Source of the DNA: Lamellibrachia satsuma
Taxonomy: Eukaryota; Annelida; Polychaeta; Sabellida; Siboglinidae
Assembly: GCA_033239005.1 (NCBI GenBank)
Contig: BSQZ01000081.1
Span: forward strand, 57,209 to 121,208
Direction: 5' to 3'
Length of the DNA stretch: 64,000 bases
Under the pieces are notes generated by a model, which saw only the letters and a program-made list of their open reading frames with translations, was not told where the DNA came from and did no database searches. The translations under genes and the position numbers were made by a program. This document shows, one piece after another, positions 1 through 64,000 of the stretch (position 1 is its first letter; the number at the start of each line of letters is the position of its first letter).

Positions 1-309
1 ATTTCTTAACTCAATGACTATTTCTACACCAATGAGACATTTGCTGTAATTTGTGCCACGTCATCAGTACTATGGATATACAATGTTACTGTTTCAAAAA
101 AATTTTATGGGGATCTCCCTTAAGATAAATAAAATATTCAGTGCAGTATGATTATGGACATTCAATTCTATATTTCCTTACATATTACAAAAGTGAAAAT
201 TAAATAGAAATAATAATTAAAAAAAATAATTTGTCTAACTAATGTGTTAGCTACCCCAGCCATCGAATATAGTTTAATTTTTATTATTTGTAGCTGGTAT
301 ATCCTGATA

Positions 310-476
310 CCACATGTAAATGAGACAATGTGTGAATGAGACAATGTGGTGACAACATTTTCTACTTTGCTTTCCACTGGTGTGATGCGGTTACGATGGC
401 GTGCCGTTTGTGATGCATGACAGAGACCTGTGACCGACCACGAATGTCGCGAGTGAGTTCCCAGAAGGAGCTCACA
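310..476 (+). pseudogene. Inverted pseudo-copy of GDPD5-like exon 8 with its intron flank
   Basis: About 167 bp on the plus strand match, in inverted orientation, positions 2364-2199 of the gene: part of the upstream intron, the acceptor region and the start of the exon coding YDGVPFVMHD. The copy lies in the gene's own last visible intron. It is dead: the acceptor CAG reads CGG, and the codon for the first Arg of the RRTTN motif is TGA. The inner intron words (AAATGAGACA, TGGTGACAAC) are shared too, so it is a DNA-level duplication rather than a processed copy. Confidence 0.85.
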
Positions 477-540
477 CCATAGGTGATGGTCTACTAAGCG
501 AACTGTAGATATGCTAGGAAACATGGACAGGATCACTTAC

Positions 541-9482
<8,942 letters not shown>

Positions 9483-10837
9483 TGTCAGCTTACAGCGTCC
9501 GACTTATCCAACAGTGATGGCAGGGCTAGAGGCATTGATTCCTTGAGTGAGCCATCAGCATTTCAGGAGGGAGAAATGTGGTCTAGACACAGGGCTGAGA
9601 CAGCTAATGTCTGCAAACACACAAGACATGTTGGTGACAAATATACCCACTAACAGTCTACGAAGTACAAGTAACAATTGTCATAGTTTGTAGATAATAT
9701 TAAAGTTGAGACTACAATGGTAAATGCATATACATAAGGCCCCACTCACCAAAGTTCACCTTGCCATGCAGCAAATAAAGGTAATTTATGATACACCTGC
9801 CTCATGATAGGCCATCCCTCTAAAGGTCATTGTACCATTGAAATTCAAAGGGATCTCAATGACATACATGCTGACCATGTTGGCAGTAAACATGGCCTGG
9901 GCTTGTGGCATATACATCAATGTCATTAAAATAATTAATTATATATGTGACGTTGCTTAATTACATTTTGCTGCAGTTAAAGTTTTCATGAACCTTGATA
10001 ATAAAAGTTCTGTTTTTAAATTGAGGGAAGTCCAGACAACTACAGGACATATAATATTTGAGTAAATTAAGAAAGTGCACCTCCTCTGACTTCGGTCTAA
10101 ATCACCAATAATTATCAAACTGCTTAACAGCAAATTTAAATTAACTGAGCTGAATATCTATTCACTAAGGTAATTAACTTTGCTGCCTCCCCAAACTATT
10201 GAAATTACATTTATCATCCCAACAAACTTGTATTGGTTACTAGAACATAAGTATGAAAACCGAACACGGATTTCACGCAGTCATTGTTTTGTGTGTTGAA
10301 AGTGAAATGCTGGCACTCCTATGTGGAACAGTAACAACGCACTGGGTCACCCACAGAATAGTAACAAAGCATTGGAATTTGGAGGGTAAGTAGCATACTG
10401 AGGGTTCTACATACTTTGTCTACATATTTCACCAATCTGTCCATGGTGGGCCTATTATAAAGGCAGAAAGGCAACACAGCTCAGAGAGAGTGGGTACTGT
10501 AGAGGGGGTGTATCAGATAGTTACAACCCACCCCTTTGTGGGACATGAAGGTTGTAGGAACCAGTCCAAACCAGACACAGCAATATCATTACTGCCGTGT
10601 GGTTCAATAATCAACCAGTTCTCGCCAACTGAATGGATTATTTCTACTTCAATCAACAACAAATGTAAGCGAAACATTTATTAATTCAATTTGCTCCTTT
10701 GGCACAGGTGGAAAGTGTGCCTTGCAGTTCTGTGTGATAAACGATGGGAACAAATACCCTGCTAGAAATGCTACAAGACTAAGTATTTACAAAATAATAT
10801 ATATTTAATAATAAACGATAAATATCTCCCAGGAATG

Positions 10838-10913
<76 letters not shown>

Positions 10914-11650
10914 AGGAGTGGTATGCATGTGCATATGTAAAGCAACAGATCAAACCCAGTATGTACCTGGTAAGCCCCTTGCTTCCTTGGCGACATACCA
11001 GCTCAGGCTTCTTATTTGCTTTCTAAAACAATCTTGTTAAAATCTGCTAAGTGCCCTTACAAGTTACAGTGCCAAATGACTATAACAGAGCACTGTATAA
11101 TATCAGTAGAGCAGCAATGAAAGAAACGCCTGAAGACATGTTGTTGATGTTGTGGATAACATTCCTGCATACCACGCTGGAGGGGGGGCATGAACCTCTA
11201 TTTCTCTAGTGCCACCATTGTCCTGTCTAAAGGTCTACACCCCTCTCTCTGGTGCAGCCATTGTGCATGCAGACTGAGTGAAAGGACTGTCACCTCAGCC
11301 TGGGTGACATGACACAGTTTCTGACACGGTCCATTGATGTTCCAATGCCAAGGTTTTATCTAGATGACAATCAGTTTCCTGCGTACAGTTCAGAGAGGTG
11401 GTTTTGCAATTTTGAAGAATGTCTTGAACCTTTGAAAAATGGTGAAAACATAAAACATTTACGAGAAATTCTTCATGTACACATATACTATTCTGCTGTT
11501 GACTTTATAAAGTAATACAAAATTATATAATTTGGCTAATAAATTTTCTTAAGAACATAAGCTTGTTGAAAACACACTGCAATTTAAAAATTTATAAACA
11601 AAATGTCATTTTTCCTGGTAAATAACTTGTCCGTGCTGCCAGACAATAGC
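9483..11650. other. Upstream flank of the GDPD5-like gene, no recognised coding sequence
   Basis: This should hold the 5' UTR exon(s) and promoter of the minus-strand gene. No ORF with family resemblance was seen; a 68-codon ORF at 11309-11515 resembles nothing I know. A (TA)n tract of about 70 bp lies at 10842-10910. Confidence 0.5.
10842..10910. repeat. (TA)n microsatellite
   Basis: About 69 bp of uninterrupted alternating TA. Confidence 0.97.
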
Positions 11651-11654
11651 AATG

Positions 11655-11975
11655 AAGCAGTTGGTAACCAGAGTGGTACAGCATTGGACTTTCAGTCGAG
11701 GGAACCTGGGTTCAAAACCACCTGTGGTAGAGGGTCAGACTTTTTTGGTTGAAAGGGCCTGGGTTCAAAACCACCTCCGCCGTTTTGAAGCCTGGGCAAA
11801 TTCGTTTACCCCACTTTGCCTGTGTCTTTTGGAAGAGACAGCAAAAGCAGTTGGTCCCTTCTATCTGGTGCCTATGCCAGGGGAAATAAAAGACCCCACA
11901 CAGGGAATTGGAAAATACCTGCGGTGGACTCACAAATTCTTGAGAAGAAAAACTCTGAAAATAAACTACTCCTAT
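11655..11975 (+). repeat. tRNA-derived SINE
   Basis: The head resembles a tRNA: an A-box-like TGGTAACCAGAGTGG, an anticodon-arm-like TTGGACTTTCAGTC, and a B box GGGTTCAAAACC near 11710. A second GGGTTCAAAACC occurs at about 11762, so the head is partly duplicated. A tRNA-unrelated body follows (CCTGGGCAAATTCGTTTACC onward). The loop suggests tRNA-Glu-like ancestry, but this is uncertain. The 122-codon ORF across it is not a gene. Confidence 0.6.
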
Positions 11976-14900
11976 GTTAGCTCAAGACAGGGCTGTTTGG
12001 AGTTAAATGTCATAAGTTAGACTGTAATTACAGTAGTAACTGCCTTCAACGGACCCTCCGATGAGCGGACACCTGCTGTGGTGGGACACTTTCTCAATGT
12101 ACAGACTGTTTTACCATGTTAATGTCCCTCTGATGAGGGGACACCTGGTGAACGCGGACAGGATATTTTGGTTTTCTGTCCCTGCTAAGACGGACAGTAA
12201 CCATTATTTTCGTAATTTGTTTCTCGAAATATTTTATTTCCAAAATGGCCACGGACAAACAGAACGGTGTGTAGTGGGAAAAACAACGTTATATTGCGAA
12301 TTTGGATGTAAGGCTGTTGGTCGTGGACCCCGATTTTCTGCTGCCAGGGGAAATGCCAAATGGGCCTGCTTAAACCTACTTAGAATTGCTTTGACAATTC
12401 TCAAGAAACAGGTGAACAATGTCAACAACAATGAACGACTGTCAACAAGTTGTTTGTTTGGCGCTGCCGCCGACATCAATCGCTGATGTTGGCTTCGCTT
12501 AGGCGGTTTGAAATTGCAATCGAGATTCACAAATACGCCTCACATAAGAATCAGATAAACAGTCTTAAAGTCAATTTAGTATGCAGTACTAATATGACAC
12601 TGTACAACCAATCAGGGAGCGAAGCCCCCACAGTTGCGTGTCAATAGCCAGCATCACATAACAATCAATTAAGTAAATTCACAACACAATAGTCTTATTC
12701 TAAGAATGTCTATTTTTCCTCTGGGATGTCTGAACTAAGCTGGACAGCAAAGGAATACATTTATGTTTCTTGTTTTATAAATAACATATTTTGACTATCA
12801 AATCATGTTGTGGAATGTATGGTTATGATTAGATGAATATATATATATATAAATATATTTAAGATGACAAACATAGTACTGTAAGTACATTTCCTTCACA
12901 TTGTTTGTGTGACTTTAAATATTCATACATCCTTAATGCACTCCACTTGTAATTGTACCTGTAGGACAATGATGTGTTTTACTTGAAAGCTTAATCTCTC
13001 AGCATAACAACGCACCAGACTAAGTAGTAAGTCCTGGACTACTGGTCACAGTACAAAGTCCTAGACATCAGGTAAGATGGTAAGAAGGTTGATAGGCACC
13101 AATTTTCCAAGTGCTTTGCTTCTTCATAATTGTATGTAAACCACAGTAACACATTTGGACTTGGTGCTTTATTGTGTATGCTTTTTGGGGAGGGGTTAGG
13201 CATATAATTAACCAGCAATGATAATTCAGCTGTAGGGTGGCAAATATGCCTTGTTACGGTATGTACATGTCACACCTGACTGGTGGAAGCACTGTAACAA
13301 CCATTGCCAGTCCAGTATATCCATGATTTAAATGTTGACCTCGTGATTATTTAGGTGTGTAATTGCCATTACACTATAACATGAGGTATGCATAAAAAAA
13401 ATTTATAATCGACTATTTATTTTCCTCTCAAGAAAGCAAATATTTTGGCCAACTTATTAGGTCTTCATCAGTGGACTGACTTCACCATGGGCACATCACC
13501 CTGACATAGGGACAGGTGGGAGCTCCTGGCTGACATCTCATCTCAGCCTGGAGCTCTCACCGGTCCTTCTAATTTGTGGCATCCTACTCGTAGATTCTCA
13601 TTAAATTATTTATATATTACATCAAGTATCAATACATGTGTGTGGTTTGATTGAGTTTTCACAGTGTACACTTGGTACAGATAAGTAATTTATAAAAAAA
13701 AATTTACCTTGTAGAATTATTATAATCCAGAGATTGGAGATAACAAAACATGTACACATATTGAGTAGGCCTAAAATGATTAACTCATATGTTCATTCTA
13801 CTAAACACGCTTACTACAACTGCCTGCAGGTTAGATGGGTCAACATTTTCATAGTAATATTAAACCACTTATATAGGGAAAAACACATCTTCTCCTCCCC
13901 TTAGAGGGCCCACATGAAAAAAAAGCTAAATCTGACTCATCCCCATTAGGAAGGCATGTTTACTGCCCATCCCAGCTGACTCAGACAGGACGAGGGTGTT
14001 GGTGACAATGTGTGTCACTGTGACATATACACACTGCACCAACTGTACACCTATTCAATGCTGGAGCCAACCTGTCTATACCCTACAGGAATGGCCCCAT
14101 GCACCAAGGGCATTACATTTCTAGAAGATTAAGTGGTTATAAAAAAAAATGTATTTGAAACCCAACATATATGTGGAAATAATTATATTTCCAAACCACT
14201 TGGGCAAATTGTAGGCATGATTAAAAATTTGAAAAAGTTTATAAAAATTACATTTTATTTTATTCACTCGTTTGCCAATTAATTAACAGAAACAAAAATG
14301 ATCAAAAGAAGTGTGTTGATTTGTGATGAAGTTTTGTTAAATATCTGCATAGACCATAGTCAAAAATCGACACTTCAGGCAGCAGTGCGTCCTTTGCCAT
14401 TGGCTTAGCTAATTACAAAGTTCTGTGTGAAATACAAAATTACGACTTAATTTTCAAGTGGACCTTTTCCAGTTTTTAATCAAACCATGACTCCAGTGGC
14501 GCAGTGACTCGTGGGGTGGTGAAAAAGAAACGCAACTGTTCGGCCGTCTGTACGAAACACAACCTGCTATGATATTATATAAGCTGTGTATATTCAGGTC
14601 GACGACCCCAAACATTAAAAAGGAAAACCTTGCTGCTGTTAGGACTCTCGGTCACTCTTGAGGGTACGTCCGCCAAGAAAGGTGTGTAAACAAATTGGAC
14701 AATTGGTAAATAGATGAGTTGCTACACTCGACTCGACTAATAGACAGATACTTGAAGATAGATAAGTTTATGACCCACCTTGTCATTAAACGTCCTCATC
14801 ACTTGGCAGAGATAAGCACCTTACTCAAAAAGGCGTACATCGTCACTACACAAACATGCAACGTATCGCGGTGACTCACAAATGTCAGTCGATCGCCTTT

Positions 14901-15638
14901 AATACAGGTGTCGAGTTGGTCGGGTGAGAGTTAGTTTCGTACATGGGGGAGACACAGGCCTGCCATCTAGTGAGGACGCTAGCTGATTACTGAATCGTCA
15001 CTAGGAGTCGCCACTATATGGTTTCTATCCTACATTTTTTTTATTGTTTATGAAATTCACACAAAAATCGTTTGGACACCCATTCTTAGTTGATATTAGA
15101 ATGGAAGTGAAAACATAATATCTTCCAACGGCACACTTACAAACGCATGCGTGCATTGAGAGGAAGGGACAGAAGCACACACGCATATAAGCATTAACTT
15201 GGCAAGAACAATTTTACACACGCGGGGCCCGGGAGGTGAGTGGGACTCGAGTTTACTGCCCCCCCCCTCTCCCCAATCTGTTCACAGCCATCAACTTCTC
15301 ATCTTCAATATTCAACCATTTCCGACGCTTATTTATAATATGTGTTGCGTCTCTGTGGCCATATCGATCGCCTTCCCATCTCCGATGATAGCATAACTGC
15401 CGCTTGCGGGATGTGCAAGTCGCCGTAGCGTCATATACTAATAATTATGTCTTCATTTGTCACAAAATGGCAACCCCTTTGGTTTCTTTCAGCCATAATA
15501 TTTTAATCGCACTTTCATTTAGAATTATATTAAAATGGTTTGTACACAGATATAGGGCCTACACGGTGTTCACGTCGAGCCCATACCGGCAGTTTTGTGT
15601 TACGACGGCTGACGTACGTGCCACCAGACAAATACAAA
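11976..15638. other. Gene-poor intergenic DNA
   Basis: No coding sequence I can support. A 141-codon ORF at 12061-12486 shows no recognised domain. 13380-13500 contains TTCCTCTCAAGAAAGC next to a CTGATGAAG word; a similar CTCTCAAGAAA motif lies inside the foldback at 47367, so both may belong to a dispersed repeat. 15240-15275 has a C-rich run. Confidence 0.4.
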
Positions 15639-15644
15639 TTTATT
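15639..15644 (-). terminator. Probable poly(A) signal of the zinc-finger gene
   Basis: TTTATT on the plus strand is AATAAA on the minus strand, about 290 bases after the stop codon. Processing was not tested. Confidence 0.45.
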
Positions 15645-15935
15645 GCAGTTGCACAAAAGTCGATGTAATATAAAGTTCGTGTCAGGGTGGTCTGAAGTTA
15701 AATGAAGTCGGTACGTGTAGTGTCGCACATCGGTGTTTCAAGATCGTCAATTCGGGTTTGGTAACAGCAATGCCCTGTCTTGTTCTTTGCTTGTAGGGCT
15801 GCTTATAGGTGTTCAGTGCAACACGAGGGTGTTGTTTGAGACACAACCTTCTCAGACCAAGACGTCTGCACATGACTGCACAGTTGCACGGACCACGCCT
15901 GGTGTGGCAACATGCTCTCGTGGGCTTTCTTGCTG

Positions 15936-18900
15936 TCAAGCGATGGCATGGTTAGACGGCGCTGCAGTAACTGTCGACATGCCGCCATCTTGATGTGACG
16001 ATGCGACATCGATCAGCTGCAATGCCGGGTTGGCGGAATTGTTAAACAACTGAGTTACAGTCCGTGGCTCCAACGACGCACCACATGCCCCCACTAAACA
16101 CGGCTGGTCGGACGGCTGACAACACACGGACGTCGCGTACTGCAGACCGTCTGCCGAGAAGACCGGCATTGACAAGGTGGCTTCAGACGACGACATGATC
16201 AAGGTGGCTTCGGATGCCGGCATTGTCAAGGTGGCTTCGGATGACGGCATGGTCAAGGTGACTTCGGACGACGGCATGGTCAATGTGGCTTCGGACGACG
16301 GCACGGTCAAGGCGACTGTGGTTGACAGAGAATTGACAGACGCGGACACGTCAAGAGACGACGCGGCGTCATCACGACCTGTCAGTTGCCCGACTTCGTG
16401 GCTGACGTATCCCTGTAGAGCCACGGACAGGAGGGCCACGTTAGTGTCCGACCCCGCCTCGGCCAGCAGATCATCGACGAACGTACTCTCCTCCTCCTCC
16501 TCCTCCTCCGATGGCCCGGCGATCAGCTCTCTGCCGCCGGCGCTCCCACCCATCACGGCCTCCGCCGAGTTCTCACTCACTCCGTCTCCTGGCGCGGTGC
16601 CCGCACACTTGGCCCGGTGTCGAGCCAGACCAGTCCGGTAGATGAACGTCGCCCCGCACGTCGGACACGTGTAGCGGCGCGTACCCAGGTGCCGCGTGTA
16701 CACGTGGTCTGTGAGGTAGGATCGGGAGCGGAACGTCCTGTCGCAGTGCTCACAGCGAAACGTCTCCGGGATCGGCCTGTTGTCGTCGTCGAGCCGGGCG
16801 CCGCACGCGTCCATGTGCTTCTTGAGACTGCCGCGGTAGTTGAACTGTTTGCCACAGTGCGGACACAGCTGACGCACGCCGTCGTGAACGTTCATGTGCG
16901 TGCGAAAGTGGGCGCCGTAGAGGAAAGTCTTGTCGCACACGGTACACCTGTACCGGAACTCGCCGGTGTGATTGGTCGCCATGTGGTAGCGCAGTGCCTT
17001 CTGGCTCTGAAACGCCTTGCCATCGTCGCCACAGCGCGCGCACCGGAACAACTGCTTCCGGTGCTTGACGCTCACGTGCGTGCGCAATTCGTGCGCGTCC
17101 CGACACCGCTTGCCGCACTCGTCGCACGCGTGGGTCTTGCCGTTCGGCGTGAGGCCGTGCAGAAACAGGTGGCGTTCGAAGTTGGTCTTGTAGGCAGACG
17201 AGTAGCCGCACACGTGACATGTCCACTTGACCACTGCCTTGTCGCCCTCTGTCTTCGCACCCTCTGCCTTGTCACTAACTGTCGTGTCACCCTCTTCCGT
17301 TCCACTCCCAGGTCTCCCCGGTTCGGCGTCGTTGTCGTATCGCGAGAATTCGTCCGAATCTAACTGCACGATCGCCTTATCGGTGCTGTCGTCCATAGTT
17401 CTATTGTTTTCCTCTTTGATATCTCCTTCGACAGTCGCGTCACAGTCACTGACGCCCATGTCTTGTGATTTCTCAACAGCATTCTGTTTCTCTTCGTGTC
17501 TTGTCATACATTCGTCCACTACGTTGTCAGTGACACGTGTATCTTCATTGGATGAACTCGTGTTGTTCGTTTGCGTTGTTCGTCCGTTTCCGTGATGTAC
17601 TACCGACTTCTTTATGTTGCCCTAGAAACACACGGCAAACAAGAGGATATTGTTGGTATATTACATAATGCAGATTATGAAAGAGCCTGTTTAATTTATT
17701 ATGTATATGAAAATTTTACTTTATGCTATAAACATACTGTACGCACCCGCAACATTGACCACAGAATAAACTTGGCGCATGGTAATCTATATCTGGTAAA
17801 CAACTTCCTACAGTTTACCAGCAGACAGCTTTATCGGAAAGAACAAACCAAGAATCAACTGAACATCTAATCAGTAGGAGGAAGTGGAGCGGGATAAGCC
17901 ATACTCTCAGGAAGTGGAGCTGGATAAGCCATACTCTCAGGAAGTGGAGCTAGATAAGCCATACTCTCAGGAAGTGTAGCTGGATAAGCCATACTCTCAG
18001 GAAGTGGAGCTGGATAAGCCATACTCTCAGGAAGTGGAGCTGGATAAGCCATACTCTCAGGAAGTGGAGCGGGATAAGCCATACTCTCAGGAAGTGTAGC
18101 TGGATAAGCCATACTCTCAGGAAGTGGAGCTGGATAAGCCATACTCTCAGGAAGTGGAGCGGGATAAGCCATACTCTCAGGAAGTATAGCTGGATAAGCC
18201 ATACTCTCAGGAAGTGGAGCTGGATAAGCCATACTCTCAGGAAGTGGAGCTGGATAAGCCATACTCTCAGGAAGTGGAGCTGGATAAGCCATACTCACAG
18301 GAAGTGGAGCTGGATAAGCCATACTCTCAGGAAGTGGAGCTGGATAAGCCATAATCTCAGGAAGTGGAGCTGGATAAGCCATACTCTCAGGAAGTGGAGC
18401 TGGATAAGCCATACTCTCATGAAGTGGAGCAGGATAAGCCATACTCTCAGGAAGTGGAGCTGGATAAGCCATACTCTCAGGAAGTGGAGCTGGATAAGCC
18501 ATACTCTCAGGAAGTGGAGCTGGATAAGCCATACTCTCAGGAAGTGGAGCTGGATAAGCCATACTCACAGGAAGTGTAGCTGGATAAGCCATACTCTCAG
18601 GAAGTGGAGCTGGATAAGCCATACTCTCAGGAAGTGGAGCTGGATAAGCCATACTCTCAGGAAGTGGAGCTGGATAAGCCATACTCTCAGGAAGTGGAGC
18701 TGGATAAGCCATACTCTCAGGAAGTGGAGCTGGATAAGCCATACTCTCAGGAAGTGTAGCTGGATAAGCCATACTCTCAGGAAGTGGAGCTGGATAAGCC
18801 ATACTCTCAGGAAGTGGAGCTGGATAAGCCATACTCTCAGGAAGTGGAGCTGGATAAGCCATACTCTCAGGAAGTGTAGCTGGATAAGCCATACTCTCAG

Positions 18901-21900
18901 GAAGTGGAGCTGGATAAGCCATACTCTCAGGAAGTGGAGCTGGATAAGCCATACTCTCAGGAAGTGGAGCGAGATAAGCCATACTCTCAGGAAGTGTAGC
19001 TGGATAAGCCATACTCTCAGGAAGTGGAGCTGGATAAGCCATACTCTCAGGAAGTGGAGCTGGATAAGCCATACTCTCAGGAAGTGGAGCTGGATAAGCC
19101 ATACTCTCAGGAAGCCAACACAACACATCACAAGAAATGTGTTCAAAAAAAGGAAGGGTGTGCAACAAAAGAAAGGTAAATGGGTAAGTGGAGAGGGATT
19201 GTCAGGTGGTAAGATCACCGAGGATAACGAGAGCAGAGAAAAGTAGAAGATTGTGGATCAGAAGAAGAACGATGGCAGGAGGCAGAGTATGCAACAAAAG
19301 AGAGGTAAACGGGTGAGTGGAGAGGGATTGCCAGGTGGTAAGACAGTAGAGGTTGATGATAGAAGAGAAAGGGGACATAGTGTGTGGCAGGAAAGGAGCT
19401 TTGCTGATGTAGTATCACAGGGGAAGGCGAGGAAAGCCCGGATAGTTATGGGGATTCAATCATTAGGAAAGTAGATAAAGTTAAACAGAGAAGACATCAC
19501 GGTATGCCTACCAGGGACAAAAATAGAGGATGTAGCAGAGAAGGCAGGACATGTCATGGGTGGTGGCACAGGAGGTGCTGTTTTCGTGCATGTGGGAATG
19601 AACAATGCCGAGAAGGACGTACATCGGCCAGCTTGGAGACTGTTGGTGTACCATGTTATGAAAGCAAAACAACTTGTCACATGTGTACAATTGTATACTG
19701 TATTTTATTCACTATTATGTATCACACTGTATTGATCCTGCCTTGAAAATAAATGTTTCAAAACTGTTTTTTTTAATGTTTTTTATTTGTCGATTATGTC
19801 GCTCATACATTCTATCTTCAAAGTATTTGCTTTCTATCATCAAAGTATTGATTAGCAAGTGGGCTACCTAAGGAGCTGTCAGGCTACTTCACTTTGCAAG
19901 ATTGGTAGCCCGACTGGCTACCTTCCATGACTTGCAAAATCTCACCCCTGGAAGAGGGAGAAGGCTTCGTAGACATGTGGTTAAACTTTGTGGGAAGAGG
20001 TGACTTTTCATGAGAGATGGACTTCATCTGACTGGGAAGGGTGCTGCAGTTCTTGGGTGTCAGTTTGTTAGGGTTGTCGACGAGGGCACAGGTACCATAA
20101 ATCATTTAAACTAGATGTGCAGGGGAACTGATAGAGAAAACTCAAAGGAGAACAAAAACACATCCAAAGAAATGTTCACCAATAATTTCGGAAAATGAAC
20201 TTAAATGTGTATGCTTAAATGCCAGGAGCATAGAAAAGTGAGTGAGACATTATGGTAGCAGATATTGACCCTCATGTAATAGGTATCACAGAATCATCGG
20301 CAAATAAAGATATAGCAGATGCTGAGTTAGCACTGACAGGTTATGTAAGGATAGATGAGAAAGAAGGGGAGGAGGAGTAATTTTATATATTAAAGAATCT
20401 ATCCAAGTATATGAAATAACACTGAAAAGTGAAGCAGATTGTGAGGAAGCAGTTTTGGTGTAACAAGAACTCAACATTAACACCAATAGGAGTAGTTTAT
20501 CGTAGTCCAAACATAGTCATAGGACAATAGGAAGATGTAAAACTATAAAAGGCTATAAGGGAGGTGAACAAGGGGGAATGTGTAATAATGGGTGATTTTA
20601 ACCATGGCCATATACAATGGAAATCATTAGAGAGTGCTGGAGGTGACGACCATCAGTTTCTACTTCTAACACGGGATTGTTTCCTTACTCAACATGTCTT
20701 GGAACCAACCAGAGGTGGGAATGTGTTACATTTAATTTTGTCTTCTCAAAATGAATTACTTGACAATGTCAAAGTACACGAACCTTTGGGTTCCAGTGAT
20801 CATAAATGATAACCAAATCCATTTTAATATAAAAGTAAAAACAGGGAATACATATAAAAAAACAATGGAGGAGGAACTTCAACAAAGGCAAATATAAAGA
20901 GATGAGAACATATCTACCAAATATAGATTGGAATAACTTGCTGAAGAACAAGACGGCAACAGAATGCTGGACTTGTTTAAAAGATGAGATTGAGGGCATT
21001 ACTGAGAGATTTGTTCCATTAAGAAAAAAGGGAAAAGGTCCAGGAAGAAACACGTGTCAAAAGAGGCTATTAGAAAAATTACTCACAAACAGGTGCTGTG
21101 GGGGGGTATATCAACACACTGGAAATGTAGAAGACTACACAAACTACAAAGAGGCATTTAACCTAGCTACAACTGGAATTAGAAAATCGAAAAGAACCTT
21201 TGAAAAAATAAAAAAAAATTACACCAAGAGTTTCTATGCTTATGTAAGGAGTAAAGAGAAAGTTCGAGATAAGGTCGGACCACTGGAAAACAACAATGGA
21301 AACATAATTTCAGATGGGTTTGAAATGGCAGAGGTCCTTAATGAGTATTTCAGCTCAGTTTTTACCGTAGATGATATCAGCTCACTTCCACTTCCAGTTA
21401 CTAAATTTGAGGGCGATAAATCAGATCATTAAGGGCAGTTATTTGTAACTCCTGAAATGATAGCAAAGATAATTAAGAAGATTAAAGTGGAGTTGATCCC
21501 AAGTGGAGTTGATGGGATACCACCAAAACTGCTTAAGGAAATTGTAGAGAAAATTAGTACACCACTTGTAAAAGTGTTTAATTGTCACTAGAAGAAGGAA
21601 TAGTTCCTTCAGAATGAAAAGAAGTAAACATTACCCCACAATTTAAGAAGGGTCGAGGAACAAGCCAGAAGATTACAGACTAGTGAGTTTAACATCAGTT
21701 GTATGTAAATTACTTGAAACAACATAAATTAATAAATACATCCCAACATGGGTTCCTAAAAACAAGGTCATGTCTAACCCATCTCTTAAGTTTTTTGGAA
21801 GAAATTACAAAGTGGGTAGATGATGGGTCACCTGTGGATGTTGTCTACTTAGATTTTCAGAAAGCTGTCAATAAAGTGCCACGTCAAAGAATGTTACTTA

Positions 21901-22998
21901 AACTAAAAGCCCATGGTATAGGTAATGATGTAATCAACTGGATAGAAAAGTGGCTTACACACAGAAGACAGAGAGAAATAGTAGATGGTGAGATTTCAAA
22001 CTGGAAATCTGTTTTGAGTGGGGTACTACTGGGATCAGTATTAGGCCATATACTGTTTTTAATATACAGTATATATATGTATATAAATGCTTGAAAGAAT
22101 ACAGAGAGCAACTAAAATTATTCCAGACGTGAGAGACCTTAAAAACAAGGTTGACACATATCTCAGGAGGACGAATTACACAAAGATTAAAAAATCTGTT
22201 CTCTCGATAAGCCAATGGCTTCCTTGCCCACTTGCCATCTGGGCCTTTGCTTTGGATGGCAATCTTGTTAAATCTAATAAAAAAACGTTTAACTACAACA
22301 CATATATGCAGGCAACTCTACACGGTTTGGAATTACAATTGGTGAAGGGTGTGTGTCAAAATACACTACTACTTTCGGCTGTCATTCAACTTTTTTAAAT
22401 CTTGTAACATAACCAAATAAATGAAAATTCATTAGTCTGGAATATTGTATAGTATTTCAACTACAATCTGTGGAGAAATGGTTAATTTATCTTTAAAACT
22501 TCTACTGAAACTTCTCAATTCAAGACAAGCATATAATATCCACCCCAGCTACCTTAAGTCAAGTAATTAAGTCTGTCTCTGTCAAGAACATACCTTCAAT
22601 GCTGCCTTCGAAGAGCCACTTTTCCAGGATATTAGATGCTTCTTTTCTAGTCTCTTTGACCGCCTTTCACCCCTGTTTTTCACTGCTCTCTCCTTTGTGG
22701 TGAACGTGACAGATTCCTGCTTCACATCAACTATTTCATCAACATGCATATCCAGTGAAGTACCATCATCATCTGCAATGACTTGAGTTACTGAATGGCC
22801 ACTGTGCAATGGTTCAGCTGCTGAATCTGACTTCTGTATGTTCACGATGAAGACACGGCCATCATCCAGCCGTACTCCAACCAGTGCATCGACAGTGAAA
22901 CAGCCTGAATGATTGAGACCTGTTTGGCAAATTCTAATGATGGTGTCAGACAACAGCTGTTTGAACAGTTTGTGTTCTTTCTGCATCGCTCCCATCAT
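15936..22998 (-). CDS. C2H2 zinc-finger protein with N-terminal domain shared with the neighbouring DUF3504 locus, two coding exons
   Basis: Exon A 22998-22594 (135 codons from ATGATG) ends TTGAAG/gtatgt, phase 0. Exon B 17621-15936 begins after tttctag/GGC in phase 0 and ends TGA, giving a 696-residue model. The exon B frame is open upstream of every ATG back to the acceptor, so a separate start inside exon B (Met codon at 17507) is less likely. Residues 1-55 form a domain with ...IIRICQTGL...VDALVGVRLD...VFIVNI, matching the exon at 28962. An acidic/Ser-rich linker follows, then seven C2H2 fingers at about 269-475 (for example CHVCGYSS, CDECGKRC, CEHCDRTF), an acidic run, a SSEATLTMP tandem repeat and a C-terminal tail. 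It is probably a nuclear DNA-binding regulator; the target is unknown. The join of A to B is inferred from phase and strand. Confidence 0.75.
16150..16320 (-). repeat. In-frame 27-bp repeat coding SSEATLTMP
   Basis: Six copies of a nine-residue motif (SSEATLTMP, SSEVTLTMP, ASEATLIMS and similar) lie C-terminal to the fingers of the zinc-finger protein. The unit is a multiple of three and stays in frame, so copy-number change is tolerated. On the opposite strand it opens a false 154-codon ORF. Confidence 0.85.
17875..19112. repeat. 30-bp minisatellite, about 41 copies, zinc-finger gene intron
   Basis: The unit is GAAGTGGAGCTGGATAAGCC ATACTCTCAG, almost perfectly homogenised, with variants GTGTAGC, GCGGGAT and ACTCACAG. 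Since 30 is a multiple of three, ORFs of up to 433 codons run through it on both strands. They are repeat artefacts: no flanking coding sequence, and it lies inside the modelled intron. Confidence 0.97.
19150..22275 (+). mobile_element. CR1-like non-LTR retrotransposon, copy 1, full-span but decayed
   Basis: ORF1 remnant at 19380-20105: an SGNH/GDSL-esterase-like protein with FADVV, GDS-like, LPGTKIEDVAEKAGHVMGGG, FVHVG.NNAEKD and, after a disrupted stretch at about 19680-19870, GFVDMWLNFVGR and RDGLHLTG. ORF2 at 20195-22080: an APE endonuclease (NARS, GDFNHGHIQW, GSSDHK) and the start of a reverse transcriptase (VDGIPPKLL, HGFLKTRSCLTHLL, YLDFQKA). Many frameshifts and stops are present. RT stops at a short TA tract at 22066, and the sequence jumps to the C-terminal LERIQRATKII, so the catalytic centre is deleted. 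It ends with the family's 3' tail at 22195-22275. It lies antisense to the zinc-finger gene in its intron. Confidence 0.85.
22276..22593. other. Intron remainder between LINE 3' end and zinc-finger exon A
   Basis: About 320 bp of AT-rich unique sequence; it contains the donor of exon A at 22593 (minus strand GTATGT). Nothing else recognised. Confidence 0.5.
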
Positions 22999-23425
22999 CC
23001 AGAGGTTGTTCAATTTGGTGTAGATCTTGTGTATGACTTATAAATGTCAACGAGGAGGCTGCAACACAAACCATAGCTTGTTACAGGTGTGTATGCTGGT
23101 GAGGGAAAACAAAGATTGTGTAGTGTCAGGCATGATAGCTCAAGACACTACTTACATGTTGCACATAGACATAGACGGGTCAGAGATGTTATGATCACGT
23201 CCATTTCAAGCTTATCAGAAAGCTGCTGCTTAAAAATACAAAATGAGCCACAACACAAGATAGCAAATCTCAAAATAGGTTTGGAATTGTCCAATATATA
23301 TGAGAAGCTTCTCAGAGTGACATAAATAAAAACAGATATATATGTGTGCAAATACAATAATTACATTAATTAAATTTTTAGCCGAACAATTATGTAGTGA
23401 CACAGTTTAGGTTGTGTAGTGACAC

Positions 23426-23776
23426 CAGGGTTGAAAAAAATCATTATTTTTTTTAATAACAAAAACGGATTTTTATTATTTAAATCGGATTTTTTATTTA
23501 TTTGATTTTTTTGATTCATTTGATTTTTTTTAATCTGGTATACACAATGTCATAAAATATTTGACTATACAGCTACACAAGTGTGTGCACTTTGTGCTTT
23601 TGTATTAAAAACAGACAAAACTTTGTTGATCTCGATGCTTGTAAACAATTATTTGTGTTAAATTCATATAAATCAGTGATTAAAAAAACAGGAAGTAAAA
23701 AAAAAATCATAAATCAATGATTTTTTTAATTTTTTTGGAGCGATTTAAATCAAATGATTTAAATCAAACAACCCTG
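23426..23776. mobile_element. hAT-type MITE, 351 bp, with 8-bp target-site duplication
   Basis: It begins CAGGGTTG and ends CAACCCTG, flanked on both sides by AGTGACAC (23418-23425 and 23777-23784). The inside is T/A-rich and self-complementary (AAATCATTATTTTTT ... AATGATTTTTTTAATT). 8-bp duplications and CAGGG termini are hAT features. It landed in the second copy of a local duplication (AGTGACACAGTTTAGGTTGT at about 23396 and again at 23777). Confidence 0.85.
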
Positions 23777-24277
23777 AGTGACACAGTTTAGGTTGTGCTG
23801 GGAGTGGTTTAAATGTGGGAAATAAGTAGTTATTTTGATTGCACAATATTCAAACATGACAAGTCAATGGATAAAGCACTACAGATGTCAACAAATTCAT
23901 AGATAACGTTTTCCAGAATCCAGGGAAGCATAACAATGACTATGGTCATCAATTAATGCAAACAAAAATCAGGTTTGTTCCTCCTGTTGTGTATGTAAAA
24001 TGGCTTGATAATTTGTACACTTTTTTTGGTGGATGTGGTTAAAGGAATGTAGGACAAAATCCCCCAGGACATAATCCCCCATCTAAATGGCAATTAGGAC
24101 AAAATCCTCCCCACCCAAATCATCATTCTCACACACATTGTCATACTTATTTCTTATCGTGTTTTTATAGTGTTATATAAAACTAAAAATAATTTTCATT
24201 GTTCAATTTATTAAGTATTGCCTTATAATTCTTGATTGGACCACAGTTAAGATAAGGAAACAAAAATCCAATAAACA

Positions 24278-25640
24278 GTGCACCTAATGAACCCAAAATC
24301 AGTTTGGATACAGGGAGAGCAATGGGAGAGAAGGAAGCTGAAAGCAGAAATTAACAGTACACAATCTGAAAGAATTAAATATCTCAAGAGACAGCAGTAC
24401 AAGGAAAAAGACAAGGATGCGAAAAGAATGGTTCGATCAGATAAAAGGGAAATGATCAACAACATGGCTAAAGCAGCAGAGAAAGCAGCACAAATGAACT
24501 ACACTGGAGAGCATATTACACACAGATTAAAAATGTTGGACTCTCGATAAGCCAATGGCTTCCTTGTCCACTTGCCACCTGGGCCTTTACCTTGGATGGC
24601 AGTCTTGTTAAATTTATTTTAATCAATTTCTTAGATTTCAAGAATGTGTTCGACAGTGTCGAAAGAACAAACAAACAAACAAATACCACAGTCTTAGTTG
24701 AAGTAATAAAAGAGATATACAGTGATGGAAATACATCAGAACGGCTCTCAGTAGAGACAGGAGTATGGCAGGGAGGTGTTAATGTTATGTCAGTATTTTG
24801 GTCATCGTTACCATTGACTGGCTCATGTAAAGTACCACAAAAGATTGTAAGAGAGACATCAGACCAGAGTTTACGTCATCACTAGAATACTTAGATTATG
24901 CGGATGACCTGGCATTGCTAGCAAGCAACCACCAAGACAGGAGAAGTCAAACAAGTTGAATCAGGCAGCAAAATACATTGGACTTAACATCAATGTAAAT
25001 AAGATCCAAATAATATGTATATACAACAAAAACAACAATCCAGTCAGGATAGATGAAGAGAATTTAGAAGATGTTGATCCTTTCACATACCTAGGTTTGG
25101 TGTTATCTAAATATGGCGGAACACAGAAGAACATGTCAAACAGTTATGCAGATCCACTAAGAATAGCTCCAAGACAAAACGTAAAATCTTCAATGTTGTA
25201 GCAGTGCCACTGTATGGAGCTGAACTGTGGAGATGACACGAGCAGGCAAAAAGAAATTTAACGTTTTTTAAAGAACATGACTACACAGAATTTTAGAGAT
25301 ACACTGGCCAATGAAAATATATAATGAAGACCCATACCACCGCACTTGTATGTCACCAATCTCAGAAGAAATCAAGATCAACTGATTGAGATGGATTGGC
25401 CGCACTCTTAGAAGAGATGGAAATAACTGCACAAAATAGTTCTAACCTGGGCTCTGAGGGTAAAAGGAAGAGAGGAAGACTAAAATCAACAGGGAGAAGG
25501 ACTGTGGAAGTAGAGAGAAAACAACTTGGATGGAATTCTTGGAAGATGGCAGAGAATGCAGCTAGAGATCGCATGAAATGGTAGAAGTTATTAAATGGCA
25601 TTATGTACCAACTAGAGTGTGAAGAGGATAAGTAAGTAGT
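24278..25640 (+). mobile_element. Non-LTR retrotransposon fragment with YADDL reverse transcriptase, decayed
   Basis: Pre-RT linker QYKEKDKDAKRMVRSDKR, RT pieces FLDFKNVFDSVER and VETGVWQGG, the catalytic block DYADDLALLAS near 24890, then LNQAAKYIGLNINVNK, FTYLGLVLSK and a C-terminal WIGRTLRRDG ... KRKRGRLKSTGRR tail. Several frameshifts and stops. The CR1-like 3' tail at 24525-24610 sits between the linker and RT parts, so it inserted into this element. The same family recurs on the minus strand at 51443-51960 and 62222-62370. Confidence 0.8.
24525..24610 (+). mobile_element. Solo 3' tail of CR1-like LINE
   Basis: It carries GGACTCTCGATAAGCCAATG and CTTGTCCACTTGCCACCTGG, the tail shared by the three longer CR1-like copies here. 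It is nested in the YADDL-type LINE fragment. Confidence 0.8.
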
Positions 25641-25761
25641 AACCAAAATCAGCATAACCAGAATTCACCATAACCAAGTTACCCTCCTGGCTCCATATTC
25701 TGTCTAGGTGGCTTCAGAAGCCGTGGAAGTAAATTTGAGGCTACTGCTTTGTCCACAGAAG

Positions 25762-25897
<136 letters not shown>

Positions 25898-26379
25898 CTA
25901 CACAAATGTAACAATCTGTGTAGCATCTCTGAGTTATCGACGTGGTGGTCATAAAGAATAACAAAGGTGGAAATAAAAGTTGTGCTATGATGGGTACATT
26001 TATAAAAAAATTCAGTTCTAAGAACTGCATTCGGTGGGAGTATGATGATATCTAACCAAATATTGACAAGTACAAATAAAAGTTATTACTTATATTGCAT
26101 GTTTTATTTTTTAGTTATGTGAGGAGGGGTGATTCTGTCCTAGTTGCCAATTAGGTAGGGAGATTAAGTCTGGGGGGATTGGGTCTAGAGGGATTATGTC
26201 CAAGGTGATTTTGTCCGTATACCTGGTTGAAAACTGGTACAAGAGGACAACAACAAGACACCAGTCGAACTGTAACAAATGTTTTAACCCACTAGCAACA
26301 AAAATATTCTAAACGTTTCTCATCTAATCATTTATTGTTGATTTTGTGTTGCAATAAAGTATGCTGTATCAGTGAGTGT

Positions 26380-26520
26380 ATAATGTTGGACTCTCGATAA
26401 GCCAATGGCTGCCTTGTCCACTTCACTTGCCATCTGGGCCTTTGCCTTGGATGGCAATCTTGTTAAATCTCGTATGCCACAAATCTGGGCCTTTGCCTTG
26501 GATGGCTATATCTTGAGAAA
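26380..26520 (+). mobile_element. Solo 3' tail of CR1-like LINE with a partial duplication
   Basis: CTCTCGATAAGCCAATGGCT through CTTGTTAAATC matches the family tail; CTGGGCCTTTGCCTTGGATG is then repeated once at about 26486. Confidence 0.8.
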
Positions 26521-28924
26521 ACAGTGAGTGCCAGGTTATGTCAACAACACTGACTGTCAACATTGACAACACAGTTGAGCACTCACTGTTAGTGTTACTG
26601 ACAACGTTGACACTGTCCCGTGATAGTGATACCAGGATAGTGCACGCATTGCAACGTGTACATTTAGCCAACACCTAATGTGAATGAAAGTTATAGAACA
26701 ATCGTGGCACCATATAGACTTGTGACGCTATACTTTGTACAGATGTGAGGTTTTAATCACTTTCTAAATGAACATCGCTCCGTTTTCGGCATCACAGGAA
26801 AGCTGATAAAACGGTAAAACACTGCAGACGAATCGAGATGCATCAAGCTCAAATTTACCCGATAGAACGGCTTCATTAATAATAAAATTATATATATAAA
26901 TATTATGTATAACTTATAAAACTACGATTTCTACACATATAAAATGTCTTAATCACATATAAAATAGTAAGTAAATATTTCTGTTGAATTTCAGACGTTT
27001 CGTGTTTATACCTGTACGCGATGCTCGGGGCGTTGACGTTGACATGACGTGACATGTCTCGTGTCGACGTCACTAAGAAGTGGCGTATCATTGTTTGCAT
27101 TTAGAGTGTCAACGACATGCGAAGTTTTACTCTAACCGACAGTAACGTAATTACTACAACTAAACTGGAACAGTAAGTATCATGTGGCGATGCTGCAATG
27201 AGTATGTATGTATTTTACTCTCGCTAAGTACGAATCCAAAAGCCCATTCGCAAAGTAGGTCACGTCGCTATTTATATCCGACAACGTCGACTCGACGCGT
27301 CGTTTAATGACATACAATGCTAGCATTACAGCAAACTGACTTTGCAGCAGCATGATTCGATGTTGTCATTCTTTGCGCATGTTATAATATGACAGTTCAT
27401 TGCAACTTCAACAAACTCATGCTCAGTTATCAACAATATTTATGTATAATTAATTACACGTTTTGATTATGCCGTGTCAGTGATGTCAAATTGACACTGA
27501 CAATATGGCGGCGTGTAGCAATCTTACCTGTCGGTCGGGTGTGTAGCTGTATATTACAAATAACCACAAAAACACTCATCTAAATGCCAAAATGTAGTTT
27601 GCAATAATTTAGTCAGTCAGTACGTGAATCAATTCATGAGTACTTTATTTCAAACTCCCCATACACGAATAACTGTCTATAATAGACCTACACTAAGTTT
27701 AAGATACATGTGCCGCCGGTTAAGTTAAAGAATTAGGAGATTATCCTGCTGGTGCTGGATATGAAATAAAGGAAGGATTGCAGGAATTTGCACTACACCG
27801 GTATAGTAGAAATTACAGTACGGTTTGAAACCTTCAAGTTTAAAAAGAATAAAAGCAGGAGATATGACAACATAGGCAAATAAGAGGGAGATCTTCTTCC
27901 CAATGGCAATGCAGGAGGCTTCGCATATCTCGGCACAACTGGAATTACAGGTGTATTGTAAATGCAGATACTATTTATGGCATATGACCTGTCTCTTTCT
28001 GTTCGATAATCTTTCCTATAAAATGTAGTATTTCACAATTAAAATGCAGTCAGCAGTTGACCCATCTTAAATGAACAGACTTGGCCCTGTACAGATCATC
28101 TTTTTACATTCAGTCACTAAATGATATGCCAGATAATCTGATTGTTCCAGCTGGCAAGTACAAAATGAGAGATATGCTGTGCAGTAGCATATTAACACTA
28201 TATCTTCCACTACAAAATAATAATATACACTGGCATACAAAAATATTTAATTGTTTAAGTTCTATACTTGAGGCTTGATAGCACACTTGAATTAATGTCA
28301 TTCACACAATTGTAACCTTGCAAAATGCGTATTCTCATTTCATTTCTCGGTACATTTGCAACAAAGTTGAAAATATCTTGACATCCAAATTTACTAAGTC
28401 ACCAACTGTTGTTGAGAATTGATTACACATTTGTTTTTTATTTTGTTTTTGCAACAAATATGCATTAATATAATTATTTATTCATGTTACCGTTAATTAT
28501 ATATTACCAGATTGCAAAGATAGCACCTGCCACACCTGGCCATACGCTAAACATGGCGAAACTGTTGTCCGTCATTGCTTACATATTTTGCTCTTTGATT
28601 GCTTAGATCAGTATTTATTTTATTATATTTTAGGCAAATTTATATAATTTTTAGCAAACATTCTAACTAAAACAATCATTCAAGTTTGATTTGAAGTTGA
28701 ATATTCTGAAGAAAAGAAGTCATAGTCAAAATTCAAAACTTTAAAGTGACAATAATAATAATTTTAAAGTGATAATAATAATAATAAAACGATAATAATA
28801 ATAGTTGATTGTCAGATGTACTTTTTGACAGTGCTAGAAATCTTGCTCTACCAGTGCAGCATGCAGCAGTCTGTCGCTTGTTATCATAAAATATTGGTAA
28901 ATACAATGTTTTGTCTGTTTTCAG
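26521..28924. other. Intergenic region between the divergent zinc-finger and constant-exon genes
   Basis: It contains a CpG-richer segment at about 27000-27320 and ACAATATGGCGGCG near 27501, which resembles a YY1-type core promoter element (AAnATGGCGGC). Both flanking genes have acceptors just upstream of their first coding exons (28924 plus, 23059 minus), so non-coding first exons are expected, probably within or near this stretch. No coding sequence seen. Confidence 0.4.
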
Positions 28925-29858
28925 CTTCGATAAGTGATTTGTGAAGAGAACAATCAAGACGATGAAGCCAGACTTTCAACGCATCCAGAGTCTCCTGCGT
29001 GAGGCAGTAACCATGCTGTGTAAGAACAGTCTGCCATACAAGAGCGAACTGTGTGTCGAAGGCCTTCTAGGCATCACACTAGACAGAGAAGACATCTTCC
29101 TGGTGAACATCAAAGAGATCCTGAAGTCGCATGAGTTCATCACATCAGTGGATGACAGTGATGACAGTAAACTAGTCATAGGAGAGAGGTCCTTGAGTCC
29201 AGTGAATTCTCAGGAGGAACCAGACAATGAAGACTCTAGCGTTGACTGTTCCACTGTGTCCACCCGTGCTGTCGTCCCAATATTCAAGCCGCCCAATAAA
29301 GTGCAGCGTTCCCACAAGAGGGCAGTTTCAAACAGTAGTGAACTTTCACGCCATTGGTTTGCGTCAGTGGATCAGCAGACGTCCGGGGACTCCCGTCTCA
29401 GTGAGTGGGAGGAGGGGGTCCATACACTGCCACACACAACTCCCCCCACACAACACCCCCCACACAACAAGCGGCGCCACCTAGAATCTAGTCATCAGTT
29501 TAACTCGCATGAGACAGCCATTGATGTTGATAGTCTGTCAGTGATGGAAGTCAAGAAAGAAGCACTGGATGAGAACGTACCTTCAGCATCAATGACAAAC
29601 TACCGTCTTCAACACACGGGTGACAATCTGAGCAACTTGAACGAACTCACAAACTTTGCTGCTGTCCACATGAGTCAGGGGGAGACAGAGGCCAAGCACG
29701 TACTGCCTGTGTCGCTGCCATCTATAGCGGGACTCACTAGCTCCTCCTGGCACATGGGGGCTGGTGACATCTTATCAACCTCCATGCCGTCTTTACCAAA
29801 CTTGTCGTCTGACATGGTTTCCGCTGGATTGCCGTCTAGTCACTTCAATAACTCAGTG
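28925..29858 (+). CDS. Constant N-terminal exon of a multi-C-terminus locus
   Basis: The exon follows tctgttttcag at 28924; the first ATG is at 28962 and the exon ends CAGTG/gtatgt at 29858, giving 299 codons and phase 0. Residues 1-55 carry ...LLREAVTMLCKNSLPY...CVEGLLGITLD...IFLVNIKE, the same domain as the first exon of the divergent zinc-finger gene. The rest is Ser/Pro/Asp-rich and looks disordered, with a His/Pro-rich part (TPPTQHPPHN) in the middle. The donor is in phase 0 and so is every downstream acceptor found (32373, 35242, 37919, 41987), so it can join any of them in frame. I do not know a named domain for this N-terminus; a self-association or cofactor role is a guess by analogy with BTB-containing loci. 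Confidence 0.75.
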
Positions 29859-32372
29859 GTATGTGTACATTTGTTACGTACTTATTAGTGGCATTGCATG
29901 CTAAGTCTAACCAAAACAACACTAACTCTTCACTATTCTTAGTTTTAAGCGACTAACCCTTTTTGTTCATTCCAGCTGAAATAGTGTGTCATTGTTTCAC
30001 AAAGTTGTTGTCATTCTTTAAAGGTGGCTTGTGTGTATAATCTTCCTCTTAACTGTTTTAAATATGAAGCCAGAAATACAACTTGATATGTACAATATGC
30101 CCTCTGTATATTTTTTTATATGTGTGTCCATATATGTATTTGTTTCAATGGAATTTTGTAGTTTGTTGACATTTTGGCTTTGAATTCCATTATGTGCATA
30201 TTGATTTTGGTACATAATATGTTAATTATATGATACATTCCAACTGTCAATCAAACTAGTGGCAAGTGATAGTCAAATTAAATAGTTTGGATGGCATTCT
30301 GTGGTTTGAACCCACCCAGGACATCCTTGGGCAAGGGACAATCCATTGAGTAATGGTTCCACTAACCTACACATGTACACAGAAGATATTGTGGATTGTT
30401 TGACAAGTTTTCTATCTCTCAAACTATTTGGCCCACCAAGTTCAAATTTCATAATTTATTTGATTGACAAACAGTTGTTTTTGTCACAAGGAGTCCGAGT
30501 GCAGGCAACACACAGACCTGTCTATAACAAGACCCATCTGGCATTACAATTTACACATTTAAGAGTATCTAACAAACAGTGGCAAATCCATGGATTGTTA
30601 AATGAAATTATAATATTATTATAATTTTGTAGAGCATATGGAGAAAATCAGTAGATTTAATATTTGAATTGTTGCAGCATATATATTTCTAGTGATTGTA
30701 ATGAACAGTTGCTGACCATTTGCATAACAACACCTGTTTTTAAGCTGAATATGCTAATATTTATAATTAATGATCAACCTAGAGATTGTTTTAATGCATA
30801 ACAGTTACGTCTAATTCATGCAAGAGTTAAACTATTTTAAGAGCTCTTAATGTGTTGTGAACATAGAACAAATGTTCAGCATGTTTACTCAAACTTCAAA
30901 AGAAACACTAAAATAACTGCTTGTGGGAAAACTAATATTGTGCTCTCACACCAGCGCTACATACAGACTACCAATCCGATGAACTAATATTGTGCTCTCA
31001 CACCAGCGCTACATACAGACTACTAATCCAATGAACTAATATTGTGCTCTCACACCAGCGCTACATACAGACTACCAATCCAATGAACTAATATTGTGCT
31101 CTCACACCAGCTCTGCATACAGACTACAAATCCGATGAACTAGTTTACATGTTTTTGTGATCTTTCTCATCACTGAGACCCAAACAGAGGATGGGTGACT
31201 TTCTCACATTCCCCGTATAATTGTGTAGGGACTGTAGCCCACAGAACTATGCTGTAGCCATAGAAAGCAGGTGTCAGAATGAATTTATATTCACAAGTTT
31301 GATGTCTGTCAAATCTGCATCCATTCCACAAAGAATTAAATAAGATGTTCACTTCATGTAAATCATTTTCCAAATAGTATAATATTAATGATTAACTCGT
31401 TTCTTTATTGAGAAGTGTATACATCTTATTGTGTTGGGAATGCCATGTTATTGGTCATATGCAGTTACCATTAGTTGTAAAGTCAACATTAACAAATACT
31501 ATTATAAAGGAAACCTCCTCCAGTTTAACATTCGCCTTATCTTGGTACAAGGATTAACATTAGTCCTTGCTTTTGCAGAGACCCGGCACTTCGTTAGATT
31601 GATGGGCTGAGTGTGTCCTGGACGGGAAAGAATTTTGATATTCATACCAATCCAAATTCTTGCCCTTCCATGACAGACTCAACCCATCAATATGAAGGGG
31701 AGCCGACGGGGTTCTGCATTAGTCCTTGCTTGGTAAACAATAAGTATCTGTCTGTATTACACTGAGCATTTCCAATTAACCAATGGCCTTTCATTGGGAA
31801 TTTTCAAATATTTATTTTCAAATAGGGGATATTTATTTTCAAATTGGGAACTTTCAAATATTTATTATAACAATAGTGCTGAAAGATGTTCGTTTTTCAA
31901 GAAGTATCCGGAGTCGTTTTTCCTAACAAACGCGTAAGACTGCTTGACTTTAATCAAGGCAGCGTTGATTCGTAGATGTGAGTGAGATCGCAAGTGAAGT
32001 GAGGCGTGAATGGATGCAGGTATGTCAATCTGATGCCGCTCTCTCCAAGCTACAGTTACAATAGCAAAGTACAAAGACAGTGCTAAAATCACCCATCCTC
32101 ATAAAAGGACATTAAATATCATACGTTCTGTTCTGCATTATTTGACGTATGTCTTGTCTACATAGATTAGTTTTGCTCTGAAGGCCATTGCCATCAATAA
32201 CGGACACTGCCATCAATAACGGACACTGCCATCAATAACGGACACTGCTGCTAAATGCACAACGCGCTCATTACATTGTGACACTACACATTTTTTTGCG
32301 GTCTCCAATTTAACACATATTTAAAGTTGAAGGACTGTCTTCATATTACTATTATGACCCTGTTTGTTGCAG

Positions 32373-33383
32373 CAACAAGACCCAACGATCCAGTGGCTGT
32401 CCGTGCCCAGCAGTAACTCCAACGAGTCAACGGTGTCGCGAGGCTGGGACAATGACACAGTGACGACAGTGGATAACAGTGAGACAATGGACAACCCCGA
32501 AGCTGTTGCTGCCTGGGCCGTGTCCACCCTTAGACAGTGGGCAAAGGATGCGAACATCGACTCGGAGAAACTGGGCGACGTTGACCAGCTGGAACTTCTC
32601 ACGGCTGGCCAACTGACGACCTTGCTTTCAAAGTTCATCGTCGAGGTCAGACAGCCAGACGGCGCCACCTACACCCCAAGCAAACTCTTTCTGCTCATCG
32701 CCGGGGTCCAGTCGTACCTGACGCTGAGGCGCGGAGACGAAGGCGTGCTGCTGAGTCCGGAGCCGTTCAGCGTCGTACGTCGTCTCGTCGACTCTCAGGT
32801 GCGACCGGCCTTCACTGCCACCCTGCGACCGCGGCGGCCCGGTCCGGCGTCGCTGACCCCGGATCAGGAGGACCTGCTGTGGCGATGTGGGGCCTTGGGC
32901 GACTACAGCGGCACCGTACTGCTGCACACACTCGTCTACCTCAACTCGCGTAACTTTCTCATCGGTTGCGGCCATCACCACCGGCGACTGCGCTACGCCA
33001 ACCCACAGATCACACTCCACGAGCCGACCACGGGCCCCGCCTACCTGCAGTACACGGCCGACGGACAGGGCGCCGGCCGCACCAAGGTCGTTTACGCCGA
33101 CCCGGCCTGTCCCAGTCGCTGTCACGTCAACATCTACAGGAAGTACGTCGAGAAGTGTCCTCACGAGGGTCGCGATCCTCTTGCTTTCTACGTGGCCCCT
33201 AAGCGTGTACGCGACGCTATCGTCTGGTTCAGTCTGGCGCCGGTCGGCCACAATGGACTGCAGGTGATCGTGCCCGACCTGTTTAAGCGCGCCCAATGTG
33301 AGGAGGCGGTCATGGCGGCCGGAATGAAACTCTGCCCGAACACATCGCAGTCGCCAAGTACGGCGTCTATGACGGACTCATAG
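32373..33383 (+). CDS. Alternative 3' exon 1: DUF3504 (Crypton recombinase-derived) domain
   Basis: The exon begins after tttgttgcag, phase 0, and codes 336 residues to a TAG stop. The DUF3504 signature runs from WAVSTLRQWAKD, through LLSKFIVEVRQPDGATYTPS and GVQSYL, to WRCGALGDYSG and WFSLAPVGHNGLQVIVPDL, in the same order as in KIAA1958, QRICH1 and ZMYM proteins. That family descends from the tyrosine recombinase of Crypton transposons and is generally not catalytic; I see no full R-H-x-x-R...Y set here. The exon is GC-rich compared with the flanking introns. Joined to 28962-29858 it gives a 635-residue protein. An AATAAA at 33697-33702 follows 314 bases after the stop. Confidence 0.85.
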   Translation, partial: QQDPTIQWLSVPSSNSNESTVSRGWDNDTVTTVDNSETMDNPEAVAAWAVSTLRQWAKDANIDSEKLGDVDQLELLTAGQLTTLLSKFIVEVRQPDGATYTPSKLFLLIAGVQSYLTLRRGDEGVLLSPEPFSVVRRLVDSQVRPAFTATLRPRRPGPASLTPDQEDLLWRCGALGDYSGTVLLHTLVYLNSRNFLIGCGHHHRRLRYANPQITLHEPTTGPAYLQYTADGQGAGRTKVVYADPACPSRCHVNIYRKYVEKCPHEGRDPLAFYVAPKRVRDAIVWFSLAPVGHNGLQVIVPDLFKRAQCEEAVMAAGMKLCPNTSQSPSTASMTDS

Positions 33384-33696
33384 CAACAGTAATGATGGTC
33401 GTTGTCTGAGTTTCTTTTTCCTTGTCTTGTATAGAATACTTGCTAACACTCATAAGCAACCAAACGGTCAGGATTGTGTGCAGCGTCTCTTTTACTTACT
33501 TGAATTTCTGTAACTAATTTGTTTAACAAGAGCAAAGTAGTGGTTGTACTTGGCATATCATGAAAGTACTGTCTGTTAGTCGATAAGCATTTTGAATTTA
33601 CTTTATATAAAGTTATACATGGACAATTGTATTGTATCATACGTCAACCCAAACATGTTTCCTGCTGTCATATTTTACAATGTACTGTATTTACAT

Positions 33697-33702
33697 AATA
33701 AA
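33697..33702 (+). terminator. Poly(A) signal for the DUF3504 terminal exon
   Basis: Canonical AATAAA downstream of the stop at 33383; it supports this exon being a 3' terminal exon. Confidence 0.55.
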
Positions 33703-33799
33703 CAGGATATTTCCTCTATCAAACATAATATAGAATTATGAATGTGATTATACATTTGTTGTTGCTCAGAAGTCCGGGGTGAGACTGACATCGACATCG

Positions 33800-34680
33800 G
33801 TCGTCTATTTTTTCCCTTCCGTCACAGATCCCGTTTCACTGCCGTCTCCACCACCCTTCTCCACTCTCCGCCCCCATCTCTTTCCCCCCCCCACCCCACA
33901 CACACACTTCCACAAAATCTCGTCATACAATCCTCCCATCTCAGTCTTGGTCTTCTTCTGTTTCTTTACTTCATGTCTTATCTCTAAATCTTTATCGTGC
34001 TGCCCGACCCAAAGCACCCTCGTCTTCTCCAGACTTGCTTTCAGTCCATGTCTGCAAAGATTTCCTTCCACTCCACCAACCGTTCTTGAAGGTCTGCCTC
34101 ACTGTCCGCTGCTGCCGCCAGGTCGTCTGTCCGCTGCTGCCGCCAGGTCGTCTGCGTATAGCAACTTGCAAAGAATGTTCGTACTGATCTTCCTGCTGAT
34201 CACTTCCACTACTGTGACGAACAACATAACAATCTCAGGCCGACATTCACCCTGAATTCCTCCGATATTCCCGGCAGGCCGACGTTCACCCTGAATTCCT
34301 CCGATATTCCCGGCAGGCCGACGTTCACCCTGAATTCCTCCGATATTCCCGACAGGCCGACGTTCACCCTGAATTCCACCGATATTCCCGGCAGGCCGAC
34401 ATTCACCCTGAATTCCTCCGATATTCCCGGCAGGCCTACGTTCACCCTGAATTCCTCCGATATTCCCGGCAGGCCGACGTTCACCCTGAATTCCACCGAT
34501 ATTCCCGGCAGGCCGACGTTCACCTTGAATTCCACCGATATTCCCGGCAGGCCGACGTTCACCTTGAATTCCCCCGATATTCTCGGTTCGCACACTACTC
34601 CGTCTCTCACGGAACCGTATCATTCTAATTTCATTTAATACTATTCCTTGTAATAAACGACCATATATTTTATAATTTGA
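33800..34680 (-). mobile_element. LINE reverse-transcriptase fragment with an internal minisatellite
   Basis: The minus strand codes VVEVISRKISTNILCKLLYA followed by DDLAAAAD and, further on, RHGLKASLEKTRVLWVG, an RT catalytic YADD block and the following thumb-like region. Upstream of it (34236-34590) the sequence has expanded into 39-bp tandem copies. Family not determined; it differs from the other LINEs in the window. Confidence 0.7.
34236..34590. repeat. 39-bp minisatellite, about 9 copies, inside a LINE RT fragment
   Basis: The unit is GGCAGGCCGACGTTCACCCT plus GAATTCCTCCGATATTCCC. As 39 is a multiple of three, two minus-strand frames stay open (GNIGGIQGERRPA and EFRVNVGLPGISE repeats). 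It adjoins the RT block directly. Confidence 0.95.
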
Positions 34681-35241
34681 CATATATTCCTCCTAATTAG
34701 TGCACTCTACTGACCTAATGTGTAATAATTGTATTTACATTCCTCCTAATAAGCGCTCCTACTGACCAAATATGTTCCCCGCATTGTTTTAGAATTTAAT
34801 AGGCGGAGGCGTTTATGGGAATTTTTCTGCCATGGGCCACGTGGGCGCATGAATACATGGTTATTTTTGTCAGAATTGACGGGCATCGCACGTCGGGGCG
34901 TTTTAAAAGAGCTGGAAGTATGTGGTTTTGACAAAGCTTGATCAGCATGTCAATGAGATAATGGCACTTGCTGTAAAAAAATTTAAGAATTTTTGATGGT
35001 TGCGTTTTCTTATAATCAGACAAAACGTTAACATGGCCACCAATGCAAATCGCTACTGTGATCTGACTCCTAACGTAAAATCTCCATTTACGTATATGGA
35101 ATAATGATATCCCCTTGACGGCGATAGTGGTGCTAGCGACGGTCGACACTGGTGGCCTGAGACAAGAGCAACGACTGCCGATCGCTCCGGGGCAGCGGCC
35201 GCGAGCGAGTCGTACTCATGCAGTGTTTTCTCTTGTCGTAG

Positions 35242-36135
35242 GTCACCAGTGAGCGCGACTCGGCCGCGGCGAGACCGCCCCAGCCGCCGTCGACGCCGGA
35301 GCCGGCCGCCCACCTCGCCGCCGCCGCCATCATCCTCGCCACGCCAGGCCCCTTCCAGAGCGTGCGCGCGCTCCACCGCAAGCTACAGCGGCGCGTGCGC
35401 AGCAGCTCGCAGCTGATGTACGTGGTCGAGGGTCTTGTGCGAGACGGCCTCGCCAGCCTCGTGCAGGTTGTCGTTCGGCCGGCCCGTCGCAGCAAGGCAG
35501 TCTTCTACAAGGCGCTGCCGCCGCCGTCCGCCGACGACGAGGAGACGCAGACAGCCTTCACACAGCGGCTCGCCGGCTACGGCATCACGCCCGATGTCTA
35601 CGTTGGTCAGCTGCGGCGTCAGGACCCGCAGATGGACGCCTTCACACACGCCGCTCTGCTCCGGGAACACCCTGACCCAGAGCGACTCGTGCACTTCTAT
35701 CGTGAATATGCGCAAAACCAAATTGAAAGTGGAGCTGTCTTGAAACCCGAGCACCAGCAGCAACTCAATGAATCTGTCATGGCGGCGCGTACCGAAAATA
35801 AAAAGGAAACTGTTCCAGAACTTGAACATCCGCCGCTATTCCATAGATTCGACAAAGACGCCCGAACCGAAAGTGAGACTGCTCTCGATCGTGTGTCCCA
35901 GCAACGGCTTTCCACACCTGCGTTACCAGCGCAGAACGAGGCGGAGACGTTTTCGGAGCTCCACCACCTAGAACGTTTGTATGCGTCTAGTGTAGAGGCG
36001 CGAACAGAAACAGAAAGTGAAACATTTCCGGGACACACATTTTCGGGCGCACCACACAATCCTGCAGAACACGAAACACCAGCCATCGTCCAGCAGGTGG
36101 ACAAAAACGTGTTGTCAATGCCACATTCATATTGA
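35242..36135 (+). CDS. Alternative 3' exon 2: module copy A (divergent)
   Basis: The acceptor is ttgtcgtag at 35241, phase 0; 297 residues to the TGA at 36133. An Ala/Pro-rich start leads into AIILATPGPFQSVRALHRKL, ...LMYVVEGLVRDGL..., and KAVFYKALPPPSADDEETQT, AGYGITPDVYVGQLRRQDP. This lines up with modules B and C (LCR..., ER.KVFYKCPP, the GV...Y..nFyR.P block and a C-terminal HP/NP), but A is the least conserved: both Cys of LCR/KCPP are gone. The tail (about 160 residues) is Glu/Thr-rich with repeated ARTE.E(S)E units. AATAAA at 36588 and 36663 follows. The fold and function are unknown. Confidence 0.65.
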   Translation, partial: VTSERDSAAARPPQPPSTPEPAAHLAAAAIILATPGPFQSVRALHRKLQRRVRSSSQLMYVVEGLVRDGLASLVQVVVRPARRSKAVFYKALPPPSADDEETQTAFTQRLAGYGITPDVYVGQLRRQDPQMDAFTHAALLREHPDPERLVHFYREYAQNQIESGAVLKPEHQQQLNESVMAARTENKKETVPELEHPPLFHRFDKDARTESETALDRVSQQRLSTPALPAQNEAETFSELHHLERLYASSVEARTETESETFPGHTFSGAPHNPAEHETPAIVQQVDKNVLSMPHSY

Positions 36136-36587
36136 TTTATATATCTGAACGTGGGAATACTTCCTGTTGATCTCGATGTCGTTTTTAGCTTCGTGCGCAT
36201 GTCCATTTTAACACAACGCCAAACAGTGATTGGATTCTGACAGTCGCGTATAGCCTTGATATACCGGTTGTTTCGCTGTTGTGGACCTTAAGTTCATATG
36301 TCTTCGCCATTGCTTTCCACGATTAGTCGCATGACAGTTGCGAGCCGTCTGTTAATCCAGTGGCGTGTACTGCACATGTTTACCATAACATTGTTCTATT
36401 TGGAAAGTGGTTTCAGACAATGTCGATTTTATAACCGACATTGATTATAGTTTTAGCCGCCATACTGGTGTTGTTTGTATTTGCACATGTGCGTTACCGT
36501 TTCTCCGTAAACCTGGTGGTGCGGATCTGTAATTGGCGGTGTACATTCCGGTCATGAGCTTATGGCTGCAAGACTAGGATTTGCTTT

Positions 36588-36668
36588 AATAAATGTGGAT
36601 CTACTTGTAAAACGGAGTTTCTGAGTGTGAATGCGTGCGCGTATGTGAAAATCATAAGGTATAATAAA
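36588..36668 (+). terminator. Two poly(A) signals after alternative 3' exon 2
   Basis: AATAAA at 36588-36593 and 36663-36668, 450-530 bases after the stop. A terminal exon would need such a signal. Confidence 0.45.
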
Positions 36669-37918
36669 ACAATATGAGTGATACTTGAGTGTTCGTTGCG
36701 GTTCGCTGTCCAACAGTTTATGTCCTGAAAATATCGGTGGAAGCAAAACCACCTTTACTATTACGCCCTAATGGCGGTGTAGTGCAGTGCTGTGATCACC
36801 GTGCGTCGGAATCCATCGATTATTTAAGACTGATCCCCAGCTCTCGTATATCTCGACTTTCCTGTTTGCCAGAGTTAATAACCTTTTCGTGAAGAATACT
36901 GTTATGTCAGCGATGTGAATACAGTTTGTACTATAACTATCTTTAATTGAAAGCGAACCGAAACAAAACTATTGACATAACGAATATATAGATCACATAC
37001 ACGTCCAGTGGTGCTGGTGGAGTCGTACACATTATAGTGTTAGTCGTTGTTTAAATTAGCATATAGTTTGTGTTTACCAGACAAACAGGCACGCGCGGTT
37101 TTGTATGATATGATAACTAACAACACAGTTGTTCGGACAACTTGTAGTACTACTCGGCCAACCGGCACGACAACGCACAGTCAAAGTCCTTGTAATAGTC
37201 AGGGTGGATATAGTGGTTGGAGATTTTAGAGTTTAGGGATAAACTGATGAAATGACCTTAACAAGATTGCCACCCCAAGCAACACACGCCAGATGACACG
37301 TGGGCGAGGAAGCCGTCTATGCGTAACCCGCCATAATGGTATATTTGCCATTTTTTTTAAACATATGCTGGTAGCATTTACACAGTCAGTAGATCATTCG
37401 TTCCATTCATTGATCGTCCTTTGTGATAATTAACACTTCCACGTGGCCTTCTCTTGATCTCCTTGTTTCTAGTGTTGTTCAACCACACTCGTTTATTAAC
37501 ACTCGTTTCATTAATAAGTTTGCATAATGAGATTAGCTGCACTCTTCTTTATTCTATCTAACTATGTCCTTCTTACGATATAGCCTCCAAATGTCTGTAC
37601 AGTATTCTAACCGAAGTCTAACTATTGCTTTATATTTTAGAAGAATCAATAATTCGAAGCCGCAGTCCCATACTGCTCTTAGACTTTCATGTATTTCACG
37701 TATTTTTATGAATCTACGTAGAACAGTATCTTCCATTTTCATATTTTACACGCCTGTTCCGTGTCCGGTGTAGAATTGTATTAATAATGATATCTAGGCC
37801 TCACTTGGCAGATTGACGGATGTTAGTGCAAATGTAAAAAAAATTCTAAAAATGTATTGATGCAACAATAACCACTGCAAGTAAAACGCCTCAAAACGGT
37901 TGATCTTCTTCGTTGCAG
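36669..37918. other. Intergenic or intronic DNA between alternative 3' exons 2 and 3
   Basis: No coding sequence supported; the short ORFs at 36689, 37047 and 37554-37773 show no family features. 37545-37745 (minus strand) codes LEYCTDIWRLYRKKDIVR in one frame, which resembles the LEYCIQAWRPYRKKDI block of the CR1-like LINE, so a decayed antisense LINE scrap is likely there. Confidence 0.5.
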
Positions 37919-40900
37919 AACGTCGGGTGTCACCAGGACGCCGCGTCGCCTGGGAGTGACGTTCCGCTTGATCCCGACCTGTTGAACAAGATCCAGTCGG
38001 CCGTGCTGAAGGACGAGGGCTGCTTCATCACCTCGCGCATGCTCTGTAGACGCTATTCGGCGCTCTTCAAGGTGCATCACGTGGTCCAGGCCATGCAGGC
38101 GATGGTGCTGCCACCGGACGACGAGCGACACATCGGCGTCTTTAAGTTCATCAACGAACGCACCAAGGTAAACACATGTGAAGGCAGGTAGAGAGAAACG
38201 ACGGGTGCATGGGTGCTCACTGTTCTATGGTCTGGTTGACAACATGTGGGGATAGCGGGGTAATATTCGATTCTGAACGTAAAATTATTCAATAATATTA
38301 CGTTCAGAATCGAATAAACATTTATAATAGGTACGTTTGCGTTTGTACGTCAATTTGCACCAACAATACCCAGGTGGTGTATGCATGTACATCATATTAC
38401 CCCGCTATCCCCAACAATAATGAAACTTTTTACGTAATTCATGTCAGTGTCAGATGTTATTTTGTCCCGAGTAAACCGACCCGGGGAGTGTCAGTATTCT
38501 ATAATGGTATATTCACCCTCTCTATGAGAATGTGACTCCACCCACCTGTTTTTTATTAACCGTGTGTTTTCTTCATAATTAAGTTTATTGATCACGTCCA
38601 CTATATATCATAGGTAATCTTTGTTTTGATTTCAACTTGATAATAGTAGAATACTGCATTTTTAAATGAAGGTTACCTGGCGGTTCATTTCCCCATGGCA
38701 TAGTATGTTGACCCAAGTCATTTCCACATGGCACCGTATATTGCCCCGAGTCATTATCCCCATGGTATAGTATATTGCCCCGAGTCATTATCCACATGGT
38801 ATAGTATATTGCCCCGAGTCATTATCCCCATGGTATAGTATATTGCCCCGAGTCATTATCCCCATGGTATAGTATATTGCCCTGGGTTATGTTGTTGAAA
38901 TTCAACCTACCAAAATAACGAAAAGAAACACGTTATCATAAATGTTATTTCTTAAAGGTTGTTTGAAATCCGTTAGACCCCAAAAGCCCAAAAAGGCACA
39001 ACAACTTTGGGGTTCCCGTGCAGATATTTAAAATATCTGACATAGTAACAGCTACTCCACCTGCAACATTAGCAAAATACTGTACTCGGATCATAATTAA
39101 TCATAACACGATATTTATCGACTATTCAAATATAAAACTAGCAGCAATATTGCAGCTTGATATGTTCATATTATATAAACCATAATATGTCAAAGTGGCA
39201 TAAAAAAATTTTCAACATTTATTATTTTTATTAAGTACAATCACATTTTGACAATATTCAATATTCGACCCACAAGGAATAATACAATTTTAGTGAAACA
39301 TGGCCAAAATGTTCGTTTGTTATTTATCTCTGTAAAAAGGGAAAACAAAGTTGGGGAAAATTGTACAAAGTACAAAATTGTGAAATATCTGACTTTGTAA
39401 TAGCTACGTCAGCAGCAAAATTAGCAAAACTGTTATCAGAAGCCAATTTTTATCGAAAAGGAGCAATGTCATTTAAGTAAAACTTGGCCGAAGTGTTAAT
39501 TTATTCTTCTTCTCTATATACATAGAACATTAATGAAGTGCCTGTAAAAATCAGAGGTTGCTATCTTACAATCACACAAGTTCCGAACACAATTTTATGT
39601 AGCGAATTTATAACACGCTATCGTCCGGTGTACGTTAAATTTATCCTGGTTTTTGTTATAAATTAACGTTCTTTTACAAAAAACGTACCATTTATGTTTA
39701 TTAAAAACATGTATAGGTTATGTGCATTATTGGCTACCATGCGCACACCGATGCGCAGTTAGCTTAATTTTATGGTATTCGGACACCTTAAAGATCATAT
39801 GCAAAGGTCGAATACATTTGTTTTCACTCGTTCTCGATAGAACTGTATCCCCATATTCGTATTCAGTCATGAAATTGTAAAAGGTTACATTAATCTAGTC
39901 ATAAAACGAGGGATATTCCCGAAGGCACCTTCCGAAAGTATATAGCCAGTGTACTCCATGCACACTCATCCCAACGTAGACTATAGCCAAAATCGTACCA
40001 CAGTTAGAATTAGAAACCAGTTTGTGGATTTTGCCGGTAGATGTCAGGCCGCGTGACATAATTTTGGCCAAACAAACCAACTTCGCCTACGCCGGTTCAT
40101 AGGCACTTAACTTTTAGCAAGATTTAGATCACGTAATGACGAGCGACGGTGATTCTGACGGTGCAACTGACATAAACTTATCGGTTCAAGTCATTCCGTA
40201 TTATTAGTCAACAACGCGGTCACAGTCACAAAAACGAAGTTACAGTCGTCGAGTCTAGCCTAGGCCCTAGCCCTAGCCAAGGCTTGTAAGTTCAACCAGT
40301 GGCCTACTTTGTCTTTGCGTTACTTGGTGGTTTGATTAAGACTATTGGAACTCGTGCGGAAATATGTGGACGCTTTATGATTTTTCTGCCGAAATATCTT
40401 GATATATACAATTTTTAACAAATGTGGCTTTCTAACTTTTCAGTAGAGCTGTCTCGCCTTTGCATTCACTTGTCCTTTGTGATTTTGTCGTAGCACAGGC
40501 TGCACAGTGCACAAAGTGCCTCTCGGTCTACGCTAGCTATTATTTAAAATCTATATAATGTTGCAGTGTTTTATATGGTGTTTCAAATAATGAAACTGGT
40601 GTCACGCCCAAATTCATTGTTTTTTGCCCCATTGCAACATATAAACTTTTAACGTACGTAGATGTTCTGCGTTGCTATGGAATGACACTTTGTTGATGTT
40701 CGTTTGGCCAGACTGACGTCCCACGCTGACTCCGCATGGACATCGTCGAGCAAAATGTCACATCGCTTGGGGCTTTTGTACCACTAATATGATTAGCTTT
40801 TATTGAAGAGTAGCCAATAACAGTATTTGTTAATACATTCCAAACCACTAATACAACTGTTTGTTATCATATACCAGGATTTCTGGAATATTTGCATATA

Positions 40901-41757
40901 ATCTTTAATTCACAAATCATAAAAAAATTAAATTGGTGGGTATATTACTCCTTCATCAGACATTGTTAGGGATGACTTGTTACATCACCTTGCAACATGA
41001 AAACTAAATTATTCTAATAATTTTAATGAATTGGGAGGGGGGTCACTGGAAAACCTGCGGTAGAGTGACCCGGGGGTCGATTTACTATATAGTATTTGGA
41101 CCCCCGGGTCACATTACCCACGAGTCAAAATACCACAATTAAAATTATGACATGTTGGCATGTTTGTGTTTCTCATTACAGTTTAATATTATGACACTTA
41201 AGTATCAACGCCTGAACAAATATATACCTCGCCAAGTTGCACTGTTGTTCAGTATTGTTTGACAATAACCTCGAGATGCTGTGGTGCAGTGTTTGTAAAG
41301 ACCAAGGTCATTACCTGGAGGCTTTACATGTTGGTCAAGTGTTGGTCAAGTGTTGGTCAAGTGTGCAGCCAACGTAGCTTTTGTTGTGATTGTTGTGAAA
41401 TGTCCACTCGTTCGTCGCCAGGTGTTCTACAAGTGTCCGCCTTGCGCTATCAAGCCGGCCGCCCTCGCAGCGTTCGGCGTCACACCGGGGCAGTACCGTC
41501 GCAACTTCTACCGTCTACCGCGCAACAAGAGCATGAAAGCCGACAACTGGGCCGTGTTCGTCGAGCATATCCTCCGCTGTAACCCGTACGGCCCCGTCAA
41601 CATGCCCGACTTCCTCTCGGTCGGCTCCCCGGGCATGTGTTCACCGGCGGCTCCTCCGGTGCAGGAGCCAGAAGTTGCGAGGACGCCGGCGACACAGACA
41701 GTCTTACAGGCGACGATGTCAACGAAGACGGCCGGCAGTCAGAAGGTGGACAAATAG
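37919..41757 (+). CDS. Alternative 3' exons 3a/3b: module copy B
   Basis: 3a is 37919-38167 (acceptor cgttgcag, donor ACCAAG/gtaaac, 83 codons, phase 0 both ends). 3b is 41422-41757 (acceptor gtcgccag, 111 codons, TAG stop). Joined they read ...KDEGCFITSRMLCRRYSA... INERTK/VFYKCPPCAIKPAALAA FGVTPGQYRRNFYRL...NWAVFVEHILRCNPYGP. The exon border falls exactly at ERTK/VFYK; the paralogous module C has SERVKVFYK uninterrupted, which validates the junction. AATAAA occurs at 41780 and 41857. With the constant exon the protein would be 493 residues. Domain unrecognised; conserved Cys (GCF, LCR, KCPP) might bind metal or be structural. Confidence 0.7.
38248..38412. repeat. Nested foldback (MITE-like), 165 bp
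   Basis: The outer arms GGGGATAGCGGGGTAATAT (from 38248) and its reverse complement (to 38412) enclose an inner hairpin with 18-bp perfect arms at 38265-38282 and 38298-38315 (ATTCGATTCTGAACGTAA) that nearly closes to the loop. No clear target duplication. Confidence 0.75.
38690..38890. repeat. ~34-bp tandem repeat, about 6 copies
   Basis: The unit is near CCCCATGGTATAGTATATTG followed by CCCCGAGTCATTAT; the outer copies are degenerate. It lies in the intron between exons 3a and 3b. Confidence 0.9.
38891..41064. other. Intron DNA between module B exons, no gene seen
   Basis: Mostly AT-rich sequence with tails of simple motifs (CCCTAGCCCTAGCC near 40267). No ORF with recognisable features. 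Confidence 0.5.
41065..41112. repeat. 48-bp cruciform-capable palindrome
   Basis: The arms GTGACCCGGGGGTC (41065-41078) and GACCCCCGGGTCAC (41099-41112) are perfect complements around a 20-bp loop that itself contains TACTATATAGTA. It is in the intron 310 bp before exon 3b. Confidence 0.9.
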
Positions 41758-41986
41758 AAAAATACATTTATACGAAAAAAATAAAATTACTGTCATATAA
41801 CTGCAAACATATTATATAGAGGCTACGCGGCACAGGCCGCATTTATTATATATTTGAATAAAAAGTCTCTAACGAATAATGCAGTGATTACATGCAATAG
41901 AAATGACTAAAAGCGAAGGTGTATACAACATATGAACCATAACGATGGAATTGTATAGTTGACCTTCACCATCCGTCCACTTGCAG

Positions 41987-42781
41987 GGCGAGCTGCTGGA
42001 CACGTACGACGAGTTTGACATCCAGTGCGCCGTGGTCCAGACGGACGGTTGCTTCGCCTCGTCGCGCTGTCTGTGCCGTAAGAACACCTACCGTGTGTTG
42101 AACGTCATCCGCGCCATGACGGCCATGAGTCGGCCCCGCCTCCACCCGCTCTACATCGGCACGTACGTGCGGGTGTCGGAGCGGGTCAAGGTCTTCTACA
42201 AGTGTCCGCCCCACCTTGTGTCGGCCGAGGCATTGAGGCTGTACGGTGTCGACGCAGCGTCCTATACACATTTCTACCGCCGCAACCCTCGCCCTCCCGA
42301 GCGCGCCATGCTCAACTGGACGGGCTACGTGGAGGCCATCGTGCGCAAGTGGCCATTCGACGTCGCCTTCGTTCCCTTCGACTCCTTCCAGCTGCCGGAC
42401 GTTGACGTGTTCCGTCTACGCTCCGTCGTCGGCGTCGATGCCCGGCCCATCGAGGACCCGCTGCTCGGGGCGACAGCCTTCGGTAACTCCGAGACCGGCA
42501 AGTTCGCTGATACTGAAATGTCATTCGACGCGACGGACACCACGGCGGAGACCCTATCTCTGGACACCGCTGACGTCTCGCCGCTGTCCCTCGGATACGA
42601 CCCGGAGACGGTGGCCGGCTCAGACAGGACCTCGCTGCCCGGCTCAGACGCTGGGGCCGCCGACAGGACCTCGCCGCCCTCACAGCAAGCGACGGACGAC
42701 AGCGGGGACCGAAACTCAGGCGCAGGACCGCAAGAACAGCGGATGGAGGAGGGCGGCGAAATATCACAACTACACTGTTGA
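41987..42781 (+). CDS. Alternative 3' exon 4: module copy C
   Basis: The acceptor is ccacttgcag at 41986, phase 0; 264 residues to the TGA at 42779. The module occupies about the first 125 residues: YDEFDIQCAVVQTDGCFASS, RCLCRKNTYRVLNVIRAM, YIGTYVRVSERVKVFYKCPP, LYGVDAASYTHFYRR, NWTGYVEAIVRKWPFD. It is continuous here where module B has an intron, so one of the two changed after duplication. The rest is Asp/Ser/Thr-rich and probably disordered. The exon lies only 230 bp after the stop of module B. No canonical AATAAA was seen soon after the stop. With the constant exon it would make 563 residues. Confidence 0.7.
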   Translation, partial: GELLDTYDEFDIQCAVVQTDGCFASSRCLCRKNTYRVLNVIRAMTAMSRPRLHPLYIGTYVRVSERVKVFYKCPPHLVSAEALRLYGVDAASYTHFYRRNPRPPERAMLNWTGYVEAIVRKWPFDVAFVPFDSFQLPDVDVFRLRSVVGVDARPIEDPLLGATAFGNSETGKFADTEMSFDATDTTAETLSLDTADVSPLSLGYDPETVAGSDRTSLPGSDAGAADRTSPPSQQATDDSGDRNSGAGPQEQRMEEGGEISQLHC

Positions 42782-43330
42782 TGATTTCCCATAGAATGTG
42801 TTTATGCCTGTGAACACCTGATGATATATTGTCTTTCAACGATGGGAACTTCATTTTTAGAGTCGCCCGGTTTGTATATCGTTTTCGATTGACGTAATCA
42901 AAACGCCGAGTTCTGTATCCGCTGTAACGTGCGTCGGTAAAATTATTGTTTCGTTTTGTTGCTTTGCAAGTCTTCAGGTTATATTTTTACAACTTTACGG
43001 AAACTTATTCTGTTTCACAGCAGCATGGAGACGCGAATCATATTGGGGCAGTCATGGGTTCGCTTTTCTTTTTAACGTGTGCGTTGTTACCCGTTATCCC
43101 TATCCCAAGCACACAGCAAGGGGCAAGTTGGACGTTTGGCAGCGACAACTGATCACATAGTTGTGCGGCTTCATTCAGCACTGAAACTGCTTCGACATTA
43201 GTATAATTGTTTTAGTAATCAAAATGTGTAAATAACATATAATTCGCCGAAAATATCAGTTATAATTAAAACGTACAGTTTTATATATGTTGCGTTGTCC
43301 TTTGTCATTATTGCATATAACTACATTGCT
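42782..43330. other. 3' flank of the alternative-exon locus
   Basis: Probable 3' UTR of exon 4, then unique sequence; no further acceptor-plus-module unit was found. Confidence 0.4.
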
Positions 43331-43640
43331 TACTTGGCATCGCCTGGAAGGAGCACACACCAAACAAGGATGCTTTTGAGTGCGCAGACATCCCCAGCAT
43401 GTGGTCCTGCTTAGTCGGTGACGTCTGTGCACGCTTGGCCCATGTTTGCCGCATGGACTACCACGCCTCTCCATCAAACTATCTACACCTGTAGCATCTG
43501 TAAAAGAGGGTGCCACTCAAAGATTGGACTTTTTAGTCAGAACAAATGCTGCGCGAACACTGGTGTCGCCATTATCGTTCGAGATATACGGAAGCCAGTG
43601 ATGATGATATTGCGTAAATGTAACATGGTATGTGGCTCCT
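43331..43640 (+). mobile_element. LINE C-terminal fragment
   Basis: YTCSICKRGCHSKIGLFSQN, followed by KCC, is the zinc-knuckle-like C-terminus common at the end of many invertebrate LINE ORF2 proteins. The preceding sequence has stops and frameshifts. Family not determined. Confidence 0.5.
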
Positions 43641-43779
43641 CAACAAGTACACACTCTCTACAGTGACTCTACTCATTGTAGTGGCTGCGTGACATTGCCG
43701 AAAAAGCGGATTTTCCGCCAATTAACAATGGGGTAGGACACTTAATGCTTTCAAATAATGCTAGAAGATTGAATTAATT

Positions 43780-45410
<1,631 letters not shown>

Positions 45411-45465
45411 GAAATACCTCAGAAGGGCCCGTTACCGGTACACATAATATTACATGAAGCAAATT

Positions 45466-45545
45466 TGGATTCTCGATTAGCCAATGGTGTCCTTGTCCAC
45501 TTGCCATCAGGGTATTTTGTTTTAGATAGCAATCTTGTTACTGCC
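45466..45545 (+). mobile_element. Solo 3' tail of CR1-like LINE upstream of GTPBP3
   Basis: GGATTCTCGATTAGCCAATG, CTTGTCCACTTGCCAT and AGCAATCTTGTTA match the family tail. It ends about 250 bp before the GTPBP3 start codon. Confidence 0.75.
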
Positions 45546-45795
45546 ACGCTGTAGCAAGTACGCTGCAAGTCTAACCTAATAGTAGAAGAACCGAGAAAAC
45601 GAGTCAACGCCTACAAAGTGGCTCCATCTAGCTACCACATAAGGCATCTGGTCAGTTAGTGTTTGGGCACCACCAAGCTTCCACACATGTGAAAATGTAT
45701 CGTAAGAGCAGCGTTCGACATTAACATGCATATTGGTTTCTCTTGTGCGATGCATGGTCATCAGTAAATCGTATTTTTCTACGTTTCTATTCAAC

Positions 45796-48700
45796 ATGGT
45801 GTTTCTACGGAGAATGTACAAGCGAACCCCTTTTATCGCCCAAGCATTCCGTTGTCATCTAGCCGGCAAGTTGACGATGTTACGCAGTTTGCCTTGGCGC
45901 GGGGTCCGTCCAATGTCGAGCGTTGAAAATTGGTTGTCCGCCGGCAGCATCTTTTCATTGTCATCTGGTCACGGGAAATGCGGCGTCGCCGTGATCCGCG
46001 TGTCAGGCCCCAAGGCGAGTATTGCGCTGAAGGAGATCGGCCGATTCGTCCGTCTGCCGGGGCCGAGACAGGCAGTACTCCGCAAGCTGTGGCACCCGCA
46101 CACGTGCCAGCCTATTGACCGCGCCCTCGTCATCTGGTTCCCAGGTGAGAATGTGCCGCAATATTGTTTAGACTGTTATGATTGTTTTATTAATGGAAAA
46201 CTGTTCGCAATTTACTGTTTTAACGCCTCTATTATAATCCCTATGTCTGTGTCTATGATTTTGAAAATGATATTGACTCAGCAAAACGATTTCTATAATA
46301 GCCTATTATCAAAATGTCAGTATTGTACAAATTTACAATTCACTGAAAAAATCAGTAAAGTGGATTATCGTTTATACATTTTAATGTAAGAAGTCTAAAA
46401 ACAAACTTTCAAAAGATTAAAGACTGTATTCAAGAACGTATAATTAATATACAATTTGATTTAGTCATTATAAATCCGAAACGTGAATTGATCCAGATTT
46501 ACTCAATGACTCTGATATAAACAATTATGATGCTTATCATGCCTCCAGAGGAATTATCATAAAGAACCACACAAATGTTGTGGTCAATTTTGGTAGAGAA
46601 CACCAGCGATATGGTTGATACTGTTTGTGAAAAGATGGAAAATATTTTAAGTAATGCTAAATATATTAAAATAATATTTTAAGTGATGCTAAATCTACTA
46701 AAACAATATTTATGTGTGGTGATTTTAACATAGATTTGCTAAAAACATGAGACTTTTGACACTGTTGATAATGATATATTGGCTAAAAAATTACATTTAT
46801 ATGCTGTACGCGGTGTTGCACATAAATGGATACTGAGTTATTTGGAAAATAGGCAACAATTTGTTAATTTTAATAATTGTATCATCAGTGAATAGAATAC
46901 ACTTAAACACTTTTTAAAGTTTACATAATGTACATAATAAACAACTTTGACCAGTCATAAAATAGAACCATGCGGAACACTACAAAATGCATATAGAATT
47001 TTAATAATTGTAACTCAGAAATTCTAAATGTATCTTGATCTGCTATGAATATGCATGTAAAATGCATTGTTGCACTTTAAATTTGGACAGTAATCACACT
47101 TTAAAGCAAGCAAAGAGAAAGCATGTTTACCCTTTTTTCGACAAATTGCAACTAATGATATGTGCTGCATAAAATGTTTTATTGAATAAAATTAATTAAT
47201 TCATGGTCTAATTGTTTACAAATTTAGGGCGGTTTGGAGTGTCAGCATAATAAGAACATTATTTAGAGAACTACTTTTGGGAGTGGTTTGGCATTTGGCA
47301 GCGGCATATTTTCTTTGAATACCCAGTAGATTGACCTTCTGGTTTCTTGGAAAGTTACGTTTGATACACTAATTACCTCTCAAGAAAACTTTCATCATCA
47401 GTCTACCGATGTAGGCTGAAAGAATGGATCAAAATATATTCAGAATGAATATAAAAATTTCTTGAGAGGTAATTACCATATCAGCTTATATATTTGTTAA
47501 ATAATCTAACCCATTGCGGTAGTGTAGGTCCAGCCAGCTTCACAGGGGAAGACAGCTGTGAGTTCCATGTCCACGGAGGCCACGCTGTTGTGTCGGCCAC
47601 TCTACAGGCTCTCGGCTCCATCCCTGGGCTCAGAACTGCCGAACCTGGCGAATTCACCAAGCGGTGAGTAGTTACAAAATATGTTGTTAATCTTGATGAA
47701 ATTGCTTCTGAAACATAGGCACTGTCAATGTGTAATCTTCATGCAGTAATTGCAGCATGGCTGAAAGCTTCCCCGAGAACTCAAATTTGTGTTGAAATGA
47801 ACAAGTCTGCCAGTGTGTGAAGTGTAAAGTGTACTGCTTGAAGAATGTCAACACTTTGTTTCAGTGCCTTTCAGAATGGAAAGCTGGATCTGACGGAGGT
47901 GGAAGGTTTGGCCGACTTGATCCATGCAGAGACAGAGTTCCAACATAGACAGGCTCTGAGGCAGATGGAAGGAGACCTGAAGACACTCTATGGGGATTGG
48001 CGGCAACGACTACTCAAAGTATATATCTGAAGATAAATATATTGTATTCTGTTTGTCTACAGTGGTGTGTTCAGATATTTTAGCCAATTTTAGCCAATTT
48101 TAGCGATTTATATGTTAAAATTTTGACATGTATTGTTTGACATTGGAAAAGCCAATGAGCAAGTCCTAACTAACTCTTTGTCTTTTTTTGTTTATAACTG
48201 TGTGTGAACGAGTGCTTGTCTGTGTGTGGATGAGTGCTGGTCTGTGTGTGGATGAGTGCTTGTCTGTGTGTGGATGAGTGCTTGTCTGTGTGTGTGTGTG
48301 TGTGTGCATGCGTGCGTGTGAATGAGTGCTCATCTGTGTGTGAATGAGTGTGTAAATGAGTGAGTGGGTGGGTGGTTGGTGGGTGCGTGCATGTGTGCAT
48401 GCGTGCATGTGTGCATGCGTAAATTATTATTATTATATATACCTTTGTTCTCTGCTATAGTGCACTGCCAGTCTTGAGGCTTACATTGACTTCAGTGAAA
48501 ACGACAACATAGAAGATGGAATCGTAGAACAAGGTCCACCATCCCTACTCTTTCTACATCTGGGTGGCCTAGATACTCCCACCTAGCTCCTCCCTCCCTA
48601 GTTCCTCCCTCCCTAGCTCCTGCCTCCCTAGCTCCTCTCTTGTCTCAACCCTGGATACTTATCCTCAGGTCTCGATCTCCTATAGTCCTAACTTACATTG

Positions 48701-51700
48701 CACTGCATCCTTGAATCTCCCCAGCCCTCTCCTTCCCAATCCCGTCACCTGTGAAAAAAATTTGGATTTGTTTATTTTAAAATATATTTATTCTAGAAAT
48801 ATGTTTCATTTAATTAATTGTTCTGAAACAATGGTTAAATAAATACAATAAACTATATGTTCGTATTAGAATATAAATATTTGTAGTGATTAATTTTTAG
48901 TAAGGTGCTCTTTGTATTTATCTTATTCTGAGTCATAAACATCATTGTAAAAGTATTTCCAAATAGATGGTTACCACAAAATTTGAGACATTTGCTCTAA
49001 TAAGATGTTTTTTTATGGTGGAACACTGTATTTGATCTTTGATTTATTCAAATGGCACCTTCAGCTTTTTAATGTTTTCTCTGTGTCCAGTGTTCAATGA
49101 TGTGCAGCTGTTGACATCGGAAATAGAGTGTCACCTTGCTGACAGTCGCAGAGGTGAAATACTCCGGAGTGGCGTGCGTGTCTCAATTATTGGCGAACCA
49201 AATGTGGGCAAAAGCAGTTTGCTGAATCTGCTGTGTAAGTTTGTGTTCTGTGTAACTCCGGTCACTGCCACTGGCCGGCGGTCAGTGACAGCGACCCTGG
49301 TCAGTGGTAACCCAGTGGACTCGCCCTTACCTAAGGTGGTTATTCGTGCTATAACCAATAAAAAATACAAAGAGACCCTTATTAAGAAAGAGACCACTAT
49401 TAAGATTTTCATAAATTTTTTTATTCCTTTTGTAACAATTATATTAGAGAAGGCACGGTAGTGTAGTGGTTAACTCATCCCCTTTACATGATATAGTTCT
49501 CAGTTCAAGACTCGGACCGGGCATGGGTATGATCGGATGATCACATTAATGTTGGTCCCGTCTCATTTAATTGGGGACATAAAAGAACCATTGAGGACAA
49601 CATGCACGCTGGCAGTGACTACTCTCAATGCCAGCATTAAAAAGATCAGCTTGGTGATAATTTTCTGTAAAAGGCTGGCTAGTTGGATGAGACCTTGAAA
49701 CACCATACAATTGTAGTAACCACAGCATACAGACTAGTCAGTTAGTAGAATGTTGCCAAGTGGTGGAAACAAGAACTAGAACTTGAAGACTTTAGTAGTT
49801 CAGGATAAACATTGCAAAGAGAAACAGCATTGTAACAAGAGAGCAGTTAAAATGTACTTAAATTAACTATATGTTAAAGGTTATTATTTCTACTAGTGAA
49901 TACACCTGATCAATAGGTTGAAAACTGCATCTGCATGACAATTTCTGCAGATGTTCATGATCCAGCATAGTCCACTCCAATATTGTTTTGTTGTGTGTAG
50001 GTCAGCGCCCGGCCGCCATAGTTTCACCCATTGCTGGGACGACGAGAGATGTCATAGAAAAGACCCTGAACATAGCAGGCTACCCTGTGATCATGAGTGA
50101 CACGGCTGGACTGCGACCGTCAGACAGCCCTGTGGAGACGGAGGGTGTTAGACGGGCTGTGGAGAGGTTATTATAACACGCAACACTAACGTCTCTTCTT
50201 ATGACGCCAAACAAAAATATGTGGAGTTTTAATCTAACTTAACCTATGAAAGCCCCAGACCCAATTGTTTGCTAAAACGTTTTGGTATTCTAACCGTCCT
50301 AAAGCTGAAGAACATGAGAGAAAACAAAATGACATGTTACTGTAATCTACAACTATACTTGATGGTTTGATACAGTCCTTAGTAAAGATAAATCATAAGT
50401 GTATGTACAGTTGCACTGTACATGGCAAAGAAATTATGTTGTGTCAACAGTTGTGTGAAGTGAACATAAAAATGTAATAAACCTAGGCTATTATGTTGTG
50501 TCAACAGTTGTGTGAAGTGAACATAAACATGTAATAAACCTAGGCTATTATGTTGTGTCAACAGTTGTGTGAAGTGAACATAAACATGTAATAAACCTAG
50601 GCTATTATGTTGTGTCAACAGTTGTGTGAAGTGAACATAAACATGTAATAAACCTAGGCTATTATGTTGTGTCAACAGTTGTGTGAAGTGAACATAAACA
50701 TGTAATAAACCTAGGCTATTATGTTGTGTCAACAGTTGTGTGAAGTGAACATAAACATGTAATAAACCTAGGCTATTATGTTGTGTCAACAGTTGTGTGA
50801 AGTGAACATAAACATGTAATAAACCTAGGCTATTATGTTGTGTCAACAGTTGTGTGAAGTGAACATAAACATGTAATAAACCTAGGCTATTATGTTGTGT
50901 CAACAGTTGTGTGAAGTGAACATAAAAATGTAATAAACCTAGGCTATTATGTTGTGTCAACAGTTGTGTGAAGTGAACATAAACATGTAATAAACCTAGG
51001 CTATTATGTTGTGTCAACAGTTGTGTGAAGTGAACATAAAAATGTAATAAACCTAGGCTATTATGTTGTGTCAACAGTTGTGTGAAGTGAACATAAAAAT
51101 GTAATAAACCTAGGCTATTATGTTGTGTCAACAGTTGTGTGAAGTGAACATAAACATGTAATAAACCTAGGCTATTATGTTGTGTCAACAGTTGTGTGAA
51201 GTGAACATAAACATGTAATAAACCTAGGCTATTATGTTGTGTCAACAGTTGTGTGAAGTGAACATAAACATGTAATAAACCTAGGCTATTATGTTGTGTC
51301 AACAGTTGTGTGAAGTGAACATAAACATGTAATAAACCTAGGCTATTATGGCACATACAAAAATATAAAAATCCACAATATACTAGGAACTCAAATATTT
51401 TGGGGTCTAGTGTTCCAAATGTTTAACATTGAACCATTCTTACTTAGTCCTCTTCACTCAAGGTAGAGCATAGGGCCAAAACGACTCTTTTCCAACGCAC
51501 TCTGTTATTTGCTGCTTTTTTCATTTCTTTCCAGGTGGTTCCATGTTTCTTTACTTCCTCGGCTATTGATCTCCTCCAAGTAGTTTTGGGTCTGCTTGTT
51601 TTTCTTTTTCCTTGTGGATTCCAGTCTAAGGCCTGTCTCATGACATTGTTGGTTTGTTTTCAGAGGGTGTGTCCTATCTGTGTCCATTTTCTTCTTGCAA

Positions 51701-53585
51701 TCTCTCTCTTGATGTTGTGTTGGTCTGCCCTCCTCCAGATTTCTTTGTTTGTGGTTTTATCTTGTCATTCGGTTTTCAGGATGTATCTCAGACATTTGTT
51801 TTTCAGGATGTATCTCAAGACATTTATTAATGAATGTTTGTAGCATTCTGGTTGTTGTCTTGGTTACTCTCCATGTCTCAGAGCCATATAGCAGCACACT
51901 TTTCATGTTGGTGTTGAAGATTCTGATGTTGTCTCGTGTTGAGAAGGTTTATTTAACCATAGTGCCATCATTTTAGTGAGTTGACAAACTCACCCACCTT
52001 ACCCAATAACTGTCGTTATTCAACAAATATCCTCATTTTTAATACAGAAACTTATATTAATGAGAAATATATATTTATTATAGTTTAATTTACACGTATT
52101 GTGTTAAATGAAGAATGTGACGTCACTTGACATGTGTTTTATGCTCAAAGCAAACGGAATGATGTTTGCTATTAATAAGGTGTTAACTGGTATATTCTTT
52201 GCAAACAGTGGACATTGATATCAGACATTGTTTTCTTTCAGCGCACGGAGTGCTGACCTGAACATCCTGGTACTTGATTCCAGTGATGACAGGATCTACC
52301 AGAGCCAGTTCAGCCTGTGGACATTCGCTCTAGAAAGTCTCACTAAGTTGGGATTTTGTGACATTACCAAAGCTGCCAACAGTGCAACAGTGAACTCTGT
52401 GATGGAAAGTGATACATTGTTATCCAGAGAAAAGACACTTGTGATCATCAACAAATCGGACCTTTTAGAGAAAAGTTGTGAGGTCAAATTTGCAGATGGC
52501 CATGACCTTGCATGGTGTCACATGTCATGTGTCACAGAGGACGGCCTTCAGGACTTCCTGAACCTGTTAGAGGACAAAGTCAAAGTGATGTAAGTATAAC
52601 CTTTCCAGTTTGACACTTTTCAGCAATTCCAGCATATAATGATATATAGAGTTTAACATCCAGAAAACCTACTTTTTGCATTTTTTGAGGAGGACATGCA
52701 TTGGGTACGTCCCATAACTTTGCGCCTATAATTAGTAATTTTTTCTGGTAACAAACTATTTAAAATGTCCATTACTGTGACGACAATTCACTATGAATAC
52801 TATAGTTTCTGAGTTAATCGTTAGGAGTTATCTTTTTAATATTATTGAATGTAGGACTTGTTTTAAATTAATGAACGTGATAAGCATCTTTGAGCAATTA
52901 TTGCTGGATAGGGCACCATATAATTAAATATAATTAATTGATTGATTGATCTTTGTTATATCTTGTGCCGACACGAGACGTGTGCACAGAGTGCCATGTT
53001 GTCATTTTGCTTCAGTTTGCATTGGTTAAAAATTTTTTTTTAACATGTATTGTTTCTTGACATCACCACACTACAGTTACATGCTGTTTTTGCAATTCAT
53101 TAAGATCAAAACAGTTGAGTGCAATTTTTAACACAGTGACAATCAGCCTTGAATAAATATGTTCACTTTAATAACATCTCATCATGAATGCTATTGAATC
53201 AAATTCAGTTATATTAATATTTCGCAACTGGTGTCCCAGTCTTGTGAAGAGCATCACCAGGTGTGTCTAGAAGTAAACAGTACACTGTGTTCAGACTAAA
53301 AACTGGGACACTTGGTCTAATATGTTTAAACATTATCATATGCTTATCTCCAGATGTGGTGATCCAGCGTCAGGGGAACCCAGTCTGACTCAGGTCAGAC
53401 ACCGCACACAGCTCAATGAATGTCTCGCCGCCCTGCACCGCTACGTCGCTCACCACCAACATGATGTGGTGCTGGCAGCGCACCACCTCCATGCCGCTCT
53501 CAGACACATCGGCAAGATCACAGGGCAAGTCAGCTCGAACGAACTTCTCGACGTTATATTCAGAGACTTCTGCATCGGAAAATGA
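45796..53585 (+). CDS. GTPBP3: GTPBP3/MnmE, mitochondrial tRNA uridine-34 modification GTPase, 8 exons, complete
   Basis: With MTO1 it installs the 5-taurinomethyl-type (cmnm5-type in bacteria) group on wobble U34 of mitochondrial tRNAs. Exons: 45796-46144, 47528-47663, 47865-48018, 48461-48533, 49091-49234, 50001-50166, 52242-52589, 53354-53585; total 1,602 bp, 533 residues, all phases consistent. The Arg-rich, acid-poor first ~40 residues look like a mitochondrial presequence. The TrmE N-domain has [10 protein letters not shown] and [15 protein letters not shown] with PGEFTKRAF. G-domain motifs: G1 GEPNVGKSS (272-280), G2 AGTTRD (297-302), G3 DTAGL (319-323), G4 NKSD (411-414). It ends FCIGK, the invariant C-terminus with the catalytic Cys. 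Human GTPBP3 is 492 residues. Introns hold LINE and SINE pieces and a 57-bp minisatellite. Confidence 0.96.
46380..46905 (+). mobile_element. LINE fragment in GTPBP3 intron 1
   Basis: Pieces in several frames: [18 protein letters not shown] (endonuclease start), [12 protein letters not shown] (endonuclease GDFN) and then, after a gap, [20 protein letters not shown] and [16 protein letters not shown] (RT). Internally deleted and full of stops; a family different from the CR1-like copies. Confidence 0.75.
47360..47480. repeat. Foldback with CTCTCAAGAAA arms
   Basis: TAATTACCTCTCAAGAAA near 47369 and TTTCTTGAGAGGTAATTA near 47459 are inverted copies about 75 bp apart, in GTPBP3 intron 1. Confidence 0.7.
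48200..48425. repeat. GT-rich imperfect tandem repeat
   Basis: TGTGTGTGGATGAGTGCTTG-type units (about 21 bp) grading into (GT)n and GTGCATGC runs; the opposite strand opens false His/Thr-rich ORFs. It is in GTPBP3 intron 3, close to the acceptor of exon 4. Confidence 0.9.
49447..49690 (+). repeat. tRNA-derived SINE in GTPBP3 intron 5
   Basis: GGCACGGTAGTGTAGTGGTT resembles a tRNA 5' half with an A box, and AGTTCAAGACTCG near 49502 a degenerate B box. A tRNA-unrelated body follows, ending in a region with CCAGCATTAAAAAG. Confidence 0.6.
50425..51350. repeat. 57-bp minisatellite, about 16 copies, GTPBP3 intron 6
   Basis: The unit is TTATGTTGTGTCAACAGTTG then TGTGAAGTGAACATAAACAT and GTAATAAACCTAGGCTA. 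Very homogeneous; a single C/A variant (ATAAACATG/ATAAAAATG) marks some copies. The period is a multiple of three, so a false 325-codon ORF spans it on the minus strand. Each unit holds one AATAAA. Confidence 0.97.
51443..51960 (-). mobile_element. LINE 3' fragment (YADDL-type family), GTPBP3 intron 6
   Basis: The minus strand codes [30 protein letters not shown], and the C-terminus [20 protein letters not shown] with [11 protein letters not shown]...W. Same family as 24278-25640, antisense to GTPBP3. Confidence 0.8.
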
Positions 53586-54670
53586 TTATTGTTACACAGA
53601 TGTTAAAATGCCATTCTCACTGGATGATGTGTGCTCAGTGATATTTATACATATTAACTGTTTATGTCCTACATACTGTACATACTAGCATGTGTGATAT
53701 TATAATGTATGTACAATTAAATGAAGTGCAATTTTTAATTGTATGTTTTATTTACAGTATCCCAAGATTAATAATTAATGTTAAAAATTTTAAAGTAACT
53801 ACATCAGTCCATGTAACGATAACTTTGGAATAATATTATTTTGCAATGAGCACCAAGACACAGTAGCCAAGCCAACACAGCATTGACACAGACACTGCAC
53901 TGACACAGACACAGCTGCTCCTGTCTCAAAAACAAATCGCTGACATTACAAAAATTATACACAGTCATAGACATAGATGCATTTAAAATCCCTCCTCAAC
54001 TAATTAGTGACCGTTTTCCCACTCAAATAAAAATCATCATGCAATTTTTTTTTATTTTGCGAACAATTGGTAAGATATTTTTAATAATGATGACAATACG
54101 AGTCTGCCAGGATTCGAACCTGTAATATTCTGATCCCTAGGTCTAGTCTAAATTTCGTTTTTCCGTTACTGCCTTCACCGAAATAGTTTAGTAGGGCAAA
54201 GTTCACTCGGCCTGCTTCCGGAAGTTCATTTTTATGTTCAGGGCAGATGGAATGCTCATTCTTATTCATGATTTGTAATGGTTTTAGTCATTCAGTCAAC
54301 GACGCTACTACATCAGATGTTTTCTGTTATGTGATATATACTCATAAGAAAGCGGTCTTTCTGGATACTGCGAGCATGAGGTAACGAATTTGACAAAGTT
54401 GCCGCCTGGCCTTGGCCTTGGAAATGGAAGGCTTCTCGCCTCTCGGCCCTGGCACAGAAATGTATTTTCAGTGCAGCGCAAATACATGGTAATGTAGTAT
54501 TATTTCTAATTAATTCAGTATTGAAATTACTATGTTGCTACCGTTTCTATTTGATCCGATTGTCTTTAATATTCGCGAATCACTGTGACCCTTGTCTCTG
54601 TCCATTCGCGGACAAACTTTCAGCAGCAGTAGATAGCGACTTGGGTACAATGACAAATATTTTTGGAAGT
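53586..54670. other. GTPBP3 3' flank
   Basis: ATTAAA at 53716-53721 is the nearest weak poly(A) signal. A B-box-like word on the minus strand (GGTTCGAATCC, about 54110-54120) suggests a tRNA-like repeat remnant, without a complete cloverleaf. No coding sequence seen. Confidence 0.4.
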
Positions 54671-54949
54671 AAACATTCTTTAAACTAGAAGTGCAGGGGG
54701 GTTACCTAGAGGTGTCTCAAGCAAAACAAGAGGCCACTAGCACAGATAAACCAATATCAAATCATCCGAAAAACATCTCTGAAAAAGGTTATAGATGCAT
54801 ATGTTTAACGAAGTGGTTCCGTAGCCGAGCATCGGTTCTATGCGCGTTACCGTTAAAGAACCGAGCACCAAATGCGCATGCGCCAGTCCAGGTGTCACGG
54901 GGTCATGGTCGCGCGAGTGTTTCCGCTCTCTCTCTCTCTCTCTCAAAAC

Positions 54950-55455
54950 ATGGCGGCTGAGAATGTTGTGTTATTTGGTTCACTCAAAGTTGGCGACAGT
55001 TTTGAGAGTTTTTTTGGATGTGCAAACAAAAATAAAAGAGATAGAAGACGAGACAGCCGTCCAGCTGTATCGGCGTGACTGTAAGACATTAGTGGCGTCG
55101 ATGTCACGATATCCAGGCCGCGCGGGAAAGGCCAAGCCCGAGTTGAAGTACTATCTTCTGGACTACTGACAGTACTGTTGCGTTTTCGGTGGGTGATAAC
55201 GTGTCGCTGTTCGTCCTTAGGAAGCACTGCGAACCGTCTGCTTGGGCAATGCTCCAGTGTGTAGTCGAAGAAACCAGAGCCGATCCTGTATTCTACTGTG
55301 GCGTATGCACGGAACAGATCGTCGATGAGGACAACAGATCAATCGCATGTGACAGCTGCTTACAGTGGACACATTTTAAATGTGTGGGCATGAAGACCGC
55401 ACCGAAAGGTCGATGCTGGTTTTGCGCAACGTGTAAGAGAATGACTTTGAAATGA
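54950..55455 (+). pseudogene. Remnant MULE transposase: N-terminal domain plus C-terminal PHD finger
   Basis: From ATG 54950 the frame reads LKVGDSFESFF, then shifts by one near a T7 run (55009) to IKEIEDETAVQLYRRDCKTL and KPELKYYLLDY, then an in-frame TGA before QYCCVFGG. This resembles the N-terminus of ZSWIM-type (MULE-derived) proteins. The catalytic core and SWIM zinc finger are absent. In a third frame a PHD finger follows: CGVCTEQI, CDSCLQWTHFKC, WFCATC (Cys4-His-Cys3 pattern), ending at 55453. The joined parts imply an internal deletion of the original transposase; the element should be non-autonomous. Confidence 0.75.
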
Positions 55456-56541
55456 ATGGATAGTTATGTGAAGGGTAGGTAGGGCTGCTAGTTAGGTTTT
55501 TTAATGCATAATTAATACTTTTTGCTGTAAAATGGGACTTACTGATTAAAAATTACATTGGCATTTTTTATGCTGTGTAAAAGTTATGAATATTTTATCA
55601 CAATGTTTTCAAAATGTACTTTAACAAATATTTATTTTATTTTGCACTTTCTAAATTATATTCTTGTAAATGCAAATATTTATTTTATTTTTTCAAAAAA
55701 CCATCATTCTAGCTGCCATACCTGTACTGCTAATTTATTTACATATATTTCTGTCATACCTGCACTGCTGCTGTGTTTACATATATTTCAATTGGCTTCT
55801 GGGTTTTTTACTGCTTTTCTGCAACACAGTTTCTTGTTATCATGATGACATGTGGAAGTGCACTTCAGCTGGTGTTGGCTTCAAATAACATGCATAACAT
55901 TAAGGTTTTTTTGCTGTGATATAAATAAAGAATAGTGAATGTATAACATTACTTTTCATGCGCTTTTCTTGTTTGCACTGTGCTATTGAAATGAATAAAA
56001 TGTTCACTGTTATTTCTACTTTACTGTTGTCATGATTCGTTATCACTCGTATGTTATTACTTTTACGAACGTTATGTCTAAGGACATGCACATTCATATG
56101 GAAACAATGTTAAGGCATGTAGATTTTATGAAATGATAACACAAACTCTTACAGTTGCTACATCACCACATAGTCCCAAATATTTTTTTCAAAGTCAATA
56201 GTTATTTGCATATATACAATTTTTACGTAATAAACTTTAATATTGGCCTGCAACAACTAATATTAAAATAACTGCACGAAAATTATTGTTGGACTGCATG
56301 TTAAAGCAAGTACAACAATTATATATGTGGGTCATTCCATGCCAACCTCTACCTTTGGTTGTATAATGCAGACGTGTGAAAAATCTCAAGCCTCAACTCC
56401 ACGTAGTTTTGGAGATAAAATTATGGTCAGTTGAAAACGGTATCATTTCCTATTTTTGCAATAATTTTTTTTTTCATGTTTGGAATCTCATATCTTGCCA
56501 CTGAATATGGATATCTACCTGAAATATGGCTTAATTAATTG

Positions 56542-56735
56542 CTCGGTCCTTTAGCGGTGACACGCACGGTTCCGATGCTCGGTCCTTTAGCGGTGACATG
56601 CACGGTTTCGATGCTCGGTCCTTTAGCGGTGACACGCACGGTTTCGATGCTCGGTCCTTTAGCGGTGACACGCACGGTTCCGGTGCTCGGTCCTTTAGCG
56701 GTGACACGCACGTTTCCGATGCTCGGTGGCTGCTC
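56542..56735. repeat. 36-bp tandem repeat of TIR-internal sequence, 5 copies
   Basis: GATGCTCGGTCCTTTAGCGG followed by TGACACGCACGGTTCC repeats every 36 bp just inside the right end of the MULE. The same words in inverted order form the inner part of both TIRs (CGAGCATCGG, CGCTAAAGGACCGA). Confidence 0.93.
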
Positions 56736-58815
56736 CGCGTCCGAGCATCGGAAGCCATGACAGGCGCGCATGCGCGTTTAGTGTTCGGTCCTTTAGCGGT
56801 GAAACACACGGAACCGATGCTCGGCTACGCAACAACGCCGTATGTTTAAATGCAAGGAGCATAGTAAATAAGAAAAACGAATTAAGCATTATGGTAGAAG
56901 ATATTGACCCTCACATAATTGGTATAACTGAATCATGGGCCAACATAGATATAACAGATGCTGAATTAGGACTGACAGGATACGTAATGTTTAGGAAAGA
57001 TCGAATAGGAAGAAGGGGCGGGGGAGTTATTTTATATGTTAAAGAATCTATTCAGGCTTATGAAATAAAACTAGATAGGGAAGCAGATTGTGATGAAGCT
57101 GTTTGGTGCAAAATTGTTTCAGGAAATTCAAAATTGACTATTGGATTAGTTTACCGAAGTCCAAACATAAACGAAGAGGACAACACAAAAATAAAAAATG
57201 CAATAAAGGAAGTTAGTAAAGGGGAATGTATCATAATGGGAGATTTTAACCATGGACACATACAATGGAATTCTCTAGAGAGCACAGGGATTGAGGATCA
57301 ACAATTTCTATGTTTAATCCAGGATAGCTTTCTTACTCAGCACGTACTAGAACCAACCAGGGGAGAAAATGTATTAGATATAGTTTTGTCATCACCAAAA
57401 GAATTAGTGGACAATGTAAAAATATTTGAACCATTGGGTAATAGTGATCATAATCAAATATATTTTGACATCAATGTAAAATCAGAAAGTAAAAATAAGA
57501 AAACGTACAAGAGAAACTTCCACAAAGGTAACTACAAAGATATGAGAAAATACTTAGCAAAGCTAGATTGGAATAACATGCTGATGAATAAGACCGCAAT
57601 TGAATGTTGGAATATTCTAAAATATGAAATTGAGAGTATCATAAAGAAAATAAAGGCAATGAAGGATAACAAATCACCGGAAGTGGATGGGATTCCTCCA
57701 AAATTACTAATGGAAACAGTAGATCAAATCAGTATACCACTTGCAAGAGTATTCAACTTGTCATTAAAAGAGGGAGTTGTTCCGTTTGAATGGAAAGAAG
57801 CAAACATCATACCATTATTTAAAAAGGGTTCGAGAAATAAGTCAGAGAATTACAGACCAGTGAGTTTAACGTCAGTGATTTGTAAATTATTAGAAAGGTT
57901 AATTAAAGACCATATGGTGGACTTCCTCGTTAAGCATAAATTATTAAATTCATCTCAACATGGATTCCTTAAAGCGAGGTCATGCTTAACAAATATGTTA
58001 TGTTTTTTGGAAGATGCTGTTCAATTTTGGGAAATGTAAATGCCTACATACAGGACATGGGAACTTGAATGTAAAATATAAAATGGGAGATACTGTTCTG
58101 GGTACTACTGTAAAAGAAAAGGACTTAGGAGTTACAATAAGCGCTGATATGAAAGTTTCAGAGCAGTGTGGTATTGCAGCTTCAAAGGGTAATCAAATTC
58201 TTGGATTGATTAGAAGAAACATAACATACAAGGGAAAAAAGTTAATTATACCTCTTTATAAAGCAATAGTTAGACCTCATTTAGAATACTGTATACAAGC
58301 ATGGAGACCATATCGTAAGAAGGATATAGATACGCTTGAACGCATACAAAGGAGAGCAACTAAAATGATTCCAGAACTGAGAGACCTTAGTTATGAAGAA
58401 CGCCTGAAAGAATGTGGTTTAACAACTCTAGAGACAAGGAGGTTAAGAGGAGATCAGATTGAAGTTTTTAAGATATTGAAAGGGTATGAAAATATTTATA
58501 GAAATATGTTTTTCTCACTCAAGAAGGATAGCAGAACTAGAGGACATGAGGTAAAATTAGTAAAGGATCAATGTAGATTGGACATCAGGAAGCACTCGTT
58601 CGCACAGAGGACAATAAATGAATGGAACAAATTGTCTATAGATTGTGTAACTGCTAGCAGCGTGAATATGTTTAAAAACAAGGTTGACACATATCTCAGG
58701 AGGGCGGGTTATCAGTAGGTGAACATTGTTGGACTCTCGATAAGCCAATGGCTTCCTTGTCCACTTGCCATCTGGGCCTTTGGCTTGGATGGCAAATCTT
58801 ATTAAATCTTGTTAA

Positions 58816-59597
58816 AAGAAAGGCCTTTACAAAAAGGCCAGTTTTGTAATTGTTTAATGCAAGACCTCTCTAGACTTCAGTATTATTGTTGAGGACCCGA
58901 TTTCCGGGTAACACAATTCTCTCTGAGAAATAGTAAAAACTTTGTTTGTAAAGTGGTACTAGTAGTAACATTTTTATTTCTGGATTGTTTCAATTCACCA
59001 CCATACTGAGCCTGAGGGGGTGACACCTTGGGATCTCAACCTCCCATCATTTCTGTGAGTTCACCTCCTAATTCCCACCAGTTTTTAAGACCAACCTCCC
59101 ACTTCCTGCCACACCCCCTCCAACGTTGTACACCAACATGTATTGCGGTATTTCTGCAGTTACAGTAGAAATACAAATGAAATTGTCAACAACAAATGCA
59201 GATATTTTGCAAAAGTGTTTAGATATTTGTTGAATTCTTCTCATACATTCAGTAATCAGTTACAGTACATTGTTAAGCTATACTAGATGTCTGATATTTA
59301 AATATGAATTTTAAATACTTTTCATACAAATACATTTGGTTGAAATTTGACTCCAAATGCAAGTGCCAATATATTTAAATGAATTAACAACAGTCAACAA
59401 AGAATATGTATTAATTACATAACCATAATCTAGAAAGATATTACATCTTGTAAATTTATATATAACAGTCTGACTCTAGGTTAAGTGGAAAAGTTGTATT
59501 AATAATACAGGTTAACTGTTAAACAGTTGTGTTCACTTTCACAATCTACAGTAAATATATGTTGCCCAAACTTGCCTCAATCCCTCTGTTTGCACAG
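58816..59597. other. Stretch between LINE copy 3 and WDR41 exon
   Basis: AT-rich, no coding sequence seen. The acceptor ctgtttgcacag at 59597 shows that at least one upstream WDR41 exon must exist, here or left of the LINE. Confidence 0.5.
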
Positions 59598-62500
59598 ATG
59601 TCAGCTGAGATGATGAGAAATGACCAGCCTCTGAATCCCTACACACAGATCCAGATATTGTCACAGCATACAGGAGTTGTACGACGGCTGCTCAAGATTT
59701 CGAAGTACAGGTATGGCACATATACAACAAATATATAATTATTTAAAGTAAAGTTATTTAGTTGTATGGTGACCCAATGACATACTGTATTGTGTATGTA
59801 AATATATATTTGCTTAACTTTTAAAACTAAAATTAATACAAAGCTTGCACCATTTAAAGTCAGTTGCACAGCAAATATATTTCAAGCAGATAAAATTGTC
59901 ATGTGACAGGTTAACAACTATGTGAACCAGGGATAGGGTAAAATATGTTTGGTCAAATGCAACTACAAATACAATGCTTTTAAAATTGTCAAATACAAGT
60001 ACAAATATAAACATATTTCTTTCAATACAAAATTAATACATTTCCGTTCCATGTAGTTTATACTGACATATTTCTGTTTTACATCTTTTGTCACCTTCTT
60101 TGTCACATAAAAAATGCCTGGCATTGTCTTCTGTGTAAATTATATTAGCATTAAATTCACACTCATTACAACTTCACAAGTCCTGATTACATAGCCTTTT
60201 GTTTCACTTCCCATTGAAATAGAAAGACATAACCAAATCAAGATAAAGCCCCCAGCTCAGGCAACTTAATTATTCTGTATAGTTGCACCATTGTCTTGAT
60301 CTCCAAGGGAAACTCACAGGGGAGTCACGGCTGAGTAAACAATGTGCAAGGAAGCCAAGGGCACTTGTTTCATTGTGCCTAGCTTTCCTACAAATCTGAT
60401 CCAAGATGTATGTTTGTTACTAATGGTGCTATGAAGCCTGTGATTGCATGTCAGTGTGCTGGATGGGGTCAGTCAGTGTGCTGGATGGGGTCAGTCAGTG
60501 TGCTGGATGGGGTCAGTCAATGTGCTGGATCTTTATCTCAGACTTAAAATAAAAGTGGTGTATTTGACGTGTATTTGAATCAAATACATAAAATACAAAT
60601 ATGTCACTTTTGCAGTAGGCAAATACAAATGAACTTTGCTGTATTTCAAATACAAATACGTATTTGACCCCATCCCTGATGTGAACATACTATACCGCTA
60701 TTGAATACATGTTACCGTAGCTGTTGAATACATGTTACCGTAGCTGTTGAATACATGTTACCGTAGCTGTTGAATACATGTTACCGTAGCTGTTGAATAA
60801 ATGTTACCGTAGCTGTTGAATACATGTTGCCATAGCTATTGAATACATGTTGCTGTAGCTATTGAATACATGTTGCTGTAGCTGTTGAATACATGTTGCC
60901 ATAGCTGTTGAATACATGTTGCCGTAGCTATTGAATACATGTTGCCGTAGCTGTTGAATACATGTTGCCGTAGCTGTTGGATACATGTTGCCGTAGCTGT
61001 TGAATACATGTTGCCGTGGCTGTTGAATACATGTTGCCGTGGCTGTTGAATACATGTTGCCGTAGCTGTTGAATACATGTTGCCGTAGCTGTTGAATACA
61101 TGTTGCCGTAGCTGTTAGAACTTTTCTCATAGTTAATATTTTCCCTGAGCATGCTGTTCCTATGACAACTATATAAACTTGTCCACTTTCAGGTGTGTGT
61201 CTGTGTCAGATGATTGTCAGGCCATAGTCTGGAATATACAGGTGAGTGGGACTATTAGACATTGATACATGTTGTTGGTAGACCAGTCACCATACAGTGA
61301 ATATTTATTATTAAAGGTCCCTTCTCAATAAAATTTTCTCTCAATTTGTTTTAGAATCATTTCATGGTCTAGTACCTCTAGCCCCCATCCCACTAGCCCC
61401 CCGGGGGCTACTGGCACTAACGGGGGCTATCTTCATCTTTCACCACAGTTCCATTATCACTGACCACCACAAATGCCTTACACTTCACACTTTTAGCTTA
61501 TACCTGGATCAGGGCAATTAGCTTTTATGTGTGAGTTAAATTGTGTTTTGCTTACCTCAAACAAGCTTTATGTAGAGGATTTACTTTGACTCTTAGGACA
61601 GTGAGCTTTTCATACCACACAATTGATGTGTGAAAGTTACATGGATTTTCAAATGGTCGACCCTTCAAATTATTAACTGTACCTACAATTAGAAATATCT
61701 AGAAAGAGGGGGTGTGTTAAATCAACAGCATACTGACTAGAGGGCTAGTGGCACTCAACTCTCACACTCCAGGGGGCTACTGGGACGGGGGCTAGAGACA
61801 CGGGGGGGCTACTAGGATGACACCTTTGTTAGTTCATTTATACAAGTGTTAAACTATTAAATTATTTTTGAAAGGGTTAAATTCAAGGTAATTTTTGTCA
61901 ATGATTTTAGCAAAAAGTGCGCACACATATTATTACTGTAATGGTTCATGCGCTACAAATTTCAATATCAATGAAACATATTTGCGATGGGCTAGATGAG
62001 TTGGGAAAGGCGTTTTAATTTTATGTACCTGGGCTGTGGTGGTAGTACAAAATCCAGTGAAACAAAACTTTTTAAGGGAAATTATAATCAATGTTGCCTA
62101 CTATATAATTGTAGTTTATCTGTTACTTGTTCCACACCGATATTAAAATGTGTGGCCTATTTGTTATTTACTTCTTTCTTGCTGCATTCTCTGTCATCTT
62201 AGGGCTATTTTTGTGTTGTTATTTCCATCTCTTCTAAGAGTGCGGCCAATCCATCTCCATCAGCTGATCTTGATTTCTTCTGAGATTGGTGACAAACAAG
62301 TTCAGTGGTATGGGTCTTCATTTGATATTTTCATTGGTCAGTGTATCTTTAACATTTTTCATAGGTATGTTCTTTGAAAAACGTCATATTTGTTATTAGG
62401 TTTCTATCATCCTTTGCTTTCGATTTGTTCCAGAGTGGGAGGAAGTGGCGCACCCTGGTGTGTCATACTCGTCCTATCACCTGTATGTGTCTGCTAGATG

Positions 62501-62793
62501 GCAGCACAGACGGCAGGCAAATTCTTCTGACAGGAGCCTCGGACAAGCGAATATGTGTATCCATTCTGGGACAAAATGTTGCATATTAACTGCAAAAAAA
62601 TAAATTTATAGTTCCATGAATTTGTCAGTAATTGGTCTGATGATTCGAAGCTCAGAATGATTTGACAAATGCAATAACATTTTTGTATCAGTTGCTTCAT
62701 GGTTGGACATTTTCCCTGACCTTGCACCAGATATGGGACACTGAAACTGGAACGTGTCTAAAATGCATGGAAGACCTTGGCAGTGTTTCTAGG
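59598..62793 (+). CDS. WDR41: WDR41, WD-repeat subunit of the C9orf72-SMCR8 complex, first recognised exons
   Basis: Exons 59598-59710, 61193-61241, 62434-62556 and 62731-62793 give 116 codons in matching phase: LNPYTQIQILSQHTGVVRRL, YRCVSVSDDCQAIVWNIQSG, TRPITCMCLLDGSTDGRQIL, LTGASDKRICIWDTETGTCL. Human WDR41 has the same order (QNPYTELLVLKAHHDIVR, YRFASAGDDGIVVVWNAQTG, LILTASADRTVIVWD), so orthology is firm. The segment covers the first two WD40 blades; the other exons lie beyond 64000. WDR41 anchors the C9orf72-SMCR8 GAP complex to lysosomes. The exon begins at an ATG right after an acceptor, so either this ATG starts translation or an upstream coding exon (as in human) is missing from the model. 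Donor of the fourth exon: CTAGG/gtaaat. Confidence 0.92.
60690..61120. repeat. 23-bp minisatellite, about 18 copies, WDR41 intron
   Basis: The unit is CTGTTGAATACATGTTGCCG TAG with TACC, CCAT and TGCTG variants; the left copies are of the TACCGT type and the right copies TGCCGT. It ends 70 bp before the next exon. Confidence 0.95.
61368..61825. mobile_element. Palindromic MITE-like element with CTAGCCCC-type arms
   Basis: The left arm CCTCTAGCCCCCATCCCACT AGCCCCC and the right arm (inverted: GTCTCTAGCCCCCGTCCCAG TAGCCCCC) enclose about 340 bp. Each arm repeats (A/C)TAGCCCCC two or three times. No certain target duplication. Confidence 0.55.
62222..62370 (-). mobile_element. LINE fragment (YADDL-type family), WDR41 intron
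   Basis: The reverse complement matches 25300-25415, for example AGATGGATTGGCCGCACTCT followed by TAGAAG, and ACTGGCCAATGAAAATAT. Antisense to WDR41. Confidence 0.85.
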
Positions 62794-64000
62794 GTAAATT
62801 TAGTTTTCCCAAAAATGTGTGCTCATAGTCTCTTGTGAAAAAAAAGAAATTTTTGTTGTGACATTTCCAGTCATTCTCAGCTAGCACTTTTAAATAGTTA
62901 GCCACATGGCAATTTCGTTGCGATAGTGTTGAACTTTTACATGTAGCATTGGAGGCCACACAGTTTTACATGGTCGCAATTACGTCGTCACAATGTAAAA
63001 ATGTTATGTTGAAACATCACGTTACCACCACCTTCAGAACACATTAAATTTCAATAGACTGTCTTGCTGGAAATAATCAATATAACACAGTTTTTGTTAA
63101 TGTCCTGCTCATGAAACATTTATTTGCATTTGAATCTTATAAACACACAGTATATATTTGAACATGGTAGCGTGGACATGTTTTTAAAAAGCAATACTTT
63201 AGGGTGTACACAACTGACCAATATAATTTTTAGAGAAGTAAATATCAGTATAATCTTGGAAAATAAAATGCAGTTGTTTTAACATAAATAACTAATATAT
63301 AAAACATCAGCACAGGTTTAAATATTACAATGTTTAAAGCCATATCGCCATGTTTTCATGACAGTTTCTCTATCCTTGATTTTATCATTGAATCACACCA
63401 TACCAATCTATACATGTTTCAAAATAAGTTCTCAGTACTGGAGAAGTATAGTTCAGCAACTCGTGTTACTTAACATATCTTTCTCCTATGGTAAGTTCTA
63501 ATAGCAAACATAACACTATTGCAATAATACAAATAACAATACCTACATAATTAATAGAGCATTTCTCTGTAACACATTGATCATAAATATGTGCCAGTGG
63601 CCCTGTGCATGAATGTGTCAAAGTTATTTTCAACAAATAGTATCTCATGCTCACAGTTAAATAATAAAAAATAACCTTTCTCAATCTGTGTCCGAAAATG
63701 AATCGGGAAGATTACCCCGGCAACTTTTCTTTGGAACAGGTGCATAAACAGAAGAAAGTAATATCCAACTTTTAACTCAGACATATAACCATAAGACAAG
63801 TACTTTTGCAAAACTGGGAGAATGTTACAATGTTATATATACATTAGGGAATGTAAGGCCTTCATGGCTTCCCAGCAGACTACAGGTTTATACAAAGTAG
63901 ATTAGCCTATCTTAGAAGACATTTTAAATTTGGATGACAGTGATCATAACTACTATTAACTGACAGGGTGGATCTGCCAAAGTGCAGGGCTTAATATTCC
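62794..64000. other. WDR41 downstream intron, no exon recognised
   Basis: AT-rich unique sequence; no further WD40-like segment with splice borders was found before the window ends. Confidence 0.5.

Follow-up and report, generated by a model that had tools for sequence, protein, structure and literature searches.

In the 64,000-nucleotide stretch of Lamellibrachia satsuma DNA analysed here (the window), a constant coding exon on the plus strand is followed, on the same strand, by four terminal units, each with its own stop. The constant exon, exon N (28925..29858), includes the end of the 5' UTR and, from the ATG at 28962, a coding part of 299 codons (28962-29858) that closes in phase 0 at the donor GTG/GTATGT (slashes mark exon borders), which outranks 97.9% of GT sites by a splice-site scoring matrix. 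Unit A (32373..33383), unit B (35242..36135) and unit D (41987..42781) are single exons; unit C requires a second phase-0 intron, from 38167/GTAAAC to CAG/41422, which divides it into exon 1 (37919..38167) and exon 2 (41422..41757), and its stop lies 229 nt from exon D. The acceptors are TTGCAG/CAA at 32373 (A), GTCGTAG/GTC at 35242 (B), TTGCAG/AAC at 37919 (C) and TTGCAG/GGC at 41987 (D), all in phase 0, and the joined frames N+A, N+B, N+C and N+D are 635, 596, 493 and 563 aa long with no internal stops. The first-pass annotation had described one constant exon and four phase-0 acceptors opening into stop-terminated frames, and the exon ends, phases and stops all proved correct in the sequence. 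In loci of the lola and mod(mdg4) type, too, several terminal units, each with a stop of its own and a compatible acceptor, come after one constant N-terminal coding region. No RNA family was detected in the window at the gathering score.

Residues 1-59 of exon N constitute an unnamed N-terminal domain, which is followed by a linker carrying the motifs PPxxKRR and VKKE (residue 197). The N-domain (GLLGITLDxxxxFLVNI, approximately 50 residues) is shared with 19 proteins in addition to six close relatives, and an alignment of 26 sequences contains 13 invariant columns. It stands at the beginning of a first coding exon with a phase-0 end, the donors being seen in DNA for exon N and the neighbouring copy described below only. 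A SUMO-consensus site ([VIL]KxE) is found in the linker of all 27 sequences, compared with 3.4 expected from shuffled linkers, a post hoc test as the motif was first noticed in the alignment. The structure model of the N-domain comprises a helix (residues 5-22) and two strands (30-39 and 45-54), with 41 of the 299 residues of exon N at a pLDDT of 70 or higher. Comparison of this model with the PDB gave 89 matches at E 10 or better and none at E 0.001; a sequence search of the PDB gave seven matches (E 0.65-0.72), which were judged to be due to chance. Pfam detected no BTB domain at E 1 in exon N or in 25 aligned relatives. Searches of bacterial and archaeal genome contigs and of viral contigs gave 71 and 12 pattern matches, respectively, none of which was confirmed as a relative.

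A six-frame pattern search of the window revealed two copies of the N-domain, one in exon N and one on the minus strand (22840-22893). The minus-strand copy, N2, is divergent (27% identity to N over 52 aa, E 6e-8; 40% to the protein P0021 over 53 aa) and belongs to a first-exon coding part (22594..22998, minus strand) with a phase-0 donor GTATGT. The corresponding terminal exon (15936..17621, minus strand) has a phase-0 acceptor TAG/GGC and encodes C2H2 zinc fingers, seven stretches being matched by PF00096. The neighbouring gene has the same two-part plan, an N-domain exon and then a C2H2 terminal exon. The two parts also occur in one frame in P0020, from a contig of 1,189 bp, which we read as a spliced product.

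The terminal units are of two kinds. Unit A contains DUF3504 (PF12012) and, in front of it, the QRICH1 domain (PF25561), with Pfam matches at E 2.1e-24 and 2.4e-9, and has one solved relative in the PDB, the QRICH1 chain 9hjt_H (E 1.7e-14). Units B, C and D each hold a copy of a single unnamed module, here called FYK, the copy in B being the more distant; C and D share 39% identity over 121 aa (E 2e-26), and the two exons of C encode the first and second halves of the module. The tails had previously been given as DUF3504 and an unnamed module, which holds for A, with the correction that a single module accounts for B, C and D. In Pfam, units B and D match no family at E 1, DUF3504 included, and seven FYK sequences, C among them, yielded only one match at E 10 or better, between one of the sequences and DUF7427 (E 0.15). 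Searches of the PDB with unit D at E 1 and with a profile of the module at E 10 found nothing, and Pfam found neither C2H2 zinc fingers nor FLYWCH tails in A-D. The structure model of the unit D module is unusable (mean pLDDT 35.5), and a winged-helix reading of it therefore stays a guess. Neither the fold nor the Pfam and PDB searches gave a usable match for the module, and the earlier description of the C-termini as DNA-binding-like is an inference, as is our own reading that FYK binds DNA or chromatin.

As B, C and D are paralogues, the four matching phase-0 acceptors are weak evidence when taken alone; it is conservation in relatives that raises the locus above chance. Exon N has six relatives, which are 62-70% identical across 94-100% of its length. 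Long open frames are kept in the relatives of unit A (P0034-P0036, 59-67% identity; a further relative, P0037, aligns over 209 residues only), unit B (P0030-P0032, 57-61%) and unit D (P0027-P0029, 56-69%). The N-like P0003 lies with P0036 (A), P0030 (B) and P0028 (D) on a contig of 81,393 bp, and the N-like P0005 with P0035 (A), P0032 (B) and P0029 (D) on one of 51,948 bp, the contigs being judged the same from their equal size; the identities of these relatives to exon N and the units of the window are 56-64%. Relatives of N thus co-occur with those of A, B and D on two of the five long N-bearing contigs. In protein letters, the exon borders are also consistent with the relatives. In all six N relatives a V (as from GTN) directly follows the last homologous residue and the sequences then diverge, which fits a donor at the equal codon border, and a Q (as from CAG) is found where homology begins, or immediately ahead of that point, in the six relatives that read past the acceptor (P0034-P0036 for A, P0030 and P0031 for B, P0028 for D). 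No protein with N fused to A, B, C or D occurred among 11 matches of 226-719 aa, a range admitting all four joined products, or among the matches of two further protein searches; the entries of the database are described as predictions from genomes and metagenomes.

The conservation of the units also bears on where translation begins. The first Met is residue 39 of unit A, 59 of B, 41 of C and 44 of D. In units B and D the residues preceding it are the best conserved, with 46/48 and 47/58 (B) and 38/40 and 35/40 (D) identical to relatives, compared with 60-72% identity after it, and an upstream coding exon must therefore supply the start. Unit A is less conserved before its first Met (19/31, 22/37 and 20/37 identical) than in its remainder and Met39 precedes its recognised domains, so that A could start by itself at Met39.

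An own start for A would suit an arrangement in which A-D are two to four separate adjacent genes with their own promoters and short, unrecognised first coding exons, exon N being used by A only or by none of them. Candidate start exons, defined as an ATG, at least 10 codons and a phase-0 donor with a score of 4 or more, are few and weak: there is one between N and A, one between A and B, and three between the exons of C, two of which have a common donor. At this threshold there are none between B and C or between C and D, which argues against separate genes, as does the presence of the units on contigs equal in size to those of N in two other assemblies. The other three long N-bearing contigs (215,851, 310,108 and 255,931 bp), which had no A, B or D match in the protein searches, point towards separate genes, although their copies may sit inside the 90% clusters (P0035 has four members and P0029 five).

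The CpG map has been weighed on the same question. CpG is depleted in exon N and in intron 1 (o/e 0.51 and 0.43, respectively), whereas a CpG-rich segment (31891..46482, o/e 1.10) starts 482 bp before exon A and spans A-D and their introns, unevenly, with an o/e of 0.46 at 44001-45000. In the oyster, gene-body methylation is described as forming a plateau along gene bodies (PMC4378273), and A-D without CpG depletion are therefore unexpected for a single unit read through to D; so sharp a change would be natural between different transcription units. The switch need not, however, mean separate genes, as the neighbouring N-domain gene switches likewise at its lone C2H2 terminal exon, where a CpG-rich segment (14500-17633) stops 12 bp away from the beginning of the exon. 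On this balance we regard separate genes as unlikely. A further CpG-rich segment between the two divergent genes (26605..27536, o/e 1.49) is a candidate shared promoter.

The exon structure and its conservation are probably best explained by a single gene, in which cis-splicing joins a constant first coding exon to one or another of four mutually exclusive terminal units. The high rank of the N donor, the short distance between C and D, the two-part plan of the neighbouring gene and P0020 speak for it as well. The pre-mRNA would start from a promoter upstream of 28925, the donor at 29858 would be spliced in cis to the acceptor at 32373, 35242, 37919 or 41987, and the transcript would end at the 3' end of the chosen unit. 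Alternative splicing and alternative polyadenylation had both been proposed for the shared N-terminus. Mutually exclusive terminal exons are retained on the evidence of the DNA, and the argument from polyadenylation signals is not. It is true that three of the four units are followed by AATAAA (314, 453 and 23 nt beyond the stop in A, B and C, respectively; in D it first appears 1,028 nt beyond the stop, with ATTAAA at 484 nt), but the signal occurs within the next 500 nt of 41% of sampled plus-strand positions in the window, and is so common that the argument has no weight.

Each product would carry the small N-domain, modelled as a helix plus a beta-hairpin and likely making protein-protein contacts, and a linker with a nuclear-localisation-like motif and a SUMO-consensus site, which may be SUMOylated. 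The linker is probably disordered, its model being of low confidence. The target would be set by the terminal unit, in A through DUF3504, a domesticated Crypton recombinase, and in B-D through the putative DNA- or chromatin-binding module, such that the isoforms may bring one regulatory head to different targets in transcription, as Lola and Mod(mdg4) do.

Two further readings were weighed. The terminal units could be independent primary transcripts that are trans-spliced to exon N, as the layout resembles mod(mdg4), whose variable regions are described as coming from independent primary transcripts (PMC4667647), and as the CpG richness of A-D could be that of DNA containing promoters. Intergenic trans-splicing is, however, called rare in insects (PMC4667647), and all four units share the strand of N and lie no more than 13 kb from it, so that cis-splicing suffices and trans-splicing appears improbable. 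Least probable of all is that only one or two units are used and the rest are decayed or non-functional copies. Unit C was seen in the window only, the length ranges searched in relatives being such as to cover A, B and D and not the exons of C, but its two splice sites, its phase and its frame are intact and it retains its identity to D, and the conserved open frames of A, B and D speak against decay likewise.

A single gene of this layout would be a variant on known precedents. In lola, cis- and trans-splicing link a set of common N-terminal exons with numerous unique C-terminal ones (PMC1947980), and the likeness lies in one shared head with different tails. The lola head, however, is a BTB domain, most of its tails have zinc fingers and it has at least 20 isoforms, while the locus here has neither a BTB domain nor a zinc finger in A-D, and four units. 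The gene mod(mdg4) has a shared 5' exon and variable 3' units, most with one domain type, FLYWCH (PMC4667647), and B-D are similarly copies of one module; it differs in its BTB head, where ours is an unnamed domain, and in that Drosophila mod(mdg4) trans-splices with some units on the opposite strand, whereas here all units are on one strand. A third precedent is vertebrate KIAA1958, which is described with two isoforms with different DUF3504 domains from different intronless exons, the alternative splicing being experimentally unconfirmed there (PMC3212892). Unit A, too, is a DUF3504 exon without introns, but the tails of KIAA1958 are all DUF3504 and here one DUF3504 is accompanied by three copies of another module. 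This precedent qualifies the earlier statement that such a locus had not been described, although none of the same make-up was found in the titles and abstract openings of the open-licence papers listed by the literature searches.

In having DUF3504 preceded by PF25561, unit A resembles QRICH1, after which the latter domain is named. MYM zinc fingers are a defining feature of WOC and ZMYM (ZMYM2-4), and no MYM zinc finger was found in N or A (Pfam, E 1). QRICH1 as a whole is counted as having eight introns, five of them matching ZMYM (PMC3212892), and unit A is a single exon.

If confirmed by RNA, the locus would show the strategy of lola and mod(mdg4) at work with unrelated components, a domesticated recombinase domain among them. 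BTB, ZAD and KRAB domains are heads of regulator families, and the unnamed N-domain family with its candidate SUMO switch could be their counterpart in another animal group. A broader scheme, which we put forward as speculative and rather doubtful, is a regulator family defined by the N-domain and the invariant SUMO site, in which the C2H2 tail of other members has been replaced, at this locus, by either a recombinase tail or one of three copies of a new DNA-binding module, and the choice of tail is epigenetic, with germline methylation of the constant part giving way to unmethylated DNA at its junction with the variable part. The border of the constant and variable parts nearly coincides with the CpG border, which makes a link between DNA methylation and terminal-exon choice testable.

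The locus is real and conserved, and its four downstream units probably serve as alternative terminal exons. Exon N, the constant first coding exon (28925-29858, plus strand), starts coding at the ATG at 28962, contributes 299 codons, ends in phase 0 and is followed by GTATGT. Each of the four units on the same strand has a phase-0 acceptor and its own stop: A (32373-33383; one exon, 336 amino acids), B (35242-36135; one exon, 297 amino acids), C (37919-38167 and 41422-41757; two exons, C1 and C2, of 83 and 111 amino acids) and D (41987-42781; one exon, 264 amino acids). The exon coordinates, phases and stops claimed in the first-pass annotation are borne out, and the joined frames N+A, N+B, N+C and N+D (635, 596, 493 and 563 residues) contain no internal stops. 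The AATAAA downstream of three of the four stops, previously taken as support, is uninformative because 41% of sampled positions carry one within 500 nt. Agreement in phase among the units likewise counts for little, since B, C and D are paralogous. Tandem arrays occupy introns of the locus at 34158-34625, 30878-31189 and 38723-38892 (units of 39, 52 and 34 nt). Downstream of D, a plus-strand frame (45706-46389) encodes a TrmE N-terminal domain (PF10396, E 4.5e-10) and is presumably where a GTPBP3-like gene begins, as its first exon.

Unit A matches DUF3504 in Pfam (E 2.1e-24), with a QRICH1 domain ahead of it (E 2.4e-9), and the sole solved relative found was QRICH1 (chain 9hjt_H, E 1.7e-14). 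DUF3504 reportedly derives from a Crypton tyrosine recombinase by domestication (PMC3212892). The earlier mention of DUF3504 and an unnamed module holds: DUF3504 lies in A, and B, C and D share the module (FYK). C and D are paralogues (39% identity over 121 amino acids, E 2e-26) and B is a distant copy (E 0.006 to C and 0.023 to D in single-pair comparisons). The FYK core is common to all three, with 18 invariant columns in an alignment of seven sequences. The module gave nothing in Pfam beyond one match at E 0.15 and no relative among solved structures at E 10. The only Pfam match of exon N was to CLU_N (E 0.12), which did not reach the cut-off of that family.

The first Met of A, B, C and D lies at residues 39, 59, 41 and 44, respectively. 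Before this Met, B is identical to its relatives at 46/48 and 47/58 residues and D at 35/40 and 38/40; after it the figures are 133/222, 136/212, 121/199 and 146/204. The best-conserved part of B and D therefore precedes any internal start, so that these two units need a coding exon from upstream. In A the pattern is reversed (19/31, 22/37 and 20/37 before; 195/274, 182/289 and 183/287 after), so this unit could have a start of its own. Six relatives extend across the acceptor (P0034, P0035 and P0036 of A, P0030 and P0031 of B, P0028 of D), and in each a Q, as from CAG, lies where homology begins or just ahead of it; in 6/6 N relatives a V, as from GTN, directly follows the last homologous residue. 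A scan for phase-0 start exons of at least 10 codons, using a donor matrix and an arbitrary threshold, found none in the B-C or C-D intervals, one candidate each in N-A and A-B, and three in C1-C2, two of them with a common donor.

Six database proteins are related to N at 62-70% identity across 94-100% of its length, and 19 more match only at its start, in most cases along some 50 residues (P0008 128, P0025 31); in an alignment of N with all of them, 13 columns are invariant, GLLGITLD and FLVNI. A query in which the C-terminal 75 residues of N were joined to D, C and B, with scoring restricted to the 7,993 candidates that had most words in common with it, gave 13 matches: P0026-P0029 (D; P0026 is the window's own copy), P0030-P0032 (B) and the six N relatives. 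The same N end joined to A gave 11, P0033-P0037 (A; P0033 is the window's own copy) and the six N relatives. These searches bear on A, B and D, unit C being outside their length limits. Relatives of N, A, B and D have contigs of 81,393 bp (P0003, P0036, P0030 and P0028) and 51,948 bp (P0005, P0035, P0032 and P0029); from the equal printed sizes we infer that each set shares a single contig. Against such linkage, both joined-query searches gave no matches to A, B or D on the three other long N contigs (215,851, 310,108 and 255,931 bp), and single units without N were found on contigs of 23,276 (D), 36,741 (A), 56,128 (A) and 297,262 bp (B). Unit copies may be hidden on the apparently unit-free N contigs, because the database is clustered at 90% identity and several clusters are multi-member (P0035 4, P0029 5, P0034 5, P0031 3). 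Among the matches to N, to its end with D, C and B, and to its end with A, none joins N to A, B, C or D; the last search admitted the lengths of joined products. P0037 aligns to A along only 209 residues and then passes into a frame that seems unrelated, which would fit a frameshift in assembly or gene.

The locus would work like lola and mod(mdg4) as described in PMC1947980 and PMC4667647, but falls outside their class as it has no BTB and no zinc-finger or FLYWCH tails. The claim that such a locus was undescribed agrees with the literature matches listed, none of which has this make-up, but is tempered by the precedent of KIAA1958, with two isoforms carrying different DUF3504 exons (splicing unconfirmed in PMC3212892).

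The N-terminal domain of N, about 50 residues and unnamed, recurs in diverged form in N2, the first exon of a divergent minus-strand neighbour (coding 22998-22594, phase-0 donor), whose phase matches that of a C2H2 zinc-finger terminal exon (17621-15936, phase-0 acceptor). P0020, from a 1,189-bp contig, carries the N-domain and C2H2 fingers in a single frame and is read as a putative spliced product. With at least two such apparent combinations, the present locus would be a family variant with tails other than C2H2. Past the N-domain, [VIL]KxE (x not P), the SUMO consensus, occurs in 27/27 sequences (N, N2 and P0001-P0025) against 3.4 expected from shuffled linkers; the set was gathered independently of the motif through the N-exon query, yet these are not 27 independent tests, because the motif was first noticed in the alignment of these related sequences, some of which run through into intron or finger sequence. 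P-x(0,3)-K-[RK] occurs in 19/27 against 6.9 expected, taking the form PPxxKRR in N and the six close N relatives; N2 is without it. The N2-C2H2 intron contains a long tandem array of 30-nt units (17900-19110), open on both strands.

Segmentation of the window by CpG observed/expected, with parameters of our choosing, gave five CpG-rich segments: 12153-12536; 14500-17633, covering the C2H2 exon and its 3' flank and bounded 12 bp from where that exon starts; 26605-27536, separating the gene of N from its divergent neighbour; 31891-46482, which opens 482 bp ahead of A, spans A to D and reaches the first exon of the next gene, with a CpG-poor interval at 44-45 kb; and 53403-56839. The N and N2 exons, like the first intron of each, are CpG-depleted. 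The edge in the N2 intron may owe something to repeats, since a tandem array poor in CpG and LINE-like sequence make up part of that intron. A switch within one gene is unexpected, since the oyster model (PMC4378273) has a methylation plateau along gene bodies, and the switch could also count against a single gene. It could mean an early stop of most germline transcripts or, as the neighbour has the same switch, that terminal exons of the N-domain family are kept unmethylated. Candidate 5' UTR exon donors of the two divergent genes, seen by eye at 27172 (plus, GTAAGT) and 27528 (minus, GTAAGA), both lie inside 26605-27536. LINE-like coding fragments were noted by eye at 20839-21432, 43760-45260 and 56705-58718.
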